Translations under genes and position numbers: made by a program | The notes under the pieces: generated by a model | Databases searched by the model: none | What the model was told of the DNA's origin: nothing | What the model saw: only the letters and a program-made list of their open reading frames with translations | Assembly (NCBI GenBank): GCA_947471985.1 | Contig: CANIZL010000042.1 | Span: 1-52,728, forward strand | Direction of reading: 5' to 3' | DNA: 52,728 nucleotides | Origin: Verrucomicrobiota bacterium | Lineage (GTDB): Bacteria > Verrucomicrobiota > Verrucomicrobiia > Limisphaerales > UBA9464 | Shown: in pieces, positions 1 to 52,728 of the stretch | Numbering within the stretch: the first letter of the stretch is position 1 | Layout: each line of letters starts with the position of its first letter

Positions 1-71
1 CATGGAGCTTCCGCTTTTCATATCTATTTTTTTGGCCGCTTTCATCGCTCGGCCCGGCGCGCTGAGAGTGG

Positions 72-437
72 GTGGTTGTGCCGTCCCTTAGCCTTCAACA
101 ATCTGCGCCAAAATTACTTGCGCGCAAATTTAATCATAACAAAGTAGAACTAGACTTCGCCAAGGATTGTGATAAACGTTTTGTGACAATGCTCCCAAAC
201 CTTAAGGCGAGCGAAGCCAGCGCGGAGTTTCGCAATAGAGTGAACCCACGTTCGGTGGCGGAAGTCGTCGTCGTTTGTGATCTGGCGTATTGCCTTCATT
301 GGGCAATCCGGCAATCCGAACTCAGGCGGGAACGGTTGCCGGGGAATTTGAAGCCTTACGTTGTGTTAGAGCGCCGTCGAGCCTTGGAATGGCTCTTGAG
401 CCAGGAGGCTTGGGACGAAGTTCCGTTGCACACGTAA
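72..437 (+). CDS. DUF4272-like protein, C-terminal fragment (121 aa)
   Basis: The last ~75 residues resemble the C-terminus of DUF4272 proteins: a 'DLAYCLHWAIRQ' segment, then 'VVLERRRALEWLL' and a terminal 'WDEVPLHT'. The family's function is unknown. Full-length members are clearly longer, and nothing upstream in this frame continues the family, because an in-frame TGA sits at 63-65. The GTG start at 72 is simply the first available. The gene is more AT-rich and uses less GC-biased codons than its neighbours. It is either an N-terminally truncated remnant or a short divergent member. The family assignment comes from remembered motifs and is moderate at best. Confidence 0.45.
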   Translation: MVVPSLSLQQSAPKLLARKFNHNKVELDFAKDCDKRFVTMLPNLKASEASAEFRNRVNPRSVAEVVVVCDLAYCLHWAIRQSELRRERLPGNLKPYVVLERRRALEWLLSQEAWDEVPLHT

Positions 438-641
438 TGACACCGACGGCCTATCGTACCGAAGAATCTCTCGGTGCGTTGAGCGGATCATGCGTCATGT
501 CGAGGCGGTGCTACTGATTCGGGGAACATTTCGGTTTCTGGTCCTTGGGCGCGCCGCGGGTGCAGGGGCTGAGGTGTGAATGCCGGGTGGGCGAGGTTGT
601 ATCCCTTTTGACTCGGTCCGGAGGGTTCGGAGATTGCGGGC

Positions 642-3600
642 ATGTCCTCTTCGTTGCCGTTCGGGCGGTTTTTTGCGCCGACCTGGGTCGGTTGGAGTTT
701 GCTGGTGGCCGGGGCGCGGGCGGAAAGCCCGTTGCCTCAGGTCTCCCGCCTCCAAAGCAGTCCGGTGTTGCAGCATCTCGTGCCCAATTCCGTCGGGGCC
801 GCCGCGGCGGTCGGTCCGGCGGAGACCCTTCGCCAGATGTATGTGCCACAGGGTTTTCGCGTCGATTTGGTGGCGGCGGAGCCGGAGGTGGAACAGCCCG
901 TGGCCTTCGCGTTCGATGAACGGGGGCGTCTGTGGATCGCCGAGGCATTCAGTTATCCCAGCAAACGGCCCGAGGGGCAGGGGATGGATCGGTTGATCAT
1001 CCTGGAGGATCGCGATGGCGATGGGCGCTTCGAGACCCGCACGGTGTTCGCGGAGGGTTTGAATTTGGTGAGCGGGTTTGATCTGGGGTTCGGCGGCGTG
1101 TGGGTCGGCGCGGCGCCGCAGTTGTTGTTCCTTCCGGATCGCAATCACGATGATCGGCCTGATGGTCCGCCGGAGGTTTTGCTGGATGGGTTCGGGTATC
1201 AGGACACACACGAGTGTCTGAACAGTTTTCTCTGGGGTCCGGATGGCTGGTTGTACGGGATCCAGGGGGTGTTCAATTACGCCAAGATCGGTCGACCGGG
1301 TGCCGCCGATTCCGCCCGCACGGAGCTGCGGGCCGGGGTGTGGCGTTATCATCCGGTGCGGCATGAGTTCGAAGTCTTCGCGCACGGCGGCAGCAATCCG
1401 TGGGGGCTGGATTTCGATGACCGGGGCGAGTTGTTCATGACGCATTGCCGCAGTTACTGGGGACGCGGGGGCACCACCCACGTCCTGCAAAACGGTCACT
1501 TTTGGAATCAGGCGAACGCGAATTACGCGCCGTTCATCCTGGCCGAACCGCCCCGAGAATTCCCGGAGTTCCGCAATTATCTGCTCGCTTCCGCCCGGTA
1601 CGATCACGGCGCGGGTGGGGCGGGAGTCGCGGGGAGCGATGCCATCTACGGGGGGCATTCCCACGTGGGCACGATGATTTATCTGGGGGACAACTGGCCC
1701 GCGGAATATCGGGGCCACCTGTTCACCCACAATCTGCATGGGCATCAGATCAACCAGCAGATCAACCTGCCGGAGGCGTCCGGGTACAACACGGTGCACG
1801 CCGGTCGGGATCAGTTGTTCTGCAGTGATCCCAAATACGTGGCCATCGATCTCCAATACGGGCCGGACGGGGCCGTCTACATCATCGACTGGTACGATCA
1901 GCAGCACTGTCACAATCCGAATGCGGAGCGGTGGGAACGTTCGAACGGCCGGGTGTATCGCATGCAGTGGCAGGCCGATTGGAAGCCGGTGAAGGTGGAT
2001 CTGGGGCGGCTGTCGGACGCGGAATTGGCGACGTTGCAGCGGCATCGGAATCACTGGTACTCGCGAACGGCCCGGCGGCTTCTGCAGGAGCGGGCGCAGG
2101 CGGGGGCGGGGGTGCCCTCACCGGCCACCGCGGCGGCGTTGCGGACGACGGCGTTGCAGGACCCGGATGTCACGGTCCGCCTGCGCGCGTTGTGGAGCCT
2201 GCACGCCCTCGGGGGCGTCACTCCTGACGTGCTGCGGCAGGTCCTGCGGGATCGCGATGAACACGTGCGCGGCTGGGGCGTGCAACTGGCGGCGGAGACG
2301 GGGACGCCGGCTCCCGCCGTGTTGCGCGAATTTGTGCGGCTGGCGGCCCAGGATCCTTCGCCGGTGGTTCGCCGTTATCTGGCTTCCGCCCTGCCGCGGG
2401 TACCGGCGGCGACGGCCTGGCAATTGGTCGCCGCCCTCGCCCGGAAGGGGGAGGATCGGGACGATCGCAATCTGCCGCTGCTGCTCTGGCAGGGACTCGC
2501 CCAGCGTCTGCAAAAGGGCGCGGGAACCGCGGAGTGGAATCGGGCGTTCGGGGTGGCGGAGGCGACCCGGATTCCCCGGCTGGCGGATTGGATCTACTGG
2601 TTTTCCGGGACGATGGACGGCGACGGATTGAATCGCGTCGTCGGACTGCTGGGCCAGGCGGATGATGCGCGTCGTCGTCGTCTGCTCGCGGGGGCGAATC
2701 TGGCGGTGCAGGGCCGGGCCAAGGTGCCCATGCCGGCGAATTGGAAGAAGGTTGCACCGACGCTTTTGGCCAGCGTCGACCCGGAAATCGTCCGCGCGGC
2801 GGAGCGATTGGGCGCGGTTTTGGGGGATGAATCGATGCTGCCGAAACTGCGCTCCACCCTGCGGGATCGCACGGCGGCGGCGGATGCCCGCTCGCACGCC
2901 TTTGAAGTGCTGGCGCGGGCGCAGGATTCGCAGGCCCTGCCCGCGTTCATTCAATTGCTGACCGAACCGGCCTACGCGGCGCGGACCATTCCCCTGCTTT
3001 CGCGCTTTGATACCCCCGACGTTTCCGCCGCATTGGTACAGAATTTCGGCGCGCTTGCTCCGGTGGAACAGGGCGCGGTTTTGAACACGCTCACCACGCG
3101 CGGTTCGTTTGCCGTGGCACTGCTGGATGCCGTGGCCCGGGGAGCACTGCCGCGGGATCGCCTGAATGCATTGCACGTTCGGCAGCTGACGCAGTTGAAG
3201 AATCCGGACGTCGATCGTCGCGTGGCGACCGTGTTGGGACGGATCACGACCAGTCCGGCGGAACAGGCCCGTCAGATTGCGACACTGCTGAAGAGCTTCG
3301 ACGAAGCCCCGTTGTGGGCCTTCGATGCCCGTGCGGGCCGGGAGCACTTCGTCAAACTCTGCGCGCAGTGCCACGTGCATGGTCGGGACGGCACCCGGCT
3401 GGGACCCGAACTGACCGGTGCGGGTCGCAACGGCAGCCGGTATTTCGTGGAGAACATCATCGATCCGAACCTGGTGATCGGGACGGATTTTCAGATGACC
3501 ACGATTGAGACGCGCCAGGGCGAGGTGCACGCGGGTCTGGTGGTGGCGGAGACAGCGGGATCGGTGACCTTGCGCACGCCGACGGAGCAACGGACGATTC

Positions 3601-3719
3601 CGAAATCCGAGATCGCGAAGCGCGAACTCAGTGATAAATCGCTGATGCCCGAAGGTCTGCTGAATGCGCTGAACGAACGGGAGCAGATCGAGCTGCTGAA
3701 ATTCCTGACCACGAACTGA
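642..3719 (+). CDS. PVC-type heme-binding CxxCH protein (membrane-bound dehydrogenase-like, secreted)
   Basis: This is a 1025-residue exported protein of the kind abundant in Planctomycetes and Verrucomicrobia. A short signal peptide ends near 'VAGARA'. Residues ~65-440 form a beta-propeller related to sugar/PQQ-type dehydrogenases, with motifs such as 'FDERGRLWIAE', 'DTHECLNSFLWGPDGWLYG' and 'YIIDWYDQQHCHNPN'. Residues ~450-880 are helical and HEAT-like. The C-terminus is a cytochrome c domain with the heme motif C907-A-Q-C910-H911, and a Met is likely the second axial ligand. By family knowledge it acts in the periplasm, oxidising carbohydrate-type substrates or passing electrons on; the substrate is not deducible here. 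No partner dehydrogenase gene adjoins it. The ATG at 642 is supported by the signal peptide; no Shine-Dalgarno is visible. Confidence 0.9.
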   Translation: MSSSLPFGRFFAPTWVGWSLLVAGARAESPLPQVSRLQSSPVLQHLVPNSVGAAAAVGPAETLRQMYVPQGFRVDLVAAEPEVEQPVAFAFDERGRLWIAEAFSYPSKRPEGQGMDRLIILEDRDGDGRFETRTVFAEGLNLVSGFDLGFGGVWVGAAPQLLFLPDRNHDDRPDGPPEVLLDGFGYQDTHECLNSFLWGPDGWLYGIQGVFNYAKIGRPGAADSARTELRAGVWRYHPVRHEFEVFAHGGSNPWGLDFDDRGELFMTHCRSYWGRGGTTHVLQNGHFWNQANANYAPFILAEPPREFPEFRNYLLASARYDHGAGGAGVAGSDAIYGGHSHVGTMIYLGDNWPAEYRGHLFTHNLHGHQINQQINLPEASGYNTVHAGRDQLFCSDPKYVAIDLQYGPDGAVYIIDWYDQQHCHNPNAERWERSNGRVYRMQWQADWKPVKVDLGRLSDAELATLQRHRNHWYSRTARRLLQERAQAGAGVPSPATAAALRTTALQDPDVTVRLRALWSLHALGGVTPDVLRQVLRDRDEHVRGWGVQLAAETGTPAPAVLREFVRLAAQDPSPVVRRYLASALPRVPAATAWQLVAALARKGEDRDDRNLPLLLWQGLAQRLQKGAGTAEWNRAFGVAEATRIPRLADWIYWFSGTMDGDGLNRVVGLLGQADDARRRRLLAGANLAVQGRAKVPMPANWKKVAPTLLASVDPEIVRAAERLGAVLGDESMLPKLRSTLRDRTAAADARSHAFEVLARAQDSQALPAFIQLLTEPAYAARTIPLLSRFDTPDVSAALVQNFGALAPVEQGAVLNTLTTRGSFAVALLDAVARGALPRDRLNALHVRQLTQLKNPDVDRRVATVLGRITTSPAEQARQIATLLKSFDEAPLWAFDARAGREHFVKLCAQCHVHGRDGTRLGPELTGAGRNGSRYFVENIIDPNLVIGTDFQMTTIETRQGEVHAGLVVAETAGSVTLRTPTEQRTIPKSEIAKRELSDKSLMPEGLLNALNEREQIELLKFLTTN

Positions 3720-3723
3720 AGTG

Positions 3724-3748
3724 CGGCCGGTGCGGGTAGCACCGGCCG
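3724..3748. terminator. Perfect 10-bp hairpin between convergent genes
   Basis: CGGCCGGTGC (3724-3733), loop GGGTA, and GCACCGGCCG (3739-3748) form a perfect stem right after the cytochrome stop codon and before the stop of the convergent EamA gene. There is no T-run on either side, so it is a terminator-like hairpin rather than a canonical intrinsic terminator. Confidence 0.5.
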
Positions 3749-3761
3749 AACGCGCGGCGGA

Positions 3762-4181
3762 TTACTTGAAAGCCATCAGCAGGGTGCCGGCGGCGATGAG
3801 CCCGGCGCCGGCGTATTCCCGGGCGGTGAGTTTTTCGCCGAGGAACATCGCGGCCAGCGCGAGGACCAGCACCACGCTCAGTTTGTCGACGGGGGCCACC
3901 TGGGACGCCTTGCCCAATTGCAGGGCGCGAAAGTAGCAGATCCAGGAAGCGCCGGTGGCGAGCCCCGACAGCGTGAGGAAGATCCACGTGCGGCGCGACA
4001 GCGAACCCAGCGGTGATTCGCTCAGCCCGGGAATTGCCAGCAGCCACGTAAAGCCGAGCACCACGGTCGTGCGCACAGCCGTGGCGACGCCGGAATTCAC
4101 TCCGGTCACGCCCAGCTTGGCCAGCACGGCGGTAACGGCGGCGAAAACGGCGGAGAAGAGAGCCCAGGGCAGCCAGTTCAT
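3762..4181 (-). CDS. Half-size EamA/DMT-superfamily transporter (COG2510-like)
   Basis: This 139-residue integral membrane protein has about five hydrophobic segments and the EamA pattern: an N-terminal 'ALFSAVFAAVTAVLAKLGV', a central 'GLATGASWICYFRALQLG', and a C-terminal 'APVDKLSVVLVLALAAMFLGE'. EamA proteins are drug/metabolite carriers, and single-domain 5-TM members are thought to dimerise. The ATG at 4181 (M-N-W-L-P-W) puts the start directly before the first membrane segment; a longer reading to 4217 would add a polar, unlikely leader. It lies downstream of prmA on the same strand, 70 bases after its stop, and may be the last gene of that operon. The substrate is unknown. Confidence 0.8.
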   Translation of the reverse strand: MNWLPWALFSAVFAAVTAVLAKLGVTGVNSGVATAVRTTVVLGFTWLLAIPGLSESPLGSLSRRTWIFLTLSGLATGASWICYFRALQLGKASQVAPVDKLSVVLVLALAAMFLGEKLTAREYAGAGLIAAGTLLMAFK

Positions 4182-4251
4182 GAACCCAGCATGCCCCGGA
4201 TCGGATCTGCCCGCCAAGAGGATTGGCCGGGCCGGATGAACGAACCGCGCT

Positions 4252-5145
4252 TTAACGACTGAAACGACCGGAGCGCCACTCCTTGCGGGTGCGCGCGGCC
4301 ACGAGCTTCAAACCCGCGGCTTCATAGGCGGCCTGCACGGCGGGGAATTGCGTCGCCAGAATGCCGGCGAGGATGATTTGGCCCGTGGGAGCCAGCCGCG
4401 CGAGCAATCGGTCCCGTTCGGAAATCAGCAGGTCGTAGATCAGGTTCGCACAAATGACGTCGTGCTTTTCGGCGCTGCGCCGGGGTAGTTTGGTGACGTC
4501 GGCGAGGACGGGGCGCACGAGGGTTTCGACGCCGTTCAGGACCGCGTTTTCTCCGGTGATGCGCACGCAATCGGGATCGAAATCAAACGCCTGAACCGGA
4601 TGATAGCCGAGTTTCGCGGCCGCGATGGCGAGGATGCCGCTGCCGGTGCCGGCGTCCAACATGGACTGGGCGGTTCCCGCGCGACGACAGGCCACGAGTT
4701 GTTCGAGGCAGAAATGCGTGGTGGCGTGCTGGCCTGTGCCAAAGCTCATGCCGGGATCCAGCACCACGACCTGCTGTCCCACCCGCGGCTTGCGCGTGGA
4801 CCAGGTGGGCTTCACCAGCAACGTGCGGCCGAGGTCGATGGGTTTGAAATGCCGCTTCCAGGATTCGCTCCAATCCTGCGCTCGCACCCGGCGGACCTGC
4901 ACCCGGGCGGGCGACGGGTCGACGCCATCCGCGCGCAATTGGGCGAGCGCGGCGCGGAGTTGGCGTTTCACTCCGGTCACGGCGGGATCCGTCAGGGAGG
5001 CGTAAACGCTGACGGTGATGGCCCCGGTGCGGACGTCGTGGTAGGTGCTGGGGGATTGATTGAGTTCGCGCTCCAGCAACTCCGTCACGGCCTCTTCGGC
5101 CAGGGCGTTGGTGTGCAGGGCCACTTGTCGGAGGACGGCTTTCAT
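4252..5145 (-). CDS. prmA: Ribosomal protein L11 methyltransferase
   Basis: PrmA trimethylates lysines and the N-terminus of ribosomal protein L11 using S-adenosylmethionine in the cytoplasm. The N-terminal ~110 residues form the L11-recognition domain. The SAM fold follows, with the diagnostic 'DPGMSFGTGQHATTH' segment, glycine-rich motif I 'LDAGTGSGILAIAAAKLG' and 'CANLIYDLL' in place of the usual N-PP-type motif IV. The ATG at 5145 overlaps the stop of the upstream phosphatase gene as ATGA, which points to translational coupling; an in-frame ATG at 5157 is also possible. The resulting 297 aa is normal for the family. Confidence 0.92.
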   Translation of the reverse strand: MKAVLRQVALHTNALAEEAVTELLERELNQSPSTYHDVRTGAITVSVYASLTDPAVTGVKRQLRAALAQLRADGVDPSPARVQVRRVRAQDWSESWKRHFKPIDLGRTLLVKPTWSTRKPRVGQQVVVLDPGMSFGTGQHATTHFCLEQLVACRRAGTAQSMLDAGTGSGILAIAAAKLGYHPVQAFDFDPDCVRITGENAVLNGVETLVRPVLADVTKLPRRSAEKHDVICANLIYDLLISERDRLLARLAPTGQIILAGILATQFPAVQAAYEAAGLKLVAARTRKEWRSGRFSR

Positions 5146-5771
5146 AGATCGCGCCACGGGGTGAAGTTCAGCAGTTGCACTTCGTTGCGGCCGCGGCCGG
5201 ATTGCACCTCGCCGACAGTGACCCAGGTGCAGCTGGCGTAGTCCACTTCGAACGATTCGAACCGGGTCAGCGGCAAATTGAGCAGCACGGACAGCAGTCC
5301 GCGGATGACGCCGCCGTGGCAGAACACGGCCACCCGACGACCCCGTTGCTCGGCGAGGATGCGATCCAGACAGCCGCGGAGTCGACCGGTGAAAACCTCG
5401 GCGTCCTCGCCTTCGGGGAAGCCGGCGGTGAACTGGTGCAACCAGTCAAAGGCGCTCACGCTGAAATGCTCCTGCACCTCGTGCCAGCTCAGTCCGGTCC
5501 AGGTACCAAAATCCACTTCGCGCAGATCGGGCAGGGTGACGCCGGGGCAATCGCATCGGGCGCGCCACGGGGCGGCGGTGAGCTGCACCCGCTGCATCGG
5601 GCTGAAGTAGGCGGCGTCGATTTCGCGGCGGCTGAGCCATTCCGCCAGACGTTCCGCCTGATCGTGGCCGGTGGGACTGAGGCCCATATCGATCCGGCTG
5701 CCGCCGAACTTGCGATGGTAGCGTTCCTCGACCTCCGCGTGCCGGCACAGAAAAAGTTGGGTACCACTCAC
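5142..5771 (-). CDS. Histidine phosphatase family protein (CobC/GpmB-like)
   Basis: This is a 209-residue phosphoglycerate-mutase-fold phosphatase. The catalytic N-terminal motif reads L-C-R-H-A-E (usually RHGE), with His11 as the expected phospho-acceptor. The second conserved His lies in 'AVFCHGGVIRGLL', and the 'REVDFGTWTGLSWHEVQ' stretch contains the conserved acidic residue. Family members hydrolyse small phosphate esters such as alpha-ribazole phosphate, phosphoglycerate or sugar phosphates; the substrate cannot be chosen, since no cobalamin genes are nearby. It starts with GTG in a 4-base GTGA overlap with rph, and its stop overlaps the prmA start, so the three are co-translated. Confidence 0.85.
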   Translation of the reverse strand: MSGTQLFLCRHAEVEERYHRKFGGSRIDMGLSPTGHDQAERLAEWLSRREIDAAYFSPMQRVQLTAAPWRARCDCPGVTLPDLREVDFGTWTGLSWHEVQEHFSVSAFDWLHQFTAGFPEGEDAEVFTGRLRGCLDRILAEQRGRRVAVFCHGGVIRGLLSVLLNLPLTRFESFEVDYASCTWVTVGEVQSGRGRNEVQLLNFTPWRDL

Positions 5772-6496
5772 GCGAGGGCCTCCTGTTGGCGCCGCAGCAG
5801 TTCGGTGATGCCGGACCGGCCCAGGCGGAGCATTTCCTCCAGCTGCGTGCCGCTGAACGTGGCTTCCTCGCCGCTGGCCTGAAGTTCAATAAATTCACCT
5901 GCACCGTTCATCACGAGATTCATATCCACCGAAGCGGCGGCATCTTCTTCGTAATTCAAATCCAGCACCGGTCGGCCGCCCACGACCCCGAGACTGACGG
6001 CGGCGATGGGTTGGACCGGACTGGTGGTGATCTTGCCAGTGGCCTGAAGCTTCTTCATGGCCAACGCCAGCGCGACGTACGCACCGGTGATCGAGGCCGT
6101 CCGCGTTCCGCCGTCCGCCTGCAACACATCGCAATCCACCCACAAGGTGCGCGGACCGAGCGCCTCCAAGTCGAGAACGGCGCGCAGCGAACGCCCGATG
6201 AGCCGCTGGATTTCCACGGATCGACCGTCCTGCTTGAGTTTGCTGATGTCGCGGGCTTTGCGATCCAACGTGGAATAGGGCAGCATCGAGTATTCCGCGG
6301 TGATCCAGCCGCCGGGTACTTTTTTCACCTGCATCCATTTGGGCACGCTTTCCTCGACGGTGACGGCGCAGATGACGCGGGTGTTGCCCCACTCGATGAG
6401 CGTGGAGCCGGTGGCATGCGGCGCGATGCCGTGCTGAAAGCGGAGGGGCCGTAACGCATCGGCCGCGCGTCCATCCGGACGCAAGAGAGCAGTCAT
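5768..6496 (-). CDS. rph: Ribonuclease PH
   Basis: RNase PH is a phosphate-dependent 3'-5' exoribonuclease that trims tRNA precursors and works as a hexamer. The 242-residue product is full length, with canonical segments: 'MTALLRPDGRAADALRPLRF', 'GNTRVICAVTVEE', 'GWITAEYSMLPYST', 'EIQRLIGRSLRAVLDL', 'VDCDVLQADGGTRTASI' and 'DLNYEEDAAASVDMN'. The phosphate-site Arg falls in the 'GGTRTAS' stretch. The ATG at 6496 begins 9 bases after the upstream methyltransferase stop. No frameshift of the E. coli K-12 rph kind is seen. Confidence 0.96.
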   Translation of the reverse strand: MTALLRPDGRAADALRPLRFQHGIAPHATGSTLIEWGNTRVICAVTVEESVPKWMQVKKVPGGWITAEYSMLPYSTLDRKARDISKLKQDGRSVEIQRLIGRSLRAVLDLEALGPRTLWVDCDVLQADGGTRTASITGAYVALALAMKKLQATGKITTSPVQPIAAVSLGVVGGRPVLDLNYEEDAAASVDMNLVMNGAGEFIELQASGEEATFSGTQLEEMLRLGRSGITELLRRQQEALA

Positions 6497-6505
6497 GCCC
6501 GCAGA

Positions 6506-7285
6506 TTAGGAACTGCGCGGCCCGGGGCCAGAAACTCCCGGGGCCGGCTTTCGGGCCACCACCCCGACGCCCACGTAGATGGCCGCCGGATGCCGGGCGT
6601 CCACCACACCGTCCGCGGCGAAGGCTGCGGCCAGGGCATTCAGCACCGGTACACCCGTCCAGAAATGGAGCCGACGGATCACGGCGAAAAGTGCTTTCCA
6701 GAACGGCTGGCCCGGCGCCCGCAGTCCGCCAATCAGGTAATGCCAGATCTGCAGGGATCCGCGCGGACCGGTCGTCAACTTGGTGCTCCGCTCGATCATA
6801 AAGCCCGCTGCTTGTGTGGCATTTTCGAGACCCACCGCCGTCCAACGATGGAAATCGTACGGACATCCGTGCTCTTCAAACATCCCGTGCGTGGTGAGCA
6901 GGAGACGTCCACCCGGCCGCAGAATTCGCCAGCATTCCCGCAGATAAGCCGCGGGATCGGGGACGTGTTCCAGGACCTGGGTCGACAGGATGGCGTCGTA
7001 GTGATCCGCGGGCTCTTCGGTCAGACCATTGGGCAGCAGTCGGCAGTCGACATTGGGCCCCGGGGTGATGTCGGCGCGGACGTACCGGGTGATGCCCCGG
7101 AACAGCGACCGATACGGCCCGCCGCCACTCCCGTAATCAAACAACGAACCCTGCACCTCCGCGGCGAAGGGGCGGACCATCCCGAGGATGTCCTGCAGGA
7201 TCAGGCAATGTTCATCGCGCCAACGGGGCTGCAGCCGGCTGGCCACATAGGCTTCGTTGTGCAGCGTCTCGCTGAGCGTGGGCAC
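6506..7285 (-). CDS. Class I SAM-dependent methyltransferase
   Basis: The 259-residue product has a Methyltransf_11/25-type fold. Motif I is 'GSLFDYGSGGGPYRSLF', the acidic strand ends in 'RADITPG', and post-motif segments are 'DAILSTQVLEHVPDP' and 'RILRPGGRLLLTTHG'. A GTG start at 7285 (P-T-L-S-E-T-L) lies 14 bases after the preceding methyltransferase gene and gives a compact protein. A longer reading to 7609 would run over that gene as a Pro/Arg-rich antisense-like extension and was discarded. Its place after another methyltransferase and a flippase suggests glycan or lipid-linked sugar modification. The substrate is unknown. Confidence 0.8.
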   Translation of the reverse strand: MPTLSETLHNEAYVASRLQPRWRDEHCLILQDILGMVRPFAAEVQGSLFDYGSGGGPYRSLFRGITRYVRADITPGPNVDCRLLPNGLTEEPADHYDAILSTQVLEHVPDPAAYLRECWRILRPGGRLLLTTHGMFEEHGCPYDFHRWTAVGLENATQAAGFMIERSTKLTTGPRGSLQIWHYLIGGLRAPGQPFWKALFAVIRRLHFWTGVPVLNALAAAFAADGVVDARHPAAIYVGVGVVARKPAPGVSGPGPRSS

Positions 7286-7299
7286 GGGTGGTGGTGGGG

Positions 7300-8265
7300 T
7301 CAGGAGGGTTTGCGGTAGAGGGCGTGGAGGCTGATGCCTTTCTGTACCCAGTGACGGAGGAACAGCGCCCGATACAGGAAGGTGAGCACCTGCGGCCCGA
7401 AGCTGCCGGGCTGGCTCTTGCGCCGGCCCAGCACGAATTCGAGTTCCCGCTGGAGCTTCAGATAGAAACGCAGCGCGCTGCCCCGGAGCAGATCGCCCTC
7501 GACGGAGACGGTTTCGAGTCCGTGGAGTTCGCCCAGTCGGCGCAGGTCCTGGGCGCGCCAGCGGGTGAGGTGATGCGGTGGCCATTGGTGGGGCTCGAGG
7601 GAGCACCAACCGTGGACGCCGGCGTCGTTGGGCACGGCGAGGGCCAGGTACCCGCCCGGTGCCACCAGGGCGGCGGCTTCCTGGAAGAAGGCTTTGGGAT
7701 CCGGAACGTGCTCCATGACTTCAAACGCGGTGACCAGCGCGAAGCTTCGTCCGGGGCGCCCGGCCGCATAGGCTTCCGCGGTGCAGCACTGCACAGCGTG
7801 GCCCCGGGCGCAGCAATCCGCCGCGGCATCGGGGTTCAGATCCAGACCGTGGGTGGTCAATCCCTCGGTGCGGGCGGCGTCGAGAAAATATCCGGCGCCG
7901 CATCCCAGATCCATGATCTCACGGATTTTTTCGCGGCGGGCGACGGCCAACGTGCGGGCGAATGCCGGGCAGGTTTGCGGATAATACTCGCGGTATTGCC
8001 GCTGGAGATCCGCGTAAAACGCGCCGTTCCCGGGGAGGGAAGGATGGAAAAAGCGGAAGCCGCACGCCCGGCACTGCTGGAGTTCCAGCGCGGAAATGCC
8101 GTCGAAGACCGCCGTGGCGGCCGCGCTGAACTTCACGCCGAGATGGAACCAGATCAGTTCCAGTTCCCGCGGGGTCAGCCGGTCCTTCACCTGGACGTCC
8201 GTGCCCCCGCAGAGAAAGCAGCGGGGTCCGATGACGGGAGCGGAGGCAGAAGCAGTGACGGACAT
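7300..8265 (-). CDS. Class I SAM-dependent methyltransferase with N-terminal Cys4 motif
   Basis: This 321-residue methyltransferase starts with a probable zinc-binding unit: C-F-L-C near residue 17 and C-R-A-C near residue 65. The Rossmann core follows, with motif I 'IMDLGCGAGYFLDAAR', 'HGLDLNP' and 'VTAFEVMEHVPDPKAFF'. Such Cys4-methyltransferases are common in polysaccharide and secondary-metabolite loci. It begins 9 bases after the flippase stop and ends 14 bases before the next methyltransferase start, so the three form one unit. It probably methylates a glycan component; no acceptor can be named. Confidence 0.85.
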   Translation of the reverse strand: MSVTASASAPVIGPRCFLCGGTDVQVKDRLTPRELELIWFHLGVKFSAAATAVFDGISALELQQCRACGFRFFHPSLPGNGAFYADLQRQYREYYPQTCPAFARTLAVARREKIREIMDLGCGAGYFLDAARTEGLTTHGLDLNPDAAADCCARGHAVQCCTAEAYAAGRPGRSFALVTAFEVMEHVPDPKAFFQEAAALVAPGGYLALAVPNDAGVHGWCSLEPHQWPPHHLTRWRAQDLRRLGELHGLETVSVEGDLLRGSALRFYLKLQRELEFVLGRRKSQPGSFGPQVLTFLYRALFLRHWVQKGISLHALYRKPS

Positions 8266-8274
8266 GCGATATCG

Positions 8275-9762
8275 TCAGAAGTGGGAAGCCAGAGCGCGGA
8301 CGTCAACCCTGCCCTCGCGGGAAGCGCGCCAGGCGGCCCACGCGGTGAAGAGGCCCAGGGAGAAAACGGTGGCGGCCGCGCCCACGGCCATGGTGGCGGG
8401 CCAACTCCGGGCCCATTGCATCAGAAAGAGGGAGCTGGCCCCGGCCACGGCGACGGCGGCCACGGCGCGGCCCCCGACCGCCAGGAAATGCGCACCGGGC
8501 CGCACGCCGGCGGCCTTCGCATACGCCCAGGGCAGGGGACCGGCGACGCCGAAGAGTGTGGCCAAGGTAAAGGCCCCCGCGACCCCCGCGGCCCCGAAAC
8601 GCGGGGCCAACACGAAGCTCAGGACGACGGCCACGACAAATTCCAGTCCGAGATGGCGGGCGATTTCGCTGAACTTTCCGTGCCCGTAGAGATAGTACGC
8701 CGGTTGCGAAGCCAGGCCCGTGAACAGATACCGCAGCGCAAACAGCCACAGCACGATGGCGGCGGGCTGGAGATTCGGGGTGTAGGCCCCGACAAACTGA
8801 TGCAGGGTCACCGCGGCGACGGTCATCACCACGCCGTAGACCACGGCATTGATGCGGACGAGGGCGGACGAGGTGCGGGTCGCGCCGACGTCCGCGGCCG
8901 CCAGCCGGGGCCAGATGGATTCATCGGCCGACTGCAAAAAGCGCCGGATAATGGTGAACAGATTCGCGGCGAGGGTGATTTCGGAAGCCGCCGCGTTGGT
9001 CAGGAGATGCGGGGCCAGGAGAAAATCGGCGGCGTACAGAAACAGCATGACCAACTGACAGACGAACGCCGGCGCCGCATCGCGCCAGAGCTGGCGGAAC
9101 AGTTGGGTGAACTCCGGGTTCCAATGGAAATCCAGTAGTCGGACCCCGGGCAGCTCCACCCGCGCGAGCCACCACGCCAGTGCGGTGGGCACGGACAGAA
9201 AGGCGAATTGCGCGATGGGAAAGGCCCATTGGACCTGCCCGGAACGAAACAGCAACCACAGGGTGCCCACATACAACCAGGCGCCCAGGGCGTTAAGGGC
9301 GAAGAGGTGTCGCTGGCGGCCGAGGCCGACCAGCAATTGGGTCTGGGAGCTGCTCAGAACCGCCATGGCCCCCATGAGGCCGAGGGAAAGGTAAAAGCTC
9401 CAGGGTTGATCGGCCTCCCGGGCCTCCGGTGCCCAGCTGTACAGGGTCAACAAGAGGATGCCGAGTCCACCGGCAGCGAGCGCGCCCCAGGAATAGAGCG
9501 CCTGCGCAAAATCCACCAACTGGCGCCGGTCTGCCCCCAAGCCGCCGACCAGCAACCGGCGGTTGATGGCCAGTCGGTAGCCGCCGTCGAATTGCGGCAA
9601 CATGCCCACGACGAGGACGACCGGCATCAGCAGGCCGTACAACGACTTGCCCAGGTAATCGTTGTACAGGCGGTAGGAGATCAGTGAGGTGACGATGGAG
9701 GACACCGTGGACACCAGGCGCCAAAGGGCCGTCTGGCGGAATTCCGATCCAGCGGTGCTCAC
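8275..9762 (-). CDS. Oligosaccharide flippase family protein (Wzx/MOP-superfamily)
   Basis: This 495-residue polytopic membrane protein has about 12-14 hydrophobic segments. It resembles polysaccharide-biosynthesis flippases that move lipid-linked oligosaccharides across the inner membrane. Features include the N-terminal amphipathic 'TALWRLVSTVSSIVTSLISY', the central 'LANLFTIIRRFLQSADESIWPR' region (which matches MOP-family proteins poorly as a motif but well by position), and the Gly/Ala-rich C-terminal helices. It starts at a GTG and heads a tight run with two methyltransferases, which fits surface-glycan export. No polymerase (Wzy) or ligase lies alongside. Confidence 0.75.
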   Translation of the reverse strand: MSTAGSEFRQTALWRLVSTVSSIVTSLISYRLYNDYLGKSLYGLLMPVVLVVGMLPQFDGGYRLAINRRLLVGGLGADRRQLVDFAQALYSWGALAAGGLGILLLTLYSWAPEAREADQPWSFYLSLGLMGAMAVLSSSQTQLLVGLGRQRHLFALNALGAWLYVGTLWLLFRSGQVQWAFPIAQFAFLSVPTALAWWLARVELPGVRLLDFHWNPEFTQLFRQLWRDAAPAFVCQLVMLFLYAADFLLAPHLLTNAAASEITLAANLFTIIRRFLQSADESIWPRLAAADVGATRTSSALVRINAVVYGVVMTVAAVTLHQFVGAYTPNLQPAAIVLWLFALRYLFTGLASQPAYYLYGHGKFSEIARHLGLEFVVAVVLSFVLAPRFGAAGVAGAFTLATLFGVAGPLPWAYAKAAGVRPGAHFLAVGGRAVAAVAVAGASSLFLMQWARSWPATMAVGAAATVFSLGLFTAWAAWRASREGRVDVRALASHF

Positions 9763-9879
9763 GCGCTCGGGGGGCGAAGCTCGATCGAGACCGGCGACGA
9801 TCCGGCGCGCGCGTCGCGACGGAGGCCCGGGGACAGGAAGTCCGGAGGGGCGTCGACGTCGGAGGTGTGCATGGCCGCG

Positions 9880-10110
9880 TCAGCCGGAAACAACCGCCGG
9901 CAAGGCAATGCGGCCGCGCGAAAGATCGTAGGCGGACAATTCCAACTGAACTTCCGAACCGACGCTCAATTCGGCGGCGCGGGCTTTTTGCCGCCCCGGG
10001 AGATGCCCGAAGAGGCGATAGCCGTTGGCCAGCTCAATGCGAAAAACCGGCCCGGGCAGGATTTCCTGCACCCGGCCGGCGACCTTGATGGTATCGTCGT
10101 TGACCAACAT
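9880..10110 (-). CDS. infA: Translation initiation factor IF-1 (paralog-like)
   Basis: This 76-residue S1/OB-fold protein aligns along its whole length with IF-1: 'IKVAGRVQEILPGPVFRIEL' corresponds to the first strands, 'ANGYRLFGHLPGRQKA' to the central loop, and 'GSEVQLELSAYDLSRGRI' to the signature end of IF-1. IF-1 binds the ribosomal A site during initiation. It lies between aroB (36 bases upstream) and the flippase rather than in a ribosomal-protein operon. It is divergent at several positions, for example 'GRQKARAAEL' where IF-1 usually has a basic loop. It could be the only copy or a second, specialised one. Confidence 0.8.
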   Translation of the reverse strand: MLVNDDTIKVAGRVQEILPGPVFRIELANGYRLFGHLPGRQKARAAELSVGSEVQLELSAYDLSRGRIALPAVVSG

Positions 10111-10146
10111 GCTCAGACGGCTGCGGGGTTGCCGCTGCCGGTCCGG

Positions 10147-11250
10147 TCAGCCGGAGATGAAGTCGAGGGCCCCGTGGATGTCGGCATCGACCACTTTGTG
10201 GCCCCAGACGACCTCGCCCAGCTTCTTGGCGAGCACGAACTTGATCTCGCCGGCACTGACCTTTTTGTCGTGCTGCATGGCGGTGAACAAACGGCCGCGC
10301 GTTTCCGGTTTGGTCTTGTACGTGACCGGCAGACCGGCCAGGAGGAACAGCTGGCGAATCCGTTCCACCTCGGTGTCGGGCAGGCCGGTGAACTTGGCGG
10401 ACAAATAGGCGGCCGCGACCTGGCCGACGCTGATGGCCTCACCATGCAGGTAACGACCGTAGCCGGCGGTGTTTTCGATCGCGTGGCCGAGGGTGTGGCC
10501 GAAGTTGAGGCTGGCCCGTTCGCCGTTTTCCGTCTCGTCCGCCGTGACGATCTCGGCCTTGATCTCGCAGCAGCGGGTGACGACGGACAGAAGTTCCGCC
10601 GTGTCGCGCGCCAGGATCTTGGGCAGGGATTTCTCGAGCTTCTTGAACAGGGCGGGATCCTTGATGATGCCGTACTTGATGATCTCGGCGACGCCGGCGC
10701 GGTATTCGCGATCCGCCAGCGTCTTCAGGGCTTCGACATCGCACAGCACCAGACGGGGTTGGTGGAAGGCACCGACGAGATTCTTGCCGGCGGCGATGTT
10801 GATGCCGGTCTTGCCCCCGACGGAGCTGTCGACCTGGGAAAGGAGGGTGGTGGGGACTTGAACGAAGGGCAGACCGCGCAGGTAGGTGGCGGCGACGAAT
10901 CCGGCGAGATCCCCGACGCAACCGCCGCCGAGGGCGACGACGAGGGATTTCCGCTCCAGCCGTTGTTTCGCGAAACCATCGTAGCAGCGGGCTACGACCT
11001 TCAGGGATTTCGCCGCCTCACCGGCGGGAACCATCATGATGCTGGGTTCAAACCCCGCAGCCTTGAGGGCGGCGGCGGCTTTGTCCGCGTACCGTGGGCC
11101 GACGTGGGTGTCGGTGAGTACCACGCACTTCTTGCCAACGTCGAGGGCCTTGCATCGCTGTCCCAGCGAGGCCAGCAAACCGGTCCCGATGATGACCTCG
11201 TAAGATCGGGAACCCAATGCTACCGAGACTTTCCGTTGCTCATTTCGCAT
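10147..11250 (-). CDS. aroB: 3-dehydroquinate synthase
   Basis: AroB converts DAHP to 3-dehydroquinate, the second step of the shikimate pathway, using NAD+ and a divalent metal. The 367 residues include the NAD-binding 'VVALGGGCVGDLAGFVAATY', the substrate region 'VPTTLLSQVDSSVGGKTGIN', and the metal ligands: Glu in 'AGVAEIIKYG', His in 'NFGHTLGHAIE' and His in 'RYLHGEAIS'. All catalytic residues appear intact and the length is typical. The ATG at 11250 has no clear Shine-Dalgarno. It is followed 36 bases later by the IF-1-like gene. No other shikimate genes are in the window. Confidence 0.97.
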   Translation of the reverse strand: MRNEQRKVSVALGSRSYEVIIGTGLLASLGQRCKALDVGKKCVVLTDTHVGPRYADKAAAALKAAGFEPSIMMVPAGEAAKSLKVVARCYDGFAKQRLERKSLVVALGGGCVGDLAGFVAATYLRGLPFVQVPTTLLSQVDSSVGGKTGINIAAGKNLVGAFHQPRLVLCDVEALKTLADREYRAGVAEIIKYGIIKDPALFKKLEKSLPKILARDTAELLSVVTRCCEIKAEIVTADETENGERASLNFGHTLGHAIENTAGYGRYLHGEAISVGQVAAAYLSAKFTGLPDTEVERIRQLFLLAGLPVTYKTKPETRGRLFTAMQHDKKVSAGEIKFVLAKKLGEVVWGHKVVDADIHGALDFISG

Positions 11251-11397
11251 CCGACTACGCTAGCGGACAAAATGCCAAGACCCCAGACGAATTGACGAAA
11301 ATTCGCAGGTGCGGCCCCACCGGGAGGCCGGCGACCGGGAGCTGGCACCGCGGACTACCGCCGGGCGGGCCGGGCGGAAGTCGGTGCCGGGAAAGGG

Positions 11398-11784
11398 TTA
11401 GGCGCCGATCTGGGTGGAGTAATCCGCCGGGGTCAGGAGGCTGGTCGCCTCGGTGGGTTGACTCAGTTTGAGCTGGTAAAACCATCCGTTGCCGTAGGGC
11501 GCGGAGTTTACCTGCGAAGGATCGTCCACGACGGCCGCATTGACGGCGGTGATGGTGCCGCTCACGGGCGAGTAAATGTCGCTGGCGGTTTTGACGGATT
11601 CGACCACGGCACAGGCTTCGCCGGCCTTCACGACCCGTCCCACGGCGGGGAGTTCCACAAAAACCACGTCCGTCAGCTCATGCTGGGCGTGATCGGTGAT
11701 GCCGACGGTGGCGGTATCTCCATTGATGCGCACCCACTCGTGAGATTTGGCGTATTTCAGATCGGCCGGAACCTGTGAACTCAT
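11398..11784 (-). CDS. gcvH: Glycine cleavage system H protein
   Basis: GcvH carries the aminomethyl group on a lipoyl arm between the P, T and L proteins of the glycine cleavage complex. The 128-residue protein has 'KYAKSHEWVRINGDTATVGITDHA' at the N-terminus and the lipoylation site 'ESVKTASDIYSPVSG', where Lys65 is the modified residue. The family-typical 'NSAPYGNGWFYQLKLS' follows. It stands alone here: gcvT and gcvP are not adjacent. It is divergent from the thiC leader, so the 334-base gap upstream may hold its promoter as well as that of thiC. Confidence 0.96.
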   Translation of the reverse strand: MSSQVPADLKYAKSHEWVRINGDTATVGITDHAQHELTDVVFVELPAVGRVVKAGEACAVVESVKTASDIYSPVSGTITAVNAAVVDDPSQVNSAPYGNGWFYQLKLSQPTEATSLLTPADYSTQIGA

Positions 11785-11899
11785 GCGCCGCAGGATTGAC
11801 CCGTGGACGGCCTCTGGTCAACCCGGGCGTGGGAAAGAAACTCAAATGACCGATCGCGCCGGGGTGGACTGGGGTGATTTCCGGTCGACGACCGGACTT

Positions 11900-12020
11900 G
11901 TCACCGGGCTGGGTGCCTCCATCTTTGGCTCGTTCGGGGAGCCGGTTGGGCCGGCTGAGAGTTCCGCCAACGCGGATGACCCGTTGAACCTGTCCGGATA
12001 ATGCCGGCGAAGGAAAACTC
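11900..12020 (+). promoter_or_regulatory. TPP (THI-box) riboswitch upstream of thiC
   Basis: The conserved core of the thiamine pyrophosphate aptamer is present in order: GGGTGCC (11911-11917); a P3 hairpin, GGCTC/GAGCC (11926-11943); GGCTGAGA (11953-11960); then ACCCGTTGAACCTG (from ~11979) and CCGGATAATGCCGGCGAAGGA (11994-12013, up to a base either side). This is the standard arrangement for thiC leaders, in which TPP binding represses expression. About 100 bases separate the aptamer from the thiC start. No hairpin with a T-run is visible there, so control could act on translation initiation. A short perfect hairpin, CCGGTC-GAC-GACCGG (11881-11895), precedes the aptamer. Confidence 0.93.
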
Positions 12021-12106
12021 CCTTCCCCCTCATTCCGTTCCGGTTCCGGTCGTCCGGTCCGTTCGGGGTCTGCGTGTCTGCGTTAAAACTGAAATCTGTT
12101 TACTGA

Positions 12107-14113
<2,007 letters not shown>

Positions 14114-14137
14114 TTCGCCGGCCCCACTCCTGCCCGC

Positions 14138-14170
14138 TTTGAGCCCCCCGAGTCTGCCGGGGGGCTCAAA
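14138..14170. terminator. Bidirectional intrinsic terminator, 13-bp perfect stem
   Basis: TTTGAGCCCCCCG (14138-14150), loop AGTCTGC, and CGGGGGGCTCAAA (14158-14170) pair perfectly. The stem ends in A:T pairs on both sides, which suits termination of thiC and of the convergent kinase gene. The kinase's TGA stop (14166-14168) lies inside the stem. Confidence 0.85.
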
Positions 14171-16412
14171 TCAGTCGCGAACCGACGTCGATTTTGAGCG
14201 TGTTCGGGGATATCGGCGTGGAGGTCGTCGAGGCGGGCTGGGCCGTTCCGACGTAACGACTCCACCAAGCCGTGCGGCGGGCGAGGGTCCAATCGCTGGC
14301 GTGGGGACAAAGGTGCAGGGCGCGGAGGAGTTCTTCCGCGGATTGCGGGCGGCGGGCGGGATCCTTTTCCAGGCAGCTCAGCACCAGGGCCTCAAGGGCT
14401 GCGCTCGGCGGCGGGTTCACCAGCTCCCGCAGCGGCCGGGGCGTGGCGGTCCGGTGTTGTTCCAAAATGGCCGCGGTGGTTTCGCCGGCAAACACCGGAT
14501 GCCCGGTGAGCAGCACGTAAGCCACGGCGCCCACCGCGTAGAGATCGCTCCGCGGATCACCCGCATCGGGGTGGTGGATGGTTTCCGGCGCCATGTAGAG
14601 GGGAGTGCCTTCGACATGGAAGTCGGTGTTTGTGCCCGGCGGGACCGTGGGCTCGCGGAAGCGGCGAACCAGGCCGAAGTCCAGCACCTTGAGCGTGTCG
14701 GCCCGGCCGCCGCGTTCGCACAGGACGAGATTGCCCGGTTTGATGTCGCGGTGGATCAGTCCCGCCGCGTGCGCTTCCTGCAAGGAGCCGCAAATCTGGG
14801 TCAGCAGGTGAATCACCCGCTCCTCGGGCTGGGCGCCAAACCGTTCGACCAATTCCTGCAGGGTGAGGCCCCGCAGCAATTCCATCACGTAGTAGAAAAT
14901 TCCGTCGGCGGTGTGGCCGTAATCGTAGATTTGAATGGTGTTGGGATGGCTCAGTCCGCACGTGAGCTGGACTTCGCGTTCGAACTGCTGGATCAATCGG
15001 GCATCGGCGTGTTCGGGAAGCAGCAGTTTGATGGCGGTCTCCCGACGGAGTAGGGCGTGGCGGGCCCGGTAAACGACGCCCATGCCGCCGGAGCCGATTT
15101 TCTCCTGCAGGGTGTATTGGCCCAGTTGCAGCGCCTTCAGTCGGGCAGCGTCAAATCGACCGCGCCATACGAGGCTCCAATACGTGGTCACCAGGGTCGC
15201 GCCCGTGACCAGCGCGATGAGCAGGACGAGAACAATGAAGATGGATCGCAGGACATACAGCGGTCGAAAGGCCTCGGTCGCATCCAGTTTCGTGGCCACG
15301 CCGAAATTGCGGTCCGGCAGCCAGCGCCAGGCGCCCACCACGGGCACGCCGCGATAATCCCGCTCCGGAATAACACTGACGCCGGAATCGCCCGCCACCG
15401 CCCGGGCCACCATGGGGGTGAGCGAAGTCGCCGAGGCAGCGGTGCCGGGTGAAGCTCCCGCGGTCAGATCGATGCCCGGGTCGGTCAATTCCAAGTTTAA
15501 GGCCGAGCCCGTGCCGGGTTGATTGGTCAGGCGGCCCAGCCGGATGAGTTGCTCGTTGAACCGGCTTTCGGAAATCAACCGGCCGGCCGGATCGAAGGCG
15601 AGCGTTTCGCCGGAGTCGCCCCGGCGGGCGACGGAGAGCACCTTGGTGAATTCCTCATCGGGCCGGAGCACAAACGCGGCGACGGCGAGGACCTTCTGCG
15701 AGGTATCGCGAATGGGCACCAGGACCTCCATGAGATTGAAGTCCGGCCGTCGCGGTCCTCCAGGGCGCTCCGGCCGTGAATCGGATCCCCGCCCGGGACG
15801 ATCGGCCCGGTCCTCGGGTCGACCTTCCGTCGGGCGCCGTCGTGGGCCCTCGCCGCCTGGGCCCGCCCCGGGGCCTGGGGGCAGCCCGGGCGGCCGTCGG
15901 AAGCCTGCCTTGAAGGGAGTGACCAGGACGGGACGTCCGGTTTCGAGCACTTCCTGGACTTGGGCGGCGTGTTCGGTTTCGACCCGCGAGCCCAGTCGGA
16001 GTCGGCCGCGACTGGAGGTGGCGAGGATTTCCAGGTTGGTGCTGAGCAATTGGACGACGCCGAAGCCGGAGGAGCGGATTCGTTCATCCAGCAACCGGCG
16101 GAAGTCCGCCGCCGCGGGGGAGTTTTCCTGTAGCCGCCGATTGCGGGTGCCGGCGCCTGGTTCGGTCAGCAAATTGGTGACGGCGGCGTGCAGGGCGGGA
16201 TCGTCGGCGAGGACGCTGGCCAGGCGGATCTGGGTGTTGATCCAGATTTCGAGGGCGGTGACGCTCGCGTTAAGTCCGGACTCGAGTTCGGCCTGCAGGC
16301 TGGCGTCCAAGGTCCGCTTGACCGCGCGATTGCTCCACCAGCCGAGGAGCAGCACCAGCAGCGTGGCGAGCAGGGGAACACCGAAGGCGAAACGTTTTCG
16401 CGAAAGAGTCAC
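14166..16412 (-). CDS. Transmembrane serine/threonine protein kinase with N-terminal extracytoplasmic sensor
   Basis: The 748-residue protein begins with a membrane segment (residues ~9-27, 'FGVPLLATLLVLLLGWW'). A ~350-residue extracytoplasmic region follows that resembles a Cache-type sensor ('FNLMEVLVPIRDTSQKVLAVAAFVLRPDEEF'). A second membrane segment lies at ~385-410, and the C-terminal half is a Hanks-type kinase. Kinase motifs are intact: 'EKIGSGGMGVVYRARH' from residue ~437, 'HRDIKPGN' (H554, D556), D578-F-G-L and 'GTPLYMAPE'. The sensor-first, kinase-last order is the reverse of the usual PknB layout and looks like a receptor kinase. A Pro/Gly/Arg-rich stretch at ~170-225 interrupts the sensor. 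The start is a GTG. No cognate phosphatase is adjacent. Confidence 0.88.
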   Translation of the reverse strand: MTLSRKRFAFGVPLLATLLVLLLGWWSNRAVKRTLDASLQAELESGLNASVTALEIWINTQIRLASVLADDPALHAAVTNLLTEPGAGTRNRRLQENSPAAADFRRLLDERIRSSGFGVVQLLSTNLEILATSSRGRLRLGSRVETEHAAQVQEVLETGRPVLVTPFKAGFRRPPGLPPGPGAGPGGEGPRRRPTEGRPEDRADRPGRGSDSRPERPGGPRRPDFNLMEVLVPIRDTSQKVLAVAAFVLRPDEEFTKVLSVARRGDSGETLAFDPAGRLISESRFNEQLIRLGRLTNQPGTGSALNLELTDPGIDLTAGASPGTAASATSLTPMVARAVAGDSGVSVIPERDYRGVPVVGAWRWLPDRNFGVATKLDATEAFRPLYVLRSIFIVLVLLIALVTGATLVTTYWSLVWRGRFDAARLKALQLGQYTLQEKIGSGGMGVVYRARHALLRRETAIKLLLPEHADARLIQQFEREVQLTCGLSHPNTIQIYDYGHTADGIFYYVMELLRGLTLQELVERFGAQPEERVIHLLTQICGSLQEAHAAGLIHRDIKPGNLVLCERGGRADTLKVLDFGLVRRFREPTVPPGTNTDFHVEGTPLYMAPETIHHPDAGDPRSDLYAVGAVAYVLLTGHPVFAGETTAAILEQHRTATPRPLRELVNPPPSAALEALVLSCLEKDPARRPQSAEELLRALHLCPHASDWTLARRTAWWSRYVGTAQPASTTSTPISPNTLKIDVGSRLI

Positions 16413-16676
16413 GGGGAAAGTTAACTGGCGGTTACCGGGCGAAGCGGTTGTCCGGACGAGCCCGCCGGATCCGTCGCTTCCACACTGAGAGACTGGGTGG
16501 CGGCGCGTCCGGATACAGGGAACCTCTCGGGCGCGTTCATCTGCCGGGGGGGAAGCGGTGGGCGGGAATTGGGGGCTTGTGGAGGGGCGCTCCGGGTTGA
16601 AGTTCCGGCGGGTGGAGCCAGTGCCCTCACGACCGCATTTGGGCGGACACCGGGTGGCGCTTCGCCGTGTCTCGTG

Positions 16677-17759
16677 ATGAAATTTCTGTCCTGGGTTCTC
16701 CCCGTCCTGCTGGGCGGATTCGTCGGTTGTCGTCCCGCCAGTCCGCCGCCGGTTCAGAAACTGGTGGTGCGTTACGTCGAAGCGGAGGCGATGCGTGGGG
16801 CGAACGTACAGTCGCGCTCCGAATACATCGCCTTGGTGCGGGGTGATGTGGAAACCGAACTGGGCTTCAAGGTGAGCGGCGTGCTGGAGTTGATCGGTCG
16901 GGACGGCGAACGACAGGACTGGCAGGAAGGGGTCGGATTTGCCGGTGGGGAATTGCTCGCCCGACTACGGCAGGAGGATTTTGTCAGCGCGGCGAAATCC
17001 GCTCGCGCCAAGGCTGAGCTCGCCGGAAAGGATTACGAACGCGCCGTCACGTTGCGGAAAGACGGTGCCGTTTCCCAGCAGGAACTGGATGCCAGTTCCG
17101 CCCGGCGAGACTCGGCGGATGCCGCCCTCGCTCAGGCCGAACAGGCCTTGAAGGATTCCGTCCTGCGGGCGGCGTATCCCGGGACGATCCTCACCCGCTT
17201 TGCCAGCGCGGGGGAAACGGTCGCGGTCGGAAAACCCGTGCTCAAGGTGGCCGACCTCCGACAGATGTCGATCGAGCTGGGCGTGCCGGATCGCTTGGTC
17301 GGGCAGATTCGCGTCGGGCAGGAAATTCCGGTCAAAATCTCTGCGTTGGAAGCGTCGTCGTTTATCGGTCGGGTGTCGGAGGTGGGGGCGGCGGCGAAGG
17401 AAGGCGCGCGTTTGTTTCGCGTGGTCATTAAAGTGGCGAATCCGCAGGGCCGGCTGCGCTCCGGCATGACGGCCTCCGTGGCTCCGGGAGAAAGCGTCGC
17501 GTTTGCCGCCGATTCCGTGCTCGTGCCGTTGTCAGCGCTCGTCACGTCCGCCCGCGGCGGTGCGACGAATCAGTTGGCGGTGTTCGTCGTGGATGCCGCC
17601 GGTACTGCGCGCGAGCGGCCGGTCAAGACGGACGATATCCTTCGCAGTTCCATCGTCGTGTCGGCGGGGATCCAGCCGGGCGACAAAGTGGTCACGGTGG
17701 GGGCTGGCACGCTTTATGACGGCGCGCCGGTCGATGCCCGGTTGGCGGAGAAATACTAA
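16677..17759 (+). CDS. Efflux RND transporter periplasmic adaptor (membrane-fusion lipoprotein)
   Basis: The 360-residue HlyD/AcrA-type adaptor links an inner-membrane RND pump to an outer-membrane channel. The N-terminus 'VLPVLLGGFVGC' looks like a lipoprotein signal with Cys18 as the lipidation site, although Phe at -3 is not canonical. A helical hairpin spans ~115-170 ('KSARAKAELAGKDYERAVTLR'). Lipoyl and beta-barrel segments follow: 'AAYPGTILTRFASAGETV', 'KVADLRQMSIELGVPD' and 'QGRLRSGMTASV'. The ATG at 16677 was chosen because it opens directly on the signal sequence; a reading from 16497 adds a Gly/Arg-rich leader. The pump gene begins 11 bases after the stop. Confidence 0.9.
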   Translation: MKFLSWVLPVLLGGFVGCRPASPPPVQKLVVRYVEAEAMRGANVQSRSEYIALVRGDVETELGFKVSGVLELIGRDGERQDWQEGVGFAGGELLARLRQEDFVSAAKSARAKAELAGKDYERAVTLRKDGAVSQQELDASSARRDSADAALAQAEQALKDSVLRAAYPGTILTRFASAGETVAVGKPVLKVADLRQMSIELGVPDRLVGQIRVGQEIPVKISALEASSFIGRVSEVGAAAKEGARLFRVVIKVANPQGRLRSGMTASVAPGESVAFAADSVLVPLSALVTSARGGATNQLAVFVVDAAGTARERPVKTDDILRSSIVVSAGIQPGDKVVTVGAGTLYDGAPVDARLAEKY

Positions 17760-17770
17760 CGGCACACCAC

Positions 17771-20700
17771 ATGTCGTCCTCCCCTGATTCCCTCCCGCGC
17801 CGCGGCGGTCTGGCCCAGTATTTTGTAATTCACCGCGAGGTGGGCTGGATGGCTCTGCTGGCGGTTTTGGTGTGGGGCTGGATCTCCTATCGCAGCCTGC
17901 CGCAGCAGGAGGATCCCACCATTCCGGTGCGCGTGGCGATGCTGGTCACGCCGTTCCCCGGGGCGAGTGCCCTCAAGCTCGAACAACTCGTCACCAAAAA
18001 GCTGGAGGAGAAAATCGATGAGCTGGAATCCATCGAGGAAATCACCTCGCAATCCCGTCCGGGCGTCTCGGTCATCACCGTCAAGCAACGGCCGGATCGC
18101 GCCGCCCGCGTGGAGCAGGAATGGGACAAGCTGCGGGCCAAACTGCGCGAAGTAGTCCTACCCGAGGGTTGCGGAACCCCCAGCCTCGACACCGATTTCG
18201 GGAACACGACCACGCTGCTGTTTGCGTTGACCAGCCCGCCGGGCAGCGAGGCGGAAACCCTCGCCCGCGCCAATTTGATCCGGACGCGGCTGGCGGAACT
18301 GCGGCGCGAAACCGGCTCGCGTGGACGGGCGGCGGCCTTTGCGTTCTATCCACCCACGATTGCCGACAGTTATCGGGCGGTCGTGCGGGAGAAATTCGAA
18401 TCCACGATGCTGCGGGAAAAACTCGGCAGCGACATCAAGACGTTTCAGGGGCGTTCCTTCATCCTGGCCGATTTCCAGACCGGGGCGGATCGCGAGCAAT
18501 TACGTCAATTCGTGGCGCGTTTCAGTCGTGAATTGGGCGGAACGGAGGCCGAGCGGCACCCGGATTTCGGCGCGCCGGTGGTGTTGTTGGGCGACGAAGA
18601 TCCGCTGCCATCCCTCCGGGCAGGGGTGCTGCCGCGGTACAGTTATCGGGATCTGGAGAAGAGCGCGGAGATGCTGGAGGACGAGTTGAAGCAGGTGGGC
18701 AGCGTGGGACGCGTCCGCAAAATCGGCAACGTCAGCGAGGCGGTCGAACTGCTCTTTTCCATACCCGTGCTCAACGGCTTCAACTTCAGCGCCGACGAGG
18801 TGCTCAGCGCCATTGCTTCCCGGAATGCGATCATCCCCGGGGGCACGTTTCGGACGGAGGGACAGAATTTTCCGGTGCAGTTATCCGGGGAATTTCACAA
18901 CGAAGATGAACTGCTGGGAACGATTGTCGGCATGACGCGTCCCAATGGCGCCCCGGTTTATCTCCGGGATCTGTTTGAAGTGCGGCGCGGTTATCAGAAT
19001 CCCATTTCCTACAGCGTCGAAGTGCTGCATCGGCACGGGGAACGCGGCCCGTTGCTGGCGGCCCGGTCGGTTCTGCTCGCCGTGGAAATGAAACAAGGCC
19101 ACATCATTGGCCGGTTCAATGAATCCGTGGAAGCGGTGCTGTCGCAGGCCCGGGCACGATTGCCGGAAGGGATGGAAATCCTGACCTTGTCGGATCAACC
19201 GGAGGCGGTGGCGGTGCGGATCCATCATTTCATGCGGTGTTTCATTGAGGCCGTGGTTGTGGTGGTGCTGGTGGCGCTGCTGTTGATGGACTGGCGTTCC
19301 GCGCTGGTGGTGGCGGCGGCCATCCCCCTGACGGTCTCGCTGACCTTCGGCGGCATGGCGCTGGCCGGCGTGCCGTTGCACCAGATTTCCATCGCCGCGC
19401 TGATCATCGCGCTGGGCATGTTGGTGGATGATCCGGTGGTGGCGTGTGACGGGATCAACCGGGAGTTGGCGCATGGACAGCCGCGCGGCGTGGCGGCGTG
19501 GCTCGGTCCGCACAAGCTGCGCCACGCGATTTTGTTTGGCACGATCATCAACATTGTGGCGTTTCTGCCGCTGGTGTTGCTGCCCGGGGACAAGGGCGCC
19601 TTCATCGTGGCCCTGCCGACGGTGGTGACGCTGGCACTGATTTCGTCGCGCATCGTTTCGATGACCTTCGTTCCGCTGCTCTCGTACTATTTGCTGCGCG
19701 GACAAAAGGGGCTGGAAGCGGGCGGCGAAGTGCGGTCGTTCATTCTGTTTCGGCCCATCGATCATCTGCTGATCGCCGCACTTCCCCGCTATCAAAAGTT
19801 GCTGCACGCGGCGCTGGATCGGCCGCTGTGGACGGTATTCATCGCCTACAGCCTGCTAGTGGCGAGCTTTGGATTGACGACATTTTTCGGCCAGCAGTTT
19901 TTCCCGCCGGCGGAGCGAAACCAATTGCTGATTGATGTGGAGTTGCCGGAATCCGCCTCCCTGGTGCAGACCCGGGGCGTGTGCCAGCAGGTGGTGCGTT
20001 TGTTGCAGGCCCAGGAATCGGTGGCGAGTGCGGCGGTGTTTTCGGGCGGCAGCGCCCCCCGGTTTTATTACAACGTCGTGCCGCGGCAGCCGGTGAGTCA
20101 TTTCGCTCAGATTATCGTCAACACCCGACGCGCCGAGGATGTCCCGCCCCTGGTCCGGCAGTTGCGGACGGCGCTGGACCGGGAGATCGCCGGGGCGCGC
20201 TGCGTGGTGAAGCAATTGGAACAGGGTCCGGCGGTCGAGGCGCCCATCCAGATCCGGCTCACCGGCGGGGATCTCGATTACCTGCGGCGGCAGGCCGATG
20301 CGGTGGCACAGTCCCTGCGCGCGAGCGGCGGGTACCAGGTTCATGACGACCTCGGCCGCCGGACGCCGTCGTTGCAGATCGACATCGATCAGGAACGGGC
20401 GAATACGCTGGCGATTAACAACGTGCAAATCGGCCGTTTGGCGCAAGCGGCCTTTTCCGGACTGAAGGTCACGGAACTGCGGGAGGGCGATCACTTGATA
20501 CCGGTGGTCGTCCGATTGCGCATTGAAGAGCGGAATGAGGCGGAAAAGATCCGCACGCTGTATGTCCGCTCCGTGCGCGGCAGCCTGGCGCCGCTCGACA
20601 GTTTCGCCAGCGTGAAGGTGCAGCCGGAGTACGCCATGATTGCGCACTTCAACAAACTTCGGACCGTCACGGTGAAGGCGTATTCAACCCTGGGTGAATT

Positions 20701-21301
20701 GCCTTCGAAGGTGTTGGCGCGGGCCCGTCCGACGTTGGATCAACTCGAGTTACCGCCCGGATACAAACTGGAATACGCGGGGGAGGCGCGGGAATTGAAG
20801 CAAAGCCAGGATGAGATGGGCTACGTCATGAAGATCTCCCTCGCGCTGATTGCCCTCGCGATGGTTCTGCAGTTCAGCTCTGTCACCAAATCCCTCGTCG
20901 TCATGTTGACGGTGCCTTTGGGGCTCATCGGGGCCTTCCTCGGACTGGCCATCACGGGTGCGTCGCTGGGCTTCATGGCCTCGCTGGGCATCGTCAGCTT
21001 GGCCGGGGTGATCGTCAGTCACATCATTGTGCTGTCCGATTTCATCGAGGAGGCGCGGGCCGACGGCATGGAATTGAAGGCGGCGCTGGTGCAGGCGGGA
21101 TTGGTTCGGCTCCGGGCGGTTTTGGTCACCGTGCTGGCGACGGTCGGTGGACTGATTCCGCTGGCGCTGACCGGGGGCGAACTCTGGCGGCCGCTGACAG
21201 CGGTTCACATCTTTGGGCTGCTGCTGGCCACGGTCCTGACGCTGGTGTTGCTGCCGGTGCTGTACTTCATCTTCTGCGCGAAGCTGAAGTGGATCCGGTA
21301 G
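17771..21301 (+). CDS. Efflux RND transporter permease subunit (AcrB-like, with extra PN1 segment)
   Basis: This 1176-residue inner-membrane proton/drug antiporter has TM1 near residues 27-45 ('MALLAVLVWGWISY') and a first porter loop containing 'VTPFPGASALKLEQLVTKKL'. The proton-relay pair is Asp553-Asp554 in 'GMLVDDPVVACDG', and a second TM bundle ends in 'TVLTLVLLPVLYFIF'. AcrB-type pumps are ~1030-1050 aa with these aspartates near 407. Here about 120-130 additional residues (~159-289) lie between 'TTTLLFALTSPPG' and 'YSYRDLEKSAEMLEDEL', in the first porter subdomain. Substrate class is unknown; heavy-metal-specific signatures were not recognised. It forms an operon with the adaptor, and no TolC-like gene is adjacent. 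Confidence 0.92.
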   Translation: MSSSPDSLPRRGGLAQYFVIHREVGWMALLAVLVWGWISYRSLPQQEDPTIPVRVAMLVTPFPGASALKLEQLVTKKLEEKIDELESIEEITSQSRPGVSVITVKQRPDRAARVEQEWDKLRAKLREVVLPEGCGTPSLDTDFGNTTTLLFALTSPPGSEAETLARANLIRTRLAELRRETGSRGRAAAFAFYPPTIADSYRAVVREKFESTMLREKLGSDIKTFQGRSFILADFQTGADREQLRQFVARFSRELGGTEAERHPDFGAPVVLLGDEDPLPSLRAGVLPRYSYRDLEKSAEMLEDELKQVGSVGRVRKIGNVSEAVELLFSIPVLNGFNFSADEVLSAIASRNAIIPGGTFRTEGQNFPVQLSGEFHNEDELLGTIVGMTRPNGAPVYLRDLFEVRRGYQNPISYSVEVLHRHGERGPLLAARSVLLAVEMKQGHIIGRFNESVEAVLSQARARLPEGMEILTLSDQPEAVAVRIHHFMRCFIEAVVVVVLVALLLMDWRSALVVAAAIPLTVSLTFGGMALAGVPLHQISIAALIIALGMLVDDPVVACDGINRELAHGQPRGVAAWLGPHKLRHAILFGTIINIVAFLPLVLLPGDKGAFIVALPTVVTLALISSRIVSMTFVPLLSYYLLRGQKGLEAGGEVRSFILFRPIDHLLIAALPRYQKLLHAALDRPLWTVFIAYSLLVASFGLTTFFGQQFFPPAERNQLLIDVELPESASLVQTRGVCQQVVRLLQAQESVASAAVFSGGSAPRFYYNVVPRQPVSHFAQIIVNTRRAEDVPPLVRQLRTALDREIAGARCVVKQLEQGPAVEAPIQIRLTGGDLDYLRRQADAVAQSLRASGGYQVHDDLGRRTPSLQIDIDQERANTLAINNVQIGRLAQAAFSGLKVTELREGDHLIPVVVRLRIEERNEAEKIRTLYVRSVRGSLAPLDSFASVKVQPEYAMIAHFNKLRTVTVKAYSTLGELPSKVLARARPTLDQLELPPGYKLEYAGEARELKQSQDEMGYVMKISLALIALAMVLQFSSVTKSLVVMLTVPLGLIGAFLGLAITGASLGFMASLGIVSLAGVIVSHIIVLSDFIEEARADGMELKAALVQAGLVRLRAVLVTVLATVGGLIPLALTGGELWRPLTAVHIFGLLLATVLTLVLLPVLYFIFCAKLKWIR

Positions 21302-21360
21302 CTTCCGCGCTCCGGCAGACGGGTTGGTGAACCCAGGCTCAGGGCCGGGTCAACTTCAGC

Positions 21361-22230
21361 TCAGGGCCGGGCGGACAGCGTCCAGTCGGGGCGATCCGCG
21401 GGATCAGCCCAACGTTGCATGTCTTGCAGTTCCCGGAGGCCGAGGACCTCGGAATGGCCGTCCGCATGGGCGGCGATGGACTTGCTTTGGTACCGGGGAG
21501 AGACGTGACCCCAAGCATCCGCACCATCGCTTTCCCGCCAATCCACCGCCCAACGGCGTCCGATCAAATAGGGCGGCAGCACCTTGTAATATCCCGCGAC
21601 CGTGCGGCCGTCGAAACCCGCCGGGGCTCCGGTGCCATCAAACGCGCCCCGCGCCGAGACGAAGGTCATGAGACCGGCCGGACGTTGGATCTCGTGGAGC
21701 TTCAGCACGCAGAACGAGCCGAACTTTTCGACCGCCTTGGGCACGGGCGGCAATTCGACGTCATCGCCACCGACGAACACCGAATTGATGCCCAGCGAGG
21801 GGAAAACGCTGGCGGCGTAGGTGCCGAGTTCCGGGTTGGCTTGTTGCCGGAACAGTTCCAGCAGGCGCCGGTTTTCGTTGGCGTACAGGATGTCGAAACT
21901 GTTGCCCAGATACGGCGCCAGGCGCCACGGATAACGGGCATTGACCGGATGTTCGATGTCATGCCCTTGGAAATCATGGGCCTCGTAGCCGTAACGATAG
22001 CCTGGCAGAACCGCCCCGGCGTGATCGTCGGCATACAGGTGCCACGCGAGGACCACCTGTTTGGACGAGGACAGTTCGTTGATCTTGCGGGCCTGATTCT
22101 TGGCCTTGGCGAGACCGGGCAGCAACAGGCCGGCCAGCACCCCGATGATCGCCACCACGACCAAGAGTTCGATGAGCGTGAACGCGCCCACCGACTTCCG
22201 TGCCGCTACAACTGGATGATTTATGGTCAT
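21361..22230 (-). CDS. Type II secretion/type IV pilin-like protein with prepilin leader
   Basis: The 289-residue pseudopilin has the short charged leader 'TINHPVVAARKSVGA', then F-T-L-I-E-L-L and a long hydrophobic helix 'VVVAIIGVLAGLLLPGLA'. Cleavage is expected before Phe17, and Glu21 is the conserved Glu+5. The C-terminal part carries an H-x-D-G-H-S-E-V-like end ('IAAHADGHSEVLGL'), typical of the many pseudopilin-like proteins of Verrucomicrobia and Planctomycetes. These are usually annotated 'prepilin-type N-terminal cleavage/methylation domain' and may be surface-exposed rather than true pilins. The ATG at 22230 gives the natural leader. It is convergent with the RND permease. Confidence 0.9.
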   Translation of the reverse strand: MTINHPVVAARKSVGAFTLIELLVVVAIIGVLAGLLLPGLAKAKNQARKINELSSSKQVVLAWHLYADDHAGAVLPGYRYGYEAHDFQGHDIEHPVNARYPWRLAPYLGNSFDILYANENRRLLELFRQQANPELGTYAASVFPSLGINSVFVGGDDVELPPVPKAVEKFGSFCVLKLHEIQRPAGLMTFVSARGAFDGTGAPAGFDGRTVAGYYKVLPPYLIGRRWAVDWRESDGADAWGHVSPRYQSKSIAAHADGHSEVLGLRELQDMQRWADPADRPDWTLSARP

Positions 22231-22415
22231 CGTTACGCCGCAGACAGTAATACCCATCGGACGGTGCGCTTGCGGGATTTTGCCAAAATCCAGTGGTCCA
22301 TTGTCCTGGCCGGCGAGCGCGGTTTTTGGGTTGCGCGGTCGGAAATACCCCGTTCAGGACCGGAAAATGGGCCGGGAAGGGTCGTCTGGGACTTTCCCTG
22401 CGGGTCCCGCCGACG

Positions 22416-24977
22416 ATGCTCCGCCGCATGCGTACGGGACAACCGCGGAAGGGGAATTTGGGGCGGAATTGGGCGGCTTTTGGCCTCGGCTGGGTCGTGG
22501 CGATGGCGGCGTTCGGCCAGGGTTCCCAAGCCGATTACGAACGGGCCAACAGCCTGGCGGCCCGCACGGAGGGGAAAGTGTTTCGGCAACGCATCCGCCC
22601 CAACTGGCTGACCCACCAATCCCAGTTCTGGTACCAGATCGAAACCGCCCCCAAACAGTATGAGTACGTGTGGATCGATGCGGTGTCCGGGGTTCGGAAG
22701 CCGTTGTTGGACCCGGTGCGGGCTCGGGCGGCCCTCCGGGCGCAGGACGCGAAGGTGCCGGCGGACGCGCGCTTGGAAGTGGCGCAGTTTGATGGCCGCG
22801 TGTTGACCCTGCGTTGCGACGGCCGGGAGTGGAGCTATGACCCGGAATCCGACGTGCTGAAACCCCTCGCCACCCCGCCGGGCGCCTCCGGTTTTCGGGC
22901 GCCCGATGCCGGACCGCAGCGATCACGGCGCACCGGGGACAGCGTCGAGGTCACCTTCGTCAATCAAGGCGCCGAGGAAGTGGAACTGTACTGGCTGGAC
23001 GAAGAGGGTCAGCGCCGCAGTTATGGCCGGCTCCGGCCGGGGACGGATCGGGCGCAGCACACTTACGCCGGGCATCTTTGGCTCGTCACGGATCGCGTGG
23101 GAACTCCGTTGGGTATCTGGGAAGCGACGGAGGACCGCCCGCGGGCGATAATTTCGGCGGATCTCTTGAGTCGTCGGGAAACCGCGCCGGCGCCGAAGCA
23201 GGAACCCGCCGCGAAACCGCTCCCGGGAATCTCCCCGGATGGTCGCTGGCAGGCCAAGGTCGTGGCGGATCGACTGGAGGTTTGGTCCACGGCGGCTTCG
23301 GGCGCGTTGTGGTTTCGCAGTCCGGACCGGGGCACCAACGACGTTTACGCGGCGGATTTCAACTGGTCGCCCGATTCCTCCCGGCTGGTGGCCCGTCGGG
23401 TCGTGCCGGCGACGGAGCATCTCGTGCAGTTTGTCGAGGCCGCGCCCCGGGACCAGCTGCAGCCGAAACTGCACGTGCATCGATATTACAAACCCGGCGA
23501 CGCCCTGCCGAAACCACGCCTGGTTTTGTTCACCCTGGCCGCCAAGTCGGAGGTGACCATCGACGAAACGTGGTATCCCAACCCGTTCACGGAAGACGGC
23601 GATCTGGAAGTCGCCTGGAGTCCGGACGGGCGGGAGTTTCGGGTGCCCTACAATCAGCGGGGCCATCAGGTGTACCGCCTGCTGGCGATCGATGGCCAGA
23701 CCGGAGCGGTGCGGGTGGTGGTGGACGAGACGGCGAAGACCTTTGTGGATTGGACGGCCAAGACCTGGCGCCAGTGGTTGGACGCCACCGGGGAACTGCT
23801 GTGGATGAGCGAGCGCGACGGGTGGTGTCATCTGTATCTCTACGACGCGACGACCGGCCGCGTGAAGAATCAGATCACGCGCGGCGAGTGGGTGGTGCGC
23901 CGGGTGGAGCACGTGGATGTCACGGAACGGCAGATCTGGTTCTATGCGGGGGGAATCCGCCCCGGGCAGGATCCCTACCAATTGCATCTGTGCCGGGTGA
24001 ATTTTGATGGCTCTGGATTGGTGATTCTGACCGAGGGGGACGGCCAGCATCAGGCGGAGTTCTCGCCGGACCGCCGCTGGTTTATCGACACGTGGTCGCG
24101 CGTGGATCAACCGCCGGTGATTGAACTGCGGCGCAGCGCGGATGGGAGTCGCGTCGGCGAATTGGAGCGGGCCGATGCGTCGGCCTTGGTGGCGGCGGGT
24201 TGGACGATGCCGGAACGTTTTTCCGCCCGGGCGCGGGATGGGCAAACGGAGATCTTTGGGATCATTGTGCGTCCCTCGAATTTGGATCCCGCGAAAAAGT
24301 ATCCGGTGCTGGAGGAGGTTTACGCCGGACCCCAGGCGGCGTATGTGCCGAAGGAATTCGGTCGGCTGCTCCGGGCGCATCAGTTGGCGGAATTGGGCTT
24401 CATTGTCGTGCAGGTGGATGGCCTGGGTACCAGTCAACGCTCGAAGGCCGTTCAAGATTACAGTTACAAGAATTTGGCGGACGCCGGCTTCGTGGATCGC
24501 ATCGGCTGGATTCAGGCGGCGGCGCGGACGCGTCCCTGGATGGATCTCGGGCGGGTGGGCATCTACGGCGGCAGTGCGGGTGGGCAGAACGCGCTGCGGG
24601 CGCTGCTGGATCACGCGGATTTTTATCAGGCCGCAGTGGCGGATTGCGGCTGCCACGACAATCGCATGGATAAAATCTGGTGGAACGAGCAATGGCTGGG
24701 CTGGCCGGTGGATGAGAGTTATGTGCGCAGCTCGAACGTGGCCGACGCCCACAGGTTGCGCGGCCATCTGCTGCTGATTGTGGGGGAAGTCGATACCAAC
24801 GTGGATCCGGCGTCAACGATGCAGGTGGTGAACGCCCTGGAGAAGGCGGACAAGGATTTTGAACTGCTGGTGATGACGGGTGTGAATCACGGCGCGGGCG
24901 AAACCCCGTACGGCAGCCGGCGGCGGCAGGATTTTTTTGTCCGTCACCTCCTGCAGAAGACGCCGCGTTGGGAATGA
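22416..24977 (+). CDS. Secreted S9 (DPP4-type) prolyl oligopeptidase with inserted VHL-beta-like domain
   Basis: The product is ~853 residues. An N-terminal signal region 'WAAFGLGWVVAMAAFG' indicates export, and starts at 22416 or 22428 are both possible. Residues ~290-630 match the DPPIV N-terminal beta-propeller ('SPDGRWQAKVVADRLEVWS', 'WSPDGREFRVPYNQRGHQVY'). The C-terminal alpha/beta hydrolase has Ser720 in G-G-S-A-G-G, Asp793 in 'GEVDTNVDP' and His825 in 'NHGAGE', a complete catalytic triad. Residues ~172-245 are unlike S9 peptidases and closely resemble the beta domain of the von Hippel-Lindau protein, with W193, Y203, T216, H220 and W222 spaced exactly as in the pVHL hydroxyproline pocket. 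It probably cleaves after proline in extracytoplasmic peptides. Confidence 0.9.
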   Translation: MLRRMRTGQPRKGNLGRNWAAFGLGWVVAMAAFGQGSQADYERANSLAARTEGKVFRQRIRPNWLTHQSQFWYQIETAPKQYEYVWIDAVSGVRKPLLDPVRARAALRAQDAKVPADARLEVAQFDGRVLTLRCDGREWSYDPESDVLKPLATPPGASGFRAPDAGPQRSRRTGDSVEVTFVNQGAEEVELYWLDEEGQRRSYGRLRPGTDRAQHTYAGHLWLVTDRVGTPLGIWEATEDRPRAIISADLLSRRETAPAPKQEPAAKPLPGISPDGRWQAKVVADRLEVWSTAASGALWFRSPDRGTNDVYAADFNWSPDSSRLVARRVVPATEHLVQFVEAAPRDQLQPKLHVHRYYKPGDALPKPRLVLFTLAAKSEVTIDETWYPNPFTEDGDLEVAWSPDGREFRVPYNQRGHQVYRLLAIDGQTGAVRVVVDETAKTFVDWTAKTWRQWLDATGELLWMSERDGWCHLYLYDATTGRVKNQITRGEWVVRRVEHVDVTERQIWFYAGGIRPGQDPYQLHLCRVNFDGSGLVILTEGDGQHQAEFSPDRRWFIDTWSRVDQPPVIELRRSADGSRVGELERADASALVAAGWTMPERFSARARDGQTEIFGIIVRPSNLDPAKKYPVLEEVYAGPQAAYVPKEFGRLLRAHQLAELGFIVVQVDGLGTSQRSKAVQDYSYKNLADAGFVDRIGWIQAAARTRPWMDLGRVGIYGGSAGGQNALRALLDHADFYQAAVADCGCHDNRMDKIWWNEQWLGWPVDESYVRSSNVADAHRLRGHLLLIVGEVDTNVDPASTMQVVNALEKADKDFELLVMTGVNHGAGETPYGSRRRQDFFVRHLLQKTPRWE

Positions 24978-25071
24978 CGGCGCTGGGGGCGAAATTGGAT
25001 TTCCCTCGGCAATTTCTGTTTGCGGCTCCACCGGGCCTGCTTTCTTGGGGCGACCAATTCCGATCGCAAAA

Positions 25072-25902
25072 ATGAAACTCGACGCGCACCAGCATTTCTG
25101 GCGGTACTCCGCCGCGGAATATCCGTGGATTCCCGCCGGCTCGGCCCTGCAACGCGACTGGTTGCCGGAGGATTTGGCGGCCTTGCAACGACCGTTGGGT
25201 TTTGATGGCTCCATCGCGGTGCAAGCGCGTCAATCCCTGGCGGAGACGCGGTGGTTGTTGGAACTGGCCGAGGCGGATCCGCGGATCGTCGGCGTGGTGG
25301 GCTGGGTGGATTTGCAGGCGGACGACATCGCCGCGCAACTCGCGTCGCTGTCGCGGAATCCCCGCTTGGTGGGGGTGCGGCACGTGGTTCAGGACGAGCC
25401 GGAAGACCGGTTTATGCTGCGGCCGGCCTTTGTGCGGGGGATTGAAGCTCTCCGGCAGGTGGAGTTCACCTATGATCTCTTGGTCTATCCGCGTCAGTTG
25501 GCGGCCGCGGTGGAGCTGGTGCGGCGTATTCCGGAGCAGCCCTTCGTGCTCGATCACGGAGCCAAGCCCTTGATCAAGGCGGGTGTGTTGAGTCCCTGGC
25601 GGGAGGAAATCCAGGAGCTGGCGCGGCATGACAATGTCTGCTGCAAGATTTCGGGGCTGATTACCGAGGCGGATCACGGCGCCTGGCAGCCGACGGATTT
25701 GCGCCCGTATCTGGATGTCCTGGTCGATGCGTTTGGTCCGCGGCGCCTGATGTTTGGCACGGACTGGCCGGTGTGTTTGTTGGCGGGGAGCTACGAGACC
25801 GTGGAGGCGACGGTGCGGGATTATTTTCGCGGACTTTCGCCGGAGGACGCGGAGGGATTCTGGGGCCGGAATTGCGCCGACTTTTATCTCCGACGCGATT
25901 GA
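25072..25902 (+). CDS. Amidohydrolase family protein (COG3618-like lactonase)
   Basis: This 276-residue TIM-barrel metal-dependent hydrolase resembles L-fuconolactonase and L-rhamnono-lactonase. Visible signatures are the N-terminal 'MKLDAHQHFWRY' metal-binding H-x-H pair, 'PFVLDHGAKPLI', 'NVCCKISGLITEAD', and the C-terminal 'RLMFGTDWPVCLL' with the conserved Asp. Family members open sugar lactones or related pyrone rings. The ATG at 25072 begins exactly at the barrel's first strand; a longer reading from 24937 adds an unrelated leader. It lies 94 bases after the peptidase on the same strand. No sugar-catabolic genes are adjacent, so the substrate is open. Confidence 0.87.
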   Translation: MKLDAHQHFWRYSAAEYPWIPAGSALQRDWLPEDLAALQRPLGFDGSIAVQARQSLAETRWLLELAEADPRIVGVVGWVDLQADDIAAQLASLSRNPRLVGVRHVVQDEPEDRFMLRPAFVRGIEALRQVEFTYDLLVYPRQLAAAVELVRRIPEQPFVLDHGAKPLIKAGVLSPWREEIQELARHDNVCCKISGLITEADHGAWQPTDLRPYLDVLVDAFGPRRLMFGTDWPVCLLAGSYETVEATVRDYFRGLSPEDAEGFWGRNCADFYLRRD

Positions 25903-25974
25903 AGGCCGCGGATCGCGGTCAGCGACGGCAATTCAGGCTGGCCATGCGGGGCGCGCGGGCGCTAATTGCGTTTC

Positions 25975-27228
25975 ATGAAATTCTCCCTCTGGCTCAGCCT
26001 CGGCTGGTTGCTGACCCTTCCCGCCCTGGGCGCGTTTCGTGCGGGCGTGGCCACGCGCACGGTGACGCCGGATCCGTTGCTGCCGGTTTCCGGCGGCGTC
26101 GGGCCGGGTCATGCCACCCGCGAAAAGCGCGGTGAATTGACGGTGCGGGCGCTGGTGTTGGAACAGGGGAGCCAGCGGGTCGCCTTCGTCAGTGTGGATT
26201 TTCTCGGCTTTCCCAAGGTGCTCGGTGATCGCATCCGGGCGCTCGTTCCGACCGTGCCGGGGACCAACATTCTCATCGGCGCCACCCACACGCACAGTGC
26301 CCCGGATTGCTATGGATTTCCCGACGGCAAGGGTGGGACGGGGGCGGACTTGAAATACCTGGAGCACGTGGTCGGCGAGACGGCCGCGGCCATCCGGGAA
26401 GCGGTGGAGCATTTGGAACCGGCGGGGCTGCGGATGGCTTCCGGTGAAGCCCGCGGTCGGATCGCCTACAATTATTACGCGCCCGAGCTGTATGATCCGC
26501 GGGTCAATGTGTTGCAACTGGTGCGGCCCGGCGGAGCGCCGTTGGCCACGCTGGTCAACTACGCCATTCATCCCGAAGTGTTGGGCTCGGATCGCGGCAT
26601 CTGTTCACCGGATTTGATCGGGCCCTTGTATGATCGGTTGGCCGAGAAGGGGGCGGGCACGGGAATCTTTATGAATTCCGCGCAGGGCGGGATGGTGACC
26701 GCTGATAACCGGCTGCCCGACAATCGGGGTGAAGCGAATTCCTGGGAGGAATGCCAGCGAATCGGCCGCCTGTTGGCCGACGAAGCGTTGCGGGTACTCG
26801 CCTCCGCTCCGGTGCTGGCGGATCCGTCGCTGCAGGTGTTTGCCCGCACCGTGCAATTTCCGGTCGATTCACCGTTGATGCGCGCGATTTTGAAGGGGAG
26901 TCCGCTGGGGTACACCGCGGCGGACGACGGCCGGGTGTCCACCACGATCAATCTCGTGAATCTGGGCCCGGCGCAGATCGCCACCATTCCCGGGGAGGCC
27001 CTGCCCAACATCGGCTTTTACCTGAAGCGCAAGTTGCGCGGCCAACCCAATCTTCTGTTCGGTCTGACCAACGACGGCTTTGGCTACATGCTGACCCGCG
27101 TCGACTGGCAGAGCTTCAAGCGGTACGAGTACGTTTCGCGCACCAGTCTGGGTGAGGAGACCGGCGAGATTTTGATCAACGAGCTGCTGAAGCTGGCGGC
27201 CGAAGTCCCGAAGCCGATGAAACCCTGA
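25975..27228 (+). CDS. Neutral/alkaline non-lysosomal ceramidase-like secreted protein
   Basis: The 417-residue protein has a signal peptide ('KFSLWLSLGWLLTLPALG', cleaved near 'GAFRAG'). The fold resembles the N-terminal catalytic domain of neutral ceramidase: 'AGVATRTVTPD' at the start, 'VAFVSVDFLGFPK', the zinc-type 'IGATHTHSAPDCYG', 'NYAIHPEVLG' with a second His ligand, and 'NSAQGGMVTADNR' where ceramidases carry their N-x-G-D-V-S-P-N motif. Many PVC bacteria have such short ceramidase-like proteins; their substrates are mostly unproven, so true ceramide hydrolysis is only a guess. ATG 25975 is preferred over the TTG at 25966. It follows the amidohydrolase by 72 bases. Confidence 0.85.
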   Translation: MKFSLWLSLGWLLTLPALGAFRAGVATRTVTPDPLLPVSGGVGPGHATREKRGELTVRALVLEQGSQRVAFVSVDFLGFPKVLGDRIRALVPTVPGTNILIGATHTHSAPDCYGFPDGKGGTGADLKYLEHVVGETAAAIREAVEHLEPAGLRMASGEARGRIAYNYYAPELYDPRVNVLQLVRPGGAPLATLVNYAIHPEVLGSDRGICSPDLIGPLYDRLAEKGAGTGIFMNSAQGGMVTADNRLPDNRGEANSWEECQRIGRLLADEALRVLASAPVLADPSLQVFARTVQFPVDSPLMRAILKGSPLGYTAADDGRVSTTINLVNLGPAQIATIPGEALPNIGFYLKRKLRGQPNLLFGLTNDGFGYMLTRVDWQSFKRYEYVSRTSLGEETGEILINELLKLAAEVPKPMKP

Positions 27229-27231
27229 GGT

Positions 27232-28890
27232 TTAGAACCGCACGCGGACCAGGGAAAAATCGTCCTCCAGGCTGTCGTCGCCGCGCACTTTGCGGGCGGA
27301 AGTCACCAACGGGTCCAGCGAGTTGCCCGTGGCGACCCCGTCCTGGTGGGCGGATTGGGCGAATTCATCCACTGTCCAGATGGTGCCGTCCGGTCGCGTG
27401 ATCTCGTAAACGCCATCGCTGATGATCAGGAGGGTGGCGCCCTCGGGGATGTAGGTGCTGACCTCGGAGTACTTCACTTCGGGCATGGCGCCGACGACGA
27501 GCTCGGATTTACCCAGGCGAAGCGGGAGCGCGGAACCATCGGACGAATAAAGCAGTCCCGGCGGATGACCACCGCAGGAGCACCGCAATTGGCGGGTCTG
27601 ACGGTTCCAGACCCCGTACCAGAGGGTGAAATACATCTGGTTTTGCCGATCCATGTCGAAGATCCGGTTCAAGCTCCCCATCACTTCCGCCGGTGCGCGG
27701 AAATCAATGCCGGGCAGGGAACTGCTGCGCAGAACGTTGAGGGCCGAGATGGAGAGCAGCGCCGCGCCGACGCCGTGGCCGCAGACATCCAGCAGGTAGA
27801 TCGCAAAATGATCGGGATCGATCCAGTGATACCCGAAGGCATCGCCCCCGAGCTGGGTGGACGGGATGAAAACCCAATCGGCGTGAGGCAGCACCTCGTG
27901 TTTCTCGGGGAGCAGGGCCTGAACATAGGCGGCGGCCTCCGCCAGTTCCGCCGCCAGTTGCCGCTGGCTTTTTTCCAGCGCGGTGAAGGCGAGTCGGCGT
28001 TCGCGGGCCTCCAGATTCTGCATCAGGACGGCCCCGAGGGAGTCGGCGAAGGATTCTTCATCCGGATGCCAGTGACGCACCGCTTGGCTGGCGGTGCAGA
28101 CCATCAGCCCAACGGCAACGCCGGCCCGGTGCAGCGTGATTTGCAACGTGGCATTGGATGCGGTTCCGGTTGGCCACCGGCCCGCGAGGGGATCCTCTTC
28201 CGCGCGCGCGACCGCGAGGACCGACCGCTGGTTCATGGCGATCCACCGGGCCGCATTAAACTCAACGCTGTGGGACTGGGTTTCCCAGGGGGCATCGGCG
28301 CGCGTGCTGCCTTGGTGCCGGAGCAGGGGACCCTCGACCCACCAGACGGAAACTTCCTGACAGTTGAGGGTGGTTCGCGCCACGGCGGTGACCTTACCCG
28401 TCAAGATCGACACGTCGTCCTGATGCAACTCCGCGGCGTGGTTGAGTTCCACGAGGGCGTTCTTCTGGGCCTGCAGGCGCAGTTGATGCGCCTGTTGTTC
28501 GGCCTCGCGTTCCTTCCGTTGGGTGATGTCGCGGGCCACCAGGACGACGCACGTACCGGCGCCGGGAACGTCGTGGATCACGCGGCTCCGGGACTCCAGC
28601 CACACCCAGGAGCCGTCCTTGTGGCGCATGCGGTATTCCAGGCGTTTGCCGGTGCCGGTGGCCAGTGCCTCCTCGAAACGATCGCGGACATTCTGGATGT
28701 CGTCGGGATGCAACGTGGAGGTGGAATCCCCGGACTCCAGCTCGGCCCGGGCAAACCCCAGAGTCAAGCTGTACGCGTCATTGAACCAGACCCGCCGACG
28801 CTGACTATCGATGATGGCGATCAGGTCATGAATGTTCTCACGCAGCAGCGTGAGGAGCTCCTCATTGGTGATGAACGGTTGAGATGACAC
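27232..28890 (-). CDS. PAS-GAF-SpoIIE protein phosphatase (RsbU-like)
   Basis: The ~552-residue cytoplasmic regulator has a PAS domain (~15-125: 'HDLIAIIDSQRRRVWFNDAY' and a PAC-like 'RMRHKDGSWVWLESRSRV'), a GAF-like domain (~170-310), a coiled segment 'ARERRLAFTALEKSQRQLA', and a C-terminal SpoIIE/PP2C-type phosphatase. The last contains 'GGDAFGYHWIDPDHFAIYLLDVCGHG' with the metal-binding Asp, and 'ISDGVYEITRPDG'. Such proteins dephosphorylate STAS-domain anti-anti-sigma factors, and a STAS gene lies divergently at 29051. GTG 28890 is the preferred start, since upstream residues look antisense-derived. It converges on the ceramidase-like gene with only 3 bases between the two stops. Confidence 0.88.
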   Translation of the reverse strand: MSSQPFITNEELLTLLRENIHDLIAIIDSQRRRVWFNDAYSLTLGFARAELESGDSTSTLHPDDIQNVRDRFEEALATGTGKRLEYRMRHKDGSWVWLESRSRVIHDVPGAGTCVVLVARDITQRKEREAEQQAHQLRLQAQKNALVELNHAAELHQDDVSILTGKVTAVARTTLNCQEVSVWWVEGPLLRHQGSTRADAPWETQSHSVEFNAARWIAMNQRSVLAVARAEEDPLAGRWPTGTASNATLQITLHRAGVAVGLMVCTASQAVRHWHPDEESFADSLGAVLMQNLEARERRLAFTALEKSQRQLAAELAEAAAYVQALLPEKHEVLPHADWVFIPSTQLGGDAFGYHWIDPDHFAIYLLDVCGHGVGAALLSISALNVLRSSSLPGIDFRAPAEVMGSLNRIFDMDRQNQMYFTLWYGVWNRQTRQLRCSCGGHPPGLLYSSDGSALPLRLGKSELVVGAMPEVKYSEVSTYIPEGATLLIISDGVYEITRPDGTIWTVDEFAQSAHQDGVATGNSLDPLVTSARKVRGDDSLEDDFSLVRVRF

Positions 28891-29005
28891 GACGGAATCG
28901 AATCCTAGGCCTTCACCTATTCCATGTACCGGCGTGATGGGCAAGTCTTCTAAACGTAACCAAAACCGTTTTGGCGCCGGCCGGATCCTGCCATATGTGA
29001 AGCTC

Positions 29006-29031
29006 TTGAACGGCGACCGGACATTGAACGG
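29006..29031. repeat. Direct repeat TTGAACGG x2, 18-base period
   Basis: TTGAACGG occurs at 29006-29013 and again at 29024-29031, ending 19 bases before the STAS gene start in the divergent intergenic region. The spacing is about two helical turns less two bases, and it could be an operator or a chance repeat. No clear -10/-35 pair was recognised around it. Confidence 0.3.
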
Positions 29032-29050
29032 TGGCCCGCGAGACTTGGCC

Positions 29051-29395
29051 ATGAATCTTACGATTGAAGAACTGGAAGACGGCATCCGCTGCGTGGGGCT
29101 CCAGGGACGACTGGATCTGGCGGGAAGTGCCGCCATTGATTTGAAATTCAGCAGTCACGCGGCTTCGGCGCGGGGCCTGGTCCTGGTGGATCTGAGCGGG
29201 GTGGAGTTTCTGGCGTCCATTGGCATCCGCACGTTCCTCACGGCCGCCAAGGCCCAGCAACGCCGGGGTGGGCGGATGGTTTTGTGCAACGCGATCCCGT
29301 CGGTGGCGAAGGTGATTGAGACCGCCGGCCTGGGATCGGTCATCCCGCTGGCGGCCGATCGCGCCGCGGGGATCGCGTGGTTGTTGGCGAAATAG
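29051..29395 (+). CDS. STAS-domain anti-sigma factor antagonist
   Basis: The 114-residue single STAS domain begins 'MNLTIEELEDGIRCVGLQG' and contains the phospho-acceptor loop 'DLSGVEFLASIGIRTFL', where Ser56 is the expected phosphorylated residue. These proteins bind and neutralise an anti-sigma kinase when dephosphorylated. The divergently encoded SpoIIE phosphatase (27232-28890) is the natural partner. No RsbW-like kinase or sigma factor is in the window, so the target lies elsewhere. ATG 29051 was chosen because the residues before it in the longer reading do not belong to the domain. Confidence 0.9.
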   Translation: MNLTIEELEDGIRCVGLQGRLDLAGSAAIDLKFSSHAASARGLVLVDLSGVEFLASIGIRTFLTAAKAQQRRGGRMVLCNAIPSVAKVIETAGLGSVIPLAADRAAGIAWLLAK

Positions 29396-29598
29396 GTGGC
29401 GCTGTATCTGAGGCAACCGCGGGACCACACCCCGCAGGGGCGCCAGAGCTGGGGCAGGCCGGGCGAGTTGCGGGCGGTAACCCACGTCTTCCGCCGATTC
29501 CTTGCTTGGGTCAGCTGCTTTCCTACCGTCGGACGACAGTGAAAACATCAATGCAGCGATCCGCCGCGGACCAACCGTGGTTGGGGCGGTAATATCCG

Positions 29599-30729
29599 GT
29601 GAAGGATTCGCACGGTATTTTTGGCGGGGCTTACCTGGGCAAACGGGTGCTGGTGACCGGCCACACCGGCTTCAAGGGCGGATGGCTGTCGCTTTGGCTG
29701 CGCGAATTGGGCGCGGAAGTCCACGGGCTGGCGCTGCCGGCACCTGCGGGGCCTAATCTTCATTCACTGATCCAACCCGGGACATTCCAACAGGAAGTCA
29801 CGGCAGATATGGGCGATGCCGCTGCGGTCCAGGCGGCCGTGGGGCGGATTCGTCCTGAGTTCATTTTCCATCTGGCCGCCCAGCCACTGGTCCGCCGCTC
29901 TTACGTGGCTCCGGTGGAAACCGTGCAGACCAACGTGCTCGGGACCGTGAATTTGTTGGAGGCCGTCCGGCAGCTCGGATGGCCCTGCCACGTGGTCGTG
30001 GTGACCACCGACAAATGTTACCTGAATCAGGACTGGGTTCACGGCTACCGCGAGACGGATCCGCTGGGCGGCCATGATGTCTATTCGGCCAGTAAGGCGG
30101 CCTGCGAAGTGCTGGTTGCCGCCTGGCGGAAGTCGTTCTTCGAGCCGGATCCGCGACTGGGTGCTGTGGTGACGGCCCGGGGCGGAAATGTCATTGGCGG
30201 TGGGGATTTTGCTGCGGATCGCCTGGTGCCAGACTGCATTCGCTCGCTGGCGGCCGGGGAAGCCATTCGGGTCCGCAATCCCCAATCCACGCGTCCCTGG
30301 CAGCACGTGCTGGATTGCCTGAGCGGGTACCTTTGGTACGGGGCTTCTTTGAGCGCGCCGGGGGCAAAAGCACGGGTCGCTGGCTCCCTGAATTTTGGTC
30401 CCTTGATCCGCGATAACCGCGACGTTCAGTCCTTGGTTGAAGCCTTGCTGGAGCATTGGCCGGGCCGCTGGGTGGATGCCTCCGATCCCTGGGCGCCGCA
30501 TGAAGCGGGTCGATTGCACCTGGCGACGGATCTCGCCGCGGCACAGCTGGGCTGGCAACCCACTTGGGGCTTTGCGGAAACGGTGCGGCGGACCGCGGCG
30601 TGGTATCAGCAATTTTATCAGCGAGGGCCGCGGGCCATGCGGACGCTTTCCCTGCGGCAGATCGAGGCCTTCGTTCGGGATGCCGCGCTGGCGGGTTTGC
30701 CGTGGGCGCAGGAGAAAGGCAGCCGATGA
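29599..30729 (+). CDS. rfbG: CDP-glucose 4,6-dehydratase
   Basis: RfbG converts CDP-D-glucose to CDP-4-keto-6-deoxyglucose, the entry step to 3,6-dideoxy and related sugars. The 376-residue short-chain-dehydrogenase-type protein has the NAD-binding 'RVLVTGHTGFKGGWLSLWL', a signature of this enzyme class (GHTGFKG), 'FHLAAQPLVRRSY', 'VVTTDKCY', and the catalytic Tyr162/Lys166 in Y-S-A-S-K. It starts at GTG 29599 and its stop overlaps the following gene as ATGA. The partner cytidylyltransferase gene rfbF is not next to it, so CDP-glucose must come from elsewhere in the genome. Confidence 0.93.
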   Translation: MKDSHGIFGGAYLGKRVLVTGHTGFKGGWLSLWLRELGAEVHGLALPAPAGPNLHSLIQPGTFQQEVTADMGDAAAVQAAVGRIRPEFIFHLAAQPLVRRSYVAPVETVQTNVLGTVNLLEAVRQLGWPCHVVVVTTDKCYLNQDWVHGYRETDPLGGHDVYSASKAACEVLVAAWRKSFFEPDPRLGAVVTARGGNVIGGGDFAADRLVPDCIRSLAAGEAIRVRNPQSTRPWQHVLDCLSGYLWYGASLSAPGAKARVAGSLNFGPLIRDNRDVQSLVEALLEHWPGRWVDASDPWAPHEAGRLHLATDLAAAQLGWQPTWGFAETVRRTAAWYQQFYQRGPRAMRTLSLRQIEAFVRDAALAGLPWAQEKGSR

Positions 30730-31958
30730 ACGTGCATCCATTAACCTGTCGTTCCTGTGGCGCGGCGCGCGGCCGGCTCATTCTGGATCTCGGAAATCAA
30801 CCGCTGGCCAACAATCTCCTGGCCCCGGCGGACCTGGGCCGCGCGGAGCCACGATTTCCGCTGCGTCTGGCTTTATGCGAGGCGTGCTGGCTGGTGCAGA
30901 TCACGGATATCGTCCCGCCCGTAACGCTGTTTTCCGAATACCTTTATTTCTCGTCCTTCAGCGATGCGATGCTCCGGCACGCGGCTGAAGCGGTGACGGG
31001 ATACATTCAGGAGTTCTCGTTGGGCGCTGGCAGCCACGTCGTCGAGGTCGCCAGCAACGACGGCTATCTGCTGCGCAATTTTGTCGCGGCCGGCATTCCC
31101 TGTCTCGGGATCGAGCCGGCGCGAAACATTGCGGAAGTGGCCCGGCGACAGGGGGTGGAAACGATCAGCCGCTTTTTTGGCAGTGAACTCGCGGATGAAT
31201 TGGTCGCGCAGGGCCGCCCGGCCGATCTGATTCTCGGCAACAACGTTTTCGCGCACGCCCCGGATCCGAATGATTTCGTGGGCGGCCTGGCCCGCTTGCT
31301 GAAGCCCGACGGACGGATCGTTCTGGAATTCCCGTATGCCTGCGATCTGATCGAGCATGTGGAGTTCGACACCATTTATCACGAGCACGTCTTTTACTTC
31401 ACGCTCACCGCCTTGTTGCCGTTGTTTGCCCGGCATGGATTGGAGATTTTCGCGGTGCGCCGATTGCCGATCCACGGGGGATCGCTGCGGTTGTCAGCGG
31501 GTCGAGTGGGGGCCCATCCGGTGACTGCCTCCGTGGCGGCGCTGTTGCAGGAAGAGCAGGCCAAGGGCGTTAATTCACCGAAATATTACGCGGACTTCGC
31601 CGACCGTGTGCAACGCATCCGCGGTGATCTGCTGGATTTGCTGCGATCGCTGAAGGCGGCGGGCAAATCGATTGCCGCGTATGGAGCCTCCGCCAAGGGC
31701 AGCACCCTGTTGAATTTCTACGGGCTGGGGTCGGAGACGCTGGATTTTGTGGCGGATCGGAGTACGGCCAAACAGGGGCGGCTGACGCCGGGGGCCCATT
31801 TGCCGATTGTGGCGGCGGAAGAATTGGCGCAACGACGGCCGGACTATGCCGTGTTGCTCACCTGGAATTTTGCGGAGGAGATTTTGCGGCAACAGCAGGC
31901 GTATCGGATGGCGGGTGGGAAATTCATCGTGCCCGTCCCGGAGGTGCGCGTTCTGTGA
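30726..31958 (+). CDS. NDP-hexose C-methyltransferase (TylCIII/CloU-type)
   Basis: The 410-residue protein has the three-part architecture of sugar C-methyltransferases. The N-terminal zinc unit has Cys pairs ('CRSCGAARG' and 'CEACWLVQ'). The central SAM domain has 'HVVEVASNDGYLLRNF' and 'LGNNVFAHAPDPNDFV', and the C-terminal domain has 'IAAYGASAKGSTLLNFYGL'. The conserved 'YHEHVFYFT' contains the catalytic Tyr-His-Glu-His. Such enzymes add a methyl group to C3 of 4-keto-deoxysugars. It overlaps rfbG by four bases, so its likely substrate is the CDP-4-keto-6-deoxy sugar made by RfbG or a derivative. Confidence 0.9.
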   Translation: MNVHPLTCRSCGAARGRLILDLGNQPLANNLLAPADLGRAEPRFPLRLALCEACWLVQITDIVPPVTLFSEYLYFSSFSDAMLRHAAEAVTGYIQEFSLGAGSHVVEVASNDGYLLRNFVAAGIPCLGIEPARNIAEVARRQGVETISRFFGSELADELVAQGRPADLILGNNVFAHAPDPNDFVGGLARLLKPDGRIVLEFPYACDLIEHVEFDTIYHEHVFYFTLTALLPLFARHGLEIFAVRRLPIHGGSLRLSAGRVGAHPVTASVAALLQEEQAKGVNSPKYYADFADRVQRIRGDLLDLLRSLKAAGKSIAAYGASAKGSTLLNFYGLGSETLDFVADRSTAKQGRLTPGAHLPIVAAEELAQRRPDYAVLLTWNFAEEILRQQQAYRMAGGKFIVPVPEVRVL

Positions 31959-32034
31959 TTCGGGGCGGCTCCAGCCCGAATTCGAACCGGTTGCCTTGGC
32001 CGGATCGCATGATTCATCCTCTGCTGTCTGCGTC

Positions 32035-32589
32035 ATGAAATTCCACCCGACCACACTGAACGGGCTCTGGCGGATTGAGCTGGAACCCCGCGAAGACGAG
32101 CGGGGTTTTCTCGCCCGAACGTTTTGTGAGGCGGAATTTGCCGCCCACGGACTCAATACCCGCTGGCCCCAGGCCAATCTCACGCGGACTCATCGGCGCG
32201 GTTCGATCCGTGGACTCCACTGGCAGGCTGAACCGAGACCGGAAGTGAAATTGATCCGCTGCGTGCGTGGGGCGATTTGGGATGTACTTGTGGACGTCCG
32301 CCCCGCTTCACCGACGTGCGGCCGCTGGGAGGCGTTCGAACTCACGGCGGACGGGCGCGATCAGCTCTATGTGCCGGCCGGATTCGCCCACGGATTTCAA
32401 TGCGTGGAAGCCGAGTCCGAGGTGTCCTATTTGATGGGGGACAGCTACGTGGCTGAACTCAGCCGCGGATTGCGATGGAATGATCCGCACGTCGGCATTC
32501 GTTGGCCCTTGCTCCCGACGGTGCTTTCCCCGCGGGATGCGACTCTGCCCCTGTGGGCTGAATTGCCAACGGAAGGGCACGTCGGATGA
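32035..32589 (+). CDS. dTDP-4-dehydrorhamnose 3,5-epimerase family protein
   Basis: This 184-residue RmlC-type cupin begins 'KFHPTTLNGLWRIELEPREDERG'. It carries the conserved 'GFLARTFCEAEF', the His of 'SIRGLHWQ', 'VKLIRCVRGAIWDVLVDVR' and 'LYVPAGFAHGFQC', so the catalytic His and core residues are present. The context is a CDP-sugar set rather than a dTDP-rhamnose set, so it probably epimerises a CDP-4-keto sugar. The gene symbol rfbC is therefore withheld. The ATG at 32035 is 76 bases after the methyltransferase stop, and its own stop overlaps the next start (ATGA). Confidence 0.88.
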   Translation: MKFHPTTLNGLWRIELEPREDERGFLARTFCEAEFAAHGLNTRWPQANLTRTHRRGSIRGLHWQAEPRPEVKLIRCVRGAIWDVLVDVRPASPTCGRWEAFELTADGRDQLYVPAGFAHGFQCVEAESEVSYLMGDSYVAELSRGLRWNDPHVGIRWPLLPTVLSPRDATLPLWAELPTEGHVG

Positions 32590-33230
32590 ATTCCGCAAAC
32601 TCACCGCGACCGATCGTGTTCTGGGGCGCAACGGGACAGTGCCTGGTGCTGGAGGAACTGGTGACGTGCCTGGGGTATCGTCTGGTCGCGCTGGTGGATC
32701 GCAATCCCGCCCTGGTCTCGCCGTATCCGCAGGTGCCGCTATTTGCCGATGAGAATGCCTTTCGCGTGTGGCGCGATCAGCAGTCCGGGCCGTTGTATGG
32801 ATTGGTGGCGGTGGGGGGCACCCACGGAGGCGTCCGCCTCGAATTGCAGGCCCGCTTGATGGAGTTGGGATTGGAGATTCCCGTGGCGATTCATCCGCGG
32901 GCCCAGGTTTCGCCGTCGGCGCAGGTGGGTTTGGGGGGGCAGATACTGGCCGGAGCGAACGTTGCGGCCCGGGCCCGGCTCGGACGCGCCGTTATCATTA
33001 ATCACCTCGCCAACGTGGATCACGAATGCGAGCTCGGAGACGGGGTTCACCTAGCACCCGGTGCCACATTGTGCGGGTGCGTCCAGGTCGAGGATCATGC
33101 CTTCATTGGCGCCGGGGCCGTCGTGCTGCCCCGTCGGCGTATCGGTCGCGGCGCCGTCATCGGTGCGGGGGCAGTGGTGACCCGCGACGTGCCGCCGGGC
33201 ACGACGGTGCGGGGCAATCCGGCCCGTTGA
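32586..33230 (+). CDS. NeuD/PglD-type sugar O- or N-acyltransferase
   Basis: The 214-residue protein has an N-terminal Rossmann-like substrate domain ('PIVFWGATGQCLVLEELV', 'YGLVAVGGTHGGVRLELQ') followed by a left-handed beta-helix of hexapeptide repeats ('VSPSAQVGLGGQILAGANV', 'LGDGVHLAPGATLCG', 'GAVIGAGAVVTRDVPPG'). The His in 'HLANVDHECE' is the likely general base. PglD and perosamine N-acetyltransferases acylate 4-amino sugars; NeuD acetylates sialic acid. With the adjacent aminotransferase, N-acylation of an amino sugar is plausible. Start and stop are coupled to the upstream epimerase by a 4-base overlap. Confidence 0.88.
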   Translation: MNSANSPRPIVFWGATGQCLVLEELVTCLGYRLVALVDRNPALVSPYPQVPLFADENAFRVWRDQQSGPLYGLVAVGGTHGGVRLELQARLMELGLEIPVAIHPRAQVSPSAQVGLGGQILAGANVAARARLGRAVIINHLANVDHECELGDGVHLAPGATLCGCVQVEDHAFIGAGAVVLPRRRIGRGAVIGAGAVVTRDVPPGTTVRGNPAR

Positions 33231-33276
33231 GTTCCTGGTGCTTCACCCATTTTTTGCTGCCATTGGTTCTCCCCTT

Positions 33277-34425
33277 GTGAAGACGCCCTCTCCCATCCCG
33301 GTCTCCGGTCCCTGGATCACCCAGCGCGAAATTGATTACGTCACGGACGCTGTGAAGACCGCGTGGTATGGTGACGCCGGAGTCTACAATCAACGTTTCG
33401 AGCAGGCCTTCGCCGACTACCTTTCCGTGCGCTACGCGGTCAGCTTGCCGTCGTGCACCTCAGCCATTCATTTGTCCCTGGCCGCGCTGGGTATCGGGCC
33501 GGGGGATGAAGTCATTGTGCCCGAGTGCACGTGGATCGCTTCGGCGGCGCCCATTACCTACACGGGAGCCACCACAGTATTTGCGGATATCGATCCCGGG
33601 ACGTGGTGTTTGTGCCCGGATTCGTTTGCCGCCTGTCTCACGCCCCGGACCCGGGCGGTCATACCGGTCGATCTCTACGGGAACGTCGCGGACTACCAGC
33701 GCATTGGCGAGATCGCCCGGCGTCACGGGGTGGCGGTCATTGAGGACGCCGCGGAGGCCATCGGGGCGGAGTTTCATGGGCGGCGGGCCGGCAGTATGGG
33801 GGACACCGGGGTGTTCAGTTTTCACGGATCCAAAACGCTGACCACCGGCGAGGGCGGTATGCTCGTTACGGATCGGGAGGATCTATACCGCCGGGTCCTG
33901 CAATTGCGGGATCATGGTCGCAAGCCGGGGGATAAGTTCTTTTTCAACTCGGAGGTCGGGTTCAAGTACAAGATGACCGCCCTGCAGGCGGCGCTCGGTC
34001 TGGCGCAGTTGGAACGGATCGACGAGTTGATCACCCGTAAGCGCGAGATCTTTGATTGGTACCGGGCACGGCTCGCGGCGGTGCCGGGCATCACGCTGAA
34101 TCACGAGGCACCCGGCACCCGGAGTGGTTATTGGATGATCACCGTGATTTTGGCGCCGGAACTCGGTTGGAGGAAGGAGCCCTTGCAGGAGGCGCTCGCG
34201 CGGGTGGGCATCGATTGCCGTCCCTTCTTTCATCCCCTGAGTTCGATTCCGGCGTACGCGGAAACCGCACCGGCGATCGGTGCGCGCGAACGGAACGTGA
34301 ACGCGTACCGGGTGAGCCCGTGGGGCCTTAATCTGCCCTCGGCTTTGAATCTCACCGAGGCGCAAGTGGATCACGTCTGCACCGTGCTGCTGGAATTGCT
34401 GAAGCAACCACCGGTGACGGTTTGA
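33277..34425 (+). CDS. DegT/DnrJ/EryC1/StrS-family sugar aminotransferase
   Basis: This 382-residue PLP enzyme transfers an amino group to a keto sugar. Signatures include 'SGPWITQREIDYVTDAVKT' at the N-terminus, 'VSLPSCTSAIHLSLAALGI', 'VIPVDLYGNVADY', 'VIEDAAEAIGAEF' with the PLP-stacking region, and 'FSFHGSKTLTTGEGG' in which Lys186 forms the Schiff base. A perosamine-synthetase-like role on a 4-keto-6-deoxy sugar fits the neighbours. GTG 33277 gives the usual short leader before the conserved N-terminus; GTG 33238, eight bases after the upstream stop, is an alternative. It converges on the GT2 gene with 18 bases between stops. Confidence 0.92.
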   Translation: MKTPSPIPVSGPWITQREIDYVTDAVKTAWYGDAGVYNQRFEQAFADYLSVRYAVSLPSCTSAIHLSLAALGIGPGDEVIVPECTWIASAAPITYTGATTVFADIDPGTWCLCPDSFAACLTPRTRAVIPVDLYGNVADYQRIGEIARRHGVAVIEDAAEAIGAEFHGRRAGSMGDTGVFSFHGSKTLTTGEGGMLVTDREDLYRRVLQLRDHGRKPGDKFFFNSEVGFKYKMTALQAALGLAQLERIDELITRKREIFDWYRARLAAVPGITLNHEAPGTRSGYWMITVILAPELGWRKEPLQEALARVGIDCRPFFHPLSSIPAYAETAPAIGARERNVNAYRVSPWGLNLPSALNLTEAQVDHVCTVLLELLKQPPVTV

Positions 34426-34443
34426 CCGCGCCGCACGCCTGGT

Positions 34444-35310
34444 TCAGGCGGCCGGCTTCTTCCAGTGCCGGCGGAAACGCTCCACCCAGCAACGCAGGTT
34501 TAATTCCAGGATGATGAGCGCAATGCGGGTGCGGGCTCGGGCCGAGAAATCCTGCGACAACTTCCAGGTGCGTCCGCCAAAACGCCACAGGGGCACCAGG
34601 TGTTCGACCCACGTGGTGCGGAATTTTCGGAAGATGTGAGGGTCGTGGCTCGCTCCCTGAACTCCGAGGACGACGGAACCGGCCGTGGAGCGGCGGAACT
34701 TTCCCAGTCGCGCCATTTCCAGCATCAACACCCAGTCCGAAGCCAGGAACGTCGGTCCGCCAAAGGCCCGCGCCGAGAGGAGGGCTTCGCGACGGAAAAG
34801 TGAATAAAACCTGCCGTTCGCATGCCAGCGGGTGAAGAAAGCGAGCACGCGTGCCTCGGGCGTTTCTTGTTCCAATCCGCCATCTCCCATGACCACCGGA
34901 TCCAACCCTCCGTTTTCAAAGCGGACCGGGGACGTCGACGCCACGTACTCGGGATGCTCGTGGAGGAAAGCCGCATTTACGGTGACGAAATTCGATGATC
35001 GCACATCATCGGCCGCCGCCCACATGAAGTAGGGGCCGCGTGCGTTTTGCAGCACGTAGAGAAAATTGGGCGCGGCCCCGATATTCTCTTTTTGTCGGAC
35101 GTAACGAATGCGGGAATCGCGGGCTTGAAAACGTTCGCAGATGGCCCGCGTGTCGTCCGTGGAGGCGTTGTCTGAAATGAGGATGTCGAGATGCGGGTAG
35201 TCCTGGTTGAGCACTGATTCCAGGGCGGCAGCGAGGGTTTTCCCGCCGTTGTAGACGGGGATGCCAATGGAAACGACGGGCGGTTCGGCTCGGGTGACGG
35301 GGGGAGTCAT
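34444..35310 (-). CDS. Glycosyltransferase family 2 protein
   Basis: The 288-residue GT-A fold enzyme opens with 'VVSIGIPVYNGGKTLAAAL', then 'HLDILISDNASTDDTRAI', and has the metal/nucleotide-binding D-D of 'MWAAADDVRSSN'. The C-terminal part is basic and partly hydrophobic, suggesting loose membrane association. It likely transfers a sugar during surface-glycan assembly, perhaps the CDP-sugar made by the cluster it faces. ATG 35310 lies 16 bases after the helicase stop; a TTG at 35322 is an alternative. It is the downstream gene of a minus-strand pair with the SNF2 helicase, which has an unrelated function. Confidence 0.9.
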   Translation of the reverse strand: MTPPVTRAEPPVVSIGIPVYNGGKTLAAALESVLNQDYPHLDILISDNASTDDTRAICERFQARDSRIRYVRQKENIGAAPNFLYVLQNARGPYFMWAAADDVRSSNFVTVNAAFLHEHPEYVASTSPVRFENGGLDPVVMGDGGLEQETPEARVLAFFTRWHANGRFYSLFRREALLSARAFGGPTFLASDWVLMLEMARLGKFRRSTAGSVVLGVQGASHDPHIFRKFRTTWVEHLVPLWRFGGRTWKLSQDFSARARTRIALIILELNLRCWVERFRRHWKKPAA

Positions 35311-35326
35311 GGCAGCGGTCAACGGT

Positions 35327-38300
35327 TCAACCCGCCAACAGGTATCTCAGATCGGACAAGGTCAGGGATTGGGAGAATTTCTCCTCGCCGAGGACGTCGT
35401 CGGCGAGGGAACTCTTGGTCTTTTGCAAGGCCCGGATCTTCTCCTCAATCGTATCCTTCATCAGGAGTCGATACGCGACCACTCGCTGGGTTTGACCAAT
35501 CCGGTGCGTACGGTCGATGGCTTGGTTTTCCACCGCGGGATTCCACCAGGGATCGAACAGGAAGACGTAACTGGCGGCGGTGAGGTTGAGGCCCGAGCCG
35601 CCCGCCTTGAGGGAGATGAGAAAAATCGCGGATCCCGAGTAAGTTTGAAATTGCTGCACCATCTCCCCGCGGTTCTCCGTGGCACCGGTCAGGAGGAAGA
35701 ATTTCCAGCCGCGTTCCTTCAGCGGCGCCTGGAGCAATTCCAGTAACGCAACGAACTGCGAAAATACGAGCACCTTCGCCCCTTCCTCCATCAGGGTCTC
35801 CAGGGTTTCGATCAACGACTCGAGCTTGGCGCTGTTCGCATGGACCAGTCGTCCGGGGTTGGGAAGCTGTTTCTTGCGGCCGCGCTGTTTGGGTGCGTCC
35901 GCGGGGGGCGTGGCTTCGCCTTCGGCGTCGGGCGGCAGGACCGGCAGGGCGGGGAGGTTGATGGATTCCGCACCCAGGAGGAGGGCCGGATGACAACAGA
36001 TTTGCCGCAGTCGCAGCAGGGAGGTGAGCAGGTGGAAGCGTTGCTCCGCGAGGTGCTTGTCGGTGGCAATATTGAGCAGGATCTGCTGGGCGCGTTTCAA
36101 TTCGGCGCGATACAGAATCTCCTGCTCGCCTTCGAGTTCGCAGTAGAGATCCTCCTCGATCCTGGCCGGCAGTTCCTGCGCGACTTGCGACTTCGTGCGG
36201 CGCAGCAGAAAGGGGCGGACCCGGGCGGAGAGGCGTCGGCGGGCCAGCGGGTCGGTTTTGCTGTCGTAGAGCTGATTAAAACGAGTGCGGGATCCCAGGA
36301 CCCCGGGCATGGCAAACGCCATCAGACTCCAGAGATCGAGCAGTTTGTTTTCGATCGGCGTGCCGGACAGGACCAATCGGTGACGGGCCTTGAGCGCGCA
36401 GGCCATTTGGGCCGTCTGCGAGGTGGGATTTTTAATGTACTGCCCTTCATCCAGAATGACCGCCAGCCAATGGATGCCCGTCAGATGCTCGCCGATCTGC
36501 CGCAGTTGGCTGTAATTCAAGACGTGGATATCCGCGTCGTTCACCCGCTTGGGCAGTGCGGTCAACTCGCTGGCGCTCCAGGAGCGGACCCGGAGATCCG
36601 GCGCGAAGCGACCGGTTTCCGTCCGCCAGTTGTCCATCACCGATTTGGGGCAGACCACCAGCGTGGGGCCGGGATGTGGTTTTTTGGGGTCCGCCAAGGC
36701 CGCTTCCGCGCGCAACCAAACCAGCCAGGTCAATGTTTGCAGCGTTTTTCCCAAGCCCATGTCATCGGCCAGGATTCCGCCGAAGCGGTTGGTGGCGAGG
36801 TAGGCGAGGAAATGAAAACCGTCCCGCTGGTACGAGCGCAGGTCCGCTTTCACCCCGGCCGGTATCTCCGGGGTGACGCGGGCTTTCAGTTCGGCGGCGC
36901 GCCGTTCAATGCTCTCCGCCTGCGCGGCGGGCAGGAACCGGCGCGCCGATTCGTCCGCCAATTGCAACGCGTGCAGGCGCTGCGGTTCGTTCGATAGCTC
37001 GTGCGGACTGAGTCCGAGTCGCGCGAGGCGTTCGTCGTCTTCCTCGGTGAAATTGAACTTCAGCCGCGTCCAGCCTTTGCCCTTCAGTCGGACATACCCG
37101 CCTTTGGCCGCCAGGAGCAGTTGGATTTCGTCCTGCGACAAGGAGGTGTCGTTGACGTCCAGGATGACGTTGAGATCAAACCAGTCCACGTCGGTCTCCG
37201 TGGCCTCCAGCCGCACGGAGCCCGCCACGGGATCCTTCACCAGCGAAGCCAGATCGCCTTTTAAACTGACGTTGGCTTCGGGCGGCAGACTGAGCAGCCA
37301 GGCGACGAACTTCTCAGGAAATTGTTTGTTGATCCGGACCCGCAACTGACGGCTGATGTCATCCGTCTTGGCGTCCAAGGGCGCCATCCAGCCCGGCACG
37401 CGATCCTGGATCGAGCGATCCAACAGCCGGATGGTTCGACGGTCGGTTACCGGGTCCGTGGTGTCGGCGCGAGAACCCGACCACGGATTGGATCGGGCCG
37501 CATTGAGCCACGTGTGCCCGTTCCAGATTTCCATCAGCGACTGGTCGGCGGACGTCGCACGGACCGTGATCACGCAATCCTCCGTGGGACTATGGGGGTG
37601 CAGCGGCTGAATCTCGGCGGCGATACTCACCGTCACGGGAATCCGTTCGATCCGGTTGGACAGGTCGGTCGGCAGGGTCACGCCGAGACGATGCAGTAAT
37701 TGGACCCCCGCAGTGGACTCGACGACTGAGCCGGGGATTAGATGTTCGGACTGCAGGGGCAGGACGTCGAGCGGCCAGGGTGGTCCGGTGAAGAGGATCG
37801 ACTCCGACAAATACAAGTACGGGCGGCCTTCGAGAATGGCCCACAATTGCGGCGGGGGTGCCCCGTCAGCGGTCAGAAGGCGCAGTCGGTAATTGAGGTC
37901 GCCGGGGATGGCCTCCAGACCGGGCTGAACATCGAGATCCCACCGAAGGGGTTGGGGTTCCCGGATCCAGGGCACGCCGCCCGAGGAGAGGACCCGGTCC
38001 GCTTGGGTGGTCGGCCGGAGGAGACTGCCGAGCCAGCGGCGCGTACTGCCGTCGTTGAGCTCCAGCGGTTGGAGTGAGCCGTATTTCAGCAGCCGCTGCC
38101 GGATGGAATTCCACACCCCTTCGGCGGCCGCCGGCAATACCAATTCCCCTTCGGCCAGCCGTTCCGCCAGTTGCTCCAGTTTGCGTTCGCCGAGCGCTTT
38201 GAACTTTCCTTCCAGCTGTTCCCGGATTTCCACCACGGCGCTGCGCGGTGCCAGAATCAGGCGGAGGTCGATCTCCTGCGTCGTGTTGGTCGAGGTGGCG

Positions 38301-39154
38301 CCCACGTCCCAGGTCACGTGATCCAACTGGCCCACCTTTTGCCGCCAGCGTTGGATGGTGCTGGTGCGTTCCCAGACGGCGACGCGCGCCTCCACGGCTT
38401 CGATGTCCGAGACCGCCGTCATGAATTCCGGAATCCGGCTTTTGCCGCGCCGGGCCGCGGCGGCCAGCAGTTGCCAGAAATGGATCTCGTCGCGGACGTG
38501 ATCGCCCCAATGAGCGCCGTCCCCGGCCGGGAGATCGCCCAGATCCAAACCGAGGTTCTGGCATTCCCAGGCGTTCAGGTAGCGGGAATAGCGAAACGTT
38601 TGATACAGCTTGCCGACCTTTTTGGCATACGCGAGTTCGTCCGACTGCAATTCCCGGCCGTGGAGTTCCGCCATTTTTTCGACCAAGGGGGACCGGTAGG
38701 GTGCGGCTGCTTTGGCGGGTTTGCTCCTCTTTTCCGCGGTGAGGGCCTCCTCCGCATGCCGAGCTATGAGCTGGCTGGCTTTGCTCAAGGTGGCCACGGT
38801 GGGTGTGGCGACCGGGGTGGCTGGACGCTTGACGACGGGAAGCGGGACGGGCTGGGTGACGCCGGTCCGGGTCAGGATCACCCGCAACGACGCATACACA
38901 TGTTTGCAACGCTCGCCGACGATGCAGGAACAACGTCCCGTCCAGCCGGACTGGCGGCTATGGATCAGGGTGACTTCGTAAAGGGAGCTGCCCAGAACGC
39001 GGGTCACGTAATAGACGCCGGGGTCCCGGACCTCCAGCCGAAGGACCCGCGCCTGCCGGACGTAGGCTTCCCCGCGGATGGCTGTGTCCACTTCAAAGCC
39101 GCTGAGAAATTTCAGGGCTTCTTCCGGATCCGAAACTGGAGATAGCGCTGCCAC
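35327..39154 (-). CDS. SWIM-type SNF2 family helicase/ATPase
   Basis: The 1275-residue protein has an N-terminal SWIM zinc motif C75-x-C77...C83-x-H85, a long middle region of unassigned fold, and a C-terminal SNF2 motor. Motor motifs are Walker A 'LADDMGLGKTLQTLTWL' (Lys803), a Walker B/motif II variant D902-E-G-Q (usually DEAH/DEAQ), 'VLSGTPIENKLLDLWSL', and motifs V-VI 'LFDPWWNPAVENQAIDRTHRIGQ'. Bacterial SWIM-SNF2 proteins (RapA/HepA relatives) remodel protein-DNA or RNA polymerase complexes; the exact role is unknown. It starts at GTG 39154. The next gene on the strand is a glycosyltransferase, so context is not informative. Confidence 0.93.
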   Translation of the reverse strand: MAALSPVSDPEEALKFLSGFEVDTAIRGEAYVRQARVLRLEVRDPGVYYVTRVLGSSLYEVTLIHSRQSGWTGRCSCIVGERCKHVYASLRVILTRTGVTQPVPLPVVKRPATPVATPTVATLSKASQLIARHAEEALTAEKRSKPAKAAAPYRSPLVEKMAELHGRELQSDELAYAKKVGKLYQTFRYSRYLNAWECQNLGLDLGDLPAGDGAHWGDHVRDEIHFWQLLAAAARRGKSRIPEFMTAVSDIEAVEARVAVWERTSTIQRWRQKVGQLDHVTWDVGATSTNTTQEIDLRLILAPRSAVVEIREQLEGKFKALGERKLEQLAERLAEGELVLPAAAEGVWNSIRQRLLKYGSLQPLELNDGSTRRWLGSLLRPTTQADRVLSSGGVPWIREPQPLRWDLDVQPGLEAIPGDLNYRLRLLTADGAPPPQLWAILEGRPYLYLSESILFTGPPWPLDVLPLQSEHLIPGSVVESTAGVQLLHRLGVTLPTDLSNRIERIPVTVSIAAEIQPLHPHSPTEDCVITVRATSADQSLMEIWNGHTWLNAARSNPWSGSRADTTDPVTDRRTIRLLDRSIQDRVPGWMAPLDAKTDDISRQLRVRINKQFPEKFVAWLLSLPPEANVSLKGDLASLVKDPVAGSVRLEATETDVDWFDLNVILDVNDTSLSQDEIQLLLAAKGGYVRLKGKGWTRLKFNFTEEDDERLARLGLSPHELSNEPQRLHALQLADESARRFLPAAQAESIERRAAELKARVTPEIPAGVKADLRSYQRDGFHFLAYLATNRFGGILADDMGLGKTLQTLTWLVWLRAEAALADPKKPHPGPTLVVCPKSVMDNWRTETGRFAPDLRVRSWSASELTALPKRVNDADIHVLNYSQLRQIGEHLTGIHWLAVILDEGQYIKNPTSQTAQMACALKARHRLVLSGTPIENKLLDLWSLMAFAMPGVLGSRTRFNQLYDSKTDPLARRRLSARVRPFLLRRTKSQVAQELPARIEEDLYCELEGEQEILYRAELKRAQQILLNIATDKHLAEQRFHLLTSLLRLRQICCHPALLLGAESINLPALPVLPPDAEGEATPPADAPKQRGRKKQLPNPGRLVHANSAKLESLIETLETLMEEGAKVLVFSQFVALLELLQAPLKERGWKFFLLTGATENRGEMVQQFQTYSGSAIFLISLKAGGSGLNLTAASYVFLFDPWWNPAVENQAIDRTHRIGQTQRVVAYRLLMKDTIEEKIRALQKTKSSLADDVLGEEKFSQSLTLSDLRYLLAG

Positions 39155-39246
39155 AAACCGGAAAGAAAGCTCTGACTCGGAATTTAGACAAGGGAAGAGA
39201 TGGGGTGGATTCCCGGAATTTTAGCCGGTCCCGGCCCGGGCTCGCG

Positions 39247-39274
39247 TTCCCGTATTCCCGTATCCCCGTATCCC
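39247..39274. repeat. Short tandem repeat, 8-base unit x3.5
   Basis: TTCCCGTA, TTCCCGTA, TCCCCGTA and TCCC run head to tail in the gap between the divergent helicase and CmcI-family genes. The unit length and purity suggest replication slippage. No function is evident. Confidence 0.6.
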
Positions 39275-39337
39275 TGCCGGCGAAGTTGTTTTTGGCACGG
39301 CCGTCCGAATCCGCCACGCTGACCGGTCCTGAAGCCT

Positions 39338-40066
39338 ATGCAGAATCACGATCCAAAAGATCCGGCCAAAATCGCGCAAATGGGCGCCGACCGCGAGCTC
39401 CAGCAACACGCTCGTGAGCTATTCCTCGGCAGTTGTCGCTACAACTACTCCTACAACTTCAAGTGGCTCGGTCGTCCGATCATTCAGTATCCCCAGGACA
39501 TTCTGGCCATGCAGGAGATCATCTGGGATGTCCGTCCCCAGCTCATCATCGAGACCGGCATCGCGCACGGCGGCTCGTTGATCTTCAGTTCGTCGATGCT
39601 GCAATTGCTCGGGGGCGACGGACAGGTCCTCGGGATCGACGTGGATATTCGGGCGCACAATCGGGTCGAGATCGAGAAGCATCCGCTGGCGCACCGCATC
39701 ACCATGCTGGAGGGGTCTTCGGTCGATGAATCCTTGCTGGCGAAGGTGCGCGCGTTCGCGCGGGGCAAGGCGCCCGTGCTCGTGACCCTGGATTCCAATC
39801 ATACGCACGAACACGTCCTGCGCGAGCTGCAGGCCTATGCGCCGCTGGTCACCAAGGGCAGTTATCTGGTGGTATTTGATACGGTCATCGAGGATATGCC
39901 GAGTGAACTCCTGGGTGTCCGCCCTTGGCGCGCCGGCAATAGTCCCAAGACCGCCGTGCACGAATTCCTCCGCACCACGGATCGCTTTGTCATCGATACA
40001 GAGCTGGAAAAGAAGCTGCTGCTTACGGTGGCTCCGGACGGCTATCTCAAGTGCGTGAAGGATTGA
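39338..40066 (+). CDS. CmcI-family protein (cephalosporin hydroxylase-type SAM methyltransferase)
   Basis: The 242-residue protein matches the CmcI/rhamnosyl O-methyltransferase family: 'FKWLGRPIIQYPQDILAMQE' with the family's G-x-P-I-x-Q-x-P-x-D signature, motif I 'LIIETGIAHGGSLIFSSSML', 'VLGIDVDIRAHNR', 'MLEGSSVDESLL', 'VLVTLDSNHTHEHVL' and 'SYLVVFDTVIEDMP'. Despite the name, most members are probably O-methyltransferases acting on sugars or peptides. The gene stands alone, facing away from the helicase. A link to the glycan genes at 29.6-34.4 kb is possible but unproven. Confidence 0.88.
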   Translation: MQNHDPKDPAKIAQMGADRELQQHARELFLGSCRYNYSYNFKWLGRPIIQYPQDILAMQEIIWDVRPQLIIETGIAHGGSLIFSSSMLQLLGGDGQVLGIDVDIRAHNRVEIEKHPLAHRITMLEGSSVDESLLAKVRAFARGKAPVLVTLDSNHTHEHVLRELQAYAPLVTKGSYLVVFDTVIEDMPSELLGVRPWRAGNSPKTAVHEFLRTTDRFVIDTELEKKLLLTVAPDGYLKCVKD

Positions 40067-40126
40067 GGCCGGCGGATTCGGGCGTCGTTCCACCGGGCCG
40101 GGGTCCGGCGGCGGGCAAATGACTCG

Positions 40127-40154
40127 TTGACGCAGTCCGGTGGATGGCTAAGAG
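40127..40154 (+). promoter_or_regulatory. Weak promoter candidate upstream of the response regulator
   Basis: TTGACG (40127-40132), a 16-base spacer and TAAGAG (40149-40154) lie about 100 bases before the regulator gene. The -35 is good and the -10 poor. This is the only sigma70-like pair noticed in the gap, and it is offered with low confidence. Confidence 0.25.
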
Positions 40155-40250
40155 GTTCCTTTATGCATGCGCCTTCTGGAGCCAGCGGGTTTTGGCTTCC
40201 TTCAGCACGGGGGGCGAGGACCTGTGGGCAGGCGGCGCAGCGATTCCTTT

Positions 40251-40928
40251 ATGCGGATCCTGGTCATTGAAGACGAGCCGCAGCTGGCCCGGCACGTGGT
40301 GCGGGGACTGGTACGGCATGGGCACGAGGCGGCGACGGAACACGATGGCGCCGTGGGGCTGAAGGCCGCGTTGGAGCATCCCCCCGACCTGATCATTCTC
40401 GATCTCAACCTGCCGGGTCTGGACGGCTTTTCGGTTCTGGCGCGCTTGCGGGAGGCGAAATGTCCGGTCCGGGTGCTGATCCTGACGGCGCGCGGGGAAG
40501 TGGAACATCGCGTCAAGGGGTTGAAGGCGGGCGCGGATGACTATTTGGCCAAGCCGTTTTCCATGGAGGAGCTGGTCGCCCGGGTGGAGGCACTGGGGCG
40601 CCGGGCGGCGGCCCCGCCCACTTCCGACCTGTTGCAGGTGGCGGACCTGCAAATGGACCTGCAGCACCGTCGGGTCACCCGCGAGGGTAAGCTCATCGCA
40701 CTTTCGCCCCGGGAATTTGATGTCCTTCAGGTCTTGATGCAGGAGCCGGGACGGGTGTTCTCGCGCACCGAATTGTGCGAACGGGTGTGGCAGCGGGATC
40801 ATGAATACGATACCCGGACAGTCGAGATCTTCATCACCCGCCTGCGGAAGAAGGTCGATGCCGGGTTTGCCGATGCGCTGATCCACACCATCCGCAGCGT
40901 CGGTTATTCCCTGCGTCCGGCTGGATGA
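40251..40928 (+). CDS. OmpR/PhoB-family response regulator
   Basis: The 225-residue DNA-binding regulator has a receiver domain: 'MRILVIEDEPQLARHV' with the acidic pair, phospho-acceptor Asp51 in 'LIILDLNLPG', Thr of 'LILTARGE', and Lys of 'DDYLAKPFS'. A C-terminal winged helix follows ('LSPREFDVLQVLMQEPGRVFSR', 'RTVEIFITRLRKKVD', 'IRSVGYSLRPAG'). The ATG at 40251 starts exactly at the receiver. The sensor kinase at 41614 is the obvious partner, separated only by a cupredoxin gene. Direction, spacing and coupling suggest a single operon. Confidence 0.94.
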   Translation: MRILVIEDEPQLARHVVRGLVRHGHEAATEHDGAVGLKAALEHPPDLIILDLNLPGLDGFSVLARLREAKCPVRVLILTARGEVEHRVKGLKAGADDYLAKPFSMEELVARVEALGRRAAAPPTSDLLQVADLQMDLQHRRVTREGKLIALSPREFDVLQVLMQEPGRVFSRTELCERVWQRDHEYDTRTVEIFITRLRKKVDAGFADALIHTIRSVGYSLRPAG

Positions 40929-40972
40929 ACGGGCTTTCCGGGGACCGGCCGGCCTGCTAAAGATTTTACCCA

Positions 40973-41617
40973 ATGAGATTTCGCCATTTTTTGCGGATTG
41001 CCGGCGTGATTCTCGCCTTGGCGGGGGCGGCGCGTGCCGAGTCGGTGATCGAGGGGCACGTGGTCCTGCCCAAGACCCGCACGACCCCGGTGGTGAACAA
41101 GCGCTATGAAATTGTCACCAAGGGCGGGGTCGTGGCGCCGAGTCCGCCGGTGGCCGTGGTGTACCTGGAAGGCCCGTTTCCCAAACCCACCACGACGCCC
41201 GTGGCGCAGATGGTTCAAAAGGATCTGCTTTTTACCCCGGCCCTGCTGCCGGTGCAGACGGGAACGAAAGTGGAGTTCCCAAACATGGACGACACCTACC
41301 ACAACATCTTCTCCTATTCGCCGGCCAAACGTTTTGATCTGGGGCGCTATCGCCCCGACGAAAAGCCGGTTCCGTCGCAGGTGTTTGACGTGCCGGGGAT
41401 GGTAACACTGCGCTGCGACATCCATGAGCACATGCGGGGATTGATCCTGGTACTGGAGACGCCGTACTTCGTGACGACGGACACCGACGGACGCTTTCGC
41501 CTCACGGGCCTGCCGCCGGGACGTTTCAAACTCAAGGCGTGGTTGAGCAGCAAAACGACCCTGGAACTTCCGGTGGAAGTGAAAGTGGACGCCACGCTGC
41601 AGGTGAATTTCCCTTGA
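40973..41617 (+). CDS. Exported cupredoxin-domain protein with carboxypeptidase-regulatory-like tail
   Basis: The 214-residue protein has a signal peptide ('FRHFLRIAGVILALAGAARA', cleaved before Glu23). The plastocyanin-like domain carries candidate type-1 copper ligands His110 ('DTYHNIFSYS'), Cys148, His151 and Met154 in the cluster C-D-I-H-E-H-M. The C-terminus 'TDTDGRFRLTGLPPGRFKLKA' is a carboxypeptidase-regulatory-like beta fold. Similar proteins are sometimes labelled 'methylamine utilization protein', though no methylamine genes are here. It lies 44 bases after the regulator, and its stop overlaps the kinase's TTG start. This suggests that a periplasmic copper or redox protein is made in step with the sensor. 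Confidence 0.85.
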   Translation: MRFRHFLRIAGVILALAGAARAESVIEGHVVLPKTRTTPVVNKRYEIVTKGGVVAPSPPVAVVYLEGPFPKPTTTPVAQMVQKDLLFTPALLPVQTGTKVEFPNMDDTYHNIFSYSPAKRFDLGRYRPDEKPVPSQVFDVPGMVTLRCDIHEHMRGLILVLETPYFVTTDTDGRFRLTGLPPGRFKLKAWLSSKTTLELPVEVKVDATLQVNFP

Positions 41618-43401
41618 ACGCTCCGACCGAGCCCCGCAGAGCCGGCCGCACGGGATTTCGATTCCAATTGCTGGCGGCGATGATGGTCGTGGTATCAACG
41701 ATCACCGCGGTGGGTCTGTACGTGGCCCAGCACAATCTGGCCGCGGCGGTCGCACGGGAGCTTCAGTCCCAGTTTCAGAGCGAACTGGCCGCGCTGCACA
41801 ATGTGCAGGAGATCCGCCAGGCGGCGCTGGTGGAACGGTGTCGGGCGCTGGTGCGTAAACCGCGCATCCATGCCGCACTGGAGGACAACGCCCTCGATCT
41901 CCTTTACCCGAGCGCCAAGGACGAGTTGCGGGACATCACCTTGGAAGGACGGGTCGCGATGGACTCGGCCGCTCACGCCCTGCAGGCGGATTTTTATCGT
42001 TTCCTCGACTTGAAGGGCGGAGTGATTTCGCCCCCGAACATCGCCGAGGTCGGTGAGTTGAGCCCCGCCGAGGAGGCCCGCCTGGCACTGCACGGCGTGC
42101 CGCGTGAACAGCAGTTGGGCTATCTCGTGCGCCACACCGGCCCCGATACGCAGGCCGTCACCGAGGTGCTTTCGGTGCCGATCATCTCGACGGAAACCGA
42201 CGAACCCATCGCGGCCCTCGCCTTGGGCTTCCGGCCCGTGGTCCTCGGCGGTCGACGGACCTCCGATGGAATGACGAGCGGCATTTGGGTGGAGGGTCGA
42301 TTGCACCTCGATAGCCTGCCGGAATCCGTGCAGCAGCAGGTGGGGATCGAAGTCTCCCGGGCCATCTTGGGATCCACCGCGGGGGAGAATCGGCTGAAGC
42401 TGGACGTCGACGGCGTGCCCCATCTGGTTTTCTTCAATCGCCTCAATCCGGACTCGCTCTACTCACCGGCCTACGAAGTGTGCCTGTTTTCGCTGGTGGA
42501 TCTCCTCGCGCGCCAGCGGGCTCTGCGATGGCAGATCGTGGGCGCTGGCACGATCATGATTTTGGTCGGTTTCGCCGCGAGCCATTTTTTCTCCGCCCGC
42601 CTGTCGGTCCCGGTGGAAAAGCTGGCGGTGGATTCGGCCGTGAATCGGGAAGGCCGGGAACGCGCCGAGTCCGCGCTCGAACAAACCAATGTGGAGTTGC
42701 AACGCTCCATTCGTTTCTCGTCCGATGCCTCGCATCAGCTCAAGACCCCGGTCACCGTGCTTCGGGCCGGGCTCGAGGAGTTGCTGGCGCGGGAAAATCT
42801 CACCGTCGAAGTCCGGGAGGAGATCTCCGAACTCGTTCACCAGACCTACCGGCTGACCGGGGTCATCGAGGACCTCCTGCTGCTGTCCCGCATGGATGCC
42901 GGACGCCTGCGCCTGGCCATCGCTCCGGTGGATCTCTCGCGACTGATTGAAGCGGAACTGGATGATCTCGGGGCGCACCCTGAAACGGTGGATTTGAACT
43001 TGGAACCCGATGTGCCGGCGGCGCTGCTGATTGCCGGGGAAATGCGGTACACGACGTTGATCGTGCGGAACCTGCTGGAAAATGCGCGTAAATATAATCG
43101 ACCGGGCGGGCGCATTCGGGTCGCCACGACCACCGATGCCGGGGAGGTGGTGCTGGCGATTGGCAATACCGGCCGGTCCATCGACCCGGCGGCGCAGGAA
43201 CACATTTTTGAACGCTTTCATCGCGGAACCGCCGGGGAAAATGTGCCGGGGCACGGGTTGGGGTTGAATCTTGCCCGTGAATTGGCGCGGCTTCACGGTG
43301 GGGATGTGCGACTGGTTCGGTCGGGTGATGATTGGACCGAATTCAAAGTCTGGTTTCGTCTGGCCAATTCGGCGTCGATGGCGGGGCCGGGACTCACATG
43401 A
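41614..43401 (+). CDS. Two-component sensor histidine kinase
   Basis: The 595-residue protein starts at TTG 41614 in a TTGA overlap with the cupredoxin stop. TM1 is near residues 17-35 ('FQLLAAMMVVVSTITAVGLYV'). A ~260-residue periplasmic region of double-Cache size and TM2 near 308-325 ('IVGAGTIMILVGFAASHFF') follow. The cytoplasmic kinase has the H-box 'SDASHQLKTPVTVLRAGLEE' with His374, the N-box 'IVRNLLENARKYNRPGG', and 'ERFHRGTAGENVPGHGLGLNLA'. It should phosphorylate Asp51 of the regulator upstream. The large periplasmic domain has no recognised ligand. Its stop overlaps the next gene (ATGA). Confidence 0.9.
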   Translation: MNAPTEPRRAGRTGFRFQLLAAMMVVVSTITAVGLYVAQHNLAAAVARELQSQFQSELAALHNVQEIRQAALVERCRALVRKPRIHAALEDNALDLLYPSAKDELRDITLEGRVAMDSAAHALQADFYRFLDLKGGVISPPNIAEVGELSPAEEARLALHGVPREQQLGYLVRHTGPDTQAVTEVLSVPIISTETDEPIAALALGFRPVVLGGRRTSDGMTSGIWVEGRLHLDSLPESVQQQVGIEVSRAILGSTAGENRLKLDVDGVPHLVFFNRLNPDSLYSPAYEVCLFSLVDLLARQRALRWQIVGAGTIMILVGFAASHFFSARLSVPVEKLAVDSAVNREGRERAESALEQTNVELQRSIRFSSDASHQLKTPVTVLRAGLEELLARENLTVEVREEISELVHQTYRLTGVIEDLLLLSRMDAGRLRLAIAPVDLSRLIEAELDDLGAHPETVDLNLEPDVPAALLIAGEMRYTTLIVRNLLENARKYNRPGGRIRVATTTDAGEVVLAIGNTGRSIDPAAQEHIFERFHRGTAGENVPGHGLGLNLARELARLHGGDVRLVRSGDDWTEFKVWFRLANSASMAGPGLT

Positions 43402-44615
43402 AAGCCTTCAGAATAATCGGTCTCGGACTTCTGGGATTCGTGCTGCCGCAACTGGCGGCGCAGGAATTCATGGACCGCCTCGACGAGGCCCTGACGATTA
43501 CGCTCGGCAATGACAACATCCGGGCGCGCCTCAGCGGCTTACTGGATTTGGAGCAGTACTATTTCACTCCGGAGGCCCCGGGGCTGATCTACTCCGGCGG
43601 CCACTCGCTTTTCAATCCCCGGCTGACCTTGTTTCTGGACGCGCAAATCGGCCCGCATATTTATCTTTTTGCGCAATCCCGCCTGGATCGTGGATTTGAT
43701 CCCAGTGACGCGAACCTGGAGGTCCGGCCGGATGAATACGCATTGCGGGTGTCCCCGTGGGACGATGGCCGTTTCAGCGGCCAAGCCGGCCGCTTCGCCA
43801 GTGTGGTGGGTAATTGGAATACCCGGCACTGGTCCTGGGAGAATCCCTTCGTCACCGCCCCATTGCCGTATGAGAATCCGACGGCGATCTACGATTCCGA
43901 GGCTCCGGAATCCATCCGGGATTTCACCCAGGGTGTTATCGAATCCAAGTACGAATACATTCCCGCCATTTGGGGGCCAAGTTATGCGACGGGCGCCTCA
44001 GTTTCGGGCCGGCTGGGCAAGTTTGATTATGCCGCTGAAGTAAAGAACAGCAGTCTGTCGTCCCGACCGGAAACCTGGGACGCCACGGCGGACGGAATCG
44101 ATCATCCTACCGTGAGCACGCGGATGGGGTTCCGACCCAACGCGATGTGGAATCTGGGTGTATCGGCCAGCGAAGGCGTTTATCTCCGACCCGAAGCGCG
44201 TGCGACCCTGCCGGTGGGGCGGGGGATTGGCGATTATCATCAGTATGTGCTCGGACAGGATCTGGGGTTTGCCTGGCATCACTGGCAGCTTTGGGCCGAG
44301 GTTTACGAGATTCGGTTTGAGGTGCCGCGGGTGGGTTCCGCCGATACGATGGCCTATTATCTGGAGGCAAAATATAAGTTTACGCCCCAGCTTTTCGGCG
44401 CCGTGCGGTGGAATCAGGAGCTTTTTGGATCTGTGCCCGACGGCGCCGGCGGCCGGACCGCCTGGGGTTCGGACGTCTGGCGTACCGATTTCGCGGTGGT
44501 TTATCGATTCACGGCCCATGCGCAGATCAAGCTGCAATACAGCCTGCAGGAGGAGTACGGTCAGGAATCCAAGCTGGGTCATCTGATGGCCGGACAATTC
44601 AGCGTGCGTTTTTGA
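43398..44615 (+). CDS. Outer-membrane beta-barrel (porin-like) protein
   Basis: The 405-residue protein has a signal peptide ('FRIIGLGLLGFVLPQLAAQ'), alternating aromatic strands throughout ('PHIYLFAQSRLDRGF', 'HQYVLGQDLGFAWHHWQLWAEVYEIRF', 'DFAVVYRFTAHAQIKLQYSL'), and a C-terminal 'MAGQFSVRF' ending in Phe, the standard outer-membrane-protein signal. No specific porin family was recognised. It starts in an ATGA overlap with the kinase stop, making it the last gene of the regulator-cupredoxin-kinase-barrel operon. It might be the channel or electron/metal conduit that this system controls or uses. Confidence 0.75.
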   Translation: MKAFRIIGLGLLGFVLPQLAAQEFMDRLDEALTITLGNDNIRARLSGLLDLEQYYFTPEAPGLIYSGGHSLFNPRLTLFLDAQIGPHIYLFAQSRLDRGFDPSDANLEVRPDEYALRVSPWDDGRFSGQAGRFASVVGNWNTRHWSWENPFVTAPLPYENPTAIYDSEAPESIRDFTQGVIESKYEYIPAIWGPSYATGASVSGRLGKFDYAAEVKNSSLSSRPETWDATADGIDHPTVSTRMGFRPNAMWNLGVSASEGVYLRPEARATLPVGRGIGDYHQYVLGQDLGFAWHHWQLWAEVYEIRFEVPRVGSADTMAYYLEAKYKFTPQLFGAVRWNQELFGSVPDGAGGRTAWGSDVWRTDFAVVYRFTAHAQIKLQYSLQEEYGQESKLGHLMAGQFSVRF

Positions 44616-44723
44616 CGCGATGGACGGGGCCGGCGCATTGGCATTCCTGGTGCGCAAGGAGAATGACGCACTCGCTGTACCCGGTCTTGTCCCGATGTGT
44701 CGAGCGGGTACGCTTGATCAAAG

Positions 44724-45155
44724 ATGAATGATCGGCTTCAGGCGTTTTCGGTGCTTCGGTCCAACCTCGTGGCAGAGAGGGCTCGGCTCGAGGCGCGTTT
44801 AAAGGCGATCAATCAGGCCTTGGGTGGCGGCGAGGCCGGCGGCCAGCTGGCGGCGGCGGAACGGGTCGAGGCCAGGGAGTCCAAGCGCCCTGGCCGCCCG
44901 CGTGACGTTCGGATTTCGTCGGTCCGGCGCGTGATTCAAAATCGGCCGTCGTCCGGGCAGACTCTGAGTTTGAAGCAGGCGGTGATCATCGCTCTGCAAG
45001 GGAGCCAAAAGTTGAGTCGTGAGGAGCTTGTGATTGCCGTTGTTGAAGCGGGCTACCGATTTACGGCGACGAATCCGCTCGATTCCCTGAGCACGTTCGT
45101 TTTTGGCAATCGGAATATTTTTAGGATCCAGGACGGCCTGGTGTCGCTTGTTTGA
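44724..45155 (+). CDS. Coiled-coil protein with AT-hook-like motif and HARE-type winged helix
   Basis: The 143-residue basic protein has an N-terminal coiled coil (~8-35: 'RSNLVAERARLEARLKAINQAL'-like heptads, plus an Ala/Glu stretch to ~52), an AT-hook-like K-R-P-G-R-P-R at ~54-60, and a C-terminal domain (~82-143) resembling HARE-HTH/RNA polymerase delta-type winged helices ('LSLKQAVIIALQGSQKLSREE', 'NPLDSLSTFVFGNRNIFRI'). It is probably a DNA-binding, possibly nucleoid-associated or transcription-linked protein. The arrangement recalls H-NS/MvaT-like proteins only in outline. It is a lone gene with ATG 44724. Confidence 0.65.
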   Translation: MNDRLQAFSVLRSNLVAERARLEARLKAINQALGGGEAGGQLAAAERVEARESKRPGRPRDVRISSVRRVIQNRPSSGQTLSLKQAVIIALQGSQKLSREELVIAVVEAGYRFTATNPLDSLSTFVFGNRNIFRIQDGLVSLV

Positions 45156-45505
45156 GGTGCGTGCGCCCTGCGGGCAAGTTGCTGGTTGGCAATTCCACTT
45201 TGGAATTACCAACGCTGCGGTCCTCGTGAAATAATCCGCGCGGCACGAGCGTCTCTATCCGCATCCGTTCGCACGGTGATGCCCCGTATTGAAGACGGGA
45301 ACACTTCGGCTGGAGCCTCCTCCGGACGGGCGAAATGCCGGCGGGCCAAAGCGGGAAAGGTAACAACTCCGTTACGGTTCACATTTTGCCCCGGAACGAC
45401 CCGATGGAGATGCTGGCGTCGTTGTTCGCCGGAGCCATCGAAGATCGGTGGTTCCTAGTGCGAACCAAGTTCGATACAGAAGTACACACAGCGAAATCAG
45501 TTCCC
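45156..45505 (+). other. 350-base gap with two hairpins, no gene recognised
   Basis: The gap between the HTH protein and the large secreted protein holds a hairpin at 45186-45212 (TTGGCAATTCC, loop ACTTT, GGAATTACCAA; one mismatch) but no T-run after it. It also holds a shorter GGTTC/GAACC hairpin near 45452-45468, just before the secreted-protein gene. An open frame from 45335 runs into the gene but has no coding character. A leader RNA is possible; no known riboswitch core was recognised. Confidence 0.4.
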
Positions 45506-48064
45506 ATGAAACAAAGAATATTTCCGTCCGCCGAGTCCCCCCTTCGTGGGGCCGGAAGTGTTGCTCGCGCCGGGGCCAGGCAGCGTTTGCTCGCCGCCAC
45601 CGTGACCGCGGCCTCGCTTGCCCTCTCGACCCTGGCGGTATCCGCCCAAGGCTATCACTCCAATGACCTCACGCCCGCCGGCAGTCCTTCCGGACGGTTG
45701 GCTGGGACGTCGAGCGGCAAGCAGGTCGGTGCTGCCGTGGCCAGTGATGGCTACTCGCACGCCGTGGTTCTGAGTGGCAACGCGCTGACCGCTGTGGATC
45801 TTCAACCGGCAGGTTACTACTACTCGATGGCCATGTGCGCCGACGACACCCAGCAGGGTGGTTGGGGCTACAATACGCTCGGCGGCATCCACGCGTTGGT
45901 TTGGAACGGATCCTCGTCGTCTTATGCGGATTTGAATCCGAGTGGCTACAATTTCTCCTACTGCTTCGGCGTGCACAACGGCGAACAGGTCGGTTATGCC
46001 CAAAGTCAGGTCTATTTCATCACGGGATCGCGTGCGATGTCGTGGCACGGCAGCGCCGCCAGCGCCGTCGACCTGCATCCCGCGTGGACTTATCCGTACT
46101 CCCGCGCCTTGGGTTGCCGGAATGGCGAGGAAGTGGGTTTTGTTTCTTCGGTGGCGTATCCGGATGGTGATTGGCAGGGTTATGCCACCACCAGTCACGC
46201 GGTGCGCTGGGCCGGCACGGCCGCGAGTGCGGTGGATCTGCACCCGGTGGGTTATGACGCATCTTCGGCCACCTGCACCTCGGGTACGCAACAGGGCGGC
46301 TGGGGCTATATCGCCTTGGGCACGTCCCACCAGCACGCGTTGCTCTGGTCGGGCGACGCCGCCAGCGTGGTCGACCTGCACCCCGCGGGTTTCACGGATT
46401 CGAAAGTGACGTCCCTGACGGCGACGCAGCAGGTGGGTGAAGGCTGGATCGGTGCGGCCAACACGTACGGTTCCAGCCGGCACGCGTTGGTGTGGTCCAG
46501 CACGGCCGAGAGCGTGGTGGATCTGAACCAGTATCTGCCGGCGGGCATCACCAACGGTGTGGCCACCGGCGTTGACGCCAACGGCAATATCGTCGGCTAT
46601 GCCTATAACGGCTACTCGTCCGGTCTCTCCATTCCTACCGGTGCCGTCGCTGTGGTGTTTGCCCCGGGCGCCGCTCCGGCGGTCGGTCTGGCCAGCATTA
46701 CGGTGTCCCCGACCAGTGTCGCCCCGGGCGATGCGGTCCAGGTCACAGTGGCGGTGGGCGCGGCCGCTCCCGCGGGTGGGCTCAACCTCAGCTTCCTCAG
46801 CACGGCTCCGGCGATCCTCCCGACGCCCGCGGCGGTGCAGATTCCGGAAGGTGAAAGTTCGGTGTCCTTCGCCCTGACGGCGGGTGGCGCCACCTTGATG
46901 GGTCCTTCCAGTCTGAAGTTGTACGCCACGGATGGCACGGTCAGCAGCGCCGCGCCGCTGACGATTGTCCCGGTGGTGAACCTCACGTCTTTGACGGCCA
47001 ATCCGGTGGAAGGTGGTTTCTCCACCTACGGCGCCATCAACCTCAGCATTCCGGCCCAGGCCGGTGGTGCGGTGGTGGCGTTGACGAGCGGTGACGCCAA
47101 CCTCGCGGCGGTTCCCGCCACCGTGGTCCTCCCGCAGGGGTATTCGGCGCTGAGCTTTGCGATCAACACCGCCCCGGTTTCCGTGGCGACACAGGTGGCG
47201 ATCACCGCGAGCCTAAATGGCAAGTCGGTTTCCGGCACGGTCTCGCTGAGCCCCGCGCCCGTCGTGGCGCTGGCCGGTTTGAGCGCGCCGGAGCTGGTCG
47301 GTGGCCAGCCGGTCTTCGTAACGGTTTCCGTGAACAACTTCCCCCGCGGCGTCGATGGCGCCACGATCACCCTGACGAGCGGTGATGTGGGCACCCTGCA
47401 GGTGCCGGCCACGGTCACGGTGCCGCAGGGCGCCTATACTGTCACGGTCGCGGGAACCTCCTCGGTGGTACCTGGTCGCAAGGGTGTCTCCCTCAAGGCG
47501 GCCTACAACGGCGGTACCCTGACCACCACGGTGTTCGTCAATCCGATCCCGACGGTCGTCATCACCCAGGCCGACTACCTGACCGACACCAAGATGTTCA
47601 AGGTGGCGGCGACCACGACGTTCACGAACGCGGTGCTCACCTACGGCGGCAGCCCGGATGCGGCTCCCCTGGGAACGATGCAGTTTGAAGCGGGCGTGTT
47701 CAAAGGCTCCATGATCCTCGATGTGGCCCCGACGCAGGCGACCGTGTGGAATTCTCAGGGTGGCATGGCCACCGTTCCGGTGAGCATCAAGACTAGCTCG
47801 GCAGTGAAGACCGGTGGCGGCGGCGGCGGCGGCGGTGGCACGACCACCACGAGCTTCAAGCTGACCCTGGTGACCAACGGCAAAGGTTCCGTAACGACGA
47901 CGCCCAGCGGCACGTCCTTCCCGGCGGGCACGGTGGTGACGCTCAAGGCCGCGCCGGCCGCGGGTTCACCCTGGGTCGGCTGGTCGGGTGCCGTCACTGG
48001 CACGGCGAATCCGACGACCGTTACGATCACCAAGGATACTTCGGTGACGGCCAACTTCCGCTAA
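45506..48064 (+). CDS. Large secreted protein: HA-W/DLHP repeats, Ig-like repeats, Gly linker, divergent InlB repeat
   Basis: The 852-residue protein has an N-terminal signal segment ('RLLAATVTAASLALSTLAVSAQ'). Six imperfect repeats of ~45-60 residues follow (~65-385), each with 'H-A-x-x-W ... A-x-x-V-D-L-H-P-x-G', probably a beta-propeller. Several ~85-90-residue Ig-like units come next ('ITVSPTSVAPGDAVQVTVAV', 'TLTSGDVGTLQVPATVTVPQG'), then a run of nine glycines coded by GGC/GGT near 47813-47838. The C-terminal 'VTNGKGSVTTTPSG ... DTSVTANF' domain is of the divergent InlB B-repeat type. It is likely a surface or extracellular protein with adhesive or carbohydrate-binding function. ATG 45506 opens on the signal region. 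Confidence 0.85.
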   Translation: MKQRIFPSAESPLRGAGSVARAGARQRLLAATVTAASLALSTLAVSAQGYHSNDLTPAGSPSGRLAGTSSGKQVGAAVASDGYSHAVVLSGNALTAVDLQPAGYYYSMAMCADDTQQGGWGYNTLGGIHALVWNGSSSSYADLNPSGYNFSYCFGVHNGEQVGYAQSQVYFITGSRAMSWHGSAASAVDLHPAWTYPYSRALGCRNGEEVGFVSSVAYPDGDWQGYATTSHAVRWAGTAASAVDLHPVGYDASSATCTSGTQQGGWGYIALGTSHQHALLWSGDAASVVDLHPAGFTDSKVTSLTATQQVGEGWIGAANTYGSSRHALVWSSTAESVVDLNQYLPAGITNGVATGVDANGNIVGYAYNGYSSGLSIPTGAVAVVFAPGAAPAVGLASITVSPTSVAPGDAVQVTVAVGAAAPAGGLNLSFLSTAPAILPTPAAVQIPEGESSVSFALTAGGATLMGPSSLKLYATDGTVSSAAPLTIVPVVNLTSLTANPVEGGFSTYGAINLSIPAQAGGAVVALTSGDANLAAVPATVVLPQGYSALSFAINTAPVSVATQVAITASLNGKSVSGTVSLSPAPVVALAGLSAPELVGGQPVFVTVSVNNFPRGVDGATITLTSGDVGTLQVPATVTVPQGAYTVTVAGTSSVVPGRKGVSLKAAYNGGTLTTTVFVNPIPTVVITQADYLTDTKMFKVAATTTFTNAVLTYGGSPDAAPLGTMQFEAGVFKGSMILDVAPTQATVWNSQGGMATVPVSIKTSSAVKTGGGGGGGGGTTTTSFKLTLVTNGKGSVTTTPSGTSFPAGTVVTLKAAPAAGSPWVGWSGAVTGTANPTTVTITKDTSVTANFR

Positions 48065-48092
48065 GGCACCGGGCCAGGCGAAAGATCCCTCC

Positions 48093-48126
48093 GGGGGTGT
48101 GGGTGCAAAAGCCCACACCCCCTTTT
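48093..48126. terminator. Strong intrinsic terminator between convergent genes
   Basis: GGGGGTGTGGG (48093-48103), loop TGCAAAAG, and CCCACACCCCC (48112-48122) form a perfect 11-bp stem followed by TTTTGATTTTA. It terminates the large secreted-protein gene on the plus strand. The minus-strand GH76 gene ends 5 bases beyond. Confidence 0.92.
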
Positions 48127-48130
48127 GATT

Positions 48131-49240
48131 TTATCGGCCCGGGTCGGATTGATCCGGGCGGACCACTTGCAGGAGCACCACGGCGCTGCTGCAGCCCCAG
48201 GAATAGCGTCGGTCCGCCGGGGTCGGTTGGGGCCAGCGGCACCACGATAGATTGTCCGAGGTGCGGCGGGCGGCCCACGCGGCGTTGGCGTTCTTTTGCA
48301 GCCACGGTTCGAAAGTCGCCTCTTCGTGGTGTTCTTTCATGAACCGGGCAATCCAGCGGACGCCAATGCCGTTGAATCCGCCGCCGTCGCCGTTTTCGTC
48401 GTAGGCCGGCAAGAGTCCGTCCCGACACAGCTGGTTCATGGTAAACCGGGCGGCCTGTCTGGCTTCATTCGTATAGCCGAGATAATTCGCGGCCCCGATG
48501 AAGGTGCCCTGGTTGTAGGTCAGGGCCATGGGGTTCACGTGTCCCTCGCGATTGATGGCGTCGGAAATGCGGCCGGTTTTTGGGTCAAACAGCGTGGTCC
48601 GTTCCCAGAGAAACAGGTTGGTGGCAATCCGGGCGTACGCGGGATCGCCCGTCGCTTGGCTTAACAGATGAGCGGCAATCGCACCCGGCCCGTTTACGCA
48701 GGCGTTCTTGGAGCGGTTATCCGTCCGCCACCACAGGCCGCCGCCGAGCTCCGGGGAAAGCGCCCGGGCATGACAGAGATCAAAGTTTGTCCGGGCCACA
48801 TCGCGAAATTCCACCGTGCCGGTGAGCAGGTGTCCGCGGGTGCAGGCGATGACCATCCAGAGGATGTCGTCATTGTACTCGTTGCGCTCCCAGGTGGTGC
48901 CGTGGTCGGCGAGGAACCCGTGAAAGAGGTTGGTGAATTGGGTGAGCTGGGCGGGTTGACGCGTGCGTTCGTAGGCGTCCAGCACCATCTCCATCTGCTC
49001 GGCGCGCATCCAGAAGGAGACCTTTTCGCCTTCCGTGGTTTTCTTGAACCAGGCCTGCCCGTCCTTTTCCTGATAGAACGCCTGCGAGTGGGCCTGTAGC
49101 AGCGTATCGGCATCGGCGGTCGTGAACGCGTGGGCGGTCAGCGCAGCGCCGATGGCCAGGCAACACTGCAGCAGTGTCGCGCCGATTCGGCTGATTTGTC
49201 GAAAGGCCGGCGCCGGGTCGCGGCGCGAGAATCTTCTCAT
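48131..49240 (-). CDS. Glycoside hydrolase family 76 protein (alpha-1,6-mannanase-like)
   Basis: The 369-residue exported protein has a signal peptide ('LLQCCLAIGAALTAHA'). Its (alpha/alpha)6 barrel carries the paired catalytic aspartates Asp124-Asp125 in 'NEYNDDILWMVIACTRG', the GH76 hallmark. Other barrel segments are 'GLWWRTDNRSKNACVNGPG' and 'LTYNQGTFIGAANYL'. GH76 enzymes are endo-alpha-1,6-mannanases or transglycosidases acting on fungal or bacterial mannans. The ATG overlaps the stop of the HYR-domain gene (ATGA), so the two are co-translated. The CBM6 fragment upstream suggests an original extracellular glycan-degradation cluster. Confidence 0.9.
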   Translation of the reverse strand: MRRFSRRDPAPAFRQISRIGATLLQCCLAIGAALTAHAFTTADADTLLQAHSQAFYQEKDGQAWFKKTTEGEKVSFWMRAEQMEMVLDAYERTRQPAQLTQFTNLFHGFLADHGTTWERNEYNDDILWMVIACTRGHLLTGTVEFRDVARTNFDLCHARALSPELGGGLWWRTDNRSKNACVNGPGAIAAHLLSQATGDPAYARIATNLFLWERTTLFDPKTGRISDAINREGHVNPMALTYNQGTFIGAANYLGYTNEARQAARFTMNQLCRDGLLPAYDENGDGGGFNGIGVRWIARFMKEHHEEATFEPWLQKNANAAWAARRTSDNLSWCRWPQPTPADRRYSWGCSSAVVLLQVVRPDQSDPGR

Positions 49241-49740
49241 GGTTTCTTATAAACCCTGAAGTAGCGCCGGCCAGTCAGCACTTCCGGCGGCAGCGCGAAA
49301 TCGTGCTCACCGCCGGGGAGGGAACGCAGATCGACCCAGTGCCCCAGGCCATCGGAGGATTGCACGGTGCACGGCTGATCGGGCGGGGCACTGACGTGCA
49401 GAATCAGATTGGTTTCCGATCGGGCCTGCAGCGTAAGCACGGGTTGCGTTGATTTTTCGATGATGACCCATTGGCTGCACGAGACCTGTTTCCCCTTAAA
49501 ATCCGTGGCGGTCCAGGTCACGACGTTCGTGCCGAGATACAGGATCGCCGGGGCGTCGTTGGTCACGGTCACCTCGCCGCAGGTATGGCCCGTGATGGGT
49601 GTCCCCAGGAAAAGATTCTCAATGCTCACCGCGCCCGGAGCGGTTGTCGCCGTCAGCGTGGGAGGGCAGGTAAGGGTCGGGAAGGCGCCGTTCCTCCAAT
49701 CTCGCTTCGGTTTGGCACGAGAAGTGGTGAATGGAGTCAA
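49237..49740 (-). CDS. HYR/Ig-like domain protein, probably 5'-truncated
   Basis: The 167 residues have no signal peptide. Residues ~20-95 read like a HYR domain ('TLTCPPTLTATTAPGAVSIE', 'TNVVTWTATDFKGKQVSCSQ'). The tail ('LHVSAPPDQPCTVQSSDGLGHWVDL ... RRYFRVYKK') matches a C-terminal Ig-like module common on Verrucomicrobial secreted proteins. The only start is a TTG at 49740, directly after an AT-rich stretch, and the lack of an export signal suggests loss of a 5' portion or a start that could not be found. Translation is coupled to the GH76 gene by an ATGA overlap. Confidence 0.6.
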   Translation of the reverse strand: MTPFTTSRAKPKRDWRNGAFPTLTCPPTLTATTAPGAVSIENLFLGTPITGHTCGEVTVTNDAPAILYLGTNVVTWTATDFKGKQVSCSQWVIIEKSTQPVLTLQARSETNLILHVSAPPDQPCTVQSSDGLGHWVDLRSLPGGEHDFALPPEVLTGRRYFRVYKKP

Positions 49741-49840
49741 CCCTTCGGGGGTGATTTTAATTCCAATATCAAAATCGTTTAGAGAAATATGATTAATTTA
49801 GCATTCTAATTTTCAGGGTTAATAATATTTCGGTTTGGTG
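49741..49840. other. AT-rich intergenic patch
   Basis: The bases between the HYR gene and the CBM6 remnant are markedly AT-rich (for example TTAATAATATTT near 49820) against a GC-rich background. It may hold a promoter for the HYR-GH76 pair on the minus strand or mark an old rearrangement junction. No hexamer pair is convincing. Confidence 0.4.
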
Positions 49841-50297
49841 TTACTGCTCTTTGTTTAAATTGTTATTAGAAGGACCATTTGGCAGTCCTGAAGCCACCGG
49901 CTCAAACTCAAAATACGCGAAGTTGTTGCCTTTGCCGTAGTGGAAGGTCAGGAGTTGGAGGCCGGGGTCCGGGAAGGTGATTGTGCCGATTTCGCCGAAA
50001 TTCCATTGGTGGTAGCCCGTGGTCGCCACCGGGAGTCGGCAGGTCGCGGCGGGCTTGCCGTTCAGGTCGAAACTCACGGAGTTCGTTTGGTAGGAGTACA
50101 GGCACTTGATGCGGTGGGTGCCGGGTCGGGCCACCCGGACCGTGTAGTTGCACCATTCCCCGTTTTCCGTCCATCCGATGTCGAGCTGGTTGATGTGCGG
50201 GGTCACCAGGTTCGTGTGGTTCAGGTCCGCCCAGTCCTTCACAAAGGAGAGGTCCACTCCTTCGGCCTGGCGGAAATGCCAGATGTACTCGCTAGCC
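49841..50297 (-). pseudogene. CBM6-type carbohydrate-binding module gene, 5' end removed by IS insertion
   Basis: Downstream of the IS boundary the minus-strand frame encodes ~150 residues. They contain 'DIGWTENGEWCNYTVRV', 'GTHRIKCLYSYQTNSVSFDLNG', 'WNFGEIGTITFPDPGLQLLTFHYGKGNNF' and 'AYFEFEPV', the jelly-roll pattern of CBM6/DUF5010-type modules. The stop lies at 49841. The frame continues past 50297 into the IS element, but those residues are the antisense of the transposase gene, so the original 5' part (signal peptide and any catalytic domain) is missing from this side and would lie beyond the window. The module probably belonged to a glycan-active secreted protein. Confidence 0.8.
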
Positions 50298-50310
50298 CTG
50301 CGCTTGCCCC
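50298..50310 (+). repeat. Left terminal inverted repeat of the IS
   Basis: CTGCGCTTGCCCC; after one mismatched base the identity continues for TAA. It pairs with the right end at 52716-52728. Confidence 0.93.
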
Positions 50311-50343
50311 ATAAGAAAAGGCGGGACAAAGGACCGGCGATCC

Positions 50344-50349
50344 TATAAT
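50344..50349 (+). promoter_or_regulatory. Perfect -10 hexamer TATAAT just upstream of the transposase start
   Basis: TATAAT lies only 8 bases before the transposase ATG (50358). No -35 matches at the usual 16-18 base spacing. If it is used, the transcript would start at or next to the ATG, giving a leaderless or near-leaderless mRNA. Confidence 0.4.
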
Positions 50350-50357
50350 TTCTGCGG

Positions 50358-52541
50358 ATGGTAATTTCCGGTTCGATCAAGCAACGACTCGCCGAAGCTG
50401 AGACTGTGGAATGGGTGCGGAGCCTCCTTCGCGGCGAGCCGACGCTCAGCCGTCGGGTGCTGGCCCGGGAGGTCTGTCGCCGGCTGGATCTGCGGGACGG
50501 CAAGGGCGACTGGCAGATGGCAACCACCAGTAAGGCCTTGCGCGATTGTGAGCGGCAAGGCCTGTGGACCCTCCCTGCATCAACCGGGGCCCGGCAGGCG
50601 TGGAATCCGACGCGACTCAACCAGCCCGTGCCCGCTCCCAAGAACCTGCCCACTCGGCTCGAAGACATCGGGGGCTTGCGCTTGATCGAGGTCAGCGATC
50701 CGGAACACCTGCAGGTCTGGAATGAACTGATGCTCCGCGAGCATCCCTTGAAGCAATGCCGTCTGGTCGGACGTCAATTGCGTTATTTGCTCGGCTCCGA
50801 TCACGGCTGGCTCGGGGGCCTGGGTTTTGGCAGCGCGGCGCTGCAAATGGAGGGACGCGATGATTGGATCGGCTGGAACGTGGAGCAGCGCCGTGAGCAT
50901 TTGCAGCGGGTCCTGAATATGAACCGCTTTCTGATCCGGCCCGCGGTCCGTTGCCCCAATCTGGCTTCGTATGTCCTGGCTCTTTGCGCCCGCCGGGTCG
51001 GCGGGGATTTCGAACGCCGTTACGGCCTGCGTCCGTGGTTGCTGGAGAGTTTTGTGGAGACGCCGGCCTATGATGGAGCCTGCTACAAAGCCGCCAATTG
51101 GATCCCGGCGGGCCGGACCAAGGGGCGCGGGAGAAATGGCGGACACGCAGCTGGCAAGAGCTTCAAGGATATCTATGTGTATGCGTTGGTGGATGATTTT
51201 CGGGATCGGATCGGGGTGCAACCCATCTCCGTGGAGGCTCTGCCAGTGGAGTGCGGTTTGGATGGGGCGGGCTGGGCCGCTCAGGAATTTGGGAACTGCG
51301 AGCTGGGCGACCAGCGCTTGAGTCATCTGCTCGTTGAAATTGCCTCGGCGCAGGCGACCCAGCCGCAGGGATCCTATTCCCAAGCCGTCGGCGGGCAGCG
51401 TTACCCCCTCAAAGCCTACTACCGCTTTCTGAACAATGAACGTCCGGAACTCAATCTCACGAGTTTACTGGGGAGCCACCGCACGAACACCATTCGTCGT
51501 AGCAAAAAGGAGCGGACGGTACTGGTCGTGCAGGACACCACGGATTTGAACCTCTCCACCCGGATCCGCTGCGAGGGCCTGGGTCAGATTGGCTCCAACC
51601 AGACCGGAGCCAAAAGCCAGGGGTTGCGCCTGCACAGTTCGCTGGCCCTGAACCCGGACGGGCTGCCCTTGGGCCTGCTTCAGGTGCACGGCTATGCTCC
51701 CCAAACGGCGCAGGGCAAAGACCCGGATCGGCCGATTGAACAGAAGGAATCCTATCGCTGGATCCAGGGCTTTACCGAGGCGATGAAGGTGGCCGCGCTG
51801 CTGCCCGACACCCAGGTCGTCAGCGTGGCCGACCGCGAGGCGGACATGTTCGAGTTGTTTGACTTCCGCCGCCGCCAGAGCGGTCGCAAGGCGGAGATGT
51901 TGGTCCGGGCCAAAACCGATCGCTGCCTGGAGACCACCGAGGCCAAGCTCTTTGAAGAACTGGCCGCCGCGCCCCTGGCCCAAGAAGTTTCGATCCCGGT
52001 GCCGCGACAGCGGGAACATCGCTCCAAGCCCTCCGATCCCGGACGCGTTGCCTTGGCCGCGCGTCAAGCGCAGGTGGAGATCCGCTATCAGCGGGTGACG
52101 TTGAGTGCCCCCCAGGCAACCCGGACCCGTAACCTTCAACCGCTGACGCTCTGGGCGATTTACGTACTGGAAAAGAATCCTCCCGCCGGCGCCACGCCGG
52201 TGGAATGGCTCCTGTTAACCACGATCGAGGTGGGTTCGGTCAAACAGGCGCTGAAATGCCTCCGGTGGTACTGCCGGCGCTGGCGCATCGAGGAGTGGCA
52301 TCGCGTGCTCAAGACCGGCTGCAACGTCCTGGGCCATCAAAACCACAGCGCGGAGGCGCTCCTGCGCGTGATCGCCATCGATGCGGTGATCGCGTGGCGC
52401 ATCATGCTGCTGACCCTGTTGGGGCGCGAAGTTCCGGAACTGCCCGCTGACGTCGTCTTTGATCCTTGCGAATGCGAGGCGCTGGAACTGCTCGAAAAAA
52501 AAACGCCAACGTCACCCGGCTTTCCCTCGGAGCGGCACTGA
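50358..52541 (+). CDS. DruA-like (DUF4338) / IS4-family Tn5-type transposase fusion; C-terminus in -1 frame to 52693
   Basis: Residues ~1-265 match DUF4338/DruA: 'IGWNVEQRREHLQRVLNMNRF', 'RCPNLASYVLALCARRV', 'CYKAANWIPAGRTKGRGR'. Residues ~310-727 are a Tn5-type transposase. They have the DNA-binding domain ('AAQEFGNCELGDQRLSHLLV'-like) and the DDE residues Asp393 (Q-D-T-T), Asp492 (V-A-D-R-E-A-D) and Glu645 in an intact Y638-R641-E645-K652 signature. The zero frame ends at 52541 with a nonsense tail (T-P-T-S-P-G-F-P). The family-typical end, with 'IAQLGGYLDRR' and 'DGPPGFEVFWKG', is read in the -1 frame to 52693 after an A9 run (52495-52503). Programmed slippage or a recent 1-base deletion would both explain this. 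Confidence 0.9.
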   Translation: MVISGSIKQRLAEAETVEWVRSLLRGEPTLSRRVLAREVCRRLDLRDGKGDWQMATTSKALRDCERQGLWTLPASTGARQAWNPTRLNQPVPAPKNLPTRLEDIGGLRLIEVSDPEHLQVWNELMLREHPLKQCRLVGRQLRYLLGSDHGWLGGLGFGSAALQMEGRDDWIGWNVEQRREHLQRVLNMNRFLIRPAVRCPNLASYVLALCARRVGGDFERRYGLRPWLLESFVETPAYDGACYKAANWIPAGRTKGRGRNGGHAAGKSFKDIYVYALVDDFRDRIGVQPISVEALPVECGLDGAGWAAQEFGNCELGDQRLSHLLVEIASAQATQPQGSYSQAVGGQRYPLKAYYRFLNNERPELNLTSLLGSHRTNTIRRSKKERTVLVVQDTTDLNLSTRIRCEGLGQIGSNQTGAKSQGLRLHSSLALNPDGLPLGLLQVHGYAPQTAQGKDPDRPIEQKESYRWIQGFTEAMKVAALLPDTQVVSVADREADMFELFDFRRRQSGRKAEMLVRAKTDRCLETTEAKLFEELAAAPLAQEVSIPVPRQREHRSKPSDPGRVALAARQAQVEIRYQRVTLSAPQATRTRNLQPLTLWAIYVLEKNPPAGATPVEWLLLTTIEVGSVKQALKCLRWYCRRWRIEEWHRVLKTGCNVLGHQNHSAEALLRVIAIDAVIAWRIMLLTLLGREVPELPADVVFDPCECEALELLEKKTPTSPGFPSERH
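52495..52503 (+). other. A9 run, candidate -1 frameshift / transcriptional slippage site
   Basis: Zero-frame codons here are GAA AAA AAA ACG, so A-AAA-AAA forms a slippery heptamer. Re-reading one base gives AAC GCC AAC and joins the transposase C-terminus in the -1 frame. No obvious stimulatory hairpin was confirmed downstream. Confidence 0.6.
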
Positions 52542-52715
52542 TCCTCATTGCCCAATTGGGCGGTTATCTAGACCGCCGGTGTAAGTGTGATGGTCCACCG
52601 GGTTTTGAGGTCTTCTGGAAGGGCTATATCCGGCTCTCTGCCATGGCCGAAGTCATCCGGCTCCAACGCGCAGCCAAACCTAGAAAACATTAAGTATACG
52701 CCGCGCTACATTTAA

Positions 52716-52728
52716 GGGGCAAGCGCAG
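52716..52728 (-). repeat. Right terminal inverted repeat of the IS
   Basis: GGGGCAAGCGCAG, the exact reverse complement of the left end (50298-50310). It finishes on the last base of the window. Confidence 0.93.

Follow-up and report, generated by a model that had tools for sequence, protein, structure and literature searches.

pVHL is familiar as a hydroxyproline reader from its part in oxygen sensing, and drug design makes wide use of it. Its pocket consists of W88, Y98, H110, S111, H115 and W117 (PMC9528729). Here, S111 and H115 hydrogen-bond the 4-hydroxyl in a buried site and Y98 binds the carbonyl, and F91 and P99 line side pockets (PMC9528729). In bacteria, an in-silico study described a VHL domain in a predicted secreted protein of Litorilituus sediminis, so that a secreted bacterial protein with this domain had been reported before (PMC9002001). 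Bacterial gene clusters for the trans-4-hydroxyproline pathway are described as drawing on the 4HypE, DAAO, DHDPS and aldehyde dehydrogenase superfamilies (PMC4113996). In Streptomyces coelicolor, HypR represses the hydroxyproline operon together with a secreted M9 collagenase (PMC6608401), an earlier case in which proteolysis outside the cell is tied to the hydroxyproline pathway. In the open-licence PMC literature, we found no report that ties a VHL-bearing peptidase to hydroxyproline catabolism.

The locus described here lies in a window of 52,728 nucleotides, which is the whole stretch of DNA that was analysed and a whole contig of its source genome, a Verrucomicrobiota bacterium. An open reading frame on the plus strand (22251-24977) encodes an S9 peptidase. 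A start at the ATG at 22416 gives 853 residues, numbered identically to the first-pass annotation of this DNA. Judged by eye, the N-terminus resembles a signal peptide, with a basic start, a hydrophobic stretch and A-F-G ahead of QGSQ, and the enzyme is probably secreted. Along the protein, Pfam places VHL (5.8e-11) first, followed by DPPIV_N (1.1e-37) and Peptidase_S9 (1.6e-38). From DPP4 alignments and predicted strands, the VHL domain appears to sit as an insertion after the first propeller blade. The features of the gene are as follows.

22416..24977, plus strand: coding sequence (853 aa) of the VHL-bearing S9 peptidase (start at ATG 22416 likely; the open frame begins at 22251)
22416..22517, plus strand: putative signal peptide, residues 1-34 (judged by eye from the sequence)
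22920..23093, plus strand: VHL beta domain, PF01847 match (Pfam; the fold match spans 22914-23135)
22992..22994, plus strand: W193, equivalent of pVHL W88 (alignment to pVHL)
23022..23024, plus strand: Y203, equivalent of pVHL Y98 (alignment to pVHL)
23061..23063, plus strand: T216, equivalent of pVHL S111 (alignment to pVHL)
23073..23075, plus strand: H220, equivalent of pVHL H115 (alignment to pVHL)
23079..23081, plus strand: W222, equivalent of pVHL W117 (alignment to pVHL)
23361..24116, plus strand: DPPIV_N beta-propeller, PF00930 match (Pfam)
24375..24950, plus strand: Peptidase_S9 catalytic domain, PF00326 match (Pfam)
24573..24575, plus strand: catalytic Ser720 in GGSAGGQ (invariant in a 23-row S9 alignment)
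24792..24794, plus strand: catalytic Asp793 (invariant in the same alignment)
24888..24890, plus strand: catalytic His825 (invariant in the same alignment)

The first-pass annotation had proposed a VHL-beta-like domain within this peptidase, and profile, sequence and structure comparisons all bear this out. The PF01847 match (E 5.8e-11) scores 42.7 bits, above the curated cut-off of 21, and, counted from position 22413, covers residues 170-227. A phmmer search found human pVHL in the PDB with an E-value of ∼1e-7, in an alignment that is gap-free over its first ∼50 residues. Modelled alone, the domain reaches a pLDDT of 87.1, and its predicted fold is that of pVHL (Z 11.2, 1.3-1.4 Å over 74 residues, 32% identity). 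The matches include 6gmn_C (Z 11.2, 1.3 Å over 74 residues) and 4awj_C, which holds a capped hydroxyproline (Z 11.0, 1.4 Å over 74 residues). All 50 of the 50 matches listed are chains of VHL complexes, some with hydroxylated HIF or capped hydroxyproline. By sequence and predicted fold, the S9 peptidase therefore contains a true VHL beta domain.

The window's domain shares with pVHL the predicted fold, the five pocket positions (with S changed to T) and the spacing W-10-Y-13-T-4-H-2-W. In contrast to pVHL, it forms part of a peptidase, and the side-pocket residues F91 and P99 are replaced by E and G. pVHL is an E3 substrate receptor with a VHL C-terminal domain that binds elongin C, whereas the window's protein has no match to this alpha family among its 11 Pfam hits with E-values up to 1. 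Like the window's enzyme, the Litorilituus sediminis protein is bacterial, predicted to be secreted and equipped with a VHL domain; however, it is treated as a tumour suppressor, and the word 'peptidase' does not occur in the text of the study (PMC9002001).

PF01847 was found in 36 of 58 related genomes, in 25 of 35 genomes of the window's family and in 19 of 288 genomes of a phylum sample (the first and last counts include the window's own genome), and in none of 14 control genomes. Among 53 proteins that were scanned, 43 match DPPIV_N and 43 match Peptidase_S9. Two other explanations were rejected: chance similarity to VHL by the Pfam, phmmer and structure matches and by the contrast between relatives and control genomes, and contamination with a eukaryotic gene by the presence of PF01847 in so many relatives, including those of the window's own family.

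The peptidase part was compared with bacterial DPP IV of family S9B (2ecf, 5yp1). Both have a propeller and an alpha/beta hydrolase fold (Z 29), a Ser-Asp-His triad and matches to PF00930 and PF00326. The full-length model (pLDDT 93.2, pTM 0.88) gives Z 29.2 with a bacterial DPP4; over the 611 aligned residues, the overall rmsd is large, at 6.9 Å. The triad Ser720-Asp793-His825 is complete, as the first-pass annotation had stated; its positions were confirmed and are invariant in 23 aligned S9 rows, as is the motif CGCHDNRMDK at residues 744-753. Unlike S9B DPP IV, the window's enzyme carries a VHL insertion, and its serine motif is GGSAGGQ in place of the usual GWSYGG. A further difference concerns the Glu-Glu pair, which in DPP4 anchors the N-terminus of the substrate. 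The segment with this motif is deleted in the window's enzyme, as seen against WVYGEE in the classical S9 sequence of locus L185, which follows a VHL-less S9 sequence in the same open frame. The pattern W[VIL]Y[EG]E is also absent from all 74 remaining named sequences that carry CHDNRMD. The earlier description as DPP4-type thus holds for the fold, the Pfam families and the triad but not for the Glu-Glu segment, and since this segment is missing, dipeptidyl activity should not be assumed. By its motifs, the family is placed as S9/DPPIV_N-fold rather than DPP4.

We propose that the putatively secreted S9 peptidase probably has, in its VHL insertion, an exosite that recognises trans-4-hydroxyproline in peptide substrates, feeding uptake and catabolism. 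The residues W193, Y203, T216, H220 and W222, which had been matched to the hydroxyproline-binding W88, Y98, S111, H115 and W117 of pVHL, were confirmed at these positions in the 853-residue numbering, and the replacement of S111 by T216 is the single change among the five. This W-Y-T-H-W pocket would hold the hydroxylated pyrrolidine much as pVHL does.

Conservation of the pocket was scored on 118 VHL domains of S9 proteins, with identical domain rows counted once (126 rows before). All five positions are kept in 113 of the 118. W88, H115 and N78 are present in every domain, as is S/T111 (110 T, 8 S); Y98 is kept in 117 (one F), W117 in 114 (four F) and H110 in 90. The seven columns of lowest entropy out of 75 (N78, W88, H115, Y98, G114, W117, S111) contain all five pocket positions, with a hypergeometric probability of 1.2e-6 if columns are taken as independent. 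Fifteen VHL domains from other proteins were compared: five on sulfatases (two of these, from locus L140, assigned by eye), four in a single MACPF protein, one each on a SASA and an LRR protein, two stand-alone domains and two of unknown context. Most still pass Pfam, but only 3/15 keep all five positions (Fisher p 6.5e-11 against S9 domains, relatedness ignored). H115 is H in seven, A in six and N in two, compared with H in 118/118 S9 domains (Fisher p 3.3e-9, relatedness ignored), and Y98 is Y in nine. W117 and N78, on the other hand, are kept in 15/15, which indicates that part of the conservation is related to the fold. Going by the sequences, part of the pocket conservation is thus due to the fold, whereas the domain persists despite changes at H115 and Y98.

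This pattern bears on the reading that the VHL domain has a structural task, in which it would gate or brace the propeller and the five residues would be kept for the fold, with no ligand involved. The retention of W117 and N78 outside S9 proteins would fit such a task. However, Y98 and H115 would then hardly be expected to vary in domains that mostly still pass Pfam. In addition, S9 proteins without a VHL domain exist and its presence changes five times on the S9 tree, so that the enzyme folds without it. We therefore regard a structural role as very unlikely. The near-invariance of the five positions within S9 proteins, which the VHL domains of other bacterial proteins do not share, adds support to the hydroxyproline reading.

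VHL domains on sulfatases, on a SASA esterase and on a MACPF protein were a side observation of this comparison. In the sulfatases, the domain lies near the C-terminus. Two such sulfatases are neighbours in locus L105, and in L140 two sulfatase-like VHL proteins (by eye) lie upstream of the VHL-S9 gene. This arrangement would suit a pocket that recognises glycosylated hydroxyproline or the glycan of a hydroxyproline-rich glycoprotein, as an accessory module that binds wall polymers of algae or plants. The sulfatase domains (two in L105, one in L063, two in L140) nevertheless have A in place of H115 in four cases and R in place of Y98 in the fifth, and the S9 pocket differs from them in this respect. 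Moreover, the buried, hydrogen-bonded 4-hydroxyl in pVHL would leave little room for a sugar. We give a glycan ligand hardly any credence and continue with hydroxyproline itself as the ligand.

Linkage to catabolic genes was analysed in the flanks of 76 named VHL-S9 loci (586,237 bp in total, many contigs being short), which were searched with HypE, HypD and HypO seeds. HypE-like genes were found in 19 loci, HypD-like genes in 15 and HypO-like genes in 11; for the latter two, both from large families, the criterion was similarity at E under 1e-20. Two or more of these genes occur in 15/76 loci, and no HypE was found in the flanks of 57/76, many on short contigs. Assuming one copy per 4.5 Mb, 0.13 HypE genes would be expected against the 19 observed (Poisson 1e-34, relatedness ignored). 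Of the 19 linked loci, 13 have a HypE frame, taken from one stop codon to the next, that abuts or overlaps the S9 frame; examples are L126, L131 and the Chthoniobacter flavus locus L168. The last of these carries HypD (1772-2716), HypE (4036-4968), the S9 frame (4863-7337) and HypO (7324-8571) on one strand. HypO lies between HypE and S9 in L138 and L139. HypE is farther from S9 in L119, L144, L159 and L181, in the last of these on the opposite strand. L131 and L104 share the order HypD, M24, HypE, VHL-S9, POT, HypO, in which M24 stands for a peptidase of the M24/AMP_N type and POT for a transporter; across the 76 flanks, an M24-type peptidase gene occurs in eight and a POT transporter in two.

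Representatives of the neighbours match PF05544, PF00701 and PF01266 in Pfam. The NCBIfam models closest to the neighbouring epimerases are those of 4-hydroxyproline epimerase, to which the complete ones score 363-402 bits, compared with curated cut-offs of 442-450; one HypE example, at 401.8, is below its cut-off of 450. By eye, the HypE homologue of genome G022 has both cysteine motifs, as in the Cys/Cys epimerases (PMC4113996). Three of the four superfamilies of the described trans-4-hydroxyproline clusters are thus linked to VHL-S9 genes in relatives; unlike in those clusters, a VHL-bearing peptidase here joins the set (PMC4113996). Flanks of VHL-less S9 loci held Hyp genes in 0/8 cases (L185 has no flank and is outside this count) against 19/76 with VHL, a difference that is not significant (p 0.12). 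On the S9 tree, the linkage label changes ten times, and linked rows stand in well separated parts, including the Armatimonadetes MAG L138; this count is descriptive.

The catabolic-gene linkage in relatives lends independent support to the suggestion of the first-pass annotation that the enzyme recognises hydroxyproline-containing substrates; a preference for hydroxyproline is what we infer from it. The S9 domain would cut the peptide chain bound at the VHL exosite, and the products would be taken up and trimmed by proline peptidases. Free hydroxyproline would then be catabolised by 4-hydroxyproline epimerase, followed in the pathway by an enzyme of the D-amino-acid-oxidase family and a deaminase of the DHDPS family. 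Of this scheme, we show the VHL domain with its predicted fold and conserved pocket residues, the catalytic residues of the peptidase and the linkage to catabolic genes in several relative lineages. Its putative parts are that the pocket binds hydroxyproline, that the domain acts as an exosite, that the enzyme is secreted and that the events follow this order; collagen-, extensin- or algal-wall-like peptides are candidate natural substrates. The VHL-S9 peptidase may thus help bacteria to feed on collagen- or plant-wall-like peptides.

The HypR regulon of S. coelicolor is similar in that hydroxyproline catabolic genes are co-regulated with a secreted protease (PMC6608401). There, however, the protease is an M9 collagenase and the regulator is GntR-like (PMC6608401), whereas VHL-S9 loci often have a PAS-AraC gene nearby. 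This gene, PF08448 with HTH_18 in L149, has homologues in the flanks of 13/76 named loci and of several loci closely related to that of the window (e.g. L034, L036, L044). It accompanies hydroxyproline genes in L096, L126, L132, L148, L149, L153, L159 and L168 and occurs without them elsewhere; the window holds no homologue. A shared regulator is one possible role for it.

Within the window, no homologue of the Hyp genes was found. On other contigs, its genome has matches to HypO (66% identity) and HypD (68%), and it has a HypE-family gene with one in-frame stop, TAG. PF05544, the proline racemase family, was found in 42/58 relatives, some of which carry it on the contig of the VHL-S9 gene. 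Within the window's family, it is present in 24/25 genomes with VHL and 9/10 without; being nearly universal there, it is uninformative. Among the 23 genomes of the order outside this family, it occurs in 5/7 with VHL-S9 compared with 4/16 without (p 0.05). In the phylum sample, PF05544 matched 37/288 genomes, 31 over the cut-off, and the 28 at E under 1e-50 were counted; weak matches in the VHL-positive genomes G064 and G107 were scored as absent. Leaving aside the window's genome, the family was present in 5/18 VHL-positive genomes and 22/269 others (one-sided Fisher p 0.018), and in two of the five (G274, G300) it lies near the VHL gene on the same contig. Control genomes matched in 3/14 cases, one over the cut-off. 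Genome-wide co-occurrence of VHL and epimerase is therefore moderate. This pattern implies that many bearers of VHL-S9 have another route of hydroxyproline catabolism, release hydroxyproline without consuming it, or put the enzyme to wider use.

The remaining 13/18 VHL-positive genomes, in which PF05544 was absent at E under 1e-50, would be accounted for if the pocket bound plain proline, a proline-rich turn or another small ligand. The enzyme would then serve general degradation of proline peptides, and the link to Hyp genes would reflect a proline-rich diet. The M24-type peptidase genes beside VHL-positive loci, found also beside the VHL-less L191, point the same way, as does the presence of VHL on the sulfatases, the SASA esterase and the MACPF protein, where hydroxyproline is not an obvious target. 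A ligand of this kind would, however, not call for the two positions that bond the 4-hydroxyl to be S/T and H in all S9 domains, with H115 kept in under half of the domains elsewhere, and the linked genes are those of the hydroxyproline pathway as a set. We consider plain proline an improbable ligand, and hydroxyproline remains our preferred one. A strict rule that hydroxyproline catabolism needs VHL-S9 was rejected, since 22 of the 27 phylum-sample genomes with PF05544 at E under 1e-50 (window's excluded) have no VHL.

A survey of S9 peptidases found the insertion in 76 of the best 80 of at least 581 relatives (named loci) and none in four, a proportion that is biased upwards, as the S9-alignment profile search finds S9 relatives only and scoring the best 80 favours VHL-bearing ones. 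Of these four, three have a linker where the domain would be, and in L185 the contig ends near this site. Many named loci belong to the same genomes as the numbered relatives. The alignment of open reading frames left out 7/60 (L033, L037, L048, L051, L057, L059, L066), and alignment A4 comprises the window and 92 of 114 reference sequences. The S9 tree (FastTree, last ∼560 residues, 91 rows, 27/88 inner branches poorly supported) uses seven VHL-S9 rows from the relatives and excludes L185, L207 (same as L191) and L211 (a near-copy of L210). Here, the rows nearest to the window's protein are Verrucomicrobiota MAGs. VHL-S9 is represented in Verrucomicrobiota, Planctomycetota, Armatimonadota and one Poribacteria MAG; MAG names such as Klebsiella or Akkermansia among these relatives are probably mislabels.

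The distribution poses the question of origin. Hydroxyproline reading by VHL could be an old bacterial nutrient-scavenging device on secreted peptidases of Verrucomicrobiota, Planctomycetota and Armatimonadota, which eukaryotes later adopted for oxygen sensing. This is a speculative scenario that we think unlikely as it stands; VHL transfer in the reverse direction would be the alternative. If our reading is true, the VHL fold would have a second biological role, on a peptidase linked to hydroxyproline catabolism, and a testable origin story. It would also offer natural reagents for recognising hydroxyproline in peptides from collagen or plant walls. The linkage suggests a possible route by which little-studied bacteria degrade hydroxyproline-rich proteins. 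As a proxy for the bacteria's own prolyl hydroxylase, PF13640 (2OG-FeII_Oxy_3) was found in 11/58 relatives, including the window's genome.

Presence or absence of the VHL beta domain in the S9 family involves five state changes on the tree. Members from eight related loci (L182, L189, L191 and L208-L212) belong to this family and carry no VHL domain; a linker lies where the domain would be. At L185:1-3678 (+), a single open frame encodes first a VHL-less S9 member of this family and then a classical S9 sequence that carries the motif WVYGEE.

VHL domains also occur on other bacterial proteins.

VHL domains outside the S9 peptidases
L105:4876-8661 (-), two adjoining sulfatases, each with a VHL domain near the C-terminus (Pfam)
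L063:4396-6249 (+), one sulfatase, VHL domain near the C-terminus (Pfam)
L140:1699-5297 (+), two sulfatase-like proteins (assigned by eye), VHL domains near the C-terminus
L108:391-5379 (-), MACPF-domain protein, 1663 aa, four VHL-like domains
L094, L098, stand-alone VHL domains
L049, VHL domain with LRR
L056, VHL domain with SASA esterase
L038, L052, further VHL proteins, architecture unassigned

In four of the five sulfatase domains the position of pVHL H115 is alanine, and in the fifth the Y98 position is arginine. None of the four MACPF-protein domains has the full five-residue pocket; among the last six loci, all five residues are present in L094, L098 and L052.

The L140 sulfatase-like pair lies upstream of a 4-hydroxyproline-epimerase-family gene (HypE) and a VHL-S9 gene. 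A PAS-AraC regulator gene is found close to VHL-S9 in L034, L036, L044, L112, L149, L168 and others, both with and without hydroxyproline genes. The HypE-like gene (PF05544) of the window's own genome, G000:C104:6757-7668 (L202), contains one in-frame TAG, which may reflect assembly error, decay or recoding.

The window also encodes other proteins.

14166-16412 (-), a protein of 747-748 aa with a protein kinase domain (PF00069)
16497-21301 (+), upstream of the gene for the S9 peptidase, an ordinary pair consisting of a HlyD-type fusion protein and an RND transporter of AcrB type
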